Of a stretch of 64,000 nucleotides of DNA, positions 1 to 64,000 are shown piece after piece. Made by a program: the position numbers and the translations under genes. Within the stretch, counting starts at the first letter, position 1; the number at the start of each line of letters is the position of its first letter. The notes below the pieces were generated by a model. It did not search any database and had not been told where the DNA came from. It saw nothing but the letters and a program-made list of their open reading frames with translations. This DNA is from Segatella oris (GTDB taxonomy: Bacteria > Bacteroidota > Bacteroidia > Bacteroidales > Bacteroidaceae): the NCBI RefSeq assembly GCF_900637655.1, contig NZ_LR134384.1, positions 3,016,501 through 3,080,500 of the forward strand. The letters run 5' to 3'.

Positions 1-1
1 T

Positions 2-643
2 GATTTCCATGCAGAAAACATTGTAATTGACAACGGAGAGATTAGCTTTGACTTTGTTTCTCCGATTGAAAATGTCAAGAATATCAAACTCGGACAGCCC
101 GTACCTATCAACATTGAGAATGCTGTTGCGGCCATGGCTATGGCACAATTGAATGGTTGTACAGCCGAGGAACTCCGTTACGGCATGCGGACATATGCAG
201 GCGTTGACCGCAGATTTGACTTCAAAATCAAGAATGACAAGCATGTCTTCCTGTCAGATTACGGGCATCATCCCAAGGAAGTACTGCAGAGTGCAAGGAG
301 TCTGAAAGAACTGTTCAAGGGACGAAAGATAACCGTTATATTCCAGCCACACCTTTATACACGTACCCGCGACTTCTATCGTGAGTTTGCCGATGCACTA
401 AGTAACTTTGATGAAGTCGTTCTTACAGAGATATATCCGGCACGTGAAGAGCCGATTGAAGGCGTCACGAGTAAGTTGATATTCGATAATCTCAAGCCGG
501 GTGTGGAGAAAACCATCATCCGAAAGGACGATGTTCTCGACTATGTGAAGAGTCGCGACTTCGATGTTCTCGTGGTTCTCGGTGCAGGAAATCTCGACAA
601 CTACGTGCCACAGATTGCAAAAATCATAGACAGTAAGAATTAA
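2..643 (+). CDS. murC: MurC, UDP-N-acetylmuramate--L-alanine ligase, C-terminal part
   Basis: The reading frame is open from base 2, so the 5' end is cut by the window edge and the ATG at 134 is internal. About 213 residues are visible. MurC is the cytoplasmic ATP-dependent ligase that adds L-alanine to UDP-MurNAc, the first peptide step of peptidoglycan synthesis. Visible Mur-ligase features are the YAGVDRRFD segment, the DYGHHP motif in the C-terminal domain, the FQPHLYTRTRDF segment and the VVLGAGN motif near the end, all typical of MurC. The stop is 14 bases before ftsQ, in the usual murC-ftsQ-ftsA-ftsZ order, so co-transcription is likely. Confidence 0.95.
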   Translation, partial: DFHAENIVIDNGEISFDFVSPIENVKNIKLGQPVPINIENAVAAMAMAQLNGCTAEELRYGMRTYAGVDRRFDFKIKNDKHVFLSDYGHHPKEVLQSARSLKELFKGRKITVIFQPHLYTRTRDFYREFADALSNFDEVVLTEIYPAREEPIEGVTSKLIFDNLKPGVEKTIIRKDDVLDYVKSRDFDVLVVLGAGNLDNYVPQIAKIIDSKN

Positions 644-657
644 GAACCGTTTACCAA

Positions 658-1728
658 ATGCACATTAACTGGAAAAAGACCATCATCGTAACGTCAGATA
701 TGCTGATAGCAGTATATCTGTTGTTGGCGTTTACGGCCTTTGATAAGCCGGAAGAGACGGCCCGTCTGTGCACGAAAGTAAACATCAACATTCAGGATGA
801 GGCCACAAATGGCTTCATTAATACCCGTGAAATCAAGGCAAGATTAGAGAAAGAGCAACTCTATCCATTAGAGAAACCGATGAAATATGTCAATCTTCGC
901 AAGATGGAAGAGACGCTTAAAGGCAGTCCTTTCGTAAAGACTGCGGAGTGTTACAAGACACAAGCCGGCGATGTTAACATCACATTGACTCAGCGCATGC
1001 CTGTTGTGAGGATTAAAGGTGCCAATGGTGACGATTATTATCTTGATGATAACGATTGCATTATGCCTAATTCGCATTACACATCTGATTTGATTATCGC
1101 CACAGGTAACATCAACAAATGGTTTGCCACCAATTATATCTCACCGCTGAGCAAGGAGTTGATGAGCAATGAACTATGGTGTAACCAGATAGAACAAATC
1201 AATGTGTTGCCTGATCTCGGTATCGAACTGATACCACGTGTGGGAAATCATATCATCTATATAGGGCAGTTGCCTTATTACAAGAATAAGAAGAAGCGTC
1301 AGACAGCCGTAGCTGATTTCGTAGACAAGAAGATGGAACGCCTTGAGAAGTTCTATAAATACGGTCTTTCTCAAGCAGGTTGGAACCGTTACAGCTACAT
1401 CAACCTTGAGTTTGACAATCAGATTATCTGTAAACGAAAGGACGGAAAGCGTGAAGAGAAGGAGGGAGTAGATGAGGCTTTGGCCGTGAGTGACGTCATA
1501 GGATCAACTGATCAGAAGCCTGAAAGCGGGCAGAAGACCGAACAATCTGCGGTTTCAGCGCCAACCAAGAAGAAGGCTGAAGCGAAGCAACCGGAGCCAA
1601 AGAAATCTGAAACTACGACTGACAAGAAGAATGGCAAGACTGAAAACAAGAAACCTAAGTCCACAGATAAGACAGAGAAAAGTGCTCCGAAGACTAAAGA
1701 AAAGAAGAAACAGAAGTTGAATAGATAA
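658..1728 (+). CDS. ftsQ: FtsQ-like cell division protein
   Basis: Membrane-anchored divisome protein of 356 residues. It has a short cytoplasmic N-terminus, one membrane segment at about residues 8-27, then a periplasmic POTRA/FtsQ region (about 38-250) containing a short 'RMPVVRIKG' strand typical of FtsQ. From about residue 260 the sequence becomes a low-complexity tail rich in Lys, Glu, Pro and Thr, which is longer than in proteobacterial FtsQ but common in Bacteroidota. Position between murC and ftsA supports the call more strongly than sequence, because FtsQ is poorly conserved. FtsQ links early and late divisome proteins. Confidence 0.88.
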   Translation: MHINWKKTIIVTSDMLIAVYLLLAFTAFDKPEETARLCTKVNINIQDEATNGFINTREIKARLEKEQLYPLEKPMKYVNLRKMEETLKGSPFVKTAECYKTQAGDVNITLTQRMPVVRIKGANGDDYYLDDNDCIMPNSHYTSDLIIATGNINKWFATNYISPLSKELMSNELWCNQIEQINVLPDLGIELIPRVGNHIIYIGQLPYYKNKKKRQTAVADFVDKKMERLEKFYKYGLSQAGWNRYSYINLEFDNQIICKRKDGKREEKEGVDEALAVSDVIGSTDQKPESGQKTEQSAVSAPTKKKAEAKQPEPKKSETTTDKKNGKTENKKPKSTDKTEKSAPKTKEKKKQKLNR

Positions 1729-1739
1729 AGATATAACGC

Positions 1740-3191
1740 ATGGCAGAATTTATAGTTGCTATAGAACTGGGGTCGACTAAGATCACCGGTATAGCTGGAA
1801 AGAAGAACCTTGACGGCAGTATCACCGTGCTTGCTGTTGTCAGAGAAGACTCTACACAGTGCATCCGCAAGGGTGTTGTGTATAATATTGACAAGACGGT
1901 GCAGTGTCTTACCAATATTGTTACCAAGCTGAAAACTACGCTCAAGACTGATATTGCCCACGTTTATGTAGGTGTTGGCGGTCAGTCTATCCGCAGTGTG
2001 CGCAATGTTATCGTGAAAGATCTCCCCGCAGATACCATTGTTTCGCAAGAAATGGTCAATCAGTTAATGGATGCCAACCGTATGATGAGCTATCCAGACC
2101 GTGAGATACTCGAGGCTGCCACACAGGAATACAAGGTCGATCAGCAATATCAACTCGACCCGGTAGGCATTCAATGCAACCGATTGGAAGGCAACTTCCT
2201 CAATATTCTGTGGCATCGTACATTCTATCGCAACCTCAATAAATGCTTCGATCTGGCCGGGATAGCCATTGCCGAGATGTATCTTGCACCGATGGTGCTG
2301 GCAGACAGCGTGCTGAGTGAAGCCGAGAAACGGTCAGGTTGCGTGCTTGTTGACTTGGGAGCAGAGACTACAACGGTGTCCGTCTACTACAAAAACATCC
2401 TTCGCCACTTGGCAGTCATCCCACTTGGAGGCAATAACATCACGAAAGATATTGCTTCCCTGCAGATGGAAGAGACCGATGCAGAGAAGATGAAGATTAA
2501 ATATGCCAGTGCTTACACCGACAACAGCGACATTGACAACAGCCTGATGCTCTCCATAGATGCCGAGCGTCAGATTGAAAGTCGCAAGTTCATAGAAGTT
2601 GTTGAGGCGCGTGTTGAAGAGATCATTGAGAATGTTTGGTTTCAAGTTCCTGCCGAATATGCCAACAATCTGTTGGGAGGTATCATCCTCACGGGTGGCG
2701 GATCAAACCTCAAAAACATTGAAACAGCATTCCGCAATCACACGCATATAGAGAAGATACGCACTGCAAAGTTCGTTTCACAAACCATTAATGCTACCAA
2801 CGAAAGCATCAATGCACACGATGGAACAATGAATACTGTTCTCGCTATTCTGGCAAAAGGCGACATGAACTGTGCGGGATCAGAGATTAAAAGCGACCTC
2901 TTTGCCAGCGCACCCGATGCCAAAACCACGACAACGACAGTTGACTTGCATCAGAAACCACGTACACTGAACGAGACAACCGGTAGCGGAGTGGTACGCA
3001 CAGAGGTTGAGAAACAGAAAGCAGAAGAGGAAGAAAGACGCCGCAAGGAGGCCGAAATGGAAGCTGAACTCGAGGCACAACGCGAGGAAGAAGCGCGTAT
3101 TGCCAAGGAAAAGAAAGAGAACAGTACCTCTCATAAGATTTTCAAAGAACTCAAGAGTTTCTTTGGAAAGATGATCTCCGAAGACGAATAA
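1740..3191 (+). CDS. ftsA: FtsA, actin-like cell division protein
   Basis: Actin-fold ATPase of 483 residues that tethers FtsZ to the membrane. Nucleotide-binding motifs are visible: the N-terminal phosphate-1 segment IELGSTKITGIAG, the phosphate-2 segment VLVDLGAETTTVSVY and the adenosine motif ILTGGGSNLKNI. An extra C-terminal stretch (about residues 395-460) is a charged, probably coiled or disordered E/K/R-rich linker. It ends in an amphipathic segment, FKELKSFFGKMI, that fits the FtsA membrane-targeting helix. The gene starts 11 bases after ftsQ and is followed by ftsZ. Confidence 0.96.
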   Translation: MAEFIVAIELGSTKITGIAGKKNLDGSITVLAVVREDSTQCIRKGVVYNIDKTVQCLTNIVTKLKTTLKTDIAHVYVGVGGQSIRSVRNVIVKDLPADTIVSQEMVNQLMDANRMMSYPDREILEAATQEYKVDQQYQLDPVGIQCNRLEGNFLNILWHRTFYRNLNKCFDLAGIAIAEMYLAPMVLADSVLSEAEKRSGCVLVDLGAETTTVSVYYKNILRHLAVIPLGGNNITKDIASLQMEETDAEKMKIKYASAYTDNSDIDNSLMLSIDAERQIESRKFIEVVEARVEEIIENVWFQVPAEYANNLLGGIILTGGGSNLKNIETAFRNHTHIEKIRTAKFVSQTINATNESINAHDGTMNTVLAILAKGDMNCAGSEIKSDLFASAPDAKTTTTTVDLHQKPRTLNETTGSGVVRTEVEKQKAEEEERRRKEAEMEAELEAQREEEARIAKEKKENSTSHKIFKELKSFFGKMISEDE

Positions 3192-3231
3192 TCGCATAAA
3201 CACATAGTTCTGACAATTAAATAAAGACGAT

Positions 3232-4566
3232 ATGGCTGATAATATCAATAAATCATCAATCTTGGATTTCGGTGAACCTGAGAAAGTTGACAGCATCATT
3301 AAGGTGATAGGTGTCGGCGGTGGAGGTGGCAATGCCGTTAATCATATGTATCGTGAAGGTATTCATGATGTCACATTTGTACTCTGCAACACCGACAATC
3401 AGGCGCTCAACGACTCGCCGGTTCCCGTGCACCTGCAACTTGGAAAGGAAGGACTTGGCGCAGGAAACAAGCCTGCCAAGGCTCGTCAGGCAGCTGAAGA
3501 AACCATTGATGACATTAAGCATATGCTCAGTGACGGCACGAAAATGGCTTTCATCACAGCCGGAATGGGTGGTGGAACAGGTACGGGAGCAGCTCCTGTC
3601 ATAGCCCGTGTATCCAAGGAATTGGGCATTCTGACAGTTGGTATCGTGACAATTCCCTTCCGTTTTGAGGGAGATCGCAAGATAGATCAGGCGCTCGACG
3701 GCGTTGAAGAAATGTCAAAGCACGTTGATGCCCTATTGGTAATCAACAACGAACGCCTGCGGGAGATTTATCCCGACCTTACAGTTCTCGATGCATTCGG
3801 CAAGGCCGACGATACATTGAGCATTGCAGCGAAGAGCATTGCAGAGATAATCACCAACCATGGACTTATCAATCTCGACTTCAACGATGTCAAGACAGTG
3901 CTTAAAGACGGCGGAGTGGCCATTATGAGCACAGGTTATGGCGAAGGCGAAGGCCGTGTGAAGAAGGCTATCGACGATGCACTGAACTCGCCATTGCTGA
4001 ACGACAACGACATCTTCAACTCCAAGAAGATTTTGTTGAGCATTAATTTCTGCAATGAAAAGAACGACAATTCGGGCCTCATGATGGAGGAAATGAACGA
4101 TGTCAACGACTTCATGGCGAAGTTTGGAAGCGACTTTGAAATCAAATGGGGTATTGCCATAGACCCTGAATTGGGTAAACGGGTCAAGGTTACTATCCTT
4201 GCAACGGGCTTCGGTATTGAGGATGTAGACGGCATGGACGGGCATCTGAAGAAGCATACGCAGGAGGAAGCCGACCGCATCGCACAGGAAGAGGAACGCC
4301 GTGCAGAGCGGGATGAACGCCGAGGCCACTATTATGGCAGCATAGGAAAGAACAATCAGTATAAGCGCAGGCCTCATATCTTCCTGTTCCGACCTGAAGA
4401 TCTCGACAACGAAGACGTCATTCTTGCAGTTGAAAACACTCCAACTTACAAGCGTACTCGCCAGATGTTGGAGGAAATTCGCAATTTAGCATCAGGTACG
4501 CACGTAGCCAAGAACGATGAAAAGGGCGGAGACGAACCTGTACAATCGGTCATCAGTTTTGCATAA
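3232..4566 (+). CDS. ftsZ: FtsZ, tubulin-like division GTPase
   Basis: Forms the cytokinetic Z ring. The 444-residue protein shows IKVIGVGGGGGNAVNHM at the N-terminus, the tubulin signature GMGGGTGTGAAP, the NFNDVKTVL segment and the synergy loop region with LDFNDV, all diagnostic of FtsZ. After the GTPase core (to about residue 330) there is an acidic and basic linker, then a segment containing ENTPTYKR that resembles the Bacteroidota FtsZ C-terminal peptide, followed by about 45 further residues. The start 40 bases after ftsA gives the full N-terminal motif. Nothing unusual in the core. Confidence 0.97.
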   Translation: MADNINKSSILDFGEPEKVDSIIKVIGVGGGGGNAVNHMYREGIHDVTFVLCNTDNQALNDSPVPVHLQLGKEGLGAGNKPAKARQAAEETIDDIKHMLSDGTKMAFITAGMGGGTGTGAAPVIARVSKELGILTVGIVTIPFRFEGDRKIDQALDGVEEMSKHVDALLVINNERLREIYPDLTVLDAFGKADDTLSIAAKSIAEIITNHGLINLDFNDVKTVLKDGGVAIMSTGYGEGEGRVKKAIDDALNSPLLNDNDIFNSKKILLSINFCNEKNDNSGLMMEEMNDVNDFMAKFGSDFEIKWGIAIDPELGKRVKVTILATGFGIEDVDGMDGHLKKHTQEEADRIAQEEERRAERDERRGHYYGSIGKNNQYKRRPHIFLFRPEDLDNEDVILAVENTPTYKRTRQMLEEIRNLASGTHVAKNDEKGGDEPVQSVISFA

Positions 4567-4696
4567 AGCATGCTGTTCAGAAGCCAGCTTCCTCCTTATG
4601 AAAAAATGTAGGAGTTGACCTTACGAACGCATTTATAAGCAACAAACCAACGATTGATAAGTTCTTGATTTACAAGCACATTCAAGATGGTTTCTA

Positions 4697-4731
4697 ATAT
4701 GGGTCACTTTACGTGGTAAAGTGACCCATAT
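4697..4731. repeat. Perfect 16-bp inverted repeat with 3-nt loop
   Basis: Arms 4697-4712 and 4716-4731 (ATATGGGTCACTTTAC and its complement) are separated by GTG. A third, partial copy (GTAAAGTGAC) follows at about 4738. No T-run follows, so it is not a classical intrinsic terminator, although it is 130 bases after ftsZ. The rest of 4567-5005 holds no gene that I can support. Confidence 0.7.
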
Positions 4732-4816
4732 TGCGTTGTAAAGTGACTGAGATTACACGCTGATATGACGCATATTGCAGACTTACTTGCATGCTTTGAA
4801 GTAAGCGCTGAAATGA

Positions 4817-4941
4817 TTTACCACTGTTTTCTCTCCTTTCAGCCAGTCTGTCTGCTATCTTCATGAAGACGTGTAAAAGTCTGCACAACTGATGAAAGAT
4901 GACAGGATAGACACCCGGCGAAGTCAGAAAACAGTGGTAAA
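4817..4941. repeat. 125-bp element bounded by 16-bp perfect inverted repeats
   Basis: TTTACCACTGTTTTCT at 4817-4832 is exactly complementary to 4926-4941. The 93 bases between the arms hold no open reading frame of note. It could be a small MITE-like element or a long-stem structured RNA region between ftsZ and the convergent DUF805 gene. No target-site duplication is obvious next to the arms. Confidence 0.55.
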
Positions 4942-5005
4942 GCAAAAGAACAATATATAAAAAGCTATTCAGGTGCCCAATGATGAGCACCTGCTTACCT
5001 GCTTG

Positions 5006-5401
5006 TTATTTGCAAGGGCACTCGCCGAATTCGTTGTCAGCAACGCTCGGAAGAACGCAGAAATAAAGCAATACCAAGCCACCGAACGGAACAAGGTTAA
5101 TGAACCAATAGACACTTGGCTTGCCAACATCGTGCAATCTCCTTATCTGGGCACAGATACTTGCAGGAACACAAGCTAAGGTTGCAAGCAAAAATAAACC
5201 ACCAACGAGTAAAAACAAACCACCAACAATGCCAAGTCCGCTATCGGATTGAAATGCCGCGCTTAAGCTCATGATGACTATTCCAACAAAATACAAGCAG
5301 AACTGGAACAGCACGAAATACCAATACTCACTTCTTGAAGCTCTCCCGTCTAATTTAAATGACTTGGAAAGGCATGTTTTTACAGCTTCTGTAATTTCCA
5401 T
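5006..5401 (-). CDS. DUF805 family membrane protein
   Basis: A 131-residue inner-membrane protein with the family layout: a short soluble N-terminus containing the KLDGRASRSEYWYF motif (DUF805 proteins typically have 'GRxxRxEYW'), hydrophobic segments at about residues 28-50 and 60-85, and then RRLHDVGKPSVYWFINLVPFGGLVLLYFCVLPS with the conserved 'RRLHDxG' motif before the last membrane segment. The function of the family is unknown. It is convergent with ftsZ and is preceded by a good Bacteroidetes promoter at 5553-5582 and a long leader of about 145 bases. Confidence 0.88.
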   Translation of the reverse strand: MEITEAVKTCLSKSFKLDGRASRSEYWYFVLFQFCLYFVGIVIMSLSAAFQSDSGLGIVGGLFLLVGGLFLLATLACVPASICAQIRRLHDVGKPSVYWFINLVPFGGLVLLYFCVLPSVADNEFGECPCK

Positions 5402-5552
5402 AATTAATAATTTTAAAAGTTAAGAAAATTCTAATATCGTTGTTATTACATGTTTTTCATCACGGCTATAGCCACAAAATGACAAGATATAAGGCGTATA
5501 TCGTCGCCCGTAAGCACATGTTTCACACACGTATATCCGATTTGTTCTGCCA

Positions 5553-5582
5553 CAAAGATAGATAAAATATCTTACATTCAAA
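5553..5582 (-). promoter_or_regulatory. Predicted promoter of the DUF805 gene
   Basis: On the minus strand, a -7 box TATCTTTG (5553-5560) lies 18 bases downstream of a -33 box TTTG (5579-5582). This fits the Bacteroidetes consensus. Transcription would begin near 5547, giving a leader of about 145 bases before the start codon at 5401. Confidence 0.6.
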
Positions 5583-5748
5583 GGCTTTTTGTATAGGAAA
5601 ATAACCCAAAAGGAACAAAAACATGAACTTTGTTACATTCCGACCAAACCAAAATGGGGGAGTGCACTGCAAATAACTGTGAAACAACTTCTATCTATAG
5701 GAACTGCAATAAACAAAAAAGGAATCACTTTCGTAATTCCTTTTCGTG

Positions 5749-5822
5749 CGCTTCAAGATGGGCTTGAACCAACGACCCCCTGATTAACAGTCAGGTGCTC
5801 TAACCAACTGAGCTATTGAAGC
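5749..5822 (-). tRNA. tRNA-Asn (anticodon GTT)
   Basis: The reverse complement folds as a standard tRNA: acceptor arms GCTTCAA and TTGAAGC pair perfectly, the D-arm has AGCTCAGTTGGTTAGAGC, the anticodon loop reads CTGTTAA with GTT, and the T-arm has GGTTCAAGCCC. The discriminator base is G and CCA is not encoded. The stretch 5402-5748 otherwise holds only the DUF805 promoter and leader. Confidence 0.96.
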
Positions 5823-5967
5823 ATGATGCAAACAGCATTACTGAATTGCGTTTGCAAAGGTAAGATATTCTTTTTTAAACGCCAAACATTTTCGAGAAAA
5901 AAATCATTTCACGCCTCTTTTTATCAAATTTAGCCTTTACAATGGTGGTTATTACATCCATATATAT

Positions 5968-5975
5968 TACTTTTG
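5968..5975 (+). promoter_or_regulatory. Predicted -7 box of the S41 protease gene
   Basis: TACTTTTG fits TAnnTTTG. It ends 8 bases before the ATG at 5984, so the transcript would be nearly leaderless. This argues for the start at 5984 rather than the in-frame ATG at 5942, which lies upstream of the promoter. Confidence 0.45.
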
Positions 5976-5983
5976 TACGTATT

Positions 5984-7675
5984 ATGAGAAAGTTGTTGAT
6001 ATATATTTTTGCGCTGCTCTCACTACCGGTTGCCGCGCAAAGTGATAAAGACCATAACTTCACCGTGGCCAAGAACCTCGAAGTGTTCAATGCCATTTAC
6101 AAGAACCTTGACCTGCTTTATGTCGACAAACTGCCTGCCGACACGGTTATCGGCAATGCTGTTGATGCTATGCTTGAGTCGCTCGACCCCTACACGGAGT
6201 ACTATCCGCAGGCCAAGGGCAAAGACCTCAAGATGCTGATGACAGGAAAATATGCCGGTGTTGGTGCGTTGATACGCTACAGTCCGAAGTATAAGAATGT
6301 CTTCATTGATGAGCCTTATGAGAACATGCCGGCTGCAAATGCAGGCCTACGTAAAGGTGATTTAATCCTCTCCATAGATGATCTTTCGATGGAAGGAAAG
6401 ACGACTCAGTTTGTCAGTGACCATCTTCGGGGAGATGCCGGCACGACATTCATGATTAAAATTCGCCGTCCGTCGACAGGTAAAATCATGAAACTGAAGA
6501 TTACGCGTGGCGCTATCAAGATGCCTGCTGTGCCTTATTATGGACTGCTTGACAACGGCATCGGATATATCAATCTCAATCAATTCACCGAGGATTGCTC
6601 TAAGGATTTCCGCCGCGCTTTTGTTGAAATGAAGAAAAACGGCATGCATAAACTCATCGTTGACCTGCGTAATAACGGTGGCGGATTAGAGAGTGAAGCC
6701 GTCAATATCGTTAATCTCTTCGTGCCGAAAGACGTGACCATCGTTTCAAACCATGGCAAAGTGAAGCGTCTTGACCGCGACTATAAGACGACCGCCGAAC
6801 CTATCGACACCGTCATTCCTATCGTTGTGCTGGTCAACAACAACACTGCAAGCTCCAGTGAGATTACAGCCGGTGCGCTACAAGACCTTGACCGCGCCGT
6901 CATTATGGGCACACGTACCTATGGGAAAGGCCTCGTACAGACCACGGTTGACCTGCCCTACAACGGCAAGATGAAGCTCACCACGCACAAATATTACATT
7001 CCAAGCGGTCGCTGTATTCAGGCTATCAACTACCGACATGACCGTGGTGGCAGCACAGAACATGTGCCCGACTCGCTCAGTAAGGTGTTCCACACCCTGC
7101 ATGGCCGTGAGGTTCGCGATGGCGGTGGCATCAAACCCGACCTTGAAATAGCACCCGACACGGCCTCAAACATCCAGACCTATCTCATGTCGGTTATCGA
7201 TTCCACGGAGACTGTGCTTGATTACATCGTCAGCTATGTAGCAAAACACCCGACGATAGCAAACCCTTCGGCATTTGAACTCACCGATGATGACTATGAA
7301 GCCTTTAAGCAACACGTGCTCAAAAGCGGTTTCAAATACGACGGTGTGAGTGAGAATATATTGAAAGAACTTGTGAAAACAGCGAAATTCGAGGGCTATT
7401 ATAACGATGCAAAGCCAGAGTTTGACGCCATTGAAAACAAGTTGAAGCACAACGTAGCCAAGGACCTTGATTACAATCGTGACCGCATCATGCAGGCTTT
7501 GGCAAGCACTATTGTCAGCATTTACTATTATCAGCGTGGCACAATCGAGTACACATTGAAGCACGACAAGCAGATTAAAGCGGCTCAAAAACTGCTTGAT
7601 AATCCTGCGAAATATAAGGAAATCCTTGCTTCTCCCAATCTTATCAAAAGCGGAGAGAACCGCGTCCGCAAGTAG
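5984..7675 (+). CDS. S41 family C-terminal processing peptidase (CtpA/Prc-like), exported
   Basis: Serine protease of 563 residues from ATG 5984, which gives a clean signal peptide (MRKLLIYIFALLSLPVAAQ). After a short helical N-terminal domain comes a PDZ domain (about residues 85-170) with AAAGLRKGDLILSIDD-like spacing. The S41 catalytic domain follows, with YINLNQFTEDCSKDF, LRNNGGGLESEAVNIVNLF, the nucleophile region NNNTASSSEITAGALQD (Ser in SSSEI) and the general-base region GTRTYGKGLVQ (Lys). A long C-terminal helical extension follows, as in Bacteroidota paralogues. These enzymes trim periplasmic or outer-membrane proteins. A strong terminator follows at 7725. Confidence 0.92.
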   Translation: MRKLLIYIFALLSLPVAAQSDKDHNFTVAKNLEVFNAIYKNLDLLYVDKLPADTVIGNAVDAMLESLDPYTEYYPQAKGKDLKMLMTGKYAGVGALIRYSPKYKNVFIDEPYENMPAANAGLRKGDLILSIDDLSMEGKTTQFVSDHLRGDAGTTFMIKIRRPSTGKIMKLKITRGAIKMPAVPYYGLLDNGIGYINLNQFTEDCSKDFRRAFVEMKKNGMHKLIVDLRNNGGGLESEAVNIVNLFVPKDVTIVSNHGKVKRLDRDYKTTAEPIDTVIPIVVLVNNNTASSSEITAGALQDLDRAVIMGTRTYGKGLVQTTVDLPYNGKMKLTTHKYYIPSGRCIQAINYRHDRGGSTEHVPDSLSKVFHTLHGREVRDGGGIKPDLEIAPDTASNIQTYLMSVIDSTETVLDYIVSYVAKHPTIANPSAFELTDDDYEAFKQHVLKSGFKYDGVSENILKELVKTAKFEGYYNDAKPEFDAIENKLKHNVAKDLDYNRDRIMQALASTIVSIYYYQRGTIEYTLKHDKQIKAAQKLLDNPAKYKEILASPNLIKSGENRVRK

Positions 7676-7724
7676 AAAGACCTGACTTATCGGGCTGAAA
7701 GCCCTGACACTACAAGCATAAAAG

Positions 7725-7770
7725 AATGGTTTGCGCAGTCACAACAACAGTGGGCGCAAACCATTTTTAT
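7725..7770 (+). terminator. Intrinsic terminator of the S41 protease gene
   Basis: A 12-bp perfect stem AATGGTTTGCGC / GCGCAAACCATT (7725-7736 and 7754-7765) is followed by a T-rich run to 7770. Confidence 0.85.
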
Positions 7771-7933
7771 TTGCTTTCACGCCCATGAGCAATGCAGTCA
7801 TTTAGGTATATATAACAACAAGAATGCTTTTTCGGACAGAACTATAGCCGTTTTCAATCATAAAAACAAGTGATTTATAAACGGGAAACAAAATTTTCAG
7901 ACCTGATGTATCCTCGTTTTCCATATCTTATAT

Positions 7934-7941
7934 TATCTTTG
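7934..7941 (+). promoter_or_regulatory. Predicted -7 box of the Nramp transporter gene
   Basis: TATCTTTG matches TAnnTTTG exactly and lies 33 bases before the start codon. The -33 box is not clear. No metal-repressor operator could be identified with confidence. Confidence 0.5.
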
Positions 7942-7974
7942 CCATAACACTTTGTCACAAAAAGATTAGGAGAA

Positions 7975-9237
7975 ATGAAGAATTTCATTAAGGAATTGAA
8001 ACGCAAGGACCACCCACATGTGCTGGGAGGATTGGATATTTTCAAGTATATTGGGCCGGGATTACTCGTCACCGTGGGCTTTATTGATCCGGGAAACTGG
8101 GCAAGTAACTTCGCCGCGGGCTCTGAATACGGCTATGCTTTGCTATGGGTTGTGACACTTTCCACCATTATGCTCATTGCCTTACAGCACAACGTGGCTC
8201 ACTTAGGCATAGTAACGGGCCTCTGTCTGAGTGAGGCTGCGGTGAAATATGCACCCAAATGGGTGGGACGACCGATAGTAGTGAGTGCTATTTTAGCCAG
8301 CATCTCAACCTCATTGGCCGAGATATTAGGGGGCGCCATCGCATTGCAAATGCTCTTTGGTATCAGCATTCCGACAGGTGCAATACTGACAACGGCGGCC
8401 ACACTCATCATGCTCTTCACTAACAGTTACAAGAAGATGGAACGCGCTATCATAGGCTTTGTGTCGATGATTGGCCTTTCGTTTATCTATGAACTCTTTC
8501 TTGTCGACATCCATTGGCCGCAGGCTTTGCAAGGCGCTTTTGTGCCTTCAGTGCCTCAAGGGTCGCTGTTGATCATCATGAGTGTGCTCGGTGCAGTGGT
8601 CATGCCACATAATCTGTTCTTGCATTCAGAGATTGTTCAGAGTCGGGAAATACATCTGAAAGGCGACGAACGCATTCAACACATGCTGAAATATGAATTT
8701 GTCGACACGTTGTTTTCCATGATTGTGGGCTGGGCCATTAATTCAGCAATGATATTGTTAGCGGCAACTACGTTCTTTGCTCACGGGCAACACGTTGACG
8801 AACTGGCCCAAGCGCAGGCCATGCTTCAGCCACTTTTAGGCAACAATGCAGCCAACATCTTTGCCATAGCCTTACTGTTGGCGGGCATTTCAAGCACAAT
8901 CACAAGTGGAATGGCAGCCGGAAGCATCTTCTCGGGCCTTTTCGGTGAGTCGTATAATGCCAAAGATACTCATTCCATCTTAGGCATCGTGCTGTCGCTT
9001 GGTATAGCTCTGCTTTTGATTTTCTTTATTGGTGACCCTTTCAAAGGACTGATTATCTCACAGATGTTCTTATCAGTTCAATTGCCTTTCACGGTATTTC
9101 TGCAAGTAGGTCTCACTTCTTCACGCCGCGTCATGGGCAAGTATGCCAACAGTCTGCCTAATGCTATCTTCCTTTATTCATTGGCCGGCATCGTTACTCT
9201 GCTGAATATATGGTTGCTTATTGAGAGTATCATGTAA
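7975..9237 (+). CDS. Nramp family divalent metal ion transporter (MntH-like)
   Basis: A 420-residue polytopic inner-membrane protein, about 11 membrane segments, that by family imports Mn2+ or Fe2+ with protons. The metal-binding residues are present: DPGN in segment 1 (Asp38, Asn41) and the MPH motif in segment 6 (Met210 in GAVVMPHNLFLHS). The length matches the family. It follows the S41 gene but has its own promoter and lies after that gene's terminator, so it is probably a single-gene unit. The stop is followed by the repeat region at 9290. Confidence 0.95.
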   Translation: MKNFIKELKRKDHPHVLGGLDIFKYIGPGLLVTVGFIDPGNWASNFAAGSEYGYALLWVVTLSTIMLIALQHNVAHLGIVTGLCLSEAAVKYAPKWVGRPIVVSAILASISTSLAEILGGAIALQMLFGISIPTGAILTTAATLIMLFTNSYKKMERAIIGFVSMIGLSFIYELFLVDIHWPQALQGAFVPSVPQGSLLIIMSVLGAVVMPHNLFLHSEIVQSREIHLKGDERIQHMLKYEFVDTLFSMIVGWAINSAMILLAATTFFAHGQHVDELAQAQAMLQPLLGNNAANIFAIALLLAGISSTITSGMAAGSIFSGLFGESYNAKDTHSILGIVLSLGIALLLIFFIGDPFKGLIISQMFLSVQLPFTVFLQVGLTSSRRVMGKYANSLPNAIFLYSLAGIVTLLNIWLLIESIM

Positions 9238-9289
9238 AGAACAACGTGTTGAAGGCCCATATTCTCCTGCATTCTACAGTATATCACCA

Positions 9290-9545
9290 TGTGGTTGGGA
9301 GCACTTTCCCTTACAGTTTTGGGCGCCTCGTCGCAGGCGACATCTAAGAATATCAAAGAAAATATTAGAAGATACAAGGGTTGTTGGAGGGCAAATAAAC
9401 TGATATTTTCAGATATTCTCCGATATTCTAAGATATACCGCGAAGCGGTTAGGAGCCTTCCTACTTGCAGTTTTGGCCGCCTCGTCGCAGGCGACATCCA
9501 AGAATATCGTAGAAAATCTTAGAAGATATAAAGGCTGTTCTGCAC
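9290..9545. repeat. Two units of a 154-bp interspersed tandem repeat
   Basis: Two copies, offset by 154 bp (AGAAAATATT at 9357 and AGAAAATCTT at 9511), contain the block GATATACCGCGAAGCGGTTAGGAG, CCTACTTGCAG, CGTCGCAGGCGACATC and TTAGAAGATA. The same family forms a larger array at 18900-19560. Short palindromes (CCGCGAAGCGG, GTCGCAGGCGAC) lie inside each unit. Small open frames crossing the units are not convincing genes. Between 9546 and 9971 only the short element at 9741-9850 stands out. Confidence 0.8.
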
Positions 9546-9740
9546 CCACATCCTAAGAAGCAGAATATATGTTAATTCCTTTCAACAAACTTTACAATTC
9601 CCTTGAATAGATTAAAGAATTCAGAATGAGAGTCTTCCTCATTCTAAATGTGCGCCATATTTTAACGAATTACAAAGCATTGACAGTCAAACAATTACAA
9701 GACTCAAAACAAATCGCAGGCTAATCTCACATAGGGAAAT

Positions 9741-9850
9741 GCTACAATTTGCATCAAATCACCTTCTAATTTGCACCATTTCATCGTGTATTCTAATGCA
9801 AACAGCACGGTAATCTGCGTCAAGTTGCAACGCATGATGAATGGAATTAT
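9741..9850. repeat. Copy of the TTTGCRTCAAATCACC element
   Basis: AATTTGCATCAAATCACC, then CATCGTGTATT and ATCTGCGTCAAGTTGCAACGC, follow in the same order as related segments at 18775-18890. Both copies lie beside the 154-bp repeat family. Function unknown. Confidence 0.5.
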
Positions 9851-9971
9851 AATTCAAGATGATAAAAATGAGAGTATTGAAGCCATAAAATAGCCTCACA
9901 CAAGTACAGAACACGAGGCGTCATTTCTATTTGGTGAGGCCATAAAGTGTTAAAAACAAGACATAAAGTTT

Positions 9972-10020
9972 ACAAAAAAAAATAACACTACAGGACACAA
10001 ACAGCATCTGTAGTGTTATT
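9972..10020 (-). terminator. Intrinsic terminator of the outer-membrane barrel gene
   Basis: A 12-bp perfect stem AATAACACTACA / TGTAGTGTTATT (9981-9992 and 10009-10020). On the minus strand it is followed by a run of T's. It lies just after the stop codon at 10083 and could end the whole T9SS transcript. Confidence 0.85.
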
Positions 10021-10082
10021 ATCTTTACGATTGCTTTGCTATTCCTTTGCCGTTAACCGGCTGTCAGCAAGCTACGTTCTTC

Positions 10083-10709
10083 TCAGAAATAATAGGCCAA
10101 ACCAACCTGCCAAGCATTGGCACGACCGTCTTTTGTCTTGCCGGCCAAAGTCTTCCAAGTTTTATCAGCGGCCTTACTGAAACTCATTTCACCCGTTGTT
10201 CCACAGGCAATATTATAGTTGGCGCTAATCTGAAGATGCTTAACGAGCATCAAACCAAAGCCAAGGTTGACACTGAAATTGGACGTTTTCAACTTCCAGT
10301 CGGCAATATCCTTGACGATTGTCTGGTCTTTACTGCCCACATTGAAACCGAACTGAGGGCCTGCAAAGAAGTAAATGCTCGCCGCATCACCAAGTCCAAA
10401 GCCGTAACGGGCATTGACAGGAACAACAATCTGCTGCTGTTTCAGGTTCTCATTTCCACCTTCTATCTTTGCTTCACGCTGGTCGTAGAGGGCTGAAACA
10501 TCCATACCGAGGCCTATAACAGGCAGGGTAAACTTCACCGAAGGGCCGAAGAAAAAACCACACCGATTGTCTTCCTTGATCAGAGATTCATCGAAAGACA
10601 TTCTGGTTACATTCAAACCGCCCTTCACACCAAAATTAATCTGGGCCTTTGACTCCGTTGCAAACAAAGTCACAAAAGCCAAAACGAATAACATCATTGA
10701 TTTTTTCAT
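10083..10709 (-). CDS. Outer-membrane beta-barrel protein (porin-like, PF13568-type)
   Basis: A 208-residue exported protein with a signal peptide (cleavage after SKA in MKKSMMLFVLAFVTLFATESKAQ). The mature part opens with INFGVKGGLNVTRMSF, a typical start of the Bacteroidota 'outer membrane beta-barrel' family. It continues with alternating hydrophobic strands and ends in an aromatic residue (GLAYYF), the usual C-terminal signal for barrel assembly. It lies 36 bases downstream of porN in the same orientation, so it may be read from the T9SS operon. A specific role is not evident. Confidence 0.85.
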   Translation of the reverse strand: MKKSMMLFVLAFVTLFATESKAQINFGVKGGLNVTRMSFDESLIKEDNRCGFFFGPSVKFTLPVIGLGMDVSALYDQREAKIEGGNENLKQQQIVVPVNARYGFGLGDAASIYFFAGPQFGFNVGSKDQTIVKDIADWKLKTSNFSVNLGFGLMLVKHLQISANYNIACGTTGEMSFSKAADKTWKTLAGKTKDGRANAWQVGLAYYF

Positions 10710-10745
10710 ACTCTCTAAATTTATATAAGTAAACGGTTCCTACTT

Positions 10746-11810
10746 TCAATGACGCTGCCTGCGCACCGTAACACGGGCCTGTCCTCCCGAAGAAGAACTG
10801 CTGCCTGAACTTGCACGGCGGTTGCTGCGAACGCTCGGTGTAGTGCTTTTCGATGCGCGACGATTGGCCGCACGCATCGTCTTAAGCTGTTTGCCACTGA
10901 GTCTGGAGATGCTGTCAAGCGAGTCCTTACGTGCTTGGTCGCCCCATATATTCTTTTCAAATGAAGCAATTTCCCTTTCAATCCGACGCTGTTCCTTGCT
11001 CAAAGCACTGTCGGTCTTGCAATATTGTGCCAAGGTCTGCCCTTGCATATTGGTCGTCTTGTAGATCTTTCCCTTATAGACATTCATCGTGAAGAAATCG
11101 TCAAGACTCATTACGGCAGCATTGTTCAGGTTGCTTGTTATGACCGTCTGCTTGGCAAGTGCTGATGCTATATCGTCATATTTCACCCAGAACAGGGGAT
11201 ATTTCGTTGTTCCTTCGCCGAAATCATCCTGTCGTTCCATGACGGGACAAAGGGCAAGAACCTTCGTATGGAAAGTTCCTGTGGCCTGGTCGAAATAGGA
11301 ACTTTCTTTCAGATAATAGGCTTTTACCTCGGCTGAAGGAATGTCGCTGTTATCTATATGCACGCCACGATCGGTGCGTTCATAGAAGATATGATGGTCG
11401 TCAAGGAATGTCAATGGCTTCACTTTTGCATCATCCGTGAACTTCTCATTACCGTCAAGACGATACTGATAGACGTTGATACCGCCATGGTTTGGACCTG
11501 CCATCATGAGTTTGAACAACAACGTGAAGAGGTTCATGCGTCCGTCGGTGGGCTCAACAGGATAGTAGAGTCCGCCATTGGCATTATCGTTGAGATTGAG
11601 TTCGCGGTAAACATCGCGCCGCCACACTACATCCTCGTTCATCGCCTGCTGCGTGGGATACATGAGTTTAGCACGCATTGTCAGATTATTGGCGTTGCTT
11701 TTCTTCATCTTGGCAGCTGCCTCAGCCTTTCGGAGCGGTGATTGTGCCATACCATTCAAGGAAAAGGCGCCCACCAACAGCACTACATATAATCTTTTCA
11801 TATTCATCAT
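10746..11810 (-). CDS. porN: PorN/GldN, type IX secretion system ring protein
   Basis: A 354-residue periplasmic protein with a signal peptide ending near NGMAQ. The body contains the GldN-family pattern VVWRRDVYRELNLNDNANGGLYYPVEP and IKAYYLKESSYFDQATGTF-like strands. In the T9SS, PorN partners with the lipoprotein PorK to form the large ring beneath the outer membrane. The last 50 residues are Arg/Ser-rich and low in complexity. The start codon shares one base with the stop of porM, so translational coupling is likely. This is the last core gene of the porPKLMN cluster. Confidence 0.92.
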   Translation of the reverse strand: MMNMKRLYVVLLVGAFSLNGMAQSPLRKAEAAAKMKKSNANNLTMRAKLMYPTQQAMNEDVVWRRDVYRELNLNDNANGGLYYPVEPTDGRMNLFTLLFKLMMAGPNHGGINVYQYRLDGNEKFTDDAKVKPLTFLDDHHIFYERTDRGVHIDNSDIPSAEVKAYYLKESSYFDQATGTFHTKVLALCPVMERQDDFGEGTTKYPLFWVKYDDIASALAKQTVITSNLNNAAVMSLDDFFTMNVYKGKIYKTTNMQGQTLAQYCKTDSALSKEQRRIEREIASFEKNIWGDQARKDSLDSISRLSGKQLKTMRAANRRASKSTTPSVRSNRRASSGSSSSSGGQARVTVRRQRH

Positions 11811-13366
11811 TATCTTACAATTACTTCCAAAGCACCCGTCAAAGTGCGGGTAATTCCATCAGGACCAATGGCCTTGACATGACTGATATAGAACCTCCGA
11901 TTGCGTGAAAGGGTACGGAATGTTTCGCGTTGGCGGTCAGAGAAGTTTGCTCCGGCCGATGCCACGGGAACCGCATTGCCCATATTATCGAAGAAAACGG
12001 TTTCAAAACTCAACACACGGAAAGGAATATCAAGCAGTCCGTCGTCAATAGCTGCATTGATACCCGATGCTCCCATCAGTGCCGCCTTACTCATTCCACC
12101 ACCCTTGAAACGGTTAGTGCCGAGAGCGATATAGGCTGTCGGGTCGGGCAACTTACGCACGTGGAACACAAACGGAGGCAGAGTTCTCACCTGTCCCTTG
12201 TCGCGTGCGGTGACATGAATGGTCACATCCTTGCCCACAGCAGCAGGAACAGCAACGAAATGTCCATTGCCTTTAGCAGTCATTGAACCTCCGCTCATCG
12301 ACACCGAGACTGCATTGGCAGGCACACCCGGCACACTGACGCTCATCGGGTTAGGATAACCGGCATACAACACGTTCATCATGTCGGCTGCAACCGTGGC
12401 ACTATTCGGTGCAGGAATAACGCTATACTTCTGCAAGAAGTTGCGACGAATGATGTCGCCCTTGCGATTTTGCATCAGAATATAACCGCTTATGCTATGC
12501 TCACCGACCCCCGATGCCGTGAAACCATACTGCCCATTACGCGCCATGACACGCTGTCCGTTGACGAAAATCTGTGGTTGCAGCGTTGTATCTACGGCAG
12601 CCATGACGATGTTTGCATTGAAACGCTCGCCTGGATAGAGTACCGTTTTCTCAGGTATCACGTAGGCACTGAGCTTATTCACACGGATATCTTTCACGTC
12701 AATATTGGAAACTAACGTGTGAAGCACCTCACCTTCGGCATAGCGTACATCGCTCTGAAGCTTTGAAAGCAATGTAACGGCAGCAGCTACCGGCATGTTC
12801 TCAAACATATACTCCTGCCAGTTCTTGCCTTGAAGACGGGCTTTACGTGGCACAGAAGTCGAGAGATTATCGGCTATGATACGCTTCTGATGAGGATCAT
12901 CAACCATTTTCAGTATGCGCTCACGATAGTTGTTGACACGCAGAAAGAGGCTTTTCCCCTGCCCTGTCAACGGTGCAAGCATCACTTCACTGGCTGCATC
13001 GAGGTTATCTTTGTTCTCTATATTATAGACATCTCCATTCTTTCCATCGGCTTTTTTGACGATAGCCACCTTGAGTTGTTGGGCAAAATCATAGAGCGAA
13101 TCACTCATCAGCTTCACCGAAGTGGCCTTTTCAAACCATGCTTTCACTTTCTCCGGGTTCTGCTTCATCTGCATTTCGAAGTCCCGATAAAGTGCAACGT
13201 TCTCTTGGGTAGCGTTACCCGTGGTACGATTCAGACTGTCCTCCACAATTGAAAAGCCGTCCAACACCTCGGTTGAGATGTTGAGTGCAAGCATGGCCAA
13301 CAAGACAATATACATCAAGTTGATCATCTTCTGGCGCGGAGATATCAGTCTTTTCTTAATAGCCAT
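11810..13366 (-). CDS. porM: PorM/GldM, type IX secretion motor protein
   Basis: A 518-residue inner-membrane protein with a single N-terminal membrane segment (about residues 15-35, following a basic MAIKKRLISPRQKMINLMY start) and a large periplasmic part. GldM proteins dimerise and run from the inner membrane to the PorKN ring. With PorL they form the proton-driven rotary motor. The start SPRQKMINLMYIVLLAMLALNIS is highly characteristic of the family. The coding sequence abuts porL upstream and porN downstream, each sharing one base, as expected for a stoichiometric complex. Confidence 0.95.
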   Translation of the reverse strand: MAIKKRLISPRQKMINLMYIVLLAMLALNISTEVLDGFSIVEDSLNRTTGNATQENVALYRDFEMQMKQNPEKVKAWFEKATSVKLMSDSLYDFAQQLKVAIVKKADGKNGDVYNIENKDNLDAASEVMLAPLTGQGKSLFLRVNNYRERILKMVDDPHQKRIIADNLSTSVPRKARLQGKNWQEYMFENMPVAAAVTLLSKLQSDVRYAEGEVLHTLVSNIDVKDIRVNKLSAYVIPEKTVLYPGERFNANIVMAAVDTTLQPQIFVNGQRVMARNGQYGFTASGVGEHSISGYILMQNRKGDIIRRNFLQKYSVIPAPNSATVAADMMNVLYAGYPNPMSVSVPGVPANAVSVSMSGGSMTAKGNGHFVAVPAAVGKDVTIHVTARDKGQVRTLPPFVFHVRKLPDPTAYIALGTNRFKGGGMSKAALMGASGINAAIDDGLLDIPFRVLSFETVFFDNMGNAVPVASAGANFSDRQRETFRTLSRNRRFYISHVKAIGPDGITRTLTGALEVIVR

Positions 13367-14121
13367 TATGGTTGTGGAGTTTGATTTGGTGCTGCTGCAC
13401 GCATGTTGGTAGTCATTGCTTCTATCATGCGGGCATAGATAGCGTTGAGTTGTTCGATATGTCGGGCCAGCAGACGACTCTGCTCGTTGATTTGGTCGAT
13501 AGTCCCAATCTGCTGACTGGCACTCTTCAGCTGCATTTCATACACCTTAGTGATGCCTGTCAGCGTGCGGTTGAGGTTTTCCATTTCCTCACTATCGCGC
13601 GTAAGACGTGTGCTCTGTTCGCCTACCTTTCCTAAAACTTCTGTGAGTTTCTTCAGTTCATCCACATAGTTCTGCTGTGCTTCGGCCATTTCCGGGTCGG
13701 CCGTCGGCAGGCTTACCTGGGCAACCTGGGCCGTGGCTGCAACGGTTTCAGCTGCTGTAACGACAGGAGCCGGGGCAGGTTTTGCCTGTACAGACGCTGT
13801 AACAACAGGCGCTGCAGGGGATATATCCTCATCTTTGCGGGCAAGATATTCCTCAGTTACATGCGTAGGAAGTTCCATTCCGTCGGTCGTTTTGTCAAAA
13901 GGACGGTCGAAAGCCGACAGGAAGAACACAACAACCTCTGTGCCCATACCAAGAATTAACCAGAAGTCGGCCCCCTCAACATGCACTAACTTGAACAAAG
14001 CGCCAAGCACAACGATGGCTGCTCCCCAGCTATATGCATAGTTAAGGAACGTTTGACCAGGCACGCTATCCATCCACTTCTGCAGACGATAGACGATATT
14101 CAGTTTACTGTATCTTGTCAT
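13366..14121 (-). CDS. porL: PorL/GldL, type IX secretion motor protein
   Basis: A 251-residue protein with two membrane segments near the N-terminus (about residues 28-46 and 53-69). The conserved Glu lies in the second one (HVEGADFWLILGMGTEVVVFFLSAF), the residue implicated in proton use by GldL motors. A Pro/Ala-rich linker follows (about 105-145), then a cytoplasmic coiled-coil region. It overlaps porK by four bases (ATGA) and porM by one. Together with PorM it energises T9SS export. Confidence 0.94.
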   Translation of the reverse strand: MTRYSKLNIVYRLQKWMDSVPGQTFLNYAYSWGAAIVVLGALFKLVHVEGADFWLILGMGTEVVVFFLSAFDRPFDKTTDGMELPTHVTEEYLARKDEDISPAAPVVTASVQAKPAPAPVVTAAETVAATAQVAQVSLPTADPEMAEAQQNYVDELKKLTEVLGKVGEQSTRLTRDSEEMENLNRTLTGITKVYEMQLKSASQQIGTIDQINEQSRLLARHIEQLNAIYARMIEAMTTNMRAAAPNQTPQP

Positions 14122-15569
14122 TTTTTCTTGCTTTTGTTACTGCTTGTCGTATTGGCGAGGCTGCGAACACAGCGGAAGCCAATGTATGAACGTGGATGAT
14201 TCTGATATTCCCAAGAGCGCCATGCCGAGCGAATGAGACTTTCGGGGTCTTTCCATGAGCCACCGCGCACACTCTTTTTCTTCAGTGCATAGGGGTCTTC
14301 TTTGGCGGCATTATAGGAAAGTTGCGGGTTAAGGTCGTTCATTGCATCTACGCCCGACTCTGTATAAGCCGTGCTTGTCCACTCAGCTACGTTGCCGGCC
14401 ATGTCGAAAAGCCCGTTGGAATTGGCACCATAGATGCCCACCTTGTTTGTAATGAGGTTGCCGTCTTCGGTGTAATTACCGCGATCGGGCTTGAAGTTAG
14501 CATAGAAACAGCCATTACCATTCTTCATATCCTTGTTTTCCCAGGGGAATTCATTACCGTTCTTGCCACGTGCAGCATATTCCCATTCGGCCTCAGTGGG
14601 CAGCCGATAACGCTGCACATAGCGTGCTTCAGCACCCAATCCCTTCAGCAAATACTCGGTACGCCATGCACAAAAGGCATTCGCCTGCTCCCAAGTGACC
14701 CCCACAACAGGGTAATCATTATAGGCAGGATTACTGAAATAGTTGCGCAGATACATCTCGTTGTCGGAGTTCTTGAAGTCGTTCACCCAACAGGTTGTAT
14801 CGGGATAGACGTTCACAATATACGTATTGAGGAAGTCCCAAGGGCCTGTTCGCCGGCGATCAATCGTCTGACGGACAATCCGTCCCTCGTCATCAACAAA
14901 GGCGGTATCCTTTGAAATCATCACAGGTTCATCGTCATCCATGATAATATCCGTGTTGAACGAACGTTCAGCAGGGTTCATGCGATTGCGTCGAAGAGCT
15001 GCAGCCGTGTAGTCATAAATCTCATAACGATAGTTCATCTGGCGCCAATCAAGAAGTTTTTCTCCTGTAACAGGATTGGTTACATAAAGACTTTCAATGG
15101 CACGCTGCTCATCTTCGTTCGGTTTACGCGGCAAAGGCTTCTTCCAGTTGATGCGAGGCGTAATGGCATCTCCATTCTTGTCTTCGGTAATCATATAGCT
15201 TTCGTCGCCTGCATAGGCTGGATCAGCCAGACGTGTGCGCAGAATACTGTCGCGCACCCACATCACAAACTGCTTGTATTTGGAGTTCGTGACCTCGGTT
15301 TCATCCATCCAGAAGCCGTCAACCGAAATGTCTTTCACAGGCATTTTCTTGCCCCAAAGCGAGTCTTGCTTGTCAAGTCCCATGTGCAGGAAACCGCGAT
15401 CAACTCTCACCATGCCGTAAGGAGCAGGCTCTGAAAAGGCTTTTCCACCACCAACCCCAACGACTTCTCCGCCTCGGCCAGCCATTGACATGGTCTTACC
15501 ACTGAAGCAAGCCGACATCGTGAAGCTTGCCAACAGCGTGCAAATCCCTATTGTTATTTTGTATTTCAT
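14118..15569 (-). CDS. porK: PorK/GldK, type IX secretion ring lipoprotein
   Basis: A 483-residue lipoprotein with a signal peptide and lipobox (FTMSAC). It contains a formylglycine-generating-enzyme-like (SUMF/FGE) fold: FWMDETEVTNSKYKQF, YPVVGVTWEQANAFCAWR, YRLPTEAEWEYAARG, NGLFDMAGNVAEWTSTAY and SVRGGSWKDP. PorK uses this fold structurally rather than for catalysis. It forms the outer-membrane-anchored ring with PorN. It lies nine bases after porP and overlaps porL by four bases. Confidence 0.95.
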   Translation of the reverse strand: MKYKITIGICTLLASFTMSACFSGKTMSMAGRGGEVVGVGGGKAFSEPAPYGMVRVDRGFLHMGLDKQDSLWGKKMPVKDISVDGFWMDETEVTNSKYKQFVMWVRDSILRTRLADPAYAGDESYMITEDKNGDAITPRINWKKPLPRKPNEDEQRAIESLYVTNPVTGEKLLDWRQMNYRYEIYDYTAAALRRNRMNPAERSFNTDIIMDDDEPVMISKDTAFVDDEGRIVRQTIDRRRTGPWDFLNTYIVNVYPDTTCWVNDFKNSDNEMYLRNYFSNPAYNDYPVVGVTWEQANAFCAWRTEYLLKGLGAEARYVQRYRLPTEAEWEYAARGKNGNEFPWENKDMKNGNGCFYANFKPDRGNYTEDGNLITNKVGIYGANSNGLFDMAGNVAEWTSTAYTESGVDAMNDLNPQLSYNAAKEDPYALKKKSVRGGSWKDPESLIRSAWRSWEYQNHPRSYIGFRCVRSLANTTSSNKSKKK

Positions 15570-15578
15570 TGTCAGTTG

Positions 15579-16541
15579 TTATAAAATGCGAACACTTTGA
15601 TGTTTGTTTCTGCCCTTTTTGGCAAGGTTGACATCCATCTGATAGCCCACGAAAAGCTCATGACTTCCGTTGCCAAAGCTAAGTCCGGAGGTGTAGGCTT
15701 CATAGCTGTAGCCCAACACTATGCCATGAAAGGTACCGCCAATGAGGGCAGTAACGGAATTTGTGGGACTATAACTGATGCCGCCATAGAGCATTTTTCC
15801 TTCGTGCGTATAGACCAAACGACCAGTTACATCGGCGCGATAGGCCTTGCCGTCTGTGCGCAACAGCACTGAAGGCTTTATTTTCAAGAACGGATTTCTC
15901 AGCTTAATATTGTATCCACCGGTCAAATAATAAGTAGGATCAATCTTGAGTTCTTTGACATCACCCATGCGAATTGTCGGCCCATTCAAATGCTGAACCG
16001 ACGCGCCTACATACCACACACCGCGCATGTAATAGAGTCCGGCACTAAGATCCAACCCATTTCCATTGATATCTGTAGTGGCAAAGGCAGGGTCACCAGC
16101 GGTCCCTGGATCAACTTTCGAACCGTCGAAACCTTCATTGAGCAATGCCAATTGCAGGCCTGCACGCAGCTTTCCACCCACCAACTTCAGCTGATGGGCA
16201 TATTGCAACGCTAATTTCTGATGGGTGAAAAGGCCGATTTTCTCGTTCAAGAACTGCAAACCAACCCCATGATAGCTTCTCATCAGATAGAAAGGCATGT
16301 CGGCAGCGGCATACATCGTGCGCGGATTATGCTCAAAACCGGTAAAATTGAGCGCATAGGCAAGGTTGACATTGAGTCTGCTCTCCTTGCCGGCAGCAGC
16401 CGGATTGAACGAGGTCTCCATGTCAAAATAATGACTGAAAGCTGCATCATACTGTGCTTTGGCCGACATTGCGACCTGCATCAGCACCATTACCATTATG
16501 ATTTTAATCTGTTTCTGCACGCTTATATAACGTCTGAACAT
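15579..16541 (-). CDS. porP: PorP/SprF family type IX secretion outer-membrane protein
   Basis: A 320-residue beta-barrel protein. The opening after the signal peptide (AQYDAAFSHYFDMETSFNPAAAGK) matches the PorP/SprF 'Q-x-x-x-F-S-x-Y-...-NPAxAG' start. The rest alternates strands and ends in FVGYQMDVNLAKKGRNKHQSVRIL. It is the first gene of the minus-strand porPKLMN cluster, in the canonical order. The ATG may be further downstream (MVMVLMQVAMSAKA), because 15 residues precede the hydrophobic signal core. The upstream gap to 16645 is short and carries only a weak -7-like box near 16555. Confidence 0.92.
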   Translation of the reverse strand: MFRRYISVQKQIKIIMVMVLMQVAMSAKAQYDAAFSHYFDMETSFNPAAAGKESRLNVNLAYALNFTGFEHNPRTMYAAADMPFYLMRSYHGVGLQFLNEKIGLFTHQKLALQYAHQLKLVGGKLRAGLQLALLNEGFDGSKVDPGTAGDPAFATTDINGNGLDLSAGLYYMRGVWYVGASVQHLNGPTIRMGDVKELKIDPTYYLTGGYNIKLRNPFLKIKPSVLLRTDGKAYRADVTGRLVYTHEGKMLYGGISYSPTNSVTALIGGTFHGIVLGYSYEAYTSGLSFGNGSHELFVGYQMDVNLAKKGRNKHQSVRIL

Positions 16542-16644
16542 ATGGAATATTGCACAAGATACGGTACCTCAGTCTCTGCTATAGTCTCCATTGATTTTCA
16601 ACATGCTGCATAAAATGCCATTACACTTGTCTATACGCCCGAAA

Positions 16645-17886
16645 TCACAAAATCTCATCTACGTTCGTTTTGAGCAGAAAGTCCATTAACCCCATAATCA
16701 GTACGCCGTGTTCATCGTGATAGGAAGCAATATCCTCACGCACAATGATTACTTTCTTGAACGCATCATGAATACGTTTCAATGAAGCTAATTCCTGTTC
16801 TCGCTTTTCGTCATCCGCTAAAGAAAATGCCGACTGGATGTAATATCGCCGATCTCCTTTGTCAGCCACAAAATCAACTTCAAGCTGTCTGCGTTCCGTT
16901 GCCGTCCGAACATCAATCACACCGACATCAACGCCATATCCACGGCTGCGGAGTTCATTGTAAATAACATTCTCCATGATATGCGTTTCCTCTGTCTGTC
17001 GAAAGTTCAGCAGTGCATTGCGCAGGCCAATATCCTGAAAATAGTATTTAGATAACGTGCCAATATACCTGCGCCCCTTAACATCATACCTTGTGGAACG
17101 CTCTATAATAAACGCATCTTCCATATAAGAGAGATACTTGGAAATAGTCTGCGGAGCAAGCGTTTCTTTCTTTACGGTCTTGAATGTGTTGGCAATTTTG
17201 TTCGGATTGCATGGTGAGCCAATGCCCGAAGCCATGACGCACATCAGTTCTGAGAACTCTTCTACATTCACAATCCTGTTGCGCTCAACAATATCTCTCA
17301 GATAAAGAGTTTTATTCAGCGACGTGAGATATTCTGCCCGCTTTGCATTGTTCTCTAATGTCGCCAAGTAAGGAAGCCCACCATAGACGCAGTATCGTTT
17401 CCACAAAGCAGACGTGTCGCCTCCTTCAGCAGCATACAGTTCGGCAAATGAAAGCGGATATACATGGATTTCTATGCCCCGACCACGGAATTCTGTAGCT
17501 ACATCCTTAGATAGGAAGTGAGAATTACTTCCTGTTACATAAACATCTACATTCGGAATATGCATGAAACTATTGAGCACTTCGACGAAACGGCCAAGCA
17601 ACTGAACCTCGTCAATAATCAAGTAATATTGTTCCCCGCTTCGGATGCGCTCTTTTACATACGTCATCATCCTGAAAGGATCACGTAGAGATTCGTTGCT
17701 GATATCATCCAGAGCAATCTCTATAATATGCGATTCGTCTGTACCTGTCTGCAACAAATGCTGGTGAAAGAGTGTAAACAGCAAGAAAGATTTGCCACAA
17801 CGCCTTATTCCCGTGACTATCTTTATGAGGTCAGTATGCTTCCAACCAATCAATGCATTAAGGTACCTGTCTCGCTTTATCAACAT
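16645..17886 (-). CDS. AAA family ATPase with DUF4143 domain
   Basis: A 413-residue ATP-binding protein of the AAA_14/DUF4143 type that is very common in Bacteroidota. Walker A is GIRRCGKSFLL (about residues 27-37) and Walker B is YLIIDEVQLL. The sensor-like stretch is VYVTGSNSHFLSKDVATEFRGRG. The C-terminal DUF4143 part carries KYYFQDIGLRNALLNFR and a restriction-endonuclease-like end (LEVDFVADKGDRRYYIQ). The biological role is not known; some authors link the family to mobile elements or stress. It has its own promoter and candidate operators at 17903-17959. Confidence 0.9.
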   Translation of the reverse strand: MLIKRDRYLNALIGWKHTDLIKIVTGIRRCGKSFLLFTLFHQHLLQTGTDESHIIEIALDDISNESLRDPFRMMTYVKERIRSGEQYYLIIDEVQLLGRFVEVLNSFMHIPNVDVYVTGSNSHFLSKDVATEFRGRGIEIHVYPLSFAELYAAEGGDTSALWKRYCVYGGLPYLATLENNAKRAEYLTSLNKTLYLRDIVERNRIVNVEEFSELMCVMASGIGSPCNPNKIANTFKTVKKETLAPQTISKYLSYMEDAFIIERSTRYDVKGRRYIGTLSKYYFQDIGLRNALLNFRQTEETHIMENVIYNELRSRGYGVDVGVIDVRTATERRQLEVDFVADKGDRRYYIQSAFSLADDEKREQELASLKRIHDAFKKVIIVREDIASYHDEHGVLIMGLMDFLLKTNVDEIL

Positions 17887-17902
17887 GTCATTTCACAAAA
17901 GT

Positions 17903-17959
17903 GTCATTAATGACGTTTTTATAAAGTACAAAGATAAAGGTTATTCATGATACTTCAAA
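17903..17959 (-). promoter_or_regulatory. Promoter and candidate operator of the AAA ATPase gene
   Basis: The -33 TTTG (17956-17959), 19-bp spacer and -7 TATCTTTG (17929-17936) form a full-consensus Bacteroidetes promoter on the minus strand. Between the predicted start (about 17923) and the ATG (17886) lies the 12-bp palindrome GTCATTAATGAC (17903-17914). More TGTCATT copies occur at about 17885 and 17980, as would suit autoregulation. Confidence 0.6.
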
Positions 17960-18038
17960 ATTTCATTTCATAAAAATGTCATTCATGCTATATTTATGAA
18001 ATGAGCAGAAATGCGTCAGCCACCAAAAGATGAAGATA

Positions 18039-18090
18039 AAAAAACTTCCCTTGCTACATGGAATGCGCTACAACACATGTAACAAGGGAA
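18039..18090 (-). terminator. Intrinsic terminator downstream of the DUF2795 gene
   Basis: Arms TTCCCTTGCTACATG (18046-18060) and CATGTAACAAGGGAA (18076-18090) pair with one mismatch. On the minus strand a run of seven T's follows. It lies about 155 bases after the DUF2795 stop. The region 17960-18244 shows no gene. Confidence 0.75.
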
Positions 18091-18244
18091 ACCGCCTATC
18101 AAAGCAACATGCCTCCAACGACTATAGGAGAGACAGTACAGAAAAACTTCAGATGTCCGTCTTTCTCTCTTTTCTGATTTGAAAGAATGTTGTTTGTTGT
18201 ATATGCGAAACGAGGAGAATAGAGGGAATAGGAAAGCTACTTAT

Positions 18245-18466
18245 TTAATATTCATCGTCATTCCACAGGAAATCATCCTTTGAAGGATAATCCGGCCATA
18301 TATCCTCGATGCTTTCATAAACATCGCCTTCGTCTTCTATCTCCTGCAAATTTTCAAGCACTTCAAGTGGCGCACCTGAACGAACAGCATAATCTATCAG
18401 TTCGTCTTTTGTTGCAGGCCAAGGTGCATCTTCCAATTTTGAAGCTAATTCAAGTGTCCAATACAT
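18245..18466 (-). CDS. DUF2795 domain protein
   Basis: A 73-residue acidic protein whose first 55 residues (MYWTLELASKLEDAPWPATKDELIDYAVRSGAP, then VLENLQEIEDEGD and YESIEDIWPDYPS) match the DUF2795 family of Bacteroidota. That family is small, soluble and of unknown function. The strong acidity (C-terminal DDFLWNDDEY) is typical. A -7-like box TATTTTTG is present at 18503-18510 on the minus strand. There is no obvious operon partner. Confidence 0.9.
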   Translation of the reverse strand: MYWTLELASKLEDAPWPATKDELIDYAVRSGAPLEVLENLQEIEDEGDVYESIEDIWPDYPSKDDFLWNDDEY

Positions 18467-18774
18467 CGTCTTATCTTTTTAGTTTATTCACAATTTTGCG
18501 TGCAAAAATAGCAAAATAAATCTTATTCACAAGAAAAGATGAAAGTTTTTTCAATTCAATCGTCAATAAAGATTAAAACAAGGTATGTTCAGAATACTGT
18601 CACTCTCCGTTTTTAAGCTATGTGAGTCTTATTTTCATGAGCAGTGCGGACATAAGCAAACGGTCATGGTATCAATGCAAATAAAACTCGCCTTCCAAAC
18701 ACTTGCAAAGTACTGATAAACAAATGGTTACCTAACAAAAGGCAAACGAAGTGGTAAGTCCATATTGAAACAGT

Positions 18775-18890
18775 TTGTAATTTGCGTCAAATCACCATGC
18801 AATCTGCGTCAAATCATCGTGTGTTTTGACGCAGATTACCGCCTATTTTGTGTCAAGTTACAGCGCAAACTGCATGGAGTTACACGACAG
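18775..18890. repeat. Second copy of the TTTGCRTCAAATCACC element
   Basis: Contains TTTGCGTCAAATCACC, then ATCTGCGTCAAATCATCG, an inverted TTTTGACGCAGATTACC and TGTGTCAAGTTACAGCGCAAAC. The motif TGCGTCAA thus appears several times in both orientations and could form stems. It lies directly before the 154-bp repeat array, mirroring the arrangement near 9290-9850. Confidence 0.55.
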
Positions 18891-18899
18891 GAGTGCAAA

Positions 18900-19560
18900 A
18901 ATCTCAGAAAATATCAGGTGCGGGCAGCAATAAACAATATGGATATTTGTAGGCGTCCTCCAATATTCAGAGATATAGAGAAAAGCAGATAGGAGACTTT
19001 CCCCTTGAAGTTTAGGCCTCCTTGTCGCAGGTGACATCCGAGAATATCGCAGAAAATCTTAGAAGATATAAAGGTCGTTAGCATACAAACGAATTCATTT
19101 TATTCGATATTCTCAAATTTTCTGAGATATACCGCGAAGCGGTTAGGAGCTTTCCTACTTGCAGTGTAGGCCTCCTCGTCACAGGTGACATCTGAGAATA
19201 TCACAGAAAATCTTAGAAGATATAAAGGTTATCAGCTTACAAACAAATTCATTTTATTCGATATTCTCAAATTTTCTGAGATATACCGCGAAGCGGTTAG
19301 GAGTCTTCCTACTTGCAGTGTAGGATGCCTCGTCGCAAGCGACATCCAAGAATATCGCAGAAAATCTTAGAAGATATAAAAGGCTGTTAGTATACAAACG
19401 AATTCATTTTATTCGATATTCTCAAATTTTCTGAGATATACCGCGAAGCGGTTAGGAGTCTTCCTACTTGCAATGTAGGCCTCCTCGTCGCAAGCGACAT
19501 CCGAGAATATCGTAGAAAATCTTAGAAGATATAAAAGCTGTTGGTATACAAACGAATTCA
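18900..19560. repeat. Tandem array of 153-155-bp repeats (four units plus a decayed one)
   Basis: The landmark AGAAAATCTTAGAAGATATA occurs at 19051, 19204, 19359 and 19514, giving a period of 153-155 bp. Each unit also has ACAAACGAATTCATTTTATTC, GATATACCGCGAAGCGGTTAGGAG, TTCCTACTTGCAGTGTAGG and CGTCGCAAGCGACATCC. A decayed unit begins near 18900. Units are closely similar to one another and to 9290-9545. The stretch 18467-18774 shows nothing I can support. Confidence 0.85.
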
Positions 19561-19593
19561 TTTCGTGTCTTAAGAAAACGCTGCAAGTTCGTT

Positions 19594-19690
19594 CTCCCCT
19601 CCTTGGGAGGGGCTGGGGGAGGTTTCCATTTGTTTCCTAAAAAGATGCTCTAAACTCGTGCTCCCCTCCTTGGGAGGGGTCGGGGGAGGT
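19594..19690. repeat. Pair of GC-rich REP-like palindromes
   Basis: CTCCCCTCCTTGGGAGGGG at 19594 and again at 19661, each followed by a GGGGGAGG tail, form strong GC-rich hairpins 67 bp apart. The same type is found inside the prophage at 45043-45144. Open frames through them translate to PPPTPPKEGS and PSPSQGGE, the usual signature of translated repeats, and are not genes. Confidence 0.75.
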
Positions 19691-19816
19691 CCCCTTTTTC
19701 CCCAATACCGCAACCAGGTTAGAGTCCCCACCCTATTTAACACGCCATTGGCCAACGTCAAACAGCCTTTCAGAACGCACGACCGTGGCAAGAAAACATA
19801 ACGAGCAAAGGCTTAA

Positions 19817-20398
19817 TCAGAAATTAACGATATAATGATGCTTGAACTTAGAAGTGTCGAAAAGTACAATACCACAAGAATAGAGGTCATAAGTGGTGAC
19901 TGCTTCCACACGCTCTACCACCTGCTTCCAAAAAGCCTTTGTGTCTCTATTGTCGTAGATTCCCTCTAAAATCAGAATAGAATCGGCTGTTGCCACAGCA
20001 GAAAGAGCTTCATAGACTGCCTTATAATCACCTTTCATAGAGAGGCGGGCGATGCGGAAATGTTGCGGAATGGCAGTGGCATCAATAGACTTGAAAACCG
20101 TAGACTGGCAGCCCGCGCACACGTAGTCGGCATAAGCTTCGGTTGCAGGCAGATAGTCATACCAGCACGTTGCCTGTGCAAAATTGGCCAAACGAAAATA
20201 CAAACGTCCTTTCTTCTTTGTGGCGTGACTCTCCGCCTTATGCTTTTCACACAGTGGTGCATAGGCATAATAGGGATAATGCTCATTCAACACATAGCGG
20301 ATGAAGCTATATGCCGACGGAGACTGGACCCCAAAACCGCGCGAATACCCCATGCGGTGCAACCAGTTCCAAATGCGTCTGATATGATATCTTATCAT
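19817..20398 (-). CDS. Conserved Bacteroidota protein, methyltransferase-like but lacking a clear SAM site
   Basis: 193 residues from ATG 20398, which removes a weak upstream extension starting at 20449. The opening YHIRRIWNWLHRMGYSRGFGVQSPSAYSFIRYVLNEHYPYYAY and the end YDLYSCGIVLFDTSKFKHHYIVNF match a Bacteroidota family usually annotated as class I SAM-dependent methyltransferase. No glycine-rich SAM-binding loop is visible, and the middle part seems short. The protein may therefore be a degenerate or non-catalytic member. No signal peptide. The neighbour upstream is divergent. Confidence 0.55.
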   Translation of the reverse strand: MIRYHIRRIWNWLHRMGYSRGFGVQSPSAYSFIRYVLNEHYPYYAYAPLCEKHKAESHATKKKGRLYFRLANFAQATCWYDYLPATEAYADYVCAGCQSTVFKSIDATAIPQHFRIARLSMKGDYKAVYEALSAVATADSILILEGIYDNRDTKAFWKQVVERVEAVTTYDLYSCGIVLFDTSKFKHHYIVNF

Positions 20399-20604
20399 GA
20401 ATTCTGTTTCCCTCTGCGTTACCTTCCTGTACAGGACATCGCAATTCACGCTGCAATATTCGCAATTTTTCCTGATATATGCAAGAAAACAAGGCAGGAA
20501 AATCCGTTATCAAAACCTGTATTTCTGTCTTTTCTAACACTAATCCTATTCTTATTTTCTTCATTTTTCCTTTCAAAAAATTAGCATTTCTCCTTTGAAA
20601 TTCT

Positions 20605-20612
20605 TATCTTTG
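20605..20612 (+). promoter_or_regulatory. Predicted -7 box of the secreted WG-like protein gene
   Basis: TATCTTTG matches TAnnTTTG exactly, 25 bases before the ATG at 20638. No clear -33 TTTG lies at the expected distance. Confidence 0.45.
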
Positions 20613-20637
20613 TTCATAAAACCAATAATGAACACTT

Positions 20638-22275
20638 ATGAAAAAGCTATTCGTTCTCTTGCTCCTCTGCTATTACAATGCAACAAGTCTGCATGCGCAA
20701 CAATGTCTATCACTGCCCGATGTTGATGCCATCAGTTTTAATGGTGCAGGCTATAACATTGATGTCTACACCAAGATTGGCCCCGACCAGTATAGCCGAA
20801 AAAGCTTAGGATTAAAAAGCAAAGAGACAATATTGGATAAATCGTCGAACATGAACCCGATAAAATGGAACCTAAATTCACATGAAGACACCCTGAACAG
20901 AAAAGATATTGATGATTCTAAAGAAAAATTTATTGAGGCTAAAGACCTGCATACAGCAGATTTCAACTCATATATTGGCAAGGCTTTCACCGTCAACGAC
21001 AACGGAAAATGGAAGCGGGAAGGTAGGAAGTCTACGTATGTGCTGATGTTCTTAAGACCAGAGCTTGCCATCATGCAGCAGCTTGTTTATGAAGATGGAA
21101 AGCATGTATATAACTACTCCACCTTGTCAAGCGACATTCCCGACTCTGTTGTAACCTGGCGCTCCACGAATACGAAACAGCTCATACCATTAGTTTTGGA
21201 AATCAAAGGAGGCAAGAGGATATTCCTGCTCTACGACCGTTACATTCCATATATGATATTTCCTAATCCGGAAGGTGGGATAATATATAGTTCCCTTGAC
21301 CGACTTAACCCCGTAGAGATAGAAGATGCAGGAGAAAAATATAACGGTTCCAAGCCGTATGACTTTCAGTATTTCAACATAAAAAGGCACTATGGTGTCC
21401 AACAGACCGAGACTGGGAAATACATACTATTGGATCAGTTAGGCCAGAATGTGCTGAAAGAAGAGTATGACTCTATCAAATACGACAGCCGCTTTATCAT
21501 TGCACAGCGAGGAAACGAGTTTGATGTTTTCAATCTCTACCTTGACAAACTAAATATAGGAAAGCCAAAGGTGGTAAAAGAAGTTGCAGACACTCAGGTT
21601 GGATGCATCGAAGTGTTGAACGAAAAGGGAGCCGTCTACTATGATGAAATGGGACAAGAGATTGGAAGTCCAGACAAGAGGTGGATTGGACTATGCGGAA
21701 CGGTGCCTCACTGGGAACATACCATCCTCAAAAAGAAAGGCTGCTATCAACTGCAAATTTACACCAACGGCCCCGGAACGCCAATAGATGAGGATGAACG
21801 CTATTGGCTTTCTGACCTTTTACCAACAGATTCTGTGGCATTCCTTGATGGCCAGAAATCATACCACCGCACTGGAAACAGCTGGATTATCGGTGAGATT
21901 GACATGCACCCAGAATGGATAAGAGTAGGCAGAAACGGGAAATTCGGCATCGTGGCCTATGAATATAAGCAGCCGAAGAATGTGAAACCGAAGTTAATAA
22001 CCAAACGTGTATATGATTGGGATGAGAAAACAGAGATTTACCCAACCGTTAAAGTCACGGGAAAAATAATCTTTCCAATAGACAACGACTCTATCATCAT
22101 GCAGTCCGATGGTCTGATTTATTTCTACAAAGATAATAAAGTAGGGATCTTCCCCCGTGACAAAGCCCCCGTCTATGACGAGATAAAACAAACCACCCGT
22201 TCTTTTTATCACATCACCAAAAATGGCATTCCCGGTTGGCTTGACATCAAGACTGATAAGGAATATTGGGAATAA
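20638..22275 (+). CDS. Exported protein with WG-like repeats, function unknown
   Basis: 545 residues with a signal peptide (MKKLFVLLLLCYYNATSLHAQ). The body contains several short segments of the form 'xxG-x-Y-x-(L/V)-D-...-Y-D-x-I' (KYILLDQLGQNVLKEEYDSIKYD, GKFGIVAYEYK, NKVGIFPRDKAPVYDEIKQ), which resemble the WG/KWG repeats of beta-propeller-like secreted proteins. I do not recognise a specific family. It sits between the methyltransferase-like gene and the CRISPR trailer end, with a long hairpin directly after its stop. A cell-envelope location is inferred from the signal peptide only. Confidence 0.7.
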   Translation: MKKLFVLLLLCYYNATSLHAQQCLSLPDVDAISFNGAGYNIDVYTKIGPDQYSRKSLGLKSKETILDKSSNMNPIKWNLNSHEDTLNRKDIDDSKEKFIEAKDLHTADFNSYIGKAFTVNDNGKWKREGRKSTYVLMFLRPELAIMQQLVYEDGKHVYNYSTLSSDIPDSVVTWRSTNTKQLIPLVLEIKGGKRIFLLYDRYIPYMIFPNPEGGIIYSSLDRLNPVEIEDAGEKYNGSKPYDFQYFNIKRHYGVQQTETGKYILLDQLGQNVLKEEYDSIKYDSRFIIAQRGNEFDVFNLYLDKLNIGKPKVVKEVADTQVGCIEVLNEKGAVYYDEMGQEIGSPDKRWIGLCGTVPHWEHTILKKKGCYQLQIYTNGPGTPIDEDERYWLSDLLPTDSVAFLDGQKSYHRTGNSWIIGEIDMHPEWIRVGRNGKFGIVAYEYKQPKNVKPKLITKRVYDWDEKTEIYPTVKVTGKIIFPIDNDSIIMQSDGLIYFYKDNKVGIFPRDKAPVYDEIKQTTRSFYHITKNGIPGWLDIKTDKEYWE

Positions 22276-22282
22276 ACCGGCT

Positions 22283-22333
22283 GGCGTAATAGATGTTTGG
22301 CAGGTAAATAACCTCCCGAATGTCTATTACGCC
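22283..22333. terminator. Long hairpin between the WG-like gene and the CRISPR array
   Basis: GGCGTAATAGA (22283-22293) and TCTATTACGCC (22323-22333) are exact complements. An inner AGGT/ACCT pair surrounds AAATA. It begins 7 bases after the stop at 22275 and touches the decayed end of the array. There is no T-run, so factor-independent termination is uncertain. Confidence 0.5.
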
Positions 22334-24589
22334 TAAAATCCGATGCGGTTCAATAATAACATCGTTCGCGTAATCACTACTTGAACCAATCTGCGGTTTC
22401 AATTCTAATAAGGTTCAATTATAACTACTTGCCAGCGTGTCATGCCGGGATACATCTTCATTTCAATTCCAATAAGATTCAATTATAACCTATGCGTAAT
22501 TCCTTCCCTTTCATCTCATTTGTGTTTCAATTCCAATAAGGTTCAATTATAACTTTTTATTGTTGTTAGTATACGTTCAATCTCATCACATTTCAATTCC
22601 AATAAGGTTCAATTATAACTTATAGGACGCTTCGCAAGCTCGCTAATTCGCTCAAATTTCAATTCCAATAAGGTTCAATTATAACTGATGGCATATCCGA
22701 TAACCAACAGTACAAAGAAATTTCAATTCCAATAAGGTTCAATTATAACAAGGTTATGTTGAGCGTGAAGCGAATAATGACCCATTTCAATTCCAATAAG
22801 GTTCAATTATAACAGTATAATTGTCATCCCTTGCATTATATGTGCATGTATTTCAATTCCAATAAGGTTCAATTATAACAGTATTTTGCGTCTTATTTTG
22901 TGCCTTACAGTTATTTGATTTCAATTCCAATAAGGTTCAATTATAACATGCTGACGGTCATACTTATGATAATGCCGAATTTGGATTTCAATTCCAATAA
23001 GGTTCAATTATAACCTTAAGTGTCTCCTTATTGATAAGGGCTGCTTTTTTCGATTTCAATTCCAATAAGGTTCAATTATAACTGTTTCTCCTTTATTCAC
23101 AACCGCACAGGCAATGCATTTCAATTCCAATAAGGTTCAATTATAACAGAGGCAAGTGGTGCAGCAATCTATCCTGATACACAATTTCAATTCCAATAAG
23201 GTTCAATTATAACAAGAAACAATATCTTTCAGCACCGCTTCCATTTCATTTCAATTCCAATAAGGTTCAATTATAACTTTTATCGTAATGGATTAGTATT
23301 GACTAATTTACTGAATTATTTCAATTCCAATAAGGTTCAATTATAACTTGAGCCGGAGGGAGGTTACAACTGCATGAGCCTGTATCAATTTCAATTCCAA
23401 TAAGGTTCAATTATAACTTTGATTTTCCGGCTCGGATGCAACAGCTTGTCTTATTTCAATTCCAATAAGGTTCAATTATAACATTGAAGGAGGACAAGGC
23501 CGAATATATCAACGCCTATTTCAATTCCAATAAGGTTCAATTATAACTAGAGATTGTTCATCGACAGGGAAGCAGCAATTCCTATTTCAATTCCAATAAG
23601 GTTCAATTATAACCTGTGCTGCAGCCAAATTTGCAATGTACTTCTGCATTTCAATTCCAATAAGGTTCAATTATAACGCTGTTTGAGTGCCTTCTTCCTT
23701 TTTGAACTCTGTCATTTCAATTCCAATAAGGTTCAATTATAACGGTCAACAATTCCCTCTAAATTTGAAAAAATAGCAAATTTCAATTCCAATAAGGTTC
23801 AATTATAACTGTCAAGCGGTTTGCACTATGCTTCACTCCTTCTACATTTCAATTCCAATAAGGTTCAATTATAACTATCATCGGCTATGTCGACGCGCGA
23901 AATACAAGTATTTCAATTCCAATAAGGTTCAATTATAACCTCAAATTGAAGCTAATAAGACTGCGTCTCCTGTATTTCAATTCCAATAAGGTTCAATTAT
24001 AACAATTGTTTGAGAAGTTGAACCCTGTGCTTTCTAAATTTCAATTCCAATAAGGTTCAATTATAACCCCCTCTCATTATATGTGTATGTTAGATTGGTT
24101 CATTTCAATTCCAATAAGGTTCAATTATAACCGATAAAGGTGTTTCAAGGTTCTGTTCCGAACGTATTTCAATTCCAATAAGGTTCAATTATAACGATTA
24201 GTTGGAACTTTTAATGTTAATAATAAAGACAGATTTCAATTCCAATAAGGTTCAATTATAACCTGGAGGTATGTTGAATGCAAGCGCCCTGGAACAAATT
24301 TCAATTCCAATAAGGTTCAATTATAACATCGGCATAGGCGGCCCGGGCTGCATCGTTTGCCATTTCAATTCCAATAAGGTTCAATTATAACTACGGTGCA
24401 GATAATCTGTACCCGCAGAACATCAATTTCAATTCCAATAAGGTTCAATTATAACGCAATGATTTGAATGAGCGATTGAAGAAAGTTGAGGGATTTCAAT
24501 TCCAATAAGGTTCAATTATAACGCAGCTTTCACACTTGCAGCATTGAAACCTATTCCCAATTTCAATTCCAATAAGGTTCAATTATAAC
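22331..24589 (-). CRISPR. Type I-B CRISPR array, 34 good repeats plus a degenerate end unit
   Basis: The 30-bp repeat (plus strand begins ATTTCAATTCCAATAAGG and ends TTCAATTATAAC) occurs 34 times from 22396 to 24589, with 33 spacers of 33-40 bp. A half-preserved repeat (22331-22360) and another spacer lie to the left. Decay and single-base variants (first base G, CTAATA, AAGATT) are at the left, so the left is the trailer end. The leader and cas2 are on the right. The transcribed form is therefore the minus strand and ends GGAATTGAAAT, giving the usual ATTGAAAT crRNA 5' handle. Four spacers match the prophage in this window exactly (22554-22589, 24263-24297, 24328-24361, 24523-24559), and one matches partly (24456-24492). 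Confidence 0.98.
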
Positions 24590-24648
24590 CCACTCTTTTA
24601 AAAGAGATAAGTCGAATAAACACTAATGTTTTCAGCAATACAAAGGTA
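24590..24648 (-). promoter_or_regulatory. CRISPR leader with promoter
   Basis: A minus-strand -7 box TACCTTTG (24641-24648) points into the array; transcription would start near 24635. The perfect palindrome CTCTTTTAAAAGAG (24593-24606) lies four bases from the first repeat, where integration takes place. The remaining bases to the cas2 stop (24802) are AT-rich and show no gene. Confidence 0.6.
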
Positions 24649-24801
24649 ATAAAAATCATTGAAAAAATGTCGATGCCCAATGATATATTTTCCATAGAGC
24701 ATCGACATTCCCTTTTATATAAGGTGTTTCAAGAAGTCAAAGAGCGATATGGGCATCTACGGGAAAATGAAAAGGACACCTATTCCTACACATCGACAAC
24801 T

Positions 24802-25065
24802 TTACAGAAAGTTCTCTGTTGACATTCGCTCCTTGCCAAGAATATCCTTACTCATATGATAACCCTTTTTATTAGAGAATATTATCACACTATCCTCTTT
24901 TTTATCAATTAAGTTTCCTATCTTATACTGCAACTCCCGCAGTTTAACTTCTGACAGTTCGCCTTCAAACACAGAATTCTGTATCCAACAAAGATATTGC
25001 CGACATAATTTCAGCATTTTACTAACACGCTTCTCTGCCACATCATAAATCAGGATAACATACAT
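24802..25065 (-). CDS. cas2: Cas2, CRISPR adaptation protein
   Basis: An 87-residue small ferredoxin-fold protein. The opening MYVILIYDVAEKRVSKMLKLCRQYLCWIQNSVFEGEL is the classic Cas2 start (beta strand with the conserved Asp in YDV, then the 'NSVFEG' segment). Cas2 dimers bridge two Cas1 dimers in the integrase that inserts new spacers at the leader end. The gene is 4 bases downstream of cas1 and closest to the leader, the normal type I-B order. It looks intact, but its operon promoter is probably separated from it by the prophage. Confidence 0.97.
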   Translation of the reverse strand: MYVILIYDVAEKRVSKMLKLCRQYLCWIQNSVFEGELSEVKLRELQYKIGNLIDKKEDSVIIFSNKKGYHMSKDILGKERMSTENFL

Positions 25066-25069
25066 ACAA

Positions 25070-26086
25070 TTACCAATACATCTTAAAAGGTTTATATTCT
25101 TCTATCCCGAGTATATCTTTCAAGAGCTTATAACACTCAAGTTTTATCAGATGACGATAACTCACATTACGCCCCAAGGAACGATGACGGAATGTTTCAT
25201 TATAACGTTCCTCCATGGCTGCAACAAAGATCTTTTTCCCTTTATCATTTAGAAGGCAACGATTCAATTTCCTATCAAAATGACTCTTTTGAAGCGCACG
25301 TTTATTAAGTACTTTGAATATAACCCGATCAACTATAATCGGTTTGAAGATTTCAGATATGTCCAAGCATAAAGAATAACGGCGTTCTCCTGGCTTATGC
25401 AAAAAACTAATCGTAGGGTTCAGCTGTGTTTGATGAATTGCGCGCAGCGTTTCTGTATAGCACATCATATTACCAAAAGAAACTAAAGCATTCACTTCAT
25501 TCTCGGGAGGTTGCTTCGTGCGACTGCCAAACTTAAAATCATCAAGTACGATATCAAAAGCAGAATAATAAATTCTACGAATATTCCCTTCTATTCCCAT
25601 CACTTCTTCAACAGTTTTTGCTTCAGGAAGAGTTTGTGCAAATTCTTTCATTTCGGCAATCTGCCCTTCAAGTTCTTTTCCTCTCCTATTATAATAGTTC
25701 AAATTCATCACCATATTCCATGCCGCACCTTGAATGAACTTTCTTGCCAGCTCTACCCGTTTTTTCGAACTTTGATATGTTTTTACCTGTGCCAATAAAG
25801 CCTTTCCCGAAAGCAGTCCTGCACGAGGCATGAAACTCCCTGTATAATTCTCATAATAATCGAAGAAATGAACAGGCACATCGCGTTGCCCCAGAAAATT
25901 ATATAGAGAACTATTCGCTTTCAAACTACCAAAAGCATATAATTCAGCAACATCCTCTATCGGAATAAAACGAGATGGTTGCTTCGTTTCATTTCCTTGT
26001 TCATCTATGCTAATAGGCGTAAACTTCAATGTATTGTCTTTACGCTCCATCAATCCCGGATTAAACAAATAGAAGCTCCTTTTCAT
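25070..26086 (-). CDS. cas1: Cas1, CRISPR adaptation integrase (type I-B)
   Basis: A 338-residue protein beginning with MKRSFYLFNPGLMERKDNTLKF. Catalytic-type residues are visible: Glu in VMGIEGNIRRIYY, His in TISFLHKPGERRYSLCLD and Asp in CLDISEIFKP, in the order E-H-D expected for Cas1. It overlaps cas4 by four bases (ATGA) and is followed by cas2. The gene is full length. Recent acquisition is suggested by well-preserved leader-end repeats. Confidence 0.97.
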   Translation of the reverse strand: MKRSFYLFNPGLMERKDNTLKFTPISIDEQGNETKQPSRFIPIEDVAELYAFGSLKANSSLYNFLGQRDVPVHFFDYYENYTGSFMPRAGLLSGKALLAQVKTYQSSKKRVELARKFIQGAAWNMVMNLNYYNRRGKELEGQIAEMKEFAQTLPEAKTVEEVMGIEGNIRRIYYSAFDIVLDDFKFGSRTKQPPENEVNALVSFGNMMCYTETLRAIHQTQLNPTISFLHKPGERRYSLCLDISEIFKPIIVDRVIFKVLNKRALQKSHFDRKLNRCLLNDKGKKIFVAAMEERYNETFRHRSLGRNVSYRHLIKLECYKLLKDILGIEEYKPFKMYW

Positions 26087-26601
26087 AAATCTTCCTCCAT
26101 CTCATTTGAATAACAGAACTCAAAATAGCTACAATTCTTACATAGACCTTTCTTCACTATAGGAGGGCATAAATCCAGTTCTATAATATTACAGATATCT
26201 TGCCGAATTAAAGCAATATTTTCGCGATCCACATCTGTCAATACTACTTCCGATGTCTTTCTAAGCTCAGGATATTCCAATATTCCTTTCACCCCATTAA
26301 TACCATGCTGTTCGAAAACATACATATAGTATTTCAGCTGCCATTCATGCGCCTTAGCAACCTTATTAGATTTTTTAATCTCATGAATAACTTTATTCCG
26401 AGCATCATAGTAATCTACTTTTATGCCATCTATCGCAACTTCTTCATACTTCACCGAGCGCTGCGGATAACTATCTTCATGTATCAGTTTGCCTTCATAC
26501 ACCAAGTCCGAATTATGTTCCATGTTTATGCCATTAGCAAACAGCCACAACTTTCGCCTACAAAGCTGATAATAATTAAAATGAGTTCCAGTAACAATCA
26601 T
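26083..26601 (-). CDS. cas4: Cas4, RecB-like nuclease of CRISPR adaptation
   Basis: A 172-residue PD-(D/E)XK nuclease. The N-terminal Cys (LCRRKLW) and a C-terminal Cys cluster (CPPIVKKGLCKNCSYFEFC) would ligate the iron-sulphur cluster. The nuclease core is visible as GIKVDYYDARNKVIHEIKKSN (D and E-x-K motifs) followed by a QLKYYMYVF helix. Cas4 trims prespacers and selects PAMs. Four-base overlaps with cas3 upstream and cas1 downstream indicate a tight operon. Confidence 0.95.
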   Translation of the reverse strand: MIVTGTHFNYYQLCRRKLWLFANGINMEHNSDLVYEGKLIHEDSYPQRSVKYEEVAIDGIKVDYYDARNKVIHEIKKSNKVAKAHEWQLKYYMYVFEQHGINGVKGILEYPELRKTSEVVLTDVDRENIALIRQDICNIIELDLCPPIVKKGLCKNCSYFEFCYSNEMEEDL

Positions 26602-28832
26602 AGAAAAATATCTCCCCCTATTTGCTTTTCTGTTTCTGAAAATACTAACCCAAGCCTTTCATCATACTCACTATTGATTACATATTGTTTTATACTTATA
26701 ATCTGCTTATCCTCATTCTTTGAATATACAAATGTTTTCTGCTCAATATTTCCTTCATGTAGCATATTAGCAAACCTGCGCTTACTAATAGACACTAATA
26801 GTCCCTCGGCTTTGACAAATTGAAGATTAGATATTCTACTTTGATATTCTGGTACCAATGCAGCAGGAATAACTTTTTTATCATCGAATTGCTTATAGAA
26901 TTCTTCCTCTCTTTCTGCAGAATATTCCAATGGACGTAAATCTTTCTCCACATAATCTTCAAATAAAGTTTTTGTCATTGAAAAATCTTCTTGTTCTTCT
27001 TCTGACCAACATGGATAAACAACATCTATCAATGCCTGTAATTTATTTTCTTGGATTATACCACCTTCATCTTGCTCTATTTGTTTCAAGACCTCCAATG
27101 TTCTTTCTATCACTCCCGCATTTTTATAGATATATTTATCTGCATCATTTCTTTCCTTGAATACATAGCAAGGACAAATTCCTTTTTCCCGTTTTCTATT
27201 AACCCTCCCAAAACGCTGTAAAAGAGCATCAAGGGGTGCTGGAGCTGTATAAATAAGATCAAAATCTACATCCAGGCTTATTTCTATAGCTTGTGTACCA
27301 ACTAAAAGTGACACATCATCTTCTTTCAATTTTACTTCATTCTTAAATCTATCTTCTGCACAAAAGCGTCCATGAAGTAGAACTTTTTTCGAAGCATGCA
27401 GATATTTATAAACCATTTGAGACTCATCAACAGTATTGCATACAACAAGAACTTTCTTACCTTGATTGATATCCACTTGTATATTATCTAAATAATCTGT
27501 CAACAAACCATCCAAGCAAAATAGACGATGTCGTCTGAATGAGAGATACAGCTGCTTATCCGCAATGATTTCTTGATAAGGACCTATAACAGATGCTATT
27601 TTGCATCTCATAAAAGTTGGCAGAGTTGCCGTCATTATATGCACCCTGACCTTCAAATACTGAACAGCAAATGATAATAGCACTATTATCTGAGCAAAGA
27701 TCTTAACTTCATAGGCATGTATTTCATCGATGATAAAATAACCTCCACTCCATTCAAAGATACCTTTTTCGAAACCTTTTATTCCAAAAAGATGCTTTAG
27801 TAATTGAAATGGCGTAACTATCTTCAAAGGCATTAGCATGGACTTAAAGTCTTCTACTTGCTCTTGAAGTTTAATAGTATCTATAGAATGATTTTCCATT
27901 TGCAGATCCAAATACTGCATTAGATTTCCATGTAGTAATCCAACTTTTTTTGAAGAATCACCTATACAGGAGTTCAAACGCTTATACATTGCATTTATGG
28001 AAGCTGTATAAGGTAGTATATAGTAAACTCTTCCTTGTCCTCTATGTTCTAATTGATTCTTCAACCATACAAGAGCAGCTTCTGTTTTTCCAGCCCCCGT
28101 TGGTGCATTAAGAATAACACTACAAGAAGCCTCTGCATCTCGTAACTGATGGGTAAAGAATGGGTATTTATATAAAAAGGCAAAATCAGTTTTTTCCAGA
28201 CGATATAAGTGTTTTATACCCGCAGAGGCCATATGGTCACAATGCTTTATTGCCCCAATAAATAATATATTCTCTATATTAGCTTTTCCTTCGATATTTT
28301 TATTTTTTGCTAATCGAAGTATACTCTTAATACAAGGAACATTTTTTGTAATAAGGTTCAGTTCATATCTATCTAATATTTCCTTTATTTCTTCATAACA
28401 TAATTTATCACATTCATCAGCATACGATAAACCTTCTTCATCCCAATCTTCATCATTATAATAATTACGATTGACAAAATCAAAAAGATCACCTAACGAC
28501 TTATGATGCCCTAACACACCGAATGATACTAAAGTCTTTTCTGATTCTGATAAATTAGAATTATGAATAAAATAAATAGAAAATAACTCATGCCGCTGAT
28601 GATACCATAAAGATGCCTTACCCAAAAGTGTTTTTTGAAACTCAACATGTCCTTTACCAGTATCATGCATTATGAGGCTCTTTCTAACAATATTCCAAAA
28701 AGACGCTTTATCTTCAACAGGAATATTGGATATAACCATTGACAACTGCCTACAGATAGAGAGGCAGTCATCAATGTGTTCATTCAGAGATATCTTTGGA
28801 TTTGATTTTGCAAGAAGGATTGAACGTTCCAT
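26598..28832 (-). CDS. cas3: Cas3, HD nuclease-helicase of type I interference
   Basis: 744 residues with both activities in one chain. The N-terminal HD nuclease shows NEHIDDC, IMHDTGKGHVEFQ and LGHHKSLGD. The SF2 helicase follows, with Walker A NAPTGAGKTEAALVW, DEAH-type IIDEIHAYE, MTATLP, VCNTVDES and the motif VI region DALLQRFGRVNRKREKG. Cas3 degrades DNA at which Cascade has formed an R-loop. The gene is complete, but without Cas8 it should not be recruited. Confidence 0.97.
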   Translation of the reverse strand: MERSILLAKSNPKISLNEHIDDCLSICRQLSMVISNIPVEDKASFWNIVRKSLIMHDTGKGHVEFQKTLLGKASLWYHQRHELFSIYFIHNSNLSESEKTLVSFGVLGHHKSLGDLFDFVNRNYYNDEDWDEEGLSYADECDKLCYEEIKEILDRYELNLITKNVPCIKSILRLAKNKNIEGKANIENILFIGAIKHCDHMASAGIKHLYRLEKTDFAFLYKYPFFTHQLRDAEASCSVILNAPTGAGKTEAALVWLKNQLEHRGQGRVYYILPYTASINAMYKRLNSCIGDSSKKVGLLHGNLMQYLDLQMENHSIDTIKLQEQVEDFKSMLMPLKIVTPFQLLKHLFGIKGFEKGIFEWSGGYFIIDEIHAYEVKIFAQIIVLLSFAVQYLKVRVHIMTATLPTFMRCKIASVIGPYQEIIADKQLYLSFRRHRLFCLDGLLTDYLDNIQVDINQGKKVLVVCNTVDESQMVYKYLHASKKVLLHGRFCAEDRFKNEVKLKEDDVSLLVGTQAIEISLDVDFDLIYTAPAPLDALLQRFGRVNRKREKGICPCYVFKERNDADKYIYKNAGVIERTLEVLKQIEQDEGGIIQENKLQALIDVVYPCWSEEEQEDFSMTKTLFEDYVEKDLRPLEYSAEREEEFYKQFDDKKVIPAALVPEYQSRISNLQFVKAEGLLVSISKRRFANMLHEGNIEQKTFVYSKNEDKQIISIKQYVINSEYDERLGLVFSETEKQIGGDIFL

Positions 28833-28834
28833 TT

Positions 28835-29509
28835 TTACTCTTCTTTTCCTAATCTTAAGTGATGCATATAGATATCAACATCTTCCCCATTGATACTATC
28901 CCGCAATGCACTAAGATCTGTTGAAAAATCATCACTATTACATCCAATAACAGAGTAAGCTTCCGTACCAACATTCTCACGAGGAATAGTATTCGTAAAA
29001 TACTTTGGCAATGCCTGTATAGTACCTGGTAAAAAATTACTATTGAAAGGAACTATCTGCCCTTTTATTTTACTCGCATTATTAACCTCTTTCAAATCGC
29101 AAATAACTATATCTTCTATGGTTGCCAAGTCACAACTTCTACCAAGAAGAATCTGAAAAGCAGGAGTTTGGAAATATTTCACAAAGTCTTTATCAATGAT
29201 ATATATATATAAAGTATTATCGAATAGAAATTGTCTATTTATAACATTCGATTTTACCTGTTTTTTGGCAGTACCTTTATCATATTTCATTTGATAAATA
29301 GTTTCCAAATCATTAGATATTGACCGATAATTAAAATAATATCCAATCTCCATATCTGCATGATTAAGATAGCGCCCCGCACAAGCATTCATAAGTCCTA
29401 ATATGGTACTTAAGGGGGGAACTTCTAAAGTTGGCTGATAACCAGATATTATATTTGGATATCTAAAACTTGCAGTCCATGCCGATATTTTAATACGGAA
29501 AACCTTCAT
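28835..29509 (-). CDS. cas5: Cas5, Cascade subunit (type I-B, Cas5t-like)
   Basis: A 224-residue RAMP protein. The opening MKVFRIKISAWTASFRYPNIISGYQPTLEVPPLSTILGLMNACAG is typical of Cas5, where the Trp/Phe-rich strand is followed by PPLSTI-x-GL. Cas5 binds the crRNA 5' handle and caps the Cas7 backbone. The gene lies two bases before cas3 and shares one base with the cas7 stop. It appears intact. Confidence 0.93.
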   Translation of the reverse strand: MKVFRIKISAWTASFRYPNIISGYQPTLEVPPLSTILGLMNACAGRYLNHADMEIGYYFNYRSISNDLETIYQMKYDKGTAKKQVKSNVINRQFLFDNTLYIYIIDKDFVKYFQTPAFQILLGRSCDLATIEDIVICDLKEVNNASKIKGQIVPFNSNFLPGTIQALPKYFTNTIPRENVGTEAYSVIGCNSDDFSTDLSALRDSINGEDVDIYMHHLRLGKEE

Positions 29510-30564
29510 TATTCTATTAGCGTCTTAACTTCTTTTATATATTCATCAACAGCAATATTTATAGATTGATAGACCACAATATCATCAAAATCAGAGACCA
29601 ACGCTTTAATATCCTCATCATACTCATCGAAAAAGCCACTACGCCTACCGATATAGAGCTTCCCTACAAAAGTATCTTTGTAATCTATTAGAACTTGCCT
29701 CAAACCTTCCATATTCAAAACAACTCGTTCATTTCGTTCACCAGCATTCTTCACTATATGTGAGAACGGATGATTACCAGTACTCGATGTAACCAGAATA
29801 ATTAGTTTCGGGGTAACATCTCCCATGTTACTTGTCTGCATAGCACCACCACTGATATTCTTCAATGCTGCAATAGTATCTGCTATACGCTCCTTTCGCA
29901 CATGCTGAGGCAGACGTAAAAGTTTCCCTTTCCCAAACAAATCATCTATTTCTACAGCACCATTCTCAATAGCTTTTTTCTTTAAATCATCTGATAGATT
30001 CCTATAACCGCTACGATTATAATCTGAAAAAGTTGAAATTGCATTAATATCCAAAGAGAACATCCCTTTCATAACTGCGCTATATTCTTGCTTTACAAAA
30101 GGAACGGAATCTCCCTCTTGACGTGACATACTTGACCAGTTCATTGCAGGACGTGTTGCTGCTACAGATATCAAAGCAGAATTTTTCAATGGGGAAACTC
30201 TTGTAACCGTTATATTCTTTGTTTTCTTCTTTCCCTTTTCATCTTCATTTGTTTCTGATGCAGCACGCATATAACCAAACACATCATCATCAGGATAGTC
30301 TATAGGATTAGTATTAGTAAATACTATAGACTTGCCTCTCGTTATAGGAGAAAGTGTCCAACCATAAACATATTGCAGAGTCTCTCTCCACCAATATCGC
30401 CAGGCTTGACCAGAGACATACACATAATTTTGCCCATCCTTGTTAATAGACTTTGTCCTTGTTATATTATCATTATTAGATATTGTATCTTTTCCTGCAT
30501 TATTCAAGGCTACAACATCCACATCTAACAACACAAATCCTTGAACATTTAAATTCCTTTCCAT
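29509..30564 (-). CDS. cas7: Cas7, Cascade backbone (Cst2/DevR family)
   Basis: A 351-residue RAMP protein. The start NLNVQGFVLLDVDVVALNNAGKD and the VSGQAWRYWWRETL motif are typical of the Cst2/DevR Cas7 family of the I-B 'Tneap' variant. The protein also has the long insert ending in KNISGGAMQTSNMGDVTPKLIIL. Several copies coat the crRNA spacer. Start and stop are intact and fit the operon spacing, 11 bases after the cas8 fragment. Confidence 0.93.
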   Translation of the reverse strand: MERNLNVQGFVLLDVDVVALNNAGKDTISNNDNITRTKSINKDGQNYVYVSGQAWRYWWRETLQYVYGWTLSPITRGKSIVFTNTNPIDYPDDDVFGYMRAASETNEDEKGKKKTKNITVTRVSPLKNSALISVAATRPAMNWSSMSRQEGDSVPFVKQEYSAVMKGMFSLDINAISTFSDYNRSGYRNLSDDLKKKAIENGAVEIDDLFGKGKLLRLPQHVRKERIADTIAALKNISGGAMQTSNMGDVTPKLIILVTSSTGNHPFSHIVKNAGERNERVVLNMEGLRQVLIDYKDTFVGKLYIGRRSGFFDEYDEDIKALVSDFDDIVVYQSINIAVDEYIKEVKTLIE

Positions 30565-30575
30565 ACGTTTTTATT

Positions 30576-31268
30576 TTAATTATTAGAAACTTCATTATCG
30601 TTATTCATATCCTTATGCAACTGATGCAATCGTTCATAAATTGCTATCAATAAAACATCGCGCATTTCCATCCATGAATCTAAATCAGGGAATAAATAGT
30701 CTGCATACTCATTTACTGTGACTATTGCGTCTTTATTTCCTTCTTCATAGTTCTTTGCTATAATATCTTTCAACACAAAACGTCTCAACAAATAAGAATT
30801 TGTAACACTATCTAACTTTTTAATTGCCTTTTCTATTATCAAACAATCATTGCACGCTGTAATAAAATCAGCTATTTGCTCAATTTTATCAATACTTTCT
30901 TTTTTCATATGTCTTATTTTTATTGCATATATTCTAGTTATTTTAAAACTCACTAAAGCTATTCTGCTATAAGATAACAAGTAAGGAATAATAGATTTAT
31001 TATTTAACAAATAATCATAAATAACATTACTCCAATACTGATATTCTTCTGGGGAAACTATCGTCTTCTGCTTCTTATTCTGTACTTCATAACTATCAAC
31101 ATCCTTATTATATTTTATACCTTTTTTATAGTAATAGCGTCGCACAAAGTTATGCCAAAAATCCTTATACTGGACTTTTTGCATTAAACTATAAAATTGT
31201 AAGGTTTGGAAAGGTAAGTTATAAATAGACAAACTAGGTGAAGTCCCAAAATTTGTAAAATGATACAT
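30576..31268 (-). CDS. cas8: Cas8 (Cst1-like) C-terminal fragment, cut off by the prophage
   Basis: Only 230 residues from the first ATG (31268). The frame stays open upstream through FADIFDGKQRNLV to the presumed prophage boundary at 31308. The position directly before cas7 is that of cas8/cst1, whose usual length is near 500 residues with CxxC zinc motifs in the N-terminal half. No such motifs are present here. The segment HFTNFGTSPSLSIYNLPFQTLQFYS resembles the middle of Cst1. I infer that this is the 3' part of a cas8 gene interrupted by phage insertion. A chance -7-like box (31292-31299) might drive the fragment. Cas8 recognises the PAM, so interference should be lost. Confidence 0.7.
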   Translation of the reverse strand: MYHFTNFGTSPSLSIYNLPFQTLQFYSLMQKVQYKDFWHNFVRRYYYKKGIKYNKDVDSYEVQNKKQKTIVSPEEYQYWSNVIYDYLLNNKSIIPYLLSYSRIALVSFKITRIYAIKIRHMKKESIDKIEQIADFITACNDCLIIEKAIKKLDSVTNSYLLRRFVLKDIIAKNYEEGNKDAIVTVNEYADYLFPDLDSWMEMRDVLLIAIYERLHQLHKDMNNDNEVSNN

Positions 31269-31328
31269 TACTAAATTCCTTTGTTTTCCATCAAATATAT
31301 CAGCAAAATGTATATAAGGGGCATAAAA

Positions 31329-31560
31329 CGAAATGTAACAAAATGGAAGATGATAGAAAACGACTATATACGTTGATATTCAATCAGTTAGGACGAAATT
31401 AGACAAAGACAGCTTGCAAAACGAAATGTTACATTGCGTTACATTCGTGTTACATTTAGGGGATTATTTGAACAGTGTTTGAAGCATAAATGTTACATGG
31501 GTGAAAAATAGGGCTACATGAGACGGCGTTTTGATTGAAGACGGGTTATTTGTAACATGA
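31329..31560. repeat. TGTTACATT-type repeats at the prophage left end
   Basis: Copies include ACGAAATGTAACA (31329), ACGAAATGTTACATT (31421), then GTTACATT at 31439 and 31450 spaced 10-11 bases apart, ATGTTACATG (about 31490) and TGTAACATG (about 31551, inverted). Their position next to the TG end suggests transposase-binding end sites. Host-gene coding potential ends at 31308, and no gene is seen between there and 31740. Confidence 0.55.
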
Positions 31561-31739
31561 ACACGATAGAGGACGGCACAGGCGAAGGAAAAGGCTTTAT
31601 CGGGTGATTTGAGAATGTTTGAAGTATGGCAGAAGCAGTTGCATCCTGCCTTTTATTTTGTCGCAAAGAATAAAATATAAGTCATTGAAATATCGTATAT
31701 AATTATTATTTTGTATATTTGCAGCAAAAAGAAGTAAAT

Positions 31740-31952
31740 ATGACTAAGGTAATACACGTACAATTGATGCAGGGACGAAAGAACTATTATTTCGGTTCTA
31801 TTCCTGCGATTTACAGCGTTCTAACGGCTGAAGAGATAGGGATAAAGCAGTGTTCATTAGAACGCGTAGGGTTGAGCAAGGGAGGCGTTGTACTGAACAA
31901 AAAGGCATGTATCAGGGCAGGCAAACTTATACGCTCTAAAACAACAAAATGA
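31740..31952 (+). CDS. Small conserved Bacteroidota protein, function unknown
   Basis: A 70-residue basic protein (MTKVIHVQLMQGRKNYYFGSI, then SVLTAEEIG and AGKLIRSKTTK). I have the impression that similar small proteins ('VIHVHLxxGxKNYYFGS') are widespread in Bacteroidota, but I cannot name the family. A -7 box TATATTTG (31714-31721) and the spacer GCAGCAAAAAGAAGTAAAT precede the start, which I placed at 31740 rather than at the in-frame ATG-like codon 21 bases upstream. It is the first gene inside the prophage. Confidence 0.6.
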   Translation: MTKVIHVQLMQGRKNYYFGSIPAIYSVLTAEEIGIKQCSLERVGLSKGGVVLNKKACIRAGKLIRSKTTK

Positions 31953-32084
31953 GGATGCATTTGAACAGCTAAAACGCTGATTGAACGACACTTGAACGGC
32001 TTTCAATATGTTTTTGAACGGTTGGAGGCCGTTTTTCGTGTTTTCAGGAGTAAAATGAGGGCGATTTTGGGGTAAAAAATGGGA

Positions 32085-32162
32085 TTGGGGTGACACTTGG
32101 GGTGACGATTGGGGTGACAGTGCAAAACGAAATGTATCGATTGGGGTGACATTAGGGGTGAC
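32085..32162. repeat. Five TTGGGGTGAC iterons with 12-bp spacing
   Basis: Copies at 32085, 32097, 32109, 32141 and 32153 (the last TAGGGGTGAC) give a 3 + 2 cluster with a 12-bp period. Between the clusters is GCAAAACGAAATGTATCG, which resembles the left-end motif. The pattern suggests a protein-binding array. Minus-strand open frames here translate the repeat (HPNRHPKCHPNP) and are not genes. Confidence 0.75.
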
Positions 32163-32334
32163 ACTTTTAACATAAATAGAATTGAATTAGCCCCCCTCAC
32201 AATAACCGAATATTGTTGATTACGTTCGTTTTTGTCGTTTTTACCCCCCCCCATATTCCAAAGGTATAGGGTTTATTGCCGTCTATTTGTAAGTGGAAAA
32301 TTTGTAAAACGTTGTGTTTATCGGGCTTTTTAGC

Positions 32335-32342
32335 TATATTTG
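32335..32342 (+). promoter_or_regulatory. Predicted -7 box before the 186-residue membrane protein
   Basis: TATATTTG fits TAnnTTTG. A TTG (32312-32314) lies 20 bases upstream as a possible -33 box. The start codon of the gene is at 32392. Confidence 0.5.
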
Positions 32343-32391
32343 CGGTGTTAAATCATAAAAAAGTGTGCGCGCGGCGCATAAGGAGGGCAAT

Positions 32392-32952
32392 ATGGAACAG
32401 ACATTTAAGATTAGTGATGAGCAGTGGGAGCGTTTGAATGATGCAACGTTTAGAATTGTACTGGAGCGTTCAGATAAGCTGGTTGCAAGTTCACTTGAAC
32501 AGCTGCGCAAGTCTACAGACCGCGCCTATACCCTTTTTGGTTTCCTACTTACTGTTTTCTCAGGAATAACCGCTTACTTGATTAGGTGTGTGGATATAAC
32601 TGTTCTGCTTCCGTGTGTTGTATTGTGGTTGGGGTGTGGTATAGCTACTGCATTGATGTTTTCCAAGGCAATATGGGTACACCCTTTTATCCATCAGGGA
32701 AACCAGCCACGTTATTTAATCACCAAAGAGCTTATAGATGCTTATAAATCGAATGGTGCATACCAGCACACGCTTTTGGTGTCTGCCATAGAAGAAAATC
32801 AATATTGCTACGACTACAATTCAAACATATTGGCGAAGCGTGCAAAAGTAATTAAATGTGTGATGAAGGTTATAAAGGCAACCTTTTTAATGGTTGCCGT
32901 TATAACCATACTCATTAAACTGGCTGAATATCTGAACTATCCATTGAATTAG
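32392..32952 (+). CDS. Prophage membrane protein of unknown function (accessory gene)
   Basis: 186 residues from ATG 32392, with AGGAGGG directly upstream acting as an unusually good ribosome binding site for this phylum. The soluble N-terminus (1-44) is probably helical. Membrane segments are predicted at about 45-64, 68-91 and 163-180, with a soluble loop of about 70 residues between the second and third. I do not recognise the family. The position between the phage end and the repressor, outside the lytic gene order, is typical of lysogenic-conversion genes, so superinfection exclusion, defence or anti-defence is possible but unproven. Confidence 0.7.
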   Translation: MEQTFKISDEQWERLNDATFRIVLERSDKLVASSLEQLRKSTDRAYTLFGFLLTVFSGITAYLIRCVDITVLLPCVVLWLGCGIATALMFSKAIWVHPFIHQGNQPRYLITKELIDAYKSNGAYQHTLLVSAIEENQYCYDYNSNILAKRAKVIKCVMKVIKATFLMVAVITILIKLAEYLNYPLN

Positions 32953-33068
32953 TGTATACAGCATCTGGGGTTTGAGGTCTTGGATATTTCTCCTTTTCCT
33001 CTTCGTCTTTTTCTTTTGCCATAATTGTTGAAGTTAAAGTGAATATTAAGTTTGAAATTATTTAATGT

Positions 33069-33839
33069 TTACATAAATCGGCTTATGTTCCCGAGTACTT
33101 CGAAGATGCGGAGAATGCGGGAATTGTCGTATTCCTGCTCATCGTAGTTTTCCTCGTTGATGGGCACGTAACGCATTCTGTTCGGGTCATTGGACTTGCG
33201 AAGTATCTTGACGGTGCGAATAGTATCGAGGACAACGGCATAGATTTCGCCGTATTGCACATCCTCAAGTCGGCATTCCTTAAGCGCAATGATATCCCCA
33301 TGGTTGATTTTAGGTTCCATGGAATGCCCCGTGATGTTCACCCAGGTGACCCCCAACTTGTTAAATGGCTTGAAGTCAATGTTGTATTCAGGGGTGACAG
33401 TCTGATTATTAAATGTAAGGTCAAAGCCTCCAAGGAAGTCCACATCATAGTATGGTGCACCTTTACTGGGAGTGTATGAGACGGAGGGTTCAGAAAGAAG
33501 TGCCTCCGTTATAGAATTTTCTTCTTGTTTTTTGGGGTAAATCGCCTTATTTTTCTTATCTTTAGGGTCGGGAATTGCGTCTTCAGCTACACTGCATGAT
33601 TGGTTACTACCTTTCGTTTTGAGCATAGGACCATTGCCAGTAAGGAGCCAATCTGCTGACAAATTCGGATATGTAGTTAAAATTTTAACTATCATATCTC
33701 CGCCAAGTTGACTTTGCATATTTTTCCCCTTAAAATTGCTATCTTTAATGCCTGTTGTATTAAAGAAATCAACTTTTTTAATCCCTGCAGAATCTAAAAA
33801 GGTAAGAATTTTGCCTTTTATGGTTAAATTTTCCTCCAT
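33069..33839 (-). CDS. Prophage repressor: helix-turn-helix plus S24 (LexA-type) domain
   Basis: 256 residues. Residues 1-70 form an HTH region (ILTFLDSAGIKKVDFFNTTGI, ending ADWLLTGNGPML). The linker runs to about 125, and the S24 peptidase fold carries Ser173 (GHSMEP) and Lys211 (TVKILRK), the catalytic pair of self-cleaving repressors. This predicts release of lysogeny on DNA damage. It is divergent from the early genes. Candidate operators GTTAAAATTTTAAC and relatives lie within and before the gene. The length is normal for phage CI-like proteins. Confidence 0.93.
   Translation of the reverse strand: MEENLTIKGKILTFLDSAGIKKVDFFNTTGIKDSNFKGKNMQSQLGGDMIVKILTTYPNLSADWLLTGNGPMLKTKGSNQSCSVAEDAIPDPKDKKNKAIYPKKQEENSITEALLSEPSVSYTPSKGAPYYDVDFLGGFDLTFNNQTVTPEYNIDFKPFNKLGVTWVNITGHSMEPKINHGDIIALKECRLEDVQYGEIYAVVLDTIRTVKILRKSNDPNRMRYVPINEENYDEQEYDNSRILRIFEVLGNISRFM
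33676..33689. promoter_or_regulatory. Palindromic candidate operator inside the repressor gene
   Basis: GTTAAAATTTTAAC is a perfect 14-bp palindrome. Related copies are at 33822-33834 (GGTTAAATTTTCC) and 33851-33863 (GGTTAAAATTTTA), the last one inside the early promoter. Confidence 0.5.
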
Positions 33840-33843
33840 TTTA

Positions 33844-33874
33844 TTTGTTAGGTTAAAATTTTATCTTATCTTTG
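33844..33874 (+). promoter_or_regulatory. Predicted early promoter overlapping a repressor operator
   Basis: The -33 TTTG (33844-33847), 19-bp spacer and -7 TATCTTTG (33867-33874) fit the consensus exactly. GGTTAAAATTTTA (33851-33863) fills the spacer, where bound repressor would block polymerase. It drives the early genes that start at 33994. Confidence 0.7.
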
Positions 33875-33993
33875 CAACATGTTTAATACATAAACACCGC
33901 GCCAAAAATACAAAAAAGGGGCGAGAAACAAGAATGTTTAATTAAAAATATAATAAACTTAACGCTGCGCTACCGGCATGACGGGCAAAGAAT

Positions 33994-34197
33994 ATGAGAT
34001 TAAGCACATACAAAGAGAACGGTTACAATTACACACATGTTGCAGTGTTTGTTGACAGCTTGGGACAGCTTGAATACAAGGTGGGTACTAAAAAGACACT
34101 TGAAAGAAAGCAGTACAATGGTGAACTTCCACTTTTCTTCGAAATTTTGACTTTCAAGCAAGCAGCAACTAAATACCCTGAATATTTTACATTATAA
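33994..34197 (+). CDS. Small early prophage protein, function unknown
   Basis: 67 residues (MRLSTYKENGYNYTHVAVFVDS to YPEYFTL) that I do not recognise. It is the first gene after the early promoter, about 115 bases downstream of the predicted transcript start. In Mu-like phages this place is held by Ner-like or other early control proteins, but no helix-turn-helix is visible here. Confidence 0.6.
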   Translation: MRLSTYKENGYNYTHVAVFVDSLGQLEYKVGTKKTLERKQYNGELPLFFEILTFKQAATKYPEYFTL

Positions 34198-34236
34198 CTA
34201 TTTCAGCCCTATCGCAACACGGTCAAGCGACATATT

Positions 34237-34449
34237 ATGAAGTTTTATTCTACAGCGTACAATTCAAATTACAAGGTTGAAAGAAATGATAACAATATAT
34301 CTCTCATGGGGATTGATGCACCGATTTACGATAGAGCAGAAGCAGAAATCGTCATGCAAGAATATCTTGATAGCACAGGTGAGGAGGGGGAAGTAGGTGC
34401 AGCCTATGAAACTGACGAAGAGGGATGGTGGACAGCCAAAATCTTATAA
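34237..34449 (+). CDS. Small acidic early prophage protein, function unknown
   Basis: 70 residues with a strongly acidic C-terminal half (YLDSTGEEGEVGAAYETDEEGWW). No recognised family. Its stop codon shares a base with the start of the next gene (TAATG), which points to translational coupling. Small acidic early proteins of phages can act as nucleic-acid mimics, but nothing further supports that here. Confidence 0.6.
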   Translation: MKFYSTAYNSNYKVERNDNNISLMGIDAPIYDRAEAEIVMQEYLDSTGEEGEVGAAYETDEEGWWTAKIL

Positions 34450-34682
34450 TGACTTCATCTGTAAGGATAAAGAATATGAACGGGAAACTCTTAGACAAGG
34501 TTGACGTTGAGAAAATAGAAGCGCTGGTTGACGCATTAAGCGGGGTGATAAGTGACATGCGCATTACAGGAGAAAATAGCGAGACCTGCTTTTGCAATGA
34601 AGCATATTGGGCATGTTATTCTTTAAGAAATATGATGTTTACATCTCTAAGACATCGGGAACAAAATAGACAGGGTGAATAG
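34449..34682 (+). CDS. Small early prophage protein, function unknown
   Basis: 77 residues from ATG 34449 (MTSSVRIKNMNGKLLDKVDVEKIEALVDALSGVI, then cysteines in TCFCNEAYWAC). The start at 34449 was chosen over an upstream one because of the TAATG coupling with the previous gene. No family recognised. It ends 16 bases before the tRNA-like sequence. Confidence 0.55.
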   Translation: MTSSVRIKNMNGKLLDKVDVEKIEALVDALSGVISDMRITGENSETCFCNEAYWACYSLRNMMFTSLRHREQNRQGE

Positions 34683-34697
34683 ATTGTAGGATAACCC

Positions 34698-34767
34698 AAG
34701 GCGGCTACGTCCGAATGGTAGCGGACCAGAACATCTCGGCAACTGGGGTTCGATTCCCCTCCGCCTA
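34698..34767 (+). tRNA. tRNA-like remnant (probable pseudo-tRNA)
   Basis: AAGGCGG and CCGCCTA pair at six of seven positions as an acceptor. GTCC/GGAC flank GAATGGTAGC as a D-arm, and GGGG/CCCC enclose TTCGATT as a T-arm with a good B-box. Only 17 bases separate the D-stem from the T-stem, instead of about 22, and no anticodon stem can be drawn. I therefore call it a shortened tRNA relic or tRNA-like structure, not a working tRNA. Confidence 0.4.
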
Positions 34768-34794
34768 CAAACATAATATTAATAAAGGAAAGAT

Positions 34795-35172
34795 ATGGAA
34801 AAGAAGATTTATGTAAGTGACAAAGCAAAGACGCAGCTTTGCAAGATATTCAGCTGCTCTAAGATGATGGTGTGGTTAGCGCTGAATTTCAAGCGCGAGA
34901 GTGACCTGGCACGGAAGATACGTTACACGGCCCTGACGCAGTTCGGTGGCGTTCCAAGCTGGAAACCCGAGGAAATGGAAACCACTCACGAGGAGGTGGA
35001 AAAGACTATGACGCAGCGTTATGGAGAACGTGTAAAATTGGTGTACAACCGCAATGACGGCAGCACGAGTATACTTGTTGATGGTAAAGTTACTCGCAAG
35101 GAACAAGACTTGAGTATCCCTGCCTTCATGAAGTTGCAGAGTGAAGTTGAAATAATGGCTCTGAGCCTTTAA
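34795..35172 (+). CDS. Early prophage protein upstream of the transposase, possible regulator
   Basis: A 125-residue basic protein. The N-terminal part (ISVSDKAKTQLCKIFSCSKMMVWLALNFKRES-like) could fold as a helix-turn-helix, and the C-terminal part has a basic strand pattern (KLVYNRNDGSTSILVDGKVTRKE). The position just before the transposase is where Mu has ner. I do not recognise the family with certainty. It is 12 bases from the transposase start, so co-transcription is clear. Confidence 0.6.
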   Translation: MEKKIYVSDKAKTQLCKIFSCSKMMVWLALNFKRESDLARKIRYTALTQFGGVPSWKPEEMETTHEEVEKTMTQRYGERVKLVYNRNDGSTSILVDGKVTRKEQDLSIPAFMKLQSEVEIMALSL

Positions 35173-35184
35173 AGCCTTAACGGG

Positions 35185-37287
35185 ATGGAATATTACAATA
35201 AAATATTGTGTGTAACCTACGCGGAACTGACTGAAGGTAATGATGCGATTATAAAAGCTGCTACATTACGTCAGAATATGAGCCGTGGCAATATCGTCAG
35301 CGTTCACCGTGGAGGCGGCGAAGGCGGTCAGGCACTCTACGCTTGGAGTTCCATTCCTCAAAAATATAAGGAGCGGTATATGGAACGTTACGGCGACCCC
35401 GAGCAGCGCATGAAGGAAGCAATGATACGAGATCGGGTAAAACTGGATAGTGATGCACACACTTGGTATACGGACTACAAATATGAGTTGAATGGAGAAA
35501 TGACTAAATTAACTCCAGAACTCATAGAAGAGTACACCATCAACGCCAGCGTACTGAATGAATTGCTGAAGCTGATGGCACAGCGCCGAGCAATCCGCCA
35601 GAGTCTGAACAGTAGCACAGCAGGAGCATGGGACGTCATTTATAAGAGTTCTGAAGCCATGCGTGAGGAATATCACCATACGTTGCCGCAGAACGCAGCA
35701 CGTCTGAAGACGAAGATTAAGGCATTCAAGGCCGATGGGTATAAGAGCCTTATCAGCGGCAAGGTTGGAAACCGTAACACGGTGAAAATGACAAAGGAAT
35801 TCGGACTTCTTCTCATTGCCCTGAAGCGCAGCCGAACACCAGTCTATACCGATGCGCAACTCTTCGAAGAGGGGAACCGCCGAGCAATAGAGAACGGCTG
35901 GAAGCCACTGAAGAGCTTGGCGGGTATGAAACGGTGGCTATACAGTTCGGCAACACAACAACTATGGTATGATGCCGTGCATGGCGAGAATGCCGCCCGC
36001 CTTAAATTCGGCAGGAAGCAGAGAACGAAACTACCTACACGCCGCGATTCGCTTTGGTATGGTGATGGAACACGCCTGAACCTGTATTATCAGGATATGG
36101 AAGGAAATGTGCGTACGACACAGGTTTATGAGGTGATTGATGCCATGAGCGAAGTAATGCTGGGCTACTGGATAAGCGACTCAGAAGATTATGAGGCACA
36201 ATATCACGCTTTTCGAATGGCTGTTCAGACCAGTGGACACAAGCCCTACGAGATTGTACATGACAACCAGGGCGGACATAAGAAACTAAACAAGGTTCAG
36301 CCGAACTCAAATGGAAAAGGCTTCTTGGACAAAATATGCCATATCCACCGTGCCACAATGCCAAACAACGGATCTTCCAAAACGATTGAGGCCATTTTCG
36401 GACGCTTTCAGCAGCAGGTTCTTCATCAGTATGACAACTTTACGGGGCAGAACATTACTGCAAAGAAAGCCAGCAGTCGACCTAATCTTGAGAGTATGGA
36501 AGCCAACAAGAAGGGCTTGCCTACATTAGACGAACTGAAAGCTATCTACGCCGAAGCACGGCAGAAGTGGAACTCCATGAAACACCCCATCTATGGTAAA
36601 AGCAGAATGGAAGTATATGAAAGCAGCGTAAACGAAGAGACGCCTGTTGTAACACCCGTAGACATGGTTGATATGTTCTGGATTATGCACGACAAGCCTG
36701 CAACATTTACCGACCAGGGTATCACTATTGAGGTGAAAAAACAGAAATATACATGGGAGGTGTTCAAGAACGGAGAACCAGACTTGGAATGGCGTAAACG
36801 GCATACGTGGGAAAAGTTCTATGTTCAATATGATCCAAACGACATGACCACGGTTAATCTCTATGCGATTGACCTTGCTGGTGGAAAGCGTTTTTCAACC
36901 GTGGCACGCCCCTACTGGGAGATACACCGTGCATTGCAAGATCAGAGTGCAGAGGAAAAGACACAGATACACAAGGCCATCGAAGCTGGTAAGAACGACC
37001 GCATAGAACGTGTAATAGCAGGCAGACGCATCGCTATTGCACATGGTACTGACCCTGAACAGAACGGACTCATCTATCCGAAGCTGAAGGGGCTTAACAA
37101 AGAGCAGCAGGATCAGGCTCAATCAAGATTTGCCCTGTATGCCAAACCGCCCCAAAAATTCACGTTGGGACAAATAACTAAGCAAATAAGTCTTACGGAT
37201 TGGAGTGAGGAGGTCAATTCGAATAAAGAACAAGACATTACTGCACCGGTTAAGGTTGACATGGCTTCAGTAGCAGGAAAGTATTGA
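35185..37287 (+). CDS. MuA-like DDE transposase
   Basis: A 700-residue protein that would integrate and replicate the phage by transposition. The N-terminal region (1-80) carries a GGEGGQALYAW-type DNA-binding domain. The rve/integrase core has the catalytic triad Asp294 (WYGDGTRL), Asp360 (IVHDNQGGH) and Glu402 (SKTIEAIFGRF). The Mu-transposase C-terminal domain follows (WIMHDKPATFTDQGITIEVKK), with a basic end expected to contact the MuB-like ATPase. The length is close to MuA. It is coupled to the ATPase gene 28 bases downstream. Confidence 0.95.
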   Translation: MEYYNKILCVTYAELTEGNDAIIKAATLRQNMSRGNIVSVHRGGGEGGQALYAWSSIPQKYKERYMERYGDPEQRMKEAMIRDRVKLDSDAHTWYTDYKYELNGEMTKLTPELIEEYTINASVLNELLKLMAQRRAIRQSLNSSTAGAWDVIYKSSEAMREEYHHTLPQNAARLKTKIKAFKADGYKSLISGKVGNRNTVKMTKEFGLLLIALKRSRTPVYTDAQLFEEGNRRAIENGWKPLKSLAGMKRWLYSSATQQLWYDAVHGENAARLKFGRKQRTKLPTRRDSLWYGDGTRLNLYYQDMEGNVRTTQVYEVIDAMSEVMLGYWISDSEDYEAQYHAFRMAVQTSGHKPYEIVHDNQGGHKKLNKVQPNSNGKGFLDKICHIHRATMPNNGSSKTIEAIFGRFQQQVLHQYDNFTGQNITAKKASSRPNLESMEANKKGLPTLDELKAIYAEARQKWNSMKHPIYGKSRMEVYESSVNEETPVVTPVDMVDMFWIMHDKPATFTDQGITIEVKKQKYTWEVFKNGEPDLEWRKRHTWEKFYVQYDPNDMTTVNLYAIDLAGGKRFSTVARPYWEIHRALQDQSAEEKTQIHKAIEAGKNDRIERVIAGRRIAIAHGTDPEQNGLIYPKLKGLNKEQQDQAQSRFALYAKPPQKFTLGQITKQISLTDWSEEVNSNKEQDITAPVKVDMASVAGKY

Positions 37288-37315
37288 AAAGTAAAATCGT
37301 AAAAATAAAGATAAT

Positions 37316-38197
37316 ATGAAACTAACAAAAAATGAAAAGGGACAAATCCAGGAGTGCTTGAAGCAGTATGTCAGCAAGTACCCAAGTCAGAATAAGGCTG
37401 CACAGAGTCTGGTAGGAACGAGCAGCGCAACGGTGAGCAGCATTCTGCAAGGCAAGTGGGAAAACATCAGCGACGACATGTGGCGTAACCTTGCCTCACA
37501 GTTGGGAACAACGTCCGGCAATGACTGGCAGGTGGTCGAGACAAAAGCTTTTCAGGAAATGAACCTCGTCATGAAAGATGCCCAAGCCGTGAGAAATGTT
37601 ACGTGGATCGTGGGCGAGGCTGGCTGCGGCAAAACCACCACGGCACGCCTCTATGCTGCTGAAAACAGCGAGGTGTTCTACATATTGTGTTCTGAAGACA
37701 TGAAGAAGAGCGACTTCATTCGCGAGATTGCACGCCGCATCGGTCAGCGTACAGAGGGTTACAGCATCAGAGAACTGCTTGACAGGATCATTGATGATCT
37801 TATTCAGATGCAGGCACCGCTGTTGCTTTTCGACGAGGCGGATAAGTTGCCAGAGCGAGTCTTTCATTATTTCATCGACCTGTATAACCGTTTGGAGGAT
37901 AAATGCGGCATCGTCTTCTTCTCTACGAGCTACATCAAGCGTCGTATGACCATGGGGCTACGCTACAACAAATGCGGCTACAATGAGATCCACTCGCGCA
38001 TCGGCCGCAAGTTCTACGAATTAGAACCCACCGCCCCCCACGATGTCTATGCAATCTGCATGGCAAACGGTGTGACCGACAAAAGCCACGTCTCAGAGGT
38101 TGTAAAAGATGCAGAGGCGTATGATTTTGACCTGCGCCGCGTGAAAAAAAACATCCACCGCGTGAAGGTGATGCAAGCGCAAACGGCAGTCAAGTAG
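37316..38197 (+). CDS. MuB-like AAA ATPase, transposition target selector
   Basis: 293 residues. The N-terminus (1-75) is a helix-turn-helix (NKAAQSLVGTSSATVSSILQGKWENISDDMW). The AAA core has Walker A VGEAGCGKTTTA, Walker B LLLFDEADKL and a sensor-like VFFSTSYIKRR. MuB binds DNA and delivers target sites to MuA. Gene order transposase-ATPase is the standard Mu arrangement. The protein resembles ExeA/TniB-type ATPases as well, but the context favours MuB. Confidence 0.92.
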   Translation: MKLTKNEKGQIQECLKQYVSKYPSQNKAAQSLVGTSSATVSSILQGKWENISDDMWRNLASQLGTTSGNDWQVVETKAFQEMNLVMKDAQAVRNVTWIVGEAGCGKTTTARLYAAENSEVFYILCSEDMKKSDFIREIARRIGQRTEGYSIRELLDRIIDDLIQMQAPLLLFDEADKLPERVFHYFIDLYNRLEDKCGIVFFSTSYIKRRMTMGLRYNKCGYNEIHSRIGRKFYELEPTAPHDVYAICMANGVTDKSHVSEVVKDAEAYDFDLRRVKKNIHRVKVMQAQTAVK

Positions 38198-38226
38198 TGT
38201 TAAAACAATCCTAAAACAGTAATCAA

Positions 38227-38970
38227 ATGGCAAGCGGAACAAAAGATGCAGCACAGGTGATTGCCGAACTCACGGCTACGAATGCTAATCTGCGCGAACA
38301 AATAAGAAGTCTTGAAAAGACCTTGTGGAAAAGAGACCATCCCGTGCTGCGCCGTGCACTGAGCGTCAGCGATGTCATGCGCATGAAGAAAGAAACCTAT
38401 CCCTTTGAAGGTGCATGGGAAGAGGCCTTCGGTCGCCCCGAGAAGAATGGCGTGTGGTTCGTGTGGGGCAACAGCGGCAACGGCAAGACGAGTTTCATGT
38501 TGCAGCTCTGCAAAGCACTGTCGCACTTCGGCCGTGTGGCCTACGATAGCTTGGAGGAGGGCGCATCGCTGACCATGAAGAATGCCCTGATGACAGCTGG
38601 CATGCAGGATGTGGCACGCCGCTTCGTGTTGCTTGACCGTGAGAACATGCAGCTGCTGTCGGCACGCCTCGGCAAGCATAAAAGTCCCGATATCGTGGTC
38701 ATCGACAGCTTTCAGTACACCAAAATGAGCTTCAAAGATTACGAGGCTTTCAAAGAGCGGCACGCCAACAAACTGCTCATATTCGTCAGTCAGGCCGATG
38801 GCAACAAACCCGCTGGGCGCACGGCCGTGAGCGTAATGTATGATGCGAGCCTAAAGATATTCGTCAGTGGGTTTCGTGCTATCAGCAAAGGGCGGTATTT
38901 CGGAAGCAAGGGCTATTACACGATATGGGAGGAAAGAGCAAACATATATTGGGGAGAAACTAAAGAGTAA
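38227..38970 (+). CDS. Phage P-loop NTPase (RecA-like), accessory to replication
   Basis: 247 residues. A short coiled-coil N-terminus (AELTATNANLREQIRSLEKTLW) precedes Walker A WGNSGNGKTSFMLQL, a RecA-like VAYDSLEEG and Walker B PDIVVIDSFQY. These are features of the phage 'nucleotide-binding/RecA-like' NTPases found next to transposition genes in Bacteroidota Mu-like phages. It is probably involved in DNA handling. The C-terminus (YFGSKGYYTIWEERANIYWGE) is characteristic of the family in my reading. Confidence 0.8.
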   Translation: MASGTKDAAQVIAELTATNANLREQIRSLEKTLWKRDHPVLRRALSVSDVMRMKKETYPFEGAWEEAFGRPEKNGVWFVWGNSGNGKTSFMLQLCKALSHFGRVAYDSLEEGASLTMKNALMTAGMQDVARRFVLLDRENMQLLSARLGKHKSPDIVVIDSFQYTKMSFKDYEAFKERHANKLLIFVSQADGNKPAGRTAVSVMYDASLKIFVSGFRAISKGRYFGSKGYYTIWEERANIYWGETKE

Positions 38971-38974
38971 AGTT

Positions 38975-39145
38975 ATGGCAAACAAGCGAGACAACCTGTT
39001 GTACAGGCTACGAAAAAAGGGCGTACAGGCCAACACCCGCGAACGTACCATCTTCTTCGGCGTGGGCGGCGATCCGTTCAAGATAATACAGATAAGGCGG
39101 CTCTACAGTGAGTTTCATTTCAATGTGCAATTAGTAATACAATAG
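38975..39145 (+). CDS. Small basic prophage protein, function unknown
   Basis: 56 residues from ATG 38975 (MANKRDNLLYRLRKKGVQANTRERTIFFGVGGDPFKI). The start was chosen because it lies 4 bases after the preceding stop codon. Very basic N-terminus. The family is not recognised, though similar short proteins commonly follow this NTPase in related prophages, as far as I recall. Confidence 0.55.
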   Translation: MANKRDNLLYRLRKKGVQANTRERTIFFGVGGDPFKIIQIRRLYSEFHFNVQLVIQ

Positions 39146-39149
39146 ACAA

Positions 39150-39605
39150 ATGAATACTTATATTTTAATGTTATCAAAAACCTTTCCAAAAGGACATCTC
39201 CATGCCGGAGAACAAACCTTTTTTAAGGAGAAGCTCGGTATAAGCAAACTGCATACTATTCGTGCAAATTATCCTCTATGGGAACAGCGTATTGCAGAAA
39301 TACAAGCAGGTAAAGGTGTATTGTCTATCCGGCAATGGGTGGGCGAACCATATAAGAGCAAGCAGGTTGAAATTGCACAGCTGACTACAAATGAGGGTGT
39401 CGGTATTCAGAAACTAATATTTATCGACAATAATATCATGCTACCTGTTATTGAATATGGGCCTGGTAACGAATTCAAATCGATGGATAGATACATGTTT
39501 GCAAAAAATGACGGTCTTTCTTTCAAAGATTGGAAAGCGTGGTTCAGAAACTACGATTTATCAAATCCGTTGGCGATTATTCATTTTACAAATTTTAGAT
39601 ATTAA
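39150..39605 (+). CDS. Prophage protein with ASCH-like features, function uncertain
   Basis: 151 residues. The segment KLHTIRANYPLWEQRI followed by VLSIRQWVGEPYKSKQVEIAQL fits the pattern of small ASCH/PUA-like phage proteins ('hTIR ... lSiRqW.gkPYrSkQ'), which may bind RNA or DNA. This is an impression from the motif, not from a search. The C-terminus (FKDWKAWFRNYDLSNPLAIIHFTNFRY) is less informative. It sits in the mid-early cluster of small genes. Confidence 0.6.
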   Translation: MNTYILMLSKTFPKGHLHAGEQTFFKEKLGISKLHTIRANYPLWEQRIAEIQAGKGVLSIRQWVGEPYKSKQVEIAQLTTNEGVGIQKLIFIDNNIMLPVIEYGPGNEFKSMDRYMFAKNDGLSFKDWKAWFRNYDLSNPLAIIHFTNFRY

Positions 39606-39612
39606 TATTAAG

Positions 39613-39987
39613 ATGAGCAAGGAAAGACGAACAAAGAAAGTATATATCGCAGGAAAGATAGGTGAGGATATTCTTAGTGATTCGACTCGCAAGAAATTTG
39701 CAGAGGCAGAAGCGTGGTTGAAAGCAAAAGGATATAAAGTGTTTAATCCGACTCAAAGCGGGCTTGGCATCATGGCAGAGAACTACGCAAAGGCATGTGG
39801 CACGAACTTCTATGAAGAGATACTTCTTCTTGACATTATGCAACTGAAACGGTGTGATATCATCTGTCTGCTTCCTGACTGGCACGAAAGCCCAGGTGCC
39901 TTGGCAGAGTTTTTCTTCGCTAAAGCAATAGATAAGAAAATAAAACAGATTACAATGTTTGAAAATAAAATAGTAGATTGGATATGA
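39613..39987 (+). CDS. DUF4406 protein (nucleoside 2-deoxyribosyltransferase-like)
   Basis: 124 residues from ATG 39613 (upstream in-frame codons belong to another frame's gene). VYIAGKIGEDILSDSTRKKFAEAEAWLKAKGYKVFNPT, then DIMQLKRCDIICLLPDWHESPGALAEFFFAKAI, matches the DUF4406 pattern. This is a Rossmann-like fold related to nucleoside deoxyribosyltransferases, often carried by phages. Substrate unknown. Its stop overlaps the next start (ATGA). Confidence 0.85.
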   Translation: MSKERRTKKVYIAGKIGEDILSDSTRKKFAEAEAWLKAKGYKVFNPTQSGLGIMAENYAKACGTNFYEEILLLDIMQLKRCDIICLLPDWHESPGALAEFFFAKAIDKKIKQITMFENKIVDWI

Positions 39988-40214
39988 GTAAGGAAAAACG
40001 AACAATAGAAATTGCCCCTGGGCTGATGAGCCCAGGAGGGCGCATGGGAGAGCGCTTTTTGAGCCGTGGGCACGTATGCACCTATTGCCAAGGCAACGGC
40101 TACCACTGGCAGGAAAACTGCTATCGTGAACGCTACAAGCAAGGATGCCCCGTGTGTAAAGGCAGCGGAAGACTTGATGCGGTGGTGACGATTGAGTGGA
40201 AAGCAGGAGAATGA
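39984..40214 (+). CDS. Small zinc-finger protein with DnaJ-type CxxCxG repeats
   Basis: 76 residues. Two zinc-ligand motifs, CTYCQGNG and CPVCKGSG, form the DnaJ/TraR-like 'CxxCxGxG' pair. It overlaps the previous gene by four bases (ATGA). Function unknown; such small phage proteins may bind nucleic acid or partner proteins. Confidence 0.75.
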   Translation: MSKEKRTIEIAPGLMSPGGRMGERFLSRGHVCTYCQGNGYHWQENCYRERYKQGCPVCKGSGRLDAVVTIEWKAGE

Positions 40215-40228
40215 TAAATTAAAATAAG

Positions 40229-40489
40229 ATGCAGACAATCAAAACATTGAAGCAGTGGAAAAAATCAGGAAAAGACTTAGAGGAGTTTCTAAGCCCCGGC
40301 GATTGGATAAGTGAGGATTTGTGTAACTATATTGGAGAAATTATTCCTCCTTATTATTGCTCTCGTGACTTTATTCAAGGCGGTGACGCAATTAAGTCGG
40401 AAGACAACATACTATTTTATTGCACATGTTATAGAACAGATGATAACAGATATTTATATCTCGGAGTCCTTCCTGAGTTCAAACAATAG
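40229..40489 (+). CDS. Small prophage protein, function unknown
   Basis: 86 residues (MQTIKTLKQWKKSGKDLEEFLSPGDWISEDL, then YFLPEF-like aromatic C-terminus). Family not recognised. It lies in the same orientation and spacing as its neighbours, so it is probably a real gene of the middle cluster. Confidence 0.5.
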   Translation: MQTIKTLKQWKKSGKDLEEFLSPGDWISEDLCNYIGEIIPPYYCSRDFIQGGDAIKSEDNILFYCTCYRTDDNRYLYLGVLPEFKQ

Positions 40490-40523
40490 AAAACAAATAA
40501 CCCGATGAAAAGATAAAGACGAT

Positions 40524-40814
40524 ATGGGAAAATTAAAGTATTATTCAATGACACCGAACGATAAACCCGAGTGGTTGTTGCGGTTGCAGTTTGAAGTCAG
40601 TCAGCACTACGCCATGCGTGGTATAGAAGACACACCCGAAGACTGGCTGGCGCTGCAGGACTTTGTAGATGCTTTCATTCGTAGCCTCTACACGCGGCGG
40701 GATATCATGGTGAGGAGCGAGGTGGCGGCCGACCTGCTAACCGAGGACGGAGAAACGCGCCTGCTTATCAAACGCAATGGCAAACCTTTGCAAGTGTATT
40801 ACATGCAAAAATAA
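40524..40814 (+). CDS. Small prophage protein, function unknown
   Basis: 96 residues with an amphipathic helical N-terminal half (WLLRLQFEVSQHYAMRG) and a strand-rich C-terminal half (TRLLIKRNGKPLQVYYMQK). Not recognised. It lies 7 bases before the next gene. Confidence 0.55.
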   Translation: MGKLKYYSMTPNDKPEWLLRLQFEVSQHYAMRGIEDTPEDWLALQDFVDAFIRSLYTRRDIMVRSEVAADLLTEDGETRLLIKRNGKPLQVYYMQK

Positions 40815-40821
40815 AACAGCT

Positions 40822-41283
40822 ATGGCAAACGAGAGAAACTACGCACGCTTTTACACCCTGCTCAAGAAAATGCCCGGCGCTGATAAGGAAACGCTTGTGG
40901 AGCAATATACGAACGGCAGAACAACACACCTGCGCGAGACTACACAGCAGGAATATAACAAGATGTGTCGCGATATGGAGCAGGTAGCAGGCTATGACGA
41001 GCGTATGTCAGACATTCGCAGAGAACTACGACGCAAGCGCAGTGTGTGCCTGAAACTGATGCAGCAGCTCGGCATTGACACTACAGACTGGAACCGCGTG
41101 AATGCTTTCTGCGAAGATGCACGCATCGCCGGCAAAGCCTTCCGCCACATCAGTATAGATGAACTCGAGGCCCTTGCCGTGAAGCTGCGGGCGATAAAGC
41201 GGAAAAAGGAAGTTTCCCAAGGTTCTTCTGAAGGGAGGGGAACCGTTGTTATGCTATCCGTAAACAATTCAATAGAAAATTAA
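40822..41283 (+). CDS. GemA/gp16-like phage protein
   Basis: 153 residues from ATG 40822. The segment MQQLGIDTTDWNRVNAFCEDARIAGKAFRHISIDELEALAVKLRAIKRK strongly recalls the GemA/gp16 family of Mu-like phages ('LGId...w..vn.fc...rI.gK.f..ls..eL..L'). Those proteins are early modulators of host gene expression. The call rests on memory of the motif, so moderate confidence. Located right before the DUF3164 gene, as in Mu-like gene clusters. Confidence 0.65.
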   Translation: MANERNYARFYTLLKKMPGADKETLVEQYTNGRTTHLRETTQQEYNKMCRDMEQVAGYDERMSDIRRELRRKRSVCLKLMQQLGIDTTDWNRVNAFCEDARIAGKAFRHISIDELEALAVKLRAIKRKKEVSQGSSEGRGTVVMLSVNNSIEN

Positions 41284-41302
41284 TTTTTAATTACAAAAGA
41301 AT

Positions 41303-41956
41303 ATGGAAACAACTGTAAACATCAAAAATTTAAGTAAGGAGGAACGGGCACAGTTGCTCGCTGAGTTACAGAACGAAGAGAAACAAAGTCGCATCCAGCG
41401 TCGCGAAACCTACGAGAGTCTGCGTGCAGAATTGCTGCATGGCGTGGAGGAACGCCTGCAGACAGTAGCTGCTGACGTGCAAAGTTTTCATGACTGGCTA
41501 CAAAGTGAGGTCGAAGGCTTCGTAGGTGTGATGCGTGATTATGGCCAACTGCGCAAGAGCGACCAGCGCAGCTACACCATCACTGACGGCGACTTCCGTC
41601 TGGAGATAGCAAGTAACAAGGTGAAAGGCTTTGACGAGCGTGCCGACCTTGCAGCCGAGCGTCTTATCGACTATCTCAAGCGTTATATGAAGAAGAGCGA
41701 AAAAGGGGCCGATGACCCCATGTATCAAATGGCCATGACGCTCTTAGAGCGCAACAAGTCTGGTGATCTTGATTACAAGAGCATTTCGAAACTCTATGAA
41801 TTAGAGGATAAGTTCGACAGCGAGTACAGTGAAATCATGGGGCTTTTCAAAGAAGCAAACGTGGTACAGAAGAACGCGGTCAACTACTACTTCTCAAAGC
41901 GCAATCCGGAGACGAATGTGTGGCGTCGGATAGAGCCGAGTTTCTGCAGGATGTAA
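41303..41956 (+). CDS. DUF3164 family phage protein
   Basis: 217 residues; the C-terminal half (GADDPMYQMAMTLLERNKSGDLDYKSISKLYELEDKF... VNYYFSKRNPETNVWRRI) corresponds to the DUF3164 family common in Mu-like phages. The N-terminal half has charged coiled-coil character (KEERAQLLAELQNEEKQSRIQRRETYESLRAELLHGVEE). Function unknown; in Mu-like phages it lies in the early/middle region. A gap of 101 bases follows, with no gene. Confidence 0.8.
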   Translation: METTVNIKNLSKEERAQLLAELQNEEKQSRIQRRETYESLRAELLHGVEERLQTVAADVQSFHDWLQSEVEGFVGVMRDYGQLRKSDQRSYTITDGDFRLEIASNKVKGFDERADLAAERLIDYLKRYMKKSEKGADDPMYQMAMTLLERNKSGDLDYKSISKLYELEDKFDSEYSEIMGLFKEANVVQKNAVNYYFSKRNPETNVWRRIEPSFCRM

Positions 41957-42057
41957 GTCCCGGAGATATAATGGTAAGACATGACGGCATGGCAGCAAAT
42001 GGGCTGCCATGCTTTTGCGGTTAAATGAATTAATAACAAAAACAATCTTTATAAACA

Positions 42058-42312
42058 ATGAAAGTGGACAATGAGCGCCGTCGTGGGGTGAGCTATCTGA
42101 AACGCGTTGCGGACGTGAATGCAGTTTATCAGCAATGGGCAAGGTCGGGTCTCTCGAACAGAGAGATCTGGCGCAGATATATCTATCCCGAGTACGGTAT
42201 CAGTGAGCGAACCTTTTATTATATGCTGAAATATGATGTAAGCGTAAAAAAAGACTGCCCTGCTTCTCCCCGTCCACTTTTGTTGTTTGATTTCGACGAT
42301 GAGCAAGAATGA
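42058..42312 (+). CDS. Small helix-turn-helix-like phage protein
   Basis: 84 residues. GLSNREIWRRYIYPEYGISERTFYYMLKYD reads like a helix-turn-helix, with the basic and aromatic residues expected of a DNA-binding helix pair. The position at the end of the early/middle block, just before head genes, is that of Mor/C-type activators in Mu. It could be the late-gene activator, but this is an inference; it overlaps the next gene by 14 bases. Confidence 0.55.
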   Translation: MKVDNERRRGVSYLKRVADVNAVYQQWARSGLSNREIWRRYIYPEYGISERTFYYMLKYDVSVKKDCPASPRPLLLFDFDDEQE

Positions 42313-42856
42313 TTTGGTACATGTGTTCGCTCGGATACTGCGGGATGTACAGATAGAACTGAAGGAGGAGTTCGACAGGAACTTCGAACGTCAGGGTTTC
42401 TTTTCTGAAAGGTGGGCAAGGCGACGTAGTCCCTTACGTCCTGGGCGAGCAACGTTGGTAGACACAGGTGGCTTGCGGCGCAGTGTTCAGAGCAAAATCA
42501 CCAGCGGTGGCGTGACGTTCTATTCTGCACACCCTGCAGCAGACATTCATAACGAGGGTGGCGAAATTAAAGTAACCGCCCGTATGAAGCGCTACTTTTG
42601 GGCCCGACATTATGCGGCTGTGGGTGGCTTCGGACGAAAGAAAAACGGTGAACTGCGAGGCGACAAGCGTACCCGACAGTTGAGCAGTGAGGCAGCGTTT
42701 TGGAAGTACATGGCCTTGATGCGCGTAGGCAGCGTGATACACATTCCTCGGCGGCAGTTCCTTGGTGCCTCGCCCGAAGTTGAAAAGGCTGTGTCGGCAA
42801 TCATCGAGCAAAATTTAGAGGAATATTTTAACAACGAATTTAAACTAAAAAAGTGA
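42299..42856 (+). CDS. Phage virion morphogenesis protein (gpG-like)
   Basis: 185 residues from ATG 42299 (MSKNDLVHVF...). Contains the gpG/virion-morphogenesis pattern ADIHNEGGEIKVTARMKRYFWARHY and IPRRQFLGASPEVEKAVSAIIEQNLEEYFN. In Mu, gpG is a tail-head completion/tail terminator-type component. It is located before the inverted head block instead of within it. Overlaps the HTH-like gene by 14 bases. Confidence 0.85.
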   Translation: MSKNDLVHVFARILRDVQIELKEEFDRNFERQGFFSERWARRRSPLRPGRATLVDTGGLRRSVQSKITSGGVTFYSAHPAADIHNEGGEIKVTARMKRYFWARHYAAVGGFGRKKNGELRGDKRTRQLSSEAAFWKYMALMRVGSVIHIPRRQFLGASPEVEKAVSAIIEQNLEEYFNNEFKLKK

Positions 42857-42860
42857 AAAT

Positions 42861-43073
42861 ATGAAATTTCCATTTATCAGAAGAAGTAAGGTGAGTCGTA
42901 TTGTAACTGAAGAACTTGATGTACTCCGCAGCCGACTTTACGATTGCAGGATAGAGATACTCATGTTCTCTGATGACGGCTGCCCTGTCGAAGACGGCAA
43001 ATTATTACTGTCGAGTACCTGTGATGAGATTGAACGTATACTAACAACAATAAAAACAAGGATAAAACAATGA
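42861..43073 (+). CDS. Small prophage protein, function unknown; target of an old spacer
   Basis: 70 residues (MKFPFIRRSKVSRIVTEELDVLRSRLYDCRI, ending in LTTIKTRIKQ), helical and charged. Not recognised. Bases 43021-43056 inside the gene equal the reverse complement of the spacer at 22554-22589. Four-base overlap (ATGA) with the next gene. Confidence 0.55.
   Translation: MKFPFIRRSKVSRIVTEELDVLRSRLYDCRIEILMFSDDGCPVEDGKLLLSSTCDEIERILTTIKTRIKQ
43021..43056 (+). other. Protospacer matched exactly by the spacer at 22554-22589
   Basis: 36 of 36 bases identical to the crRNA sense of that spacer. The three bases 5' (43018-43020) are CCT. Confidence 0.97.
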
Positions 43074-43465
43074 GAAAGGAACTCTATGCAGCTATCAAGG
43101 CGGCAATGGAAAAGATTGAAGCAGTGAAGCACGTCGACCTTTGGAACCACAATGTTGAGTTCATCGAACAAGAAGAGGGCTGGGAACGTCCAGCGGTGTT
43201 CGTGGAATTCGGTCCTATTGCGTGGCAGCCCTACGTGGGTGGCGGCTATCGTGGTGAAGGCAGCGTGCGGCTACACGTCGTGACGGACTGGATGGAGGGC
43301 GGACAGGAGGTTGCTTGGGCCTTGATTGCCCAAATTCGCGCGGCTATGGAGAGCGTGGATGGCGAAAGCTTTCACGGCCTGAGGCTCACAGAAACCGTGA
43401 CCAATCACAACCACGAGGATATTTTGGAGAGTATTGAGGGATATGCCGTGAAAGGTGTATTATAA
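43070..43465 (+). CDS. Putative tail terminator/completion protein
   Basis: 131 residues. ERPAVFVEFGPIAWQPYVGGGYRGEGSVRLHVVTDWMEGGQEVAWALIAQIRAAME has the strand-helix layout of small tail terminator proteins of siphophages (minor-tail U-like), and it follows a gpG-like gene. The identification is by pattern only. It is the last plus-strand gene before the convergent head block and has a terminator 18 bases downstream. Confidence 0.55.
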   Translation: MRKELYAAIKAAMEKIEAVKHVDLWNHNVEFIEQEEGWERPAVFVEFGPIAWQPYVGGGYRGEGSVRLHVVTDWMEGGQEVAWALIAQIRAAMESVDGESFHGLRLTETVTNHNHEDILESIEGYAVKGVL

Positions 43466-43482
43466 GCAGCGTATCATTCAGG

Positions 43483-43520
43483 AAAAAGCCTGCCGGCATG
43501 GAGACCGACAGGCTTTTTTT
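43483..43520 (+). terminator. Intrinsic terminator of the early/middle operon
   Basis: AAAAAGCCTG(C)CGG and CCG(A)CAGGCTTTTTTT form a stem with one mismatch around CATGGAGA, followed by seven T's. Confidence 0.85.
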
Positions 43521-43550
43521 GATAAAATATGAAAAAATATTATCTGTTTT

Positions 43551-43581
43551 ATTGTTTGTATTGAAATAATGATTATATTTG
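43551..43581 (+). promoter_or_regulatory. Predicted promoter of the phage small RNA
   Basis: A -7 box TATATTTG (43574-43581) with ATTG (43551-43554) 19 bases upstream as -33. The predicted start is near 43587. Confidence 0.6.
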
Positions 43582-43586
43582 CAGCA

Positions 43587-43713
43587 GATAAAGCATTGAA
43601 GGAATGGCACCCTGGCATTTGAGTCCTAACCGCCGCCCTCGGTGTAACGATATTAGCGCATTGGGAATGATGACCTGGCAATTGAGTCCTAACTATCGCC
43701 CAATGCGTTTTTT
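43587..43713 (+). ncRNA. Candidate phage small RNA with a duplicated 42-nt segment
   Basis: About 127 bases between a promoter (43551-43581) and a terminator (43656-43713), lying between convergent genes. Two imperfect copies (43601-43642 and 43664-43705, 63 bases apart) share CCTGGCAWTTGAGTCCTAAC flanked by GGAATG and CGCCC. The second copy forms the loop of a CGCATTGGG/CCCAATGCG stem; the first can close with CACC/GGTG. I know no described family with these motifs. A small in-frame peptide (MAPWHLSPNRRPR...) is possible but less likely, because it would run into the terminator and beyond. Confidence 0.6.
43656..43713 (+). terminator. Terminator of the candidate small RNA
   Basis: Stem CGCATTGGG (43657-43665) / CCCAATGCG (43699-43707), followed by six T's to 43713. 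The minus-strand reading lacks a T-run, so only plus-strand transcripts would end here. Confidence 0.75.
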
Positions 43714-45082
43714 ACATATCATTTATAGAATACAGGAAATGTGTTATACGGATAAATCCATTGTCTTTCCTATCAGCTTTCCTTGCCACATTCAATCTTA
43801 CCTTTTTCCCTCTGATTTCTCCTTCGAAATAATAGAAACGGTCAACGCCGTCTGTTCTTGGATGCGTCAGCGGTGAGGATTCTATAAATGTAGCCTTGCG
43901 CAACACTTTATCTAAAGAAGCCAAATCGTCCTTTTCCAGCACCTTTGACCTGCCGAACGTATCGGAGAAGAGGTGTTTGTTGCCGTAAGTAGAGAAACCT
44001 ACCTTAATCGTTCCATCTTCTATCGGCTTTTCATGCTTCACCTTAAGCAGCGGTTCCATTTCGTGCAAGTAATGTATGCGCTCAATGGCTCGCTCCGATT
44101 TTGTCTTATCCCCATAGCATTGTCTTACCAACCGGCACGCAGCACACAACTCATTATCGGGCACAAAGGCGAGAGTCGCTTTCCCCTTGGCAAGGTCGCA
44201 GTCGTTACAACGGCGTATGCTGTAGGGGTTGTAGTCGGGCATGGCCTTGCCCTGCTTGCCAGGATTGAAGCGGAACATGCCGCGCGTGTCGTTAGCCAAG
44301 GCCTCGGCCCCACGCCTGTAGGCTTCCTCGTGCGGTGTCTCGGGATATTTCGTCTTGCGCACCTGCACCACCGTACAACGGCAGTTCCACCCGTTGGGCG
44401 GATAGTAACTGTCCCAAAACGCATCGCTGAAAGGCAGCGTCGTGCCGTTCAAGGCAGCGTGCTCGGGGCGCACATGATCATCGCCCACCGTGCGGTATTG
44501 CAAGTTGTAACGGTCACCGTCCTCGGCAAACGTCTCCCACTTCGCCGCCATCCCAGCCGAAGCATGTGCAAAGTTATATTCTGCACGCAGGTAGTGCTCG
44601 TTATAGGTTTTGTCCACCTTTTGAACGTCATTAAAAAAGCGTTCAAACGACTTGCGATTGCCGTTCTCATCGACCAAGGAAGGGAACGCCTCGTTCAGTT
44701 CATGAAAGGTCTTGAGTCCCGAGAAAACATAGGTGGAATGCTCTAAGCTATCGCGCATGGTGGCCGACATCTTCGTTTGCTCAAAAGCACTATTCAACAC
44801 ATCGGCATGTGTTTCGATAAAGGCCTGCGCCTCCTTGGAGGTGATGATATTGATATCAAGCGATGCTCCCTTCTGCTTAAAAAGGCCTTTCATCATCGAC
44901 TTGAACGCAGCGCGAAGCTGTTCCTGTTGCTTCGGGTCTATCTTTTTTGCTGATAAAGCACAGCAATGCTCACCGGCGAGCAACGCTTCATAACGACTGT
45001 GCAGCCCCACATAGGCAGCGGGGCTTAGTCGAAAAAAGACGACCCCTCCCCAGCCCTCCCCCAAGGGGAGGGAGAATTCCAC
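43712..45082 (-). CDS. Head morphogenesis protein (Mu gpF-like) with C-terminal nuclease-like domain
   Basis: 456 residues. The gpF domain (minor head protein) is seen in DHVRPEHAALNGTTLPFSDAFWDSYYPPNGWNCRCTVVQVRK. After a Cys-containing middle, the C-terminal 110 residues (YGNKHLFSDTFGRSKVLEKDDLASLDKVLRKATF... RFYYFEGEIRGKKVRLNVARK) resemble the phage Barnase-EndoU-ColicinE5/RelE-like (BECR) nuclease domains that are fused to phage head proteins. The first 15 residues (MEFSLPLGEGWGGVV) are translated GC-rich repeat and overlap the portal stop by 58 bases, so the original start was probably different. Confidence 0.88.
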   Translation of the reverse strand: MEFSLPLGEGWGGVVFFRLSPAAYVGLHSRYEALLAGEHCCALSAKKIDPKQQEQLRAAFKSMMKGLFKQKGASLDINIITSKEAQAFIETHADVLNSAFEQTKMSATMRDSLEHSTYVFSGLKTFHELNEAFPSLVDENGNRKSFERFFNDVQKVDKTYNEHYLRAEYNFAHASAGMAAKWETFAEDGDRYNLQYRTVGDDHVRPEHAALNGTTLPFSDAFWDSYYPPNGWNCRCTVVQVRKTKYPETPHEEAYRRGAEALANDTRGMFRFNPGKQGKAMPDYNPYSIRRCNDCDLAKGKATLAFVPDNELCAACRLVRQCYGDKTKSERAIERIHYLHEMEPLLKVKHEKPIEDGTIKVGFSTYGNKHLFSDTFGRSKVLEKDDLASLDKVLRKATFIESSPLTHPRTDGVDRFYYFEGEIRGKKVRLNVARKADRKDNGFIRITHFLYSINDM

Positions 45083-46371
45083 GACATTTTCTTTTTACCG
45101 CCCGTTTCTTCTCCCTCTCCTTGGGGGAGGGTCAGGGTGGGGTTCCTTCTTTCCCCCACGGGCATGGCATACTTCTCGGCGAAATATGCCGGGTCAACGT
45201 CATAGCGGTCGGCAATCATCGACTCATAGGCCACCTGCTGCTCTGGCGTGTAGTCAATGGCGTCGTTCCAATCGAAGCGGCACCCCGCGAGTGGGAACTT
45301 ATGTGCCACCATGCGCGGCAGCAGCTGGTTGTTGATGACGTCACGCAGCATGTCGGCATCACCCTCGACGAGGTTCTGAAGCACCTGCAGGTGCGTCTGG
45401 CTCTGCGACAGCGAAGAACCGTCCTCTATGGTCATTGTCTGCCCGATGATGAGTTTTGAGATTTCGGAGTTGGCCCTACTGACACGCTCGTTATACACAT
45501 GATAGGCATCGGCCTTCGTGGACTCGACGAACTCGAGTTCAGTATCAAGCGGCATCACGGCCGTCTGTGACGCACCTGCATCAATGAGCATCCTGTGGAG
45601 TCTGTCAATCTCCTTCTTGTCGCGCGAAGAGGTCTTTGCGATGCGCATGGGCATGCCGAAAATCTCCCCGAACGTATCCCAAAACGCGAGCATGTTCTTC
45701 TTCGGTATAGTGTGCAGCGTGGCTTTCAGGAGCAGTCCGAGGTCGTAAGGCTTGCCCGCCTCGATGAGCGAAGGGGCCACAGCCGGTGAATGGTAGTCTA
45801 TGCCTGCACGCCAGTCCTGTCCGAGCTGCATGATGACGCGACTGTATTCAGGAATGACGTGCTTGCGGGGAATGAGCCTCACGCAGTCGTAGGTCATGGC
45901 AGCCGTTCCTGTGCCGATGATATCGCCCAGCTCAATGAGCGAATGCCCCCAATAGCGAGAATCAAGTACATACTGACAAAAATCCTTGAACCACGCGTGG
46001 TCGAAGTAGTCGAGCAGTTCAGGTTTGTCCTCTCCTTTGTCATCTACAATCTTGAACGACTTTGCCATGACGAAGCCCTCGCGTTGCCGGATACACCCTG
46101 ACAAATGCCCGTCGGCATCGGTGTCACGGTAGATGTCGTAGAGCGGACTGCGGTTGGGGTTGTCGATGTTGATCGCTGCCTGCCACGCACGCCGCCAGTC
46201 GGCGATGTCCTTTCGCGTGAGGGCGTCGGTGGTCTGTTGAAGCTGCATGATGACGTGCTTCACGCGCGCCTTTTCATCGTCCTTGGCAAGGTTGAAGGTG
46301 CCGTAAGGGGTGCGAAGTATGTGGTCATTGTCACGGCCACGAAGCGAGGAAAAAATATCTCTGATATTCAT
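45025..46371 (-). CDS. Portal protein (DUF935, Mu gp29-like)
   Basis: 448 residues. Portal proteins form the dodecameric vertex through which DNA enters. Visible DUF935 traits are TDALTRKDIADWRRAWQAAINIDNPNRSPLYDIYRDTDADGHLSGCIRQRE, the LIELGDIIGTG stretch and the C-terminal QMVAHKFPLAGCRFDWND region. The last 40 residues (NPTLTLPQGEGEETGGKKKMSWNSPSPWGRAGEG...) are a translated REP-like repeat and not part of the family. The order before gpF is standard for Mu-like phages. Confidence 0.9.
   Translation of the reverse strand: MNIRDIFSSLRGRDNDHILRTPYGTFNLAKDDEKARVKHVIMQLQQTTDALTRKDIADWRRAWQAAINIDNPNRSPLYDIYRDTDADGHLSGCIRQREGFVMAKSFKIVDDKGEDKPELLDYFDHAWFKDFCQYVLDSRYWGHSLIELGDIIGTGTAAMTYDCVRLIPRKHVIPEYSRVIMQLGQDWRAGIDYHSPAVAPSLIEAGKPYDLGLLLKATLHTIPKKNMLAFWDTFGEIFGMPMRIAKTSSRDKKEIDRLHRMLIDAGASQTAVMPLDTELEFVESTKADAYHVYNERVSRANSEISKLIIGQTMTIEDGSSLSQSQTHLQVLQNLVEGDADMLRDVINNQLLPRMVAHKFPLAGCRFDWNDAIDYTPEQQVAYESMIADRYDVDPAYFAEKYAMPVGERRNPTLTLPQGEGEETGGKKKMSWNSPSPWGRAGEGSSFFD
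45043..45144. repeat. Pair of GC-rich REP-like palindromes inside phage head genes
   Basis: CCCCTCCCCAGCCCTCCCCC (45043) with AAGGGGAGGG, and CTCCCTCTCCTTGGGGGAGGG (45111) with GGTGGGG form strong hairpins, in inverted relation. The same kind is found at 19594-19690 in the host part. The pair changes both neighbouring proteins: it is translated as the portal C-terminus and the gpF N-terminus. Confidence 0.75.
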
Positions 46372-46392
46372 AGAAATTACTTTAATGGGTTA

Positions 46393-46815
46393 TTACCAGT
46401 TATGTCTGAGGGGCTTTTGTGAATGCCACACTACGCCCGTCCCGGAAGGTTCGCCCGTTGCGGCATCCGTGGCCACGGGAAGCGCGGGAATAATCTTTCC
46501 CGCCTGTACACCCTCAAGCCATTTAATCGCCCGCTCGTAGCGTTCCTTTCGGATTTCACTGCCCATCTTTTGGGGCATGGCGGCCGTCATGTGGTAGAGT
46601 GCGATGTCGCAGGCATACATGACGATGAGCCGGTTGCGGTTATCACCTTCAGCTTTGAACGTGGCCTCGGTGTCGTATACAGGGCGTAGGTACCCTGCAA
46701 TCTCCTCCATGGCCTCTCGCTCGGCGTTAGCCCGTATGTCGGCTGAGGTCTGCGAAACAACTTTTAAAGCGGCTTCGCCGATTACTACCCGATAGTCTTC
46801 ATCTGTTACAAACAT
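46393..46815 (-). CDS. DUF1320 (Mu gp36-like) head protein
   Basis: 140 residues. FVTDEDYRVVIGEAALKVVSQTSADIRANAEREAMEEIAGYLRPVYDTEATF and the RYERAIKWLEGVQAGKI segment match DUF1320/gp36 of Mu-like phages, a small head-to-tail connector-type protein. It lies between terminase genes and the portal in the inverted head block. Confidence 0.85.
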   Translation of the reverse strand: MFVTDEDYRVVIGEAALKVVSQTSADIRANAEREAMEEIAGYLRPVYDTEATFKAEGDNRNRLIVMYACDIALYHMTAAMPQKMGSEIRKERYERAIKWLEGVQAGKIIPALPVATDAATGEPSGTGVVWHSQKPLRHNW

Positions 46816-46818
46816 AAG

Positions 46819-47049
46819 CTACAATGTTATATATAATGCTTTACGTTCGATGTCGGCGGCGGTCATTCCCTTGCGGAATACTCCGCCTGCGACGAACTTT
46901 TTGATATCTTGTTTGGAAATGACTTCAAGTCTTCCCTTGATTACGATGACCATGTACTTGCGGTGCGTAATGTGACGCAGATAGTCCGCTTTCCTGACTG
47001 CACGCTTGAACTTCCAAGCAAAAATGATGTCTTTAATCAATTTTTTCAT
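46819..47049 (-). CDS. Small basic phage protein, function unknown
   Basis: 76 residues from ATG 47049 (MKKLIKDIIFAWKFKRAVRKADYLRHITHRKYMVIVIKGRLEVISKQDIKKFVAGGVFRKG). Strongly basic with one hydrophobic strand. The start was chosen because it is one base after the terminase stop; upstream in-frame codons lie in the terminase gene. The conserved place between TerL and gp36 suggests a real gene. Confidence 0.7.
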   Translation of the reverse strand: MKKLIKDIIFAWKFKRAVRKADYLRHITHRKYMVIVIKGRLEVISKQDIKKFVAGGVFRKGMTAADIERKALYITL

Positions 47050-47050
47050 T

Positions 47051-48613
47051 TTACCAACTGTTTTTTGAGGTTTGTCTTTTACTGAATTGTGGCTGAAAAC
47101 TTTCCTGCCGCGTGGTGCGCTGCAACTGCCAGATTGCACCCTCGTCTGCGTCGGGGGCATCATCGTTGCCGCTCATGCCCTTTTCGAATGCCAGCGTCTG
47201 CGCAATGCCCGCCTGCATGTCCGGGTCTTCTTTCTGCGAAAGGTCATAGAAAACAAAACCACGCTCCCATAGCGGGCTGATAGCTTCCACGCGCTGGAAT
47301 TTGTCCGGCTTCTTGCGCTTGTCGCCCGTGATGGGTAGCTGATAGCCGCGTTGGGTGCCCTCTATTGTGAAATCATCAAGGATGATGTCCTGCATGAAGC
47401 TGGCCTCCATCATGAAGCGGATAGAGATATTCTTTTCAAGACTCCACTCGTAAAGGTCGTAGCACCAGCGTACGAGTTCTGCCACAGATGCCTTCCTGAC
47501 AAAGGCCCGCAGATGCCACAGTTGCCACTTATATTTACCCCACAGCTTCGCCGCCTTGGTATCATTTGTCTTCTTGCTTTTCCACGACGGGTCTATATAG
47601 AGTACGAGTTCGTCAAAGTCGCGCCATGCCGGGTGCTTGGCATATTTAATCCATTCCTGCTTGAAGACCGTACCTTCAGTGATGGGGTTGTGCATCATTT
47701 CCTTTTCCCATGCGCGGTAGCCCACGAACTCAGCATAAGTACGGGCCTCCTCTTTTGTCCACTTTTCGCGCCATGTAGGGTTGCCTTCACTGTCGACGGC
47801 CTTCACCTCAGACACATGTACGCCTTTGGTCTTGCAGATGTCAGCCAGTACCGAGGTCTTTGAGATAAGGTTTCCCACCATGATAAAGCGTCCACGGCCT
47901 ACGTCAAGTGCACCGAAAAGGGCTTCCTTCACCCAGTCCGTCATCTCGCGCACGCGGCGTGGGTTACGGCAAAGTTCATCATCATCGAGGTCGTCGATGA
48001 CGATATAGTCCGGGCGTGACTCACGCTTTCTCAAACCACGCGGTGACTGCCCACGTCCACACGCCAGGAAATGCACTCCGTCCTTAGTGGTGAACTCCCC
48101 TTCTGTCCAGTCGCCCATTGACATCTGTTTTCCATAATCGGCGATGATACGCTTGTTGTATTGGAGCTCCGCCTGAATGTCACCAAGGAGTCGGTTTGCA
48201 CTGTCCTCGGACTTGCCGACAACGACCATGAAGTCAATCAGGCGTTTAGGCTGGAACATCAGCCACAACGGTGTAAAAATGTCCATATGCGTGGACTTAG
48301 CGTGTCCACGCGGCCACTTAAACACCGCTTTTAAATTAGGCGTGTTCTTCACTTTCAGTGCAGCAGCATTGTGAAAGGGTGCATTGTGTACGATGCGCAC
48401 GACTTCACCAGTGACTTTGTCACGCTGTTGCAGGAAATGCGGGAAATAATACTCGCAAAAGGCGGCATAGTCCTTTTGCAGTCTGCGGATACGCCGCTCT
48501 TTCTCGACGGCCGTCTCGCGGACGAGGCTCTTCGTGTCTGTGATGCTCTGTATCTGCCGGCAGTGTTCCTGCCACTCCAGCTGCATCTGTTTGAGTTCTG
48601 CAATCGTAGCCAT
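47051..48613 (-). CDS. Terminase large subunit (Mu gp28-like)
   Basis: 520 residues; packages DNA into the prohead. The ATPase part shows a deviant Walker A in FKWPRGHAKSTHMDIF and Walker B YIVIDDLDDDELCRN. The nuclease part has a pattern of acidic residues (ELVLYIDPSWKSKKTNDTKAAKLWGKYK and a C-terminal DAPDADEGAIWQL). Typical length for gp28-type terminases. It begins the inverted head block together with the small subunit, 12 bases upstream. Confidence 0.93.
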   Translation of the reverse strand: MATIAELKQMQLEWQEHCRQIQSITDTKSLVRETAVEKERRIRRLQKDYAAFCEYYFPHFLQQRDKVTGEVVRIVHNAPFHNAAALKVKNTPNLKAVFKWPRGHAKSTHMDIFTPLWLMFQPKRLIDFMVVVGKSEDSANRLLGDIQAELQYNKRIIADYGKQMSMGDWTEGEFTTKDGVHFLACGRGQSPRGLRKRESRPDYIVIDDLDDDELCRNPRRVREMTDWVKEALFGALDVGRGRFIMVGNLISKTSVLADICKTKGVHVSEVKAVDSEGNPTWREKWTKEEARTYAEFVGYRAWEKEMMHNPITEGTVFKQEWIKYAKHPAWRDFDELVLYIDPSWKSKKTNDTKAAKLWGKYKWQLWHLRAFVRKASVAELVRWCYDLYEWSLEKNISIRFMMEASFMQDIILDDFTIEGTQRGYQLPITGDKRKKPDKFQRVEAISPLWERGFVFYDLSQKEDPDMQAGIAQTLAFEKGMSGNDDAPDADEGAIWQLQRTTRQESFQPQFSKRQTSKNSW

Positions 48614-48625
48614 ACTTGTTGTGTA

Positions 48626-49096
48626 TTATAATGTAGACGGGTTCTGCATACGCTCCATGAGGAACTTATTCTGATACTTGTTAATCGCCTTGATGAGTTC
48701 GGGGGTAATCTCCGGGTCGTAGGAGGCTTGGTCCTGTATCCACCGGTTAAATGCCATAAACACTTCTATAGCGTCGATGACATTTGCCTTCTTATCAAGT
48801 TTCTCAATTGTTGATGAGAGCTTGGACAGCTTGTCAGCTAATGAACCGACAAGTGTAGGATCATTCGATTTATTCACATTCTCTATCATTCCGTCAATGG
48901 TGAGCAAGAGTTTGTTCACTAATTCAGGACGCGAGATATTCTTTGCGGCACGCGCTTCCTTCCACCCCTCGCTATTCACCCACCTTGAGATGGTTATACG
49001 CGAGACTTCTACCTTTTCGGCAATCTCATTCTGCTCCATTCCCGAGAGATAGAGTGACCGGGCGAGCGATTTTTTCTTTTCAGTTTCTTTTGTCAT
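48626..49096 (-). CDS. Terminase small subunit-like (DUF1804/gp27-type)
   Basis: 156 residues with an N-terminal helix-turn-helix (LARSLYLSGMEQNEIAEKVEVSRITISRWVNSEGWKEAR), then a helical coiled region (LADKLSKLSSTIEKLDKKANVIDAIEVFMAFNRWIQDQ). Small terminases bind phage DNA and recruit the large subunit. It is the first gene of the minus-strand head operon. A -7-like box CAATTTTG lies at 49127-49134 before the start. Confidence 0.8.
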   Translation of the reverse strand: MTKETEKKKSLARSLYLSGMEQNEIAEKVEVSRITISRWVNSEGWKEARAAKNISRPELVNKLLLTIDGMIENVNKSNDPTLVGSLADKLSKLSSTIEKLDKKANVIDAIEVFMAFNRWIQDQASYDPEITPELIKAINKYQNKFLMERMQNPSTL

Positions 49097-49126
49097 TTCG
49101 CTATAATAATGTTTGAATTATGCCTG

Positions 49127-49134
49127 CAAAATTG
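49127..49134 (-). promoter_or_regulatory. Predicted -7 box of the inverted head operon
   Basis: CAATTTTG on the minus strand fits TAnnTTTG at 7 of 8 positions, with TTTT 19 bases upstream. It faces away from the promoter at 49205-49236. Confidence 0.45.
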
Positions 49135-49164
49135 GTCTAAAATATTGACACTTAAAAGAAAGTG

Positions 49165-49198
49165 TGCAATGCTTGCATACTATACTGCAATGCTTGCA
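49165..49198. promoter_or_regulatory. Twin 13-bp operators spaced by 21 bp
   Basis: TGCAATGCTTGCA occurs at 49165-49177 and 49186-49198. Each is an imperfect dyad (TGCAA/TTGCA). The start-to-start distance is 21 bp, two helical turns. The pair lies between divergent promoters for the head genes and the protease-capsid-tail operon. Confidence 0.7.
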
Positions 49199-49204
49199 CT
49201 GTTA

Positions 49205-49236
49205 TTTGCTCTGCTGTGGATTAACTTGTAATATTG
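49205..49236 (+). promoter_or_regulatory. Predicted promoter of the protease-capsid-tail operon
   Basis: -33 TTTG (49205-49208), 20-bp spacer, -7 TAATATTG (49229-49236; one mismatch). The twin operators lie directly upstream, where an activator would sit. Confidence 0.55.
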
Positions 49237-49258
49237 CAGCATCAAATTTTACAAAACA

Positions 49259-50203
49259 ATGGGAAAAAGAGTAAGAATTTCTAATGAAAGCCTGAACTGC
49301 TACGGCTTTCGCGTACTGACAGCAGGCATTGATGTGGAACAGTACAAGCGAAACCCCGTACTTTTATATATGCATGAGCGCGGCAATGTGGTGGGCTACG
49401 TGAAAGACCCGAAGGTGGAGAATGATGAGATAACGGGAGAACTGATGTTCGACTGCGCTTCGGAACAGAGTGAGCGCTGTCAGAAGCAGTTCGAGTTCGG
49501 CAGCCTTCGAATGGTCAGTGCAGGGCTTGAGATTATTGAGACCAGCGAAGACCCTACAATGCTTGTACCCGGACAGACTCGTCCGACGATTACGAAGAGT
49601 CGCCTCATCGAGGTGAGCGTGGCCGATGTGGGGGCCAATGACGATGCAATCGTACTGGAAAAAGACGGGAAGCGGATAACTTTAAGTAAGGACGGAACCT
49701 GCGGGCTCCCCCTTATCAATCAAAATAACAATCAAAATCAAGAAGACATGGAACAGAAAGTCATTGCCCTGCAGTTGGGGCTGCCGGAAACGGCAACGGA
49801 GAAAGAGATTAACGAGAAGCTGGCACAGCTGACGGCCGTGCAGCAGGAAAACGACACCTTAAAGGCGGAGGCACAGAAGCTCACAGAAGCGCGTATTGCG
49901 CAGTTGGTTGACAATGCTATCGCTGAAAAGCGTCTTGACGCGCAGCATAAGGAACAGTTTGTGGAGCTGGGCAAGAAGATCGGTACCGAGGAGTTGGAAA
50001 ACACCTTGCAGGCTATGAAGCCACAGGTGAAGCTGTCTTCAATGCTTGGGCATCATGGAAGTGCCCCTGTATCAGATAGTGAAAAGACCTACACGAAACT
50101 CAGTGAAGTACCGGCTGACGAACTTGTGAAGCTGCGTGCCGAGAACGTGGAGGAGTACAAGAAGCTCTACGAGGCAGAGTACGGCATGAAATGCGAACTT
50201 TGA
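49259..50203 (+). CDS. Prohead protease with scaffold-like C-terminal part
   Basis: 314 residues. The N-terminal half is a prohead serine protease: LLYMHERGNVVGYVKDPKVENDEITGELMFD holds the His, and LRMVSAGLEIIE the Ser-containing strand. The C-terminal half (from an internal Met at 49748, MEQKVIALQLGLPETATEKE) is a helical coiled-coil scaffold. Mu encodes the scaffold separately by an internal start (genes I and Z), and the same arrangement is plausible here. It is the first gene of the plus-strand late operon. Confidence 0.88.
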   Translation: MGKRVRISNESLNCYGFRVLTAGIDVEQYKRNPVLLYMHERGNVVGYVKDPKVENDEITGELMFDCASEQSERCQKQFEFGSLRMVSAGLEIIETSEDPTMLVPGQTRPTITKSRLIEVSVADVGANDDAIVLEKDGKRITLSKDGTCGLPLINQNNNQNQEDMEQKVIALQLGLPETATEKEINEKLAQLTAVQQENDTLKAEAQKLTEARIAQLVDNAIAEKRLDAQHKEQFVELGKKIGTEELENTLQAMKPQVKLSSMLGHHGSAPVSDSEKTYTKLSEVPADELVKLRAENVEEYKKLYEAEYGMKCEL

Positions 50204-50242
50204 AAGGCAAAGAAATAAAAGTAAGAAAGTAAAAGTAAAAAA

Positions 50243-51310
50243 ATGAGTAACATGAAGAGATTAGTTATGAAATTAATGATTGCATTGCTGGTCAATGTGG
50301 TTGTAGGAGGTTTGATAGCCTTAGCTGTAGGCGTTGCGCCCTGGATAGGTGCGGTGGCATTGAATGTGATTGCCATTGCCGTAGGTGCATGTCTGCCCAA
50401 GGATGCCCTGCGTGCAGGTGTCTTTACAGAAGTGTGGACGGGCGAGTTGGTAAAATCGCTGCGTGGTGGGTTGGAAGGCTCGTGGCTGGACGGCGTTCCC
50501 GACCAGAGCAGCATCGTGAACAACGACGTCATTCACTTGGTAGACGTAGGTGTGGACCCTGATGTGCTTATCAACAACACGACCTATCCGATTCCAACGC
50601 AGGCCTTGTCCGACAAGGATATCGCCGTGAAGTTGGATAAGTTTCAGACCAAGGTGACCCCTATCACCGACGATGAACTCTATGCGGCTTCCTACGACAA
50701 GATGGCTCGCGTGAAGGAATCACATGGTAATGCCATTAACGACTCTAAGTTTACAAAAGCCGCTCATGCCCTCTGTGCACAGCAGGATACCGCTAAGACC
50801 CCAGTGCTGAAGACCACGGGTGAACGTGATGCCACGACAGGGCGTCTGCGTCTGACAATGGCCGACGTGGTAGCATTGAAATCTGCAATGGATAAATTGG
50901 GGGTTCCTGCTGAGAACCGCCGACTGGTACTCTGTCCGGATCATGCAAACGACCTGCTGCTCGCCAGTCAGACCTTCCGCGAGCAGTACAATATCGACCG
51001 CGCTACGGGTAAGGTGGGCAAACTCTATGGCTTCGATGTCTATGAGTATGCCAATACGCCGCTCTACACACAGGCAGGAAAGAAGAAGAACCTGGGCGTG
51101 GCTGCCGGGGACGGCGAGTTCAACTGCTCGTTCGCATTCTACACACCGCGCGTCTTCAAGGCGACAGGCTCGACGAAGATGTACTACAGCGAGGCAGCAA
51201 CCGACCCTGAGTACCAGCGCAACAAGATCAACTTCCGACACTACTTCCTCTGCATGCCCAAGAAGGAAGATGCCGGCGTAGTGATGATGAGCGGATATAA
51301 GGCTTCTTAA
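50243..51310 (+). CDS. Major capsid protein with hydrophobic N-terminal segments
   Basis: 355 residues. From about residue 60 the sequence has the Bacteroidota Mu-like capsid pattern (AGVFTEVWTGELVKSLRGGLEGSWLDGVPDQSSIVNNDVIHLVDVGVDPDVLINNTTYPI; later VLCPDHANDLLLASQTFREQYNIDRATGKVGKLYGFDVYEY). The first 55 residues contain two probable membrane segments (LMIALLVNVVVGGLIALAVG, WIGAVALNVIAIAVGAC). This N-terminal hairpin may be removed by the protease encoded just upstream. I think such an N-terminus is common in related phages. Confidence 0.85.
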   Translation: MSNMKRLVMKLMIALLVNVVVGGLIALAVGVAPWIGAVALNVIAIAVGACLPKDALRAGVFTEVWTGELVKSLRGGLEGSWLDGVPDQSSIVNNDVIHLVDVGVDPDVLINNTTYPIPTQALSDKDIAVKLDKFQTKVTPITDDELYAASYDKMARVKESHGNAINDSKFTKAAHALCAQQDTAKTPVLKTTGERDATTGRLRLTMADVVALKSAMDKLGVPAENRRLVLCPDHANDLLLASQTFREQYNIDRATGKVGKLYGFDVYEYANTPLYTQAGKKKNLGVAAGDGEFNCSFAFYTPRVFKATGSTKMYYSEAATDPEYQRNKINFRHYFLCMPKKEDAGVVMMSGYKAS

Positions 51311-51323
51311 TCGTAAGAATTGA

Positions 51324-51791
51324 ATGAGCAAGCCAATGCAATATCTCGTTATCCACTGCACGGCCACCCCCGAGGGGCGTGAGGTGAGCGCGGACGAAAT
51401 ACGCCGCTGGCACACTGCGCCCCCTCCTGCAGGCCGTGGTTGGAAGCAGGTAGGCTATACAGACATGGTGCACTTGGACGGAAGCGTGGAGCGACTCGTT
51501 AATAACAATGAGGACGCACAGGTGGACTCATGGGAGGTGACCAACGGTGCTGCAGGCTATAACAGCGTGAGCCGACATATTGTATATGTGGGGGGCTGCG
51601 ACAAAGCCGGGAAGCCGAAAGATACGCGCACCGAGGCGCAGCGCGAAGCGTTGAAACGCTATGTGGAGGACTTCCACGCGCGGTTCCCGCAGATCCATAT
51701 CGTGGGGCATCATGAATTGAATCCCGGCAAAGCATGTCCGAGTTTCGATGTTCCAACTTGGCTGCGCTCGATAGGCATCCGACAAGTTTAA
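51324..51791 (+). CDS. N-acetylmuramoyl-L-alanine amidase, phage endolysin
   Basis: 155 residues. A T7-lysozyme-type amidase (PGRP/Amidase_2) with MQYLVIHCTATPEGREVS, the WHTAPPP segment and the zinc-binding residues His (IHCTAT), His (VGHHEL) and a Cys (GKACPSFD). It cleaves peptidoglycan for cell lysis. There is no signal peptide, so a holin or spanin system is needed. It starts the lysis cassette between capsid and tail genes. Confidence 0.93.
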   Translation: MSKPMQYLVIHCTATPEGREVSADEIRRWHTAPPPAGRGWKQVGYTDMVHLDGSVERLVNNNEDAQVDSWEVTNGAAGYNSVSRHIVYVGGCDKAGKPKDTRTEAQREALKRYVEDFHARFPQIHIVGHHELNPGKACPSFDVPTWLRSIGIRQV

Positions 51792-51809
51792 CGATAAAAA
51801 CCAACGACA

Positions 51810-52274
51810 ATGGCAGAGACTATATTCCAAATCCTGCAATGGGCTATCCCTTCGGGCGGTATCGGTGCTGCCATTGCCTGGATTGCGAACCGCCGCTTAA
51901 GGACGGTGGAAGAAAAGAAGAAAGTGGAAGACACCTACAAGCAGATGTACGATATGGTGAGTGCTGAACTTGTAGGTCTTCATAAACAAAACCGCATCAA
52001 TTATGAGAAAATGGAAGAACTCCGCGGCGAGAACGACAAGACACGCCGTGCCCTCAACCGCCTCTCGCGGGCTATCGAGGCTATCCAGCTCTGTCCTCAT
52101 CGTGCTGCTTGCCCTGTCAGCGGTGAACTGTCGCTCAGTGAAGACAGCGACAAGGGAAAGCCGCACAGAACACGTCAGCGCAGTGAAGGAAGCCGAACGG
52201 CAGACGAACATCCTCAAGCGGTGGCAGCAGCGGGTGACGGTGCCCGAGTCACGGGTGACGCTAAGCGTAGCTGA
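51810..52274 (+). CDS. Small membrane protein of the lysis cassette (holin- or spanin-like)
   Basis: 154 residues. One membrane segment (FQILQWAIPSGGIGAAIAWIA) is followed by a basic stretch and a coiled coil (KKVEDTYKQMYDMVSAELVGLHKQNRINYEKMEELRGENDKTRRALNRL). This is the form of an inner-membrane spanin or a small holin accessory. Its C-terminal 90 codons overlap a second gene in another frame, from 52003. Confidence 0.6.
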   Translation: MAETIFQILQWAIPSGGIGAAIAWIANRRLRTVEEKKKVEDTYKQMYDMVSAELVGLHKQNRINYEKMEELRGENDKTRRALNRLSRAIEAIQLCPHRAACPVSGELSLSEDSDKGKPHRTRQRSEGSRTADEHPQAVAAAGDGARVTGDAKRS

Positions 52275-52626
52275 AGACAGTCTTGCCCTTCTGCCCGCAG
52301 GTGCAGGCTACACGGCTCGCCGGGGACAGGCGCATGTGAAAGTGAGCCGACGGCCCACGACAGACAAAGGAAGCCCTGCACGGATTATCATCGAAGCCGG
52401 ATGCGACAGTCTTGAGGTGCAGTGTGCACGCTACGAGCAACGCATCGAAGAGATGCAGGCGCAGCTGTCAGCTGCAGAGCAGGTGATGACTACGCAGAAA
52501 GAGGTAATCAAGACGCAGCAGCCCTGGAGTTTGAAAAGATTATTCACCGCCTTTATCGTCGGGTTGGCGGCCGGCATAGTATCAACAATTTTAATAAGAA
52601 AAAAGATATGGCAAAAAGTGTTTTAG
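52003..52626 (+). CDS. Candidate u-spanin, lipoprotein with C-terminal membrane segment
   Basis: 207 residues. A hydrophobic stretch ends in a lipobox-like LSAVNC with Cys43, a central coiled coil (CARYEQRIEEMQAQLSAAEQVMTTQKEVIK) follows, and a C-terminal membrane segment at about 180-198 (FTAFIVGLAAGIVSTILI) with a positive tail (RKKIWQK). That topology is the definition of a unimolecular spanin, which fuses inner and outer membranes at lysis. The gene overlaps the previous one by 272 bases, out of frame. The start (52003) is uncertain; the basic N-region is long for a signal peptide. Confidence 0.6.
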   Translation: MRKWKNSAARTTRHAVPSTASRGLSRLSSSVLIVLLALSAVNCRSVKTATRESRTEHVSAVKEAERQTNILKRWQQRVTVPESRVTLSVAEDSLALLPAGAGYTARRGQAHVKVSRRPTTDKGSPARIIIEAGCDSLEVQCARYEQRIEEMQAQLSAAEQVMTTQKEVIKTQQPWSLKRLFTAFIVGLAAGIVSTILIRKKIWQKVF

Positions 52627-53093
52627 ACGGAACCAACCTCATCCTGAGCGTTGACGGCAAGGCCCTCGGTTTCTCAACGGGCTGTAAGGTCAGTACATCT
52701 ACGGAAACCGGTGAGCGCGTGACCAAGGAAGCCGCAAGCGGCAAGTGGAAGGAAAAGTATGTAAAGAGCTTTTCGGAGAGCATCTCTGCTGACGGTTGTG
52801 TGTTGACCGATGGTGATGATGATACGCCAACTTATGATCAGCTCAAAGAAAAAATGCTGAAAGGCGAGCCCGTCGATGCTGCCTACGGTCTGCGCGACGG
52901 TGACAAGCGTACAGGTAAGGCAGCCGGTGGCTACAAGGGTAAGTACATCATCACTTCACTGGAACTTGACGGTCAGGCCGGAGATGACGGCAAGTACAGT
53001 CTGAACTTGGAGAACTGCGGAAAGGTGGAGAAACAAGGGAATGGGCTGACAGAAGCAACGACACCCAAGCAGGGTGGCGGCGGCCATTCATAA
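52608..53093 (+). CDS. Major tail tube protein
   Basis: 161 residues from ATG 52608. The start (MAKSVLDGTNLILSVDGKALGFSTGCKVSTSTETGERVTKEAASGKWKEKYVKSFSESISADG) corresponds to the phage major tail protein fold (TP901-1 type), where the TxTG-x-E-R-x-T-K pattern recurs. It overlaps the previous gene by 19 bases. Its position before the tail chaperones and tape measure gene matches siphovirus-like order. Confidence 0.85.
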   Translation: MAKSVLDGTNLILSVDGKALGFSTGCKVSTSTETGERVTKEAASGKWKEKYVKSFSESISADGCVLTDGDDDTPTYDQLKEKMLKGEPVDAAYGLRDGDKRTGKAAGGYKGKYIITSLELDGQAGDDGKYSLNLENCGKVEKQGNGLTEATTPKQGGGGHS

Positions 53094-53111
53094 CATTAAT
53101 AAGGTTACGTT

Positions 53112-53417
53112 ATGAAAAAGCAAATCTTAAAACTGACGGTCGGCGGCAAGGAATATCCCTGCCGCGTGACCATGGGCGCAATGATGCGTTTCAAGCACAT
53201 GGTGGGTAAGGATGTGAGTGAGCTCAAGCAGACCGACATCCGCGAACTCGTGCAGTTCATCTACTGCTGCGTGCAGAGTGCATGCAAGGCCGACGATGTG
53301 ACTTTTGAAATGGACTTCGAAACCTTTGCAGACTCCCTGGAACCCGACAGCCTGAATACTTTCTATGCCCAGGTGGGCGATGCCGAAAAAAAAACGACGG
53401 TGAAACCCCTGCCGTAG
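53112..53417 (+). CDS. Tail assembly chaperone, short form (G)
   Basis: 101 residues. MKKQILKLTVGGKEYPCRVTMGAMMRFKHMVGKDVSEL is typical of phage 'tail assembly chaperone' G proteins. The reading frame ends at 53417, but a run of nine A's at 53386-53394 allows a -1 shift into the following open frame. G is made in excess over G-T, and the pair folds the tape measure and tube proteins. Confidence 0.8.
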   Translation: MKKQILKLTVGGKEYPCRVTMGAMMRFKHMVGKDVSELKQTDIRELVQFIYCCVQSACKADDVTFEMDFETFADSLEPDSLNTFYAQVGDAEKKTTVKPLP

Positions 53418-53740
53418 GCATTGAGGAACTGCAAGGAATTGCGTTGGGGTGCATGGGAATGAGTCTGGATGACTTCTGCCGGTGCACCCCTTCGGAGTTT
53501 CAGGCAGCCTGGCAGTCTTGGCATGAATGGCACGAGAATGAGCAGCACGGCGAGTGGGAACGCCTGCGCATGGCATGCCTCTGTATGCTGCAGCCTTATT
53601 CAAAGCATACGCTTTCGGCTGAAGACGTGATGCAGTTCCCTTGGGAGGAAGATACGAAAAGAAAGGAACGGGAAGATGTGAGCGAAGAAGAATTGAAGCG
53701 GCGGTACCGAGAAGCCAAGCGTGCTGCAGGACTGAAATAA
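53393..53740 (+). CDS. Tail assembly chaperone, T extension reached by -1 frameshift
   Basis: Read in the frame -1 to the previous gene. From the A-run (AEKK, then NDGETPAVGIEELQGIALGCMGMSLDDFCRCTPSEFQ), the frame is open to 53740, giving about 115 further residues including a CTPSEFQAAWQSWHEW motif common in GT extensions. The slippery site A-AAA-AAA (53386-53394) supports programmed frameshifting; the T part would not have a good own start. The product is the longer G-T chaperone. Confidence 0.8.
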   Translation, partial: NDGETPAVGIEELQGIALGCMGMSLDDFCRCTPSEFQAAWQSWHEWHENEQHGEWERLRMACLCMLQPYSKHTLSAEDVMQFPWEEDTKRKEREDVSEEELKRRYREAKRAAGLK

Positions 53741-53752
53741 AAAAGACTATTT

Positions 53753-53881
53753 ATGTCTGAGGACCCCGAGGCAGAAAAGCGCACCGAGGACAAAGGCAAC
53801 AAGGCAGACGGCTACGGTGAAGACCGAAGCAATGGGATGCTCGCTGATGAGTCTGAAAACGGGTGTCCAATGGATTGCTGA
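53753..53881 (+). CDS. Possible small acidic protein before the tape measure gene
   Basis: 42 residues (MSEDPEAEKRTEDKGNKADGYGEDRSN...). It is short, highly charged and unrecognised, and the spacing after the chaperone stop (12 bases) is usual. It could also be a chance open frame; the gap from 53741 to 53934 contains nothing else. Confidence 0.35.
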   Translation: MSEDPEAEKRTEDKGNKADGYGEDRSNGMLADESENGCPMDC

Positions 53882-53934
53882 CATAAGTACTGTTTATGGT
53901 GTTGAGACAAAGATAATAAAAAAAACAAGAAACA

Positions 53935-56900
53935 ATGGCAAAAGCTGTAGAATTTCAGATTAAGCTGAAGAGTGACGATGGTAGTGTCCTCAAAAAGCTG
54001 ACTGTTGAAGCAACGAATTTTGAAGATGTGCTGTCAGATATCGGCGAACAGGCAAAACGGAGTGGTGAACAGCTCAAGACACTGGCTGCTAAGAGTCTTG
54101 TCTTTGACAATACCATTCGCTCTCTTGATCAGTTACGTAGTATGCTGACAGGTATTGCCGAACCCTTTAACAGTTTCGAGACTGCAATGCAGGGCGCTAA
54201 TACTATGGCAGGGAAGAGTGGTAAGGATTTTGATGACCTTACCGATAAAATCGTAGGCCTAAGCAAGAATATACCATTAGCACGAGAAGAATTGGCTAAT
54301 GGTCTTTATCAAACCATTTCAAATGGTGTCCCCGAGGATAACTGGATAACTTTTTTGGAGAAATCAAGTAAGGCAGCTGTCGGTGGTATTGCTGACCTTG
54401 GGCAAACCGTAACCGTTACTTCTACACTCATCAAGAACTATGGTCTGAGCTGGGATGCTGCCGGCGATATCCAAGATAAAATACAGATGACAGCCAAGAA
54501 CGGTGTAACAAGTTTTGAACAATTAGGCCAGGCTCTGCCCCGCGTGAGTGGAAGTGCCGCCCAGCTGGGAGTTACGATGGATGAGTTGATGGCCGTGTTT
54601 GCAACGACGACTGGCGTAACAGGAAATACAGCAGAGGTCTCTACGCAGTTGGCAGCAGTTTTGAATGCACTTATAAAACCTTCGAGTGAAGCTACACAGG
54701 CTGCCAACGCCATGGGAATAGGTTTCAATGCTGCAAGTGTGAAAGCTGCAGGAGGTCTTGAAAATTTCCTGCAAGGCTTGGATGCAAGCATTTCGGAATA
54801 TTCTGCGAGAACCGGGCAGTTGAAAGAGACCATCTACGGTCAGCTGTTTGGCAGTGCAGAGGCTTTACGCGTACTGGGGGCTCTGACGGGTGAACAGAAA
54901 GATAAGTTTTCGGAGAATATTCAAGCCATGAGTGACTCTGCGGGTACTATTGATGAAGCCTTTGAGCGTATGTCGAGTACAGGTGAGAGTACAAACCAGA
55001 TGTTTAAGAACCAGTTACAATCGATGTTGGACTGGGCCGGTAGTATTGCAAGCAGTTCTGCTCCTTACATGGAGTTTCTTGCTAATACAGGGCTGGCTAT
55101 CATGAGTCTGTCGCAATTGAGGACTGGTGTAATGGCCGTGATAGGCGGATTAAAAGCCATGCGCCTTGCTACGCTTGCGCAGGCTGCCGTATCTAAAGTT
55201 GTTGCCATAGCCTCCAATGCATGGAAAGTGGCACAGATAGCCTTGAATGCCGTATTGATGGCAAACCCTGTAGGAATCATTGTAATGGCCATAGCGGGGT
55301 TGATATTTATCTTGTATGAAGCTTATAATCACTGTGAGACTTTTCGAAATATCTGTGATCAAGTGTGGAGTGTCATCAAAGACTTGGCAGCTATTGTGTG
55401 GGATGCTTTGGTAAAAGCTTTTGAAAAGGCAAGTCAGGTTGTCAAGACCGCTTGGGAATGGGTAAAGAAATTCCTTGGCATCGGTGATGGAGACACAAAA
55501 GGTATTGAAAAGAAAACGAAAGCCGTCAAAGAGAATACCAGGGCCCAGGAAGCAAACGTTATTGCTGCTCTGAAAGCTAACAAGGCGCAGAACGGCAAAA
55601 GCGGCAGTAAGGGTACAGGTAAAAAGAAGGGGGAAGGCGATAAATATAGTGGAAAGCATCTGATAGAAGGCGCGAGCAGCTATAAGGAACTTGGCAATAA
55701 TATCCAATACTATCAGAACAAACTTGAAACCACTAAGGGTACCGAAACAAAGCTTATGGCCTTATATGCCGAGAAGATAGCCAAACTTCAGAAGCAGCAG
55801 GATTTATTGAAACAGATAGAGGCACATGCACAACGTCCTAAGGAATTGGAAACCCTGGAGGATATCAATGCAGAAATATCTTATCAGCAGGCCCTGCGTG
55901 AGAAAGCCGGTAAAAGTTCTTTGGCGGGGATAGATAAGGAAATTAATCGTTTGAACGACCTTAAAACGGCATTTGAACGGAATGCACATGTTGATATAGG
56001 GATAGACAAGATTACCACCTACAAGCAGTTAGAAGAAGAACTACAATATTACAATGATTTGCTCAAGACGGCCACGGACACCGAGCGTGTGGAAATACAG
56101 AAGCAGATTAATGCCCTTGGTGACCTGAAGAAGAAGTGGGACGAAACCCTTGCCGGTCTGAAGGCTCCGGAGGATATCAGCCGCTTGAACACGATAGAGA
56201 AGCTCGACGAAGCTATCACCTACTATCAGGCAAAGCAGAAGAAGGCCTCGGGAGAAGAAATCAGCACTATTGGTGAGGTCATTGTGGCGTTGGAGCAGAA
56301 ACGGGAGGCACTGAACCGCATGACACGCCTGCCTGAAATGCATGCCGAAACCGCAAAGCTGAACGGCATGGACGCAAAAGAGTTGAAATTGGAACTCAAG
56401 GTAATGGGCCTTGACGGTGTGAAGAAGCGCATCAAGGAACTTCAGGACATGCTACGTGACACCAAGAACCCGCTTGATAAGAGTCAGCGCGGGGAGGTAG
56501 AGAAACTCGTCGGCTCCTACAAGAAATATGAAAAAGTGCTGCGAAAGAGCGATGCGAGTTTCGAGAACCTATGGGGCAACACGAAAGGTGTCGCCGGCGG
56601 TATCTCATCGATGACCAATGCCCTTGAAGGTGGCCGTAATGCGTGGGAGACACTCGCGGGTGTGGTAGATGGTGCAATACAGATCTTCCAGGGCATTGCA
56701 GGCGTAGTAGACCTTATCAAGGCCATGACAGTTACGACACAGATGAGTTCGGCAGCCAGTCAAGTGAAAACTGCTGCAACAACCAGCGAAACCGCAGCGA
56801 CAGCAACACACACTGCTGCCACGGCTGCTGATACGGCTGCGACAATTACCAACACTGCTGCTAAAAGTGGTGAAGCCATTGCCAGTGCTACAGCCAGCGG

Positions 56901-57354
56901 TGCAAGCATGCCTTTCCCTTATAACCTCATTGCCATTGCCGCAGGTGTGGCCGCTGTCGTTGCTGCCCTGGCATCCGTCAGCGGTGCCTTTGCAAATGGT
57001 GGCATTGTGGGCGGCTCCTCACCAAGCGGCGACAAATTGCTGGCTCGTGTGAACTCGGGCGAAATGATACTCAACGGGGCGCAGCAGAGTCGCCTCTTTA
57101 ACTTCATCAACGGTGTTACACCGTTTGCCGACGGTGGCATCGTTTACGGACCAACACTCTCGATCATGGGCGAATATGCCGGGGCACGGTCAAACCCGGA
57201 GGTAATTGCACCGCTGAATAAGCTGAAATCGCTCATCGGCGGTGAAAGCAACGGTGGCGGACGATTGGAGGCCAGGCTGCGTGGCCGTGACCTCGTTCTG
57301 GCACTGGCCAACGAGACACGTATCAGCAGACGGAAGACAAATATCAAACTGTAA
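53935..57354 (+). CDS. Tail tape measure protein
   Basis: 1139 residues; sets tail length and exits ahead of DNA. The N-terminal 350 residues hold the TP901 core (FETAMQGANTMAGKSGKDFDDLTDKIVGLSKNIPLAREELANGLYQTISNG... TTTGVTGNTAEVSTQLAAVLNALIKPSSEA). Several hydrophobic segments lie at about 380-460, then long coiled coils with repeated 'ETLEDINAEISYQQALREKAGK'-type units (LETLEDINAEISYQQA, YKQLEEELQYYNDLL, NTIEKLDEAITYYQA). The C-terminal part has membrane-like and Gly-rich segments (FANGGIVGGSSPSG). The sequence 54713-54749 is an exact protospacer for the newest spacer of the array. Confidence 0.95.
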   Translation: MAKAVEFQIKLKSDDGSVLKKLTVEATNFEDVLSDIGEQAKRSGEQLKTLAAKSLVFDNTIRSLDQLRSMLTGIAEPFNSFETAMQGANTMAGKSGKDFDDLTDKIVGLSKNIPLAREELANGLYQTISNGVPEDNWITFLEKSSKAAVGGIADLGQTVTVTSTLIKNYGLSWDAAGDIQDKIQMTAKNGVTSFEQLGQALPRVSGSAAQLGVTMDELMAVFATTTGVTGNTAEVSTQLAAVLNALIKPSSEATQAANAMGIGFNAASVKAAGGLENFLQGLDASISEYSARTGQLKETIYGQLFGSAEALRVLGALTGEQKDKFSENIQAMSDSAGTIDEAFERMSSTGESTNQMFKNQLQSMLDWAGSIASSSAPYMEFLANTGLAIMSLSQLRTGVMAVIGGLKAMRLATLAQAAVSKVVAIASNAWKVAQIALNAVLMANPVGIIVMAIAGLIFILYEAYNHCETFRNICDQVWSVIKDLAAIVWDALVKAFEKASQVVKTAWEWVKKFLGIGDGDTKGIEKKTKAVKENTRAQEANVIAALKANKAQNGKSGSKGTGKKKGEGDKYSGKHLIEGASSYKELGNNIQYYQNKLETTKGTETKLMALYAEKIAKLQKQQDLLKQIEAHAQRPKELETLEDINAEISYQQALREKAGKSSLAGIDKEINRLNDLKTAFERNAHVDIGIDKITTYKQLEEELQYYNDLLKTATDTERVEIQKQINALGDLKKKWDETLAGLKAPEDISRLNTIEKLDEAITYYQAKQKKASGEEISTIGEVIVALEQKREALNRMTRLPEMHAETAKLNGMDAKELKLELKVMGLDGVKKRIKELQDMLRDTKNPLDKSQRGEVEKLVGSYKKYEKVLRKSDASFENLWGNTKGVAGGISSMTNALEGGRNAWETLAGVVDGAIQIFQGIAGVVDLIKAMTVTTQMSSAASQVKTAATTSETAATATHTAATAADTAATITNTAAKSGEAIASATASGASMPFPYNLIAIAAGVAAVVAALASVSGAFANGGIVGGSSPSGDKLLARVNSGEMILNGAQQSRLFNFINGVTPFADGGIVYGPTLSIMGEYAGARSNPEVIAPLNKLKSLIGGESNGGGRLEARLRGRDLVLALANETRISRRKTNIKL
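54713..54749 (+). other. Protospacer matched exactly by the newest spacer (24523-24559)
   Basis: 37 of 37 bases identical to the crRNA sense; the three bases 5' (54710-54712) are CCA. The spacer is the one nearest the leader. Confidence 0.97.
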
Positions 57355-57364
57355 AAAGATAAAA

Positions 57365-60082
57365 ATGTACATACACGGACACTTCTATAACGAAAAGAAC
57401 GAGCGCATAGAGGTACATATCCTCACTCGGGGCGACCGCACGAATGAAGTTGAAATCGGTACCGAAGGCTGCGGCGTCAGCTGGACGGATGACCCCGTTG
57501 AGATTGAAAGCCAGGTCAGCGACACCTTTGATGTACTGCTCAAATATCAGGCTACCGTACGCCTGCTGGTAAAGAATTTCATTCCCGACCTGTTCTGTGC
57601 TTCCTGCCGTGATGCTGTAGTAAATATCTATCGCGAGGGAGAATGCCTCTTTGCCGGCTTTATAGAACCGCAGACTTATTCGCAACCTTATAATGAGGAA
57701 GAAGACGAAATAGAACTCAGCTGTATCAACGTGCTGACGGCCCTGCAATATTCCAAGTACCGAAATGTCGGCGTGCAGGGTATCACCTATAAGGAGGTGA
57801 AAGAGAAAGCGGGACAGCGCAGCTTCTTAGATATCATCCGTGAGCTGCTGTCTGGTCTGTCGGATAATCTTGATATTCAGGGAAATCAAAGTCTGGCTTG
57901 TTTTTATGACGGCAGCATCGGGGTAAGCAAATCGGAGAATGCGTTCGGTATTTTCTCACAGATAGGCATTCATGAGCTGTTGTTCCTCTCGGATAACGAA
58001 GACAATGTATGGACGGCAGAAGAGGTGCTGACGGAACTGCTGAAGTACCTTAACCTGCACATCGTACAGCAGGGCTTTTCTTTCTATCTGTTTTCATGGG
58101 AGAATGTAAAAAAGGCAGAAAACATCGCATGGAAAGACCTTTACAGCAACAAGCCTCTGACTACACCTCACAGACTGATAGGGATAACGACAGATAAGGT
58201 CTCAGGAACGGATACCACCATCAGCGTCGGCGAAATCTACAACCAGCTGCTGCTGACCTGTAAGGTTGAGAAAATGGAAAGTCTCATCGAAAGCCCGCTG
58301 GAGGAAAGTGCGCTCGGGAGTTATTTCGCAGCACGGCAGAAATACATGTCAGAACTGATCAGCTTAGGCGATGGAAAACGAGCCTATAGAGGTTTCAGAG
58401 ATTTGGTGCTTGAAGGTGATACCGACTATGATGATGGAAGCATCGTGGATTGGTATGTGTGGTTGAAGCATCATGTTTCGTGGCGTTTCCCCATGCATGG
58501 GGGCACTGGCAGCGGTGAGGAACTCATGGTTCACTTCGGCCGTGGCGGTAAGGACCAGCAGGCGTTGCTGCAGTGGCTCGGCAAGAACCTTGGGGCAGCG
58601 CTCGTTTCCTATGGCAAGGTGGAGCGGGCCATGGCCAGAAAAGACAACAGCCCCGTGTCGAAAATCAACATGGACAATGTCCTGGTGCTGTCGGTGAACG
58701 GTAACGGAAAGAACAGTGCTGCAGAGGCGTATCCGAACGAGTCTGCTCTTCGCAGTGCCATTCCTTATGCCACTTATGTGAGTCAGCATTCCGGGGGGAT
58801 GTTTTCCCCTGTCGATGAGGAGACAACGAACTATATTGTGTTTTCAGGGAAAATGCTCCTGAACCCAACCGTGAAAGTAACAGCCAAATACTACGACCTC
58901 CGGACTAAGGAATGGGTGTTCATGCCGTTCGGCGGAACACCACCTGAAGGCAAGGTTGACGTAAGAGGGAATGTGACAAAGAACAAAAAAGGAGACAGAC
59001 TCTACTATACGCGCAAATTCTGGAAACAGACATACTCGGACCCTAAACATAATGAAGAGACCCGCTGGGACGAAAGTGGCGATAGTGGGTGGTATCCATT
59101 CACAGACACTGCCCCCGAGCTGTATGAGTTCAAGTACAGCAGCGTGGGTGACGGAACTGATAAAATCAGCAAAGTAGGACTCATAGCCTGTATGCTTATC
59201 ATCGGTGACAAATGCGTCGTTGAGACAGGAAGCGGCTCGCAGATGGAAGATTTCGAGTGGCGCAAGTACAAGGAGCGCTCGGAGTGCAGCAGTGATGATG
59301 AATATTATCAGCAGTCGTTCACCATAGGTTTTGACCCGAAAATTGGTGACAAACTGATTGGTCACGAATACAGCCTGCAGAACAACATCAGCTGGAAGCA
59401 TGGCGTAGACAGTGAAGGTATGGCTATACCTATTCGGAAACGAGACCATGTGAGCGGTGCGGTAAGGTTTATCGTCCTTGGTCCGGTGAATGTGCTTTGG
59501 AGTGATATCACACGCCGTCATCCTACATTCTTCAGACACACAAAGTGGACCGAGGATGCCATTCCACTGCTGGCACACGTGAGTTCCATACAGATAAAGT
59601 CTTTCGAGGTGAAGGTGGTGAGTGACAATGGAAAGACGGAGTTGCTCGGGGATGATCATGACATCGTATATATGAGTGCTGCACAGAGTTCCTTCTGCAA
59701 CCGCAAGGATGACCTTGAGTTCAAGGTTACCTCTGCACTGACGCATGACGAATGCATGCAGATAGGTGTCAAGAATGCCCTCTGTCTCTCTACGCCTGTA
59801 GACGCTGCCAGTGGTGACGGCGTACTCACGCTCTACAGTCGGATGACAGACAGCATGGCCAAACCCGAGCAACTCTATGTGAACAGCTACTATCAGGAAT
59901 ATCATGCTCCACGGGTGATCATGACACAGCACATGACGGATATCCGCGGAGGGTTTGTAGATCCGTTTGCGCACTATAGGCATAATTTTCTAAACAAGAA
60001 TTTCTTTGTGCAGGGTATCAGCAGAAACCTTGCAGAGGGAACGGCAGAACTGACATTAAAGGAAATTGACAGCAATGATTGA
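57365..60082 (+). CDS. Phage tail/baseplate protein
   Basis: 905 residues from ATG 57365 (MYIHGHFYNEKNERIEVHILTRGDRTNEVEIGTEGCGVSWTDDPVEIESQ). The opening resembles distal tail/hub proteins in Bacteroidota Mu-like phages, with strand-rich structure to the end. A more exact function (tail hub, receptor-binding baseplate part) is not shown by any motif I can identify. It lies between tape measure and fibre genes. Its stop overlaps the start of the fibre gene. Confidence 0.75.
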   Translation: MYIHGHFYNEKNERIEVHILTRGDRTNEVEIGTEGCGVSWTDDPVEIESQVSDTFDVLLKYQATVRLLVKNFIPDLFCASCRDAVVNIYREGECLFAGFIEPQTYSQPYNEEEDEIELSCINVLTALQYSKYRNVGVQGITYKEVKEKAGQRSFLDIIRELLSGLSDNLDIQGNQSLACFYDGSIGVSKSENAFGIFSQIGIHELLFLSDNEDNVWTAEEVLTELLKYLNLHIVQQGFSFYLFSWENVKKAENIAWKDLYSNKPLTTPHRLIGITTDKVSGTDTTISVGEIYNQLLLTCKVEKMESLIESPLEESALGSYFAARQKYMSELISLGDGKRAYRGFRDLVLEGDTDYDDGSIVDWYVWLKHHVSWRFPMHGGTGSGEELMVHFGRGGKDQQALLQWLGKNLGAALVSYGKVERAMARKDNSPVSKINMDNVLVLSVNGNGKNSAAEAYPNESALRSAIPYATYVSQHSGGMFSPVDEETTNYIVFSGKMLLNPTVKVTAKYYDLRTKEWVFMPFGGTPPEGKVDVRGNVTKNKKGDRLYYTRKFWKQTYSDPKHNEETRWDESGDSGWYPFTDTAPELYEFKYSSVGDGTDKISKVGLIACMLIIGDKCVVETGSGSQMEDFEWRKYKERSECSSDDEYYQQSFTIGFDPKIGDKLIGHEYSLQNNISWKHGVDSEGMAIPIRKRDHVSGAVRFIVLGPVNVLWSDITRRHPTFFRHTKWTEDAIPLLAHVSSIQIKSFEVKVVSDNGKTELLGDDHDIVYMSAAQSSFCNRKDDLEFKVTSALTHDECMQIGVKNALCLSTPVDAASGDGVLTLYSRMTDSMAKPEQLYVNSYYQEYHAPRVIMTQHMTDIRGGFVDPFAHYRHNFLNKNFFVQGISRNLAEGTAELTLKEIDSND

Positions 60083-62456
60083 TATCAAGATGTTTGCCCG
60101 AAAGCGGGCTGAGGGAACCGGCAGGGGTGGCAGCACTACGCCCTGGACACAGAGTGACGACGTGCGGCATGCACTGTCGGCAGACAAGGCTACGTTTGCA
60201 GAACAGGCAGACAAGGCACTGCAGGCAAACGATGCAGCCCGGGCCGCCTATGCCGATAAAGCGCGGGCCTTGGCAGAGGACAGCCCTGCATACGATGAGT
60301 TCCTGCGCAAGGATAAGGAAGATACAGCCAAGGAGTTGATAAATTTCCTCAAGGGTGTCACTATCGGCGATATTAAAATCAGCTATGATGAGAAAAGCGG
60401 CGCACTTTCACTGACACGTGTTTCGGATACAAGAAAGGCTGCGGGGCTGTATGCAACAGGTGGATTGACGGCATTCGGTGCAGGCGCCGTGCAAGGTGGC
60501 GGAGGTAGCGGTATGTCGTATGAGCGCCTGGATCGTTGGAGCGACTACACTACTGCAAAGGCAGCAGCCGTCCTCTCTGCGTTCCTCGGTAACGACCTTA
60601 ACGAGCGATTAAAGAAAGTTGAGGGTGGCGCATTGACCTCGGTGGACTGGTCAATTATCAGGAACAAACCGAATGAGTTCAATCCTGCAGCACATTCGCA
60701 CACTTTTGCTTCTCTGTTGAATAAGCCTACGACTCTGCAGGGGTACGGCATCACCGACGCTGCAAGCATATCACACACGCACGCTTTCTCGCAGCTGCGA
60801 GATAAGCCTACAACCGTTGACGGCTATGGTATTATCGATACATTCAAGACGCACAGAGAAGTCAATTTCGCACCAGACGAGGCTGGCTATTATGCTGTGA
60901 TGACTACAAAGAGCGGAATTGGCGATGATTGGCGACATATCATTTCGATGGACTGGTCTAAAAATGACAGCGTGAACTGGATTAGTCAACTCGCACTCCC
61001 TACGCAGCGAAATGAAAGCGTATATTATCGCAAGAATGAAGCTGACGGTAAGCAAATCAAAGATGCAAAATGGATAAAAATTTGGGATGAAAAGAACCTG
61101 ACGAAGCTCTCACAGTTGACCGATGATGTTGTGACGGGTAAGTACTTATCTCTTGCCGGTGGAACAATGCAGAACACGAGCATGATCCATAACCTGAATT
61201 CTGAATTTGTAGGAGGTAAGCATTACTCAAAAATTCTGACTTCGGACGGGAAAGTCACACAGCTAAGTTTAGATGTCAGTACAGAAGGTGGTGCCGGAGG
61301 TGGCTATCGGTGTATTTCAAAATCAAAAAAAGTATATCCGTGGTCAATCAACAAACTTATTTTTGCGATGATATCGCGTCACAAAGGGGTTGGATTTATA
61401 ACGCTTCTTTTTCGTGTAAATTCTACTTTATCATCCTTTGATGCTGATATACGTGCAACGGGCAGCTTTAATGACATAGTAAATGCTTTGCAGTTTTATT
61501 ACAATGTAAATACGGGAATATTCTCAATTTGGGCCCCTTTCAATGATTTTGATTACACAAAATTCATCACGGTATTAGAAGAGAGCAATATCACCTTGAA
61601 TGGTGACAACAACTATTATCCGCAACTGCCTTCTGATGTCGGGACGCTGCTTAAATGTGAAGTTAACAGTGCAACAAAACTTGAGCAAACTCGCAAGATT
61701 TGGGGGCAGGATTTCGACGGTACAGGCAATGTCACAGGGGAGTTAAGCAGCGTGACGAATATCAATAATCTGTTGCATTTAGCAGGAAACAACGTTGGTA
61801 TTGGTACAAATACTCCTGTTTACAAACTTGACGTAAACGGCAATATGCGGATATCTGATGAGCTGTTTGTGAACAGCTTTCTCTACCTTGCAAATAACAA
61901 GGGTCTGTGCCTGAAAGATAAGGAGGGAGGCAATCAGCGAGCCTTGTTCATATCCTCTTCTAACACTGTTTATTTCGGTTGCAACGACCGACCACTTTAC
62001 ACGCTTTTTGAGGGTGATGAATTACAATTTAACGTGTACAACAAAGGCTGGCAGAACGCACTCGTTATCAGCAGGGACAGAACTGCAATTTTTACAGGTA
62101 ATGTATTAGCGCAGGGTGGCGTAACAGCTTACACCACGTCAGATAGGCGTTTGAAAGCGAATATCAAGCAGGTTGATAGTATGCGGATAATTCGCTCGCT
62201 CGGTGGAACCTGGCAGTTCGATTACAAGGACACGGGTGAGCACAGTATAGGATTTATTGCGCAGAGCGTGAAAGGAAGCGTTCTAAGGAACATGGTTTAC
62301 ACAGATGCAAAAGGCTATCTGAAGCTGAACTACCTCGACACGCGACTTATTGCACTCGCATTAGGTGCAGCCGTGCAGGTGGACGATAAGGTCGAGCGGT
62401 TAAAGAAGCGGATAAAAGTGCTTGAAACAGAAATTGAAAAATTGAAAGGAAACTGA
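60075..62456 (+). CDS. Tail fibre with S74 intramolecular chaperone domain
   Basis: 793 residues from ATG 60075 (an alternative ATG is at 60066). N-terminus MIDIKMFARKRAEGTGRGGSTTPWTQSDDVRHALSADKATFAEQADKAL, then repeats typical of fibres (LRDKPTTVDGYGI, LLNKPTTLQGYGI). The C-terminal 110 residues (TSDRRLKANIKQVDSMRIIRSLGGTWQFDYKD... IGFIAQSV) are the peptidase S74 chaperone, which trims itself after trimer folding. Presumably receptor-binding. Two spacers target it: one exact (60224-60257) and one partial (60589-60625). Confidence 0.93.
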   Translation: MIDIKMFARKRAEGTGRGGSTTPWTQSDDVRHALSADKATFAEQADKALQANDAARAAYADKARALAEDSPAYDEFLRKDKEDTAKELINFLKGVTIGDIKISYDEKSGALSLTRVSDTRKAAGLYATGGLTAFGAGAVQGGGGSGMSYERLDRWSDYTTAKAAAVLSAFLGNDLNERLKKVEGGALTSVDWSIIRNKPNEFNPAAHSHTFASLLNKPTTLQGYGITDAASISHTHAFSQLRDKPTTVDGYGIIDTFKTHREVNFAPDEAGYYAVMTTKSGIGDDWRHIISMDWSKNDSVNWISQLALPTQRNESVYYRKNEADGKQIKDAKWIKIWDEKNLTKLSQLTDDVVTGKYLSLAGGTMQNTSMIHNLNSEFVGGKHYSKILTSDGKVTQLSLDVSTEGGAGGGYRCISKSKKVYPWSINKLIFAMISRHKGVGFITLLFRVNSTLSSFDADIRATGSFNDIVNALQFYYNVNTGIFSIWAPFNDFDYTKFITVLEESNITLNGDNNYYPQLPSDVGTLLKCEVNSATKLEQTRKIWGQDFDGTGNVTGELSSVTNINNLLHLAGNNVGIGTNTPVYKLDVNGNMRISDELFVNSFLYLANNKGLCLKDKEGGNQRALFISSSNTVYFGCNDRPLYTLFEGDELQFNVYNKGWQNALVISRDRTAIFTGNVLAQGGVTAYTTSDRRLKANIKQVDSMRIIRSLGGTWQFDYKDTGEHSIGFIAQSVKGSVLRNMVYTDAKGYLKLNYLDTRLIALALGAAVQVDDKVERLKKRIKVLETEIEKLKGN
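60224..60257 (+). other. Protospacer matched exactly by the spacer at 24328-24361
   Basis: 34 of 34 bases identical to the crRNA sense. The 5' flank (60221-60223) is GCA, which differs from the CCA/CCT of the others. Confidence 0.97.
60589..60625 (-). other. Protospacer matched at 30 of 37 positions by the spacer at 24456-24492
   Basis: The seven differences are all in the PAM-distal part, and all are synonymous in the peptide GNDLNERLKKVEG. The 14 PAM-proximal bases agree, and the 5' flank on the minus strand is CCA. Confidence 0.9.
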
Positions 62457-62458
62457 AA

Positions 62459-63565
62459 ATGAGCATCATTAATGGTATCATACAGGCCCCTGTCAGCATT
62501 GCGGACGTGAGGACCGTGCTCGGTGAGACGAGTAACGACCTTGCAACATTATGCAAAAGTGAAAAAATAAATATGTGGGCGAAGTTCAAGCCCGTGGAAC
62601 TGAACAAGCCCTTTACCTCAGACGAGTTCGATTTTGAAAATAGAAAATGGCGTGACAATGCAACGTGGTTCAAGGGAGCGGACTTTGAGGGGGTTGGGAT
62701 ATGCGGTATAAAAATCGCACATAGCAGCACTTTGCAAAGTCTGACAGAATTATACGACAAAGGACAAAGTAACTGGTCGCGTGTGAAAGTAGGTTCTACA
62801 TTTGCATGCCCTTACCGGCTGTCTGATTTCGTAGGCTACAAGCATGCTGCGACTGCGCCTTTCAAAAGGCCTTTTGTCACAAGCAAGACAAATGAAAATG
62901 GCAGCGTATTCGCAACGATGATGATAAAAAGTCTTGGTACGGAAAACGAACTGACGCTGCAGGAATTCGGTAAATTGTCGGAGGCTTATTTCGGGCTTGC
63001 ACTGAAAAATGCTGCAGGACAGATTGCTTATTTCAAAACGTCTGACAAACCTCTGAAAGACGGGGGAACAAGCGTGGAAATGCAGGGTATGATTTTCGCA
63101 ACTGGCAGCTATAAAGCCTATATTTTCCTTTGTTCCAGGGCGCTTGCATTCAACATACCTCCAGTACAGGCTACTACCTACTACACGATACATGACTTCA
63201 GACCGTCAGCTGTAGAAATCGTTTCTGATGCACAGCAGATGCACGATTACTTCTCGATTAAAGCGCGTGAGGACATCAGAGGACGTGTTATCGTAGAGGT
63301 AGAGATAAAGGACAACTATGTGCGTACTTCGAACAATGAGAATTTCTATATCATACTTAGATTTGCGACAAGCGAGCTTGGATCTCCGATGCTGGTAGGA
63401 GAGCAGGCGTTCACCTTTACTGATATCGAAGCTGGAACAAAATACACACATATCTTTAGCGGCCTGAAGGCTGAACAGCGCTACAAGATTGAATACACGT
63501 TCATGACCGTAACGCAGGAAATTTATATTATAGAATTAAACCCTTTTATTAATCAATTAAAATAG
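62459..63565 (+). CDS. Tail-associated protein, function unknown
   Basis: 368 residues (MSIINGIIQAPVSIADVRTVLGETSNDLATLCKSEKINMWAKFKPV...). The first 80 residues look like a conserved adapter domain seen next to fibre genes of Bacteroidota prophages; the remainder is strand-rich with a possible Ig/FN3-like end (TFTDIEAGTKYTHIFSGLKAEQRYKIEY). Probably a fibre-tip or adhesion component. The start is 2 bases after the fibre stop. Bases 63130-63164 are an exact protospacer. Confidence 0.6.
   Translation: MSIINGIIQAPVSIADVRTVLGETSNDLATLCKSEKINMWAKFKPVELNKPFTSDEFDFENRKWRDNATWFKGADFEGVGICGIKIAHSSTLQSLTELYDKGQSNWSRVKVGSTFACPYRLSDFVGYKHAATAPFKRPFVTSKTNENGSVFATMMIKSLGTENELTLQEFGKLSEAYFGLALKNAAGQIAYFKTSDKPLKDGGTSVEMQGMIFATGSYKAYIFLCSRALAFNIPPVQATTYYTIHDFRPSAVEIVSDAQQMHDYFSIKAREDIRGRVIVEVEIKDNYVRTSNNENFYIILRFATSELGSPMLVGEQAFTFTDIEAGTKYTHIFSGLKAEQRYKIEYTFMTVTQEIYIIELNPFINQLK
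63130..63164 (+). other. Protospacer matched exactly by the spacer at 24263-24297
   Basis: 35 of 35 bases identical to the crRNA sense; the 5' flank (63127-63129) is CCT. Confidence 0.97.
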
Positions 63566-63571
63566 ACAATC

Positions 63572-63892
63572 ATGGAAGTAAAAGTAAAAGCAATTGCAGG
63601 CTTCAAGGCAAGTGTTGAAGCTGTAGGTACAGGTACGACTATCAAGGCCGTTGTTTCGGTTGAAAACGACAAGTATGCAAACATCGAAAATGGAAGTGTA
63701 AGCAGCAACGAGGCCAGCAAAGAACTTCTCGCGACTTTCGCGCATTTCGGAGGTATCAACATCAGTTACCTGACTACTGACGAAGACGAAATCATCAGCG
63801 TGGTTACCGACGTTGCAAAGTTCGTGAAGTACTGCAAGGCGAACGCAGCGAAGCTCGGCACAGTCAATGCAACAGAAGCAAAAGAAAAGTAA
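63572..63892 (+). CDS. Small prophage protein, function unknown
   Basis: 106 residues (MEVKVKAIAGFKASVEAVGTGTTIKAVVSVENDKYANI..., acidic C-terminus TDEDEIISVVTDVAKFVKYCKAN). It follows the tail genes closely in the same orientation. Not recognised; a tail-fibre assembly or virion accessory role is possible. Confidence 0.5.
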   Translation: MEVKVKAIAGFKASVEAVGTGTTIKAVVSVENDKYANIENGSVSSNEASKELLATFAHFGGINISYLTTDEDEIISVVTDVAKFVKYCKANAAKLGTVNATEAKEK

Positions 63893-63926
63893 ATAACAAA
63901 GTAATTTAGTAAGAATTAAAGTAAAA

Positions 63927-64000
63927 ATGAAAGTAAAAACGATTAAGGCAGTTGAAGCCTACAGAGCATTAAAGGCGTTGAAAGTGGGGGGTATGAGCAA
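63927..64000 (+). CDS. Start of another prophage gene, cut by the window end
   Basis: Only 24 codons are present (MKVKTIKAVEAYRALKALKVGGMS). Such Lys-rich starts are common for small proteins at the end of these prophage tail clusters. No function can be given. Confidence 0.5.
   Translation, partial: MKVKTIKAVEAYRALKALKVGGMS

Follow-up and report, generated by a model that had tools for sequence, protein, structure and literature searches.

Comparative genomics supports the conclusion that, in Segatella oris, a Mu-like prophage (prophage A) inserted into cas8 in a type I-B CRISPR-cas locus that has spacers against that same prophage. The remainder of cas8 and the cas6 gene were likely displaced by a recombinational inversion of 76.6 kb between A and a second prophage of the same family (prophage B), a history to which we assign a probability of about 0.58. 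The genome is a single contig of 3.17 Mb (NZ_LR134384.1), of which a stretch of 64,000 nucleotides (positions 3,016,501 to 3,080,500), here called the window, contains the locus and most of prophage A (Table 1).

Table 1. Positions in the window of the CRISPR-cas locus, prophage A and neighboring features
Feature	Position	Strand	Remarks
210-aa gene left of the array	19817..20449	-	next to an rRNA operon (5S end) in 5 of the 7 relatives fetched
545-aa gene	20638..22275	+	G378 homolog sits between the 210-aa gene and 5S rRNA
Type I-B CRISPR-cas locus	22396..31314	-	
CRISPR array	22396..24589	-	34 repeats, 33 spacers; apparently read from the cas2 side
cas2	24802..25065	-	family model
cas1 (type I-B)	25070..26086	-	family model
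cas4	26083..26601	-	family model
cas3 (HD and helicase)	26598..28832	-	family model
cas5 (Cas5t)	28835..29509	-	family model
cas7 (Cst2/DevR)	29509..30564	-	family model
3' part of cas8b	30576..31314	-	first ATG at 31268; open, Cas8-like frame as far as the phage end
TATA, host bases at the left end of A	31311..31314		right end of A has TAAA instead
Prophage A	31315..64000, past the window to genome position 3083078 (= window 66578)	+	35,263 bases
End repeats CGAAATGTAACA / CGAAATGTTACA / TGTTACATT at the left end of A	31329..31456		
Phage repressor (CI-like)	33069..33839	-	
MuA-like transposase	35185..37287	+	
MuB-like transposition protein	37316..38197	+	
Protospacer of spacer 3 (22554-22589)	43021..43056	-	0 mismatches, motif CCT
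Protospacer of spacer 33 (24523-24559)	54713..54749	-	0 mismatches, motif CCA
Protospacer of spacer 30 (24328-24361)	60224..60257	-	0 mismatches, motif GCA
Protospacer of spacer 29 (24263-24297)	63130..63164	-	0 mismatches, motif CCT

The cas8 remnant and the missing cas6 gene

The locus is, by its gene content, a damaged member of the type I-B CRISPR-Cas systems with Cas8b1/Cst1. Family models identify Cas7/Cst2, Cas5t, Cas3, Cas4, Cas1b and Cas2, which together with the C-terminal half of Cas8 are held in common with such systems, whereas full-length Cas8b and the operon Cas6 are both missing at the locus, the N-terminal half of Cas8 being the part that is absent. The preliminary description of this DNA had regarded the six genes from cas7 to cas2 as intact and tightly coupled, and their open frames, close packing and family-model matches agree with this.

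The gene that precedes cas7 had been described as a truncated cas8, and it does encode only the C-terminal half: its product of 230 amino acids (compared with 459 to 573 in related loci) aligns only to residues 230-452 of a Cas8 relative of 473 amino acids. With the Cas8b1 model, the remnant scores 17.2 bits, just under the cut-off of 19.4, and its open frame scores 19.5, just over. The frame is open through the junction at 31314-31316 and continues into phage DNA, and Cas8-like residues, as judged by eye, end no more than a few codons short of the junction. A full-length frame of 459 to 573 amino acids is present in 21 of 23 related loci, the other two comprising one that ends at a contig edge and one that is degraded, and 19 of the 23 have a cas6 match upstream in the same locus, the contigs of the other four having no more than 961 bases upstream. 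These 23 loci belong to named genomes, and two of them are the source records of the queries L014 and L016. The short cas8 is evidently a lesion, not the normal form of the gene. Among 199 relatives, the cas8 gene was found only in this genome and in three of the same order. The absence of N-terminal CxxC motifs, previously taken as a sign of truncation, is not diagnostic, as the full-length proteins L014-L016 also lack them (by eye).

The reported lack of cas6 at the locus was confirmed for the readable genome, which excludes genome positions 3152001-3160000 (these read N). PF10040 was rejected as a Cas6 model because it is wrong for this lineage, the Cas6 proteins of relatives matching TIGR01877 and PF01881, and TIGR01877 was used for this reason. 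A profile search of the readable genome with TIGR01877 (positive in 8 of 14 control genomes) found no cas6, and a relative's Cas6 protein gave no match there in a search run without a positive control; nor was there a second place in the readable genome for the N-terminal half of Cas8.

The split of cas8 and the separation of cas6 from its operon would be expected to prevent Cascade assembly and crRNA maturation. In the absence of an entire Cas8 protein, and of cas6 from the operon, there would be no Cascade to license Cas3, so that the cell would tolerate prophages carrying perfect targets. From the broken cas8 and the absent cas6, we infer that interference has been lost. A small-subunit-like C-terminal part, as in other type I systems, could still be produced from what is left of cas8. 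Elsewhere in the window, a tandem unit of 154 bases occurs at 9222-9560 and again at 18916-19563, with approximately 9.5 kb between the two places.

Prophage A and the spacers that match it

Comparison of three prophage copies indicates that the first bases of A are AAGGGGC or TAAGGGGC (31315/31316) and the last are GCCGGATTAA. The start of the phage had been placed at 31309; cas8 does stop at the phage end, as was claimed, but that end is at 31315/31316, and the TGTATA before it belongs to the host. The genome of A also encodes terminase, portal, major head and tape-measure genes. Its MuA- and MuB-like transposition proteins place it among the Mu-like phages, and the proposed insertion of such a phage into cas8 is supported by the exact break of the frame, by these MuA and MuB homologs, by an end sequence common to two other copies, and by the spacers that match A perfectly. 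The MuA-like transposase is 52-54% identical over 96% of its length to those of the hankyphages (Bacteroides phage p00 and relatives) among the p00-type records listed, which have a host genus other than that of A; in the phage records, the only near DNA match to the first 24.7 kb of A is a stretch of 490 bases in the unannotated record MT835789.

The spacers, compared with 654 kb of the 3.17-Mb genome, include four of 33 (spacers 3, 29, 30 and 33) that match A perfectly, in keeping with the self-targeting noted earlier, one with a single mismatch (spacer 13) and one with seven (spacer 32). Spacers 3, 29 and 30 match B perfectly as well, and spacer 30 also matches perfectly a third prophage of the family (prophage C). 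The three bases before the protospacer, with crRNAs read from the cas side, form a CCW motif at three of the four perfect protospacers, and the one-mismatch spacer has CCT; CCA and CCT resemble known I-B motifs. This crRNA direction is suggested by the repeat, which then ends ATTGAAAT, and by the degenerate repeats at the far end of the array. Three of the five spacers nearest cas2, which are presumably the newest, match A perfectly. For spacer 13 (23214-23247; see also L004:2886-2925), the match is to the start of the DNA methyltransferase gene of the prophage, at one mismatch for A and for B and at two for C.

A working CRISPR system would be expected to attack these resident prophages. The insertion may have been retained because it put an end to self-targeting, and selection for escape from self-targeting is plausible.

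Prophage flanks and the other half of cas8

The preliminary description implied a single prophage, but the genome holds three copies of the family, with B and C in the opposite orientation to A. The left end of B is near 20855, from which B runs to the contig start and resumes at the contig end, and C extends from 152839 down to about 117539. The three prophages are mosaic: the left part of B is 95-96% identical to C, and its right part is 99.4-99.8% identical to A. A and B, inverted with respect to each other and about 76.6 kb apart, are 99.4% identical over 10.45 kb and 99.8% identical over 8.2 kb, the near-identical part starting at phage position 40837 and continuing toward the right end. 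Both ends of the contig (1 and 3168212) are in B, where they correspond to phage positions 51285 and 58026; the 6.7 kb in between is not in the assembly.

To the right of A, where the 5' half of cas8 and cas6 had been expected, there are instead phage genes followed by genes which we take to be DUF349, corA and ddh (these names, like sprA, ruvA, ftsH, fhs and LTA-like, were assigned by eye), and this rules out, in the assembled sequence, a location of cas8-5' and cas6 directly beside the right end of A. The preliminary description had itself named such an outcome as refuting its proposal. The likely reason is that the right flank of A is foreign. Nor do the ends of A have the short duplication that had been predicted, with TATA on the left versus TAAA on the right. 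The idea that insertion and gene loss were a single event is not sustained by these findings, which indicate a second step.

C has TTCA on both sides, and TAAA precedes B on its left; thus, a target duplication of four or five bases is seen at C only, the flanks being mismatched at A and the right flank of B reading N. Exact searches for the phage ends in viral contigs gave 0 and 1 hits, so the length of the duplication is taken from copy C alone, and the available part of the hankyphage paper has no passage with the term duplication. The TAAA to the right of A is the same as that to the left of B, which suggests that these two flanks were once the two sides of the insertion site of B, a four-base match being weak evidence by itself. 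C is not a candidate for the exchange of flanks with A, because the flanks of C carry the same bases and map approximately 1.2 kb apart in the relative G023 (the right-flank match being only 32 bases). The insertion site of C is the start codon of a gene that resembles formate-tetrahydrofolate ligase (name assigned by eye), to which the end of the prophage supplies an in-frame upstream ATG (L007:10318-10345).

Gene order in relatives bears on both flanks. In G378, the nearest relative found in a search of 398 genomes of this large genus (DUF349 85% identical), ddh-corA-DUF349 is followed at 4.4 kb, transposase-like genes included, by a 148-bp segment with a FopS sRNA, whose counterpart at the border of B shows 86.5% identity. 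FopS is, by its Rfam title, a family of paralogous sRNAs, of which a single match occurs in the 654 kb that were fetched. The DUF349 gene of G054 is convergent with sprA-ruvA directly beside it, with no FopS at this DUF349-sprA site; in S. oris, sprA and ruvA follow FopS and a GNAT gene beside B. The next gene is ftsH in 21 of 38 DUF349 stretches and sprA in one, several of the 38 being too short to include a next gene, and thus the FopS/sprA neighborhood is drawn from two genomes. Synteny with 420 kb of G023, where ftsH follows DUF349, is broadly rearranged, and G378 carries further rearrangements.

On the other side, the 210-aa gene left of the array adjoins an rRNA operon, with the 5S gene facing it, in five of the seven relatives fetched (G378, G459, G204, G237 and G093); there is no rRNA within 10 kb of it in G200, and in G257 the contig ends without an rRNA call. 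The gene is also present in five further genomes. In S. oris, there is no rRNA right of the CRISPR locus, and the operon starting at L009:12648 points toward the right end of B.

The evidence points to an exchange of right flanks between A and B, either by inversion in the cell or by a join in the assembly. Homologous copies in opposite orientations are present, one exchanged flank has the FopS segment and the TAAA in its favor, and the evidence for the other, to the right of B, is gene order in relatives. If the 76.6 kb separating the two prophages is turned back, both neighborhoods are restored at once, a result that fits the exchange. In the favored history of inversion, the starting point is the observed cut of cas8 at the left end of A, up to which its frame is open. 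The DUF349-corA-ddh flank now at the right of A, which has no repeat of the bases at its left, would once have belonged to B, which apparently landed between DUF349 and FopS/GNAT/sprA, and the own right flank of A (the cas8 5' half, cas6 and the rRNA operon) would now lie beyond the right end of B, both steps being suggested by flank bases and by the gene order that relatives show. On this reading, cas6 and the 5' half of cas8 are predicted within genome positions 3152001-3160000, and more narrowly between the right end of B, expected near 3159668, and the rRNA operon. If the rRNA operon is of the usual length, about 5 kb, some 3 kb of the N stretch would be left, enough for both.

It is possible, though rather unlikely, that the insertion into cas8 is real but that the right flanks are swapped in the assembly alone, the left side of A having been joined to the right flank of B because no reads spanned the near-identical right parts of the two prophages. 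In the cell, cas8 would then be split by one prophage with TATA at its flanks, and immediately to the right of this prophage would come the 5' half of cas8 and cas6. Such a join is made possible by the contig ends inside B and the 6.7 kb absent between them, and the near-identity from phage position 40837 to the right end is such that a wrong join would swap the flanks just as seen; against it, A and B differ by approximately 0.6% and 0.2% in the two aligned parts, differences that long reads could use. The insertion into cas8 is common to the inversion and to the assembly join, which differ only in the place of the cas8 5' half in the living cell.

A deletion of the cas8 5' half and cas6, mediated by the phage between A and the DUF349 region at the time of insertion or later, is improbable: it would leave unexplained both the four bases common to the right of A and the left of B and the rRNA operon, expected beside the CRISPR locus, that points to B, even though it is compatible with the lack of a target duplication at A and of cas6 in the readable genome, and phage-bounded deletions of a CRISPR region are known, in the available text, for the Mu-like phage DMS3 (PMC11406979). 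Least probable is older decay or an effector swap that shortened cas8 before the prophage landed beside it, with tolerance due to another cause such as an anti-CRISPR, a known means of escape for prophages according to the part of the source at hand (PMC6990116): the differing effector genes next to a near-identical adaptation module in G378 show that these loci recombine, and one of the 23 related loci has a degraded cas8, but the break coincides with the phage end, up to which the frame is open, and 21 of the 23 have a full-length cas8.

Genome surveys can be misled by an exchanged flank of this kind. When a prophage has split a cas operon and its flank has been exchanged with that of another prophage, the outcome can resemble simple gene loss, and hence checking only beyond the prophage gives a false refutation.

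Precedents and the adaptation module

A 2020 paper, to judge by its title, deals with temperate phages as a cause of type I CRISPR loss. The idea that targeted temperate phages drive this loss rests largely, in the portions of the literature consulted, on laboratory evolution in Pseudomonas. Here, in a type I-B system of another phylum, the broken effector gene contains the very phage that is targeted, and perfect spacers and an intact adaptation module remain. The accessible text of one study of P. aeruginosa PA14, with a prophage of the Mu-like phage DMS3 under self-targeting, describes phage-bounded deletions at the CRISPR region in seven isolates, one of the deletions starting in cas3, as well as frameshifts in cas7 and cas8 (PMC11406979). 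More generally, escapes from self-targeting include mutation or loss of cas genes and anti-CRISPRs, according to the part of a second source that was available (PMC6990116).

In both the DMS3/PA14 case, as far as that text goes (PMC11406979), and the present one, a transposable phage matched by spacers ends CRISPR activity, with phage-bounded rearrangements of the CRISPR region and polylysogeny, although here we infer the CRISPR loss from sequence. The differences are that DMS3/PA14 was a laboratory evolution in which the CRISPR system was another one, the spacer matched imperfectly, and the deletions for the most part removed the locus, whereas the S. oris case concerns a wild genome, a type I-B system and perfect matches, the array and adaptation genes being kept, cas8 split, and flanks apparently exchanged between two prophages. 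A literature search, mostly of titles and the starts of abstracts, found no report from nature of cas8 interrupted by a targeted Mu-like prophage. Mu-like phages are known from the laboratory to remove CRISPR loci that target them, and the S. oris locus is a naturally occurring type I-B variant of this. A fuller scenario, which we offer tentatively and consider unlikely as a whole, is that an arms race was ended by one jump: spacers would have been acquired against the phage lineage, the phage would have entered via the effector gene of the system targeting it, and the locus would survive as an adaptation-only CRISPR, its halves parted by an inversion that may flip between the two prophages.

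The S. oris and G378 arrays have no spacers in common, and none of the 29 G378 spacers is within 8 mismatches of A. The cas2, cas1 and cas4 DNA of S. oris (24802-26601) is 97.0%, 98.2% and 98.7% identical, respectively, to that of G378 (L102:4228-6027); the two genomes share about 68-89% identity in aligned housekeeping DNA, and there is no DNA match for cas3. The effector genes of G378 are other ones, including a Cas6-like gene of 260 amino acids, and its locus is at another place in the genome. The adaptation module thus seems to be shared with G378 by recombination, with the effector genes swapped.
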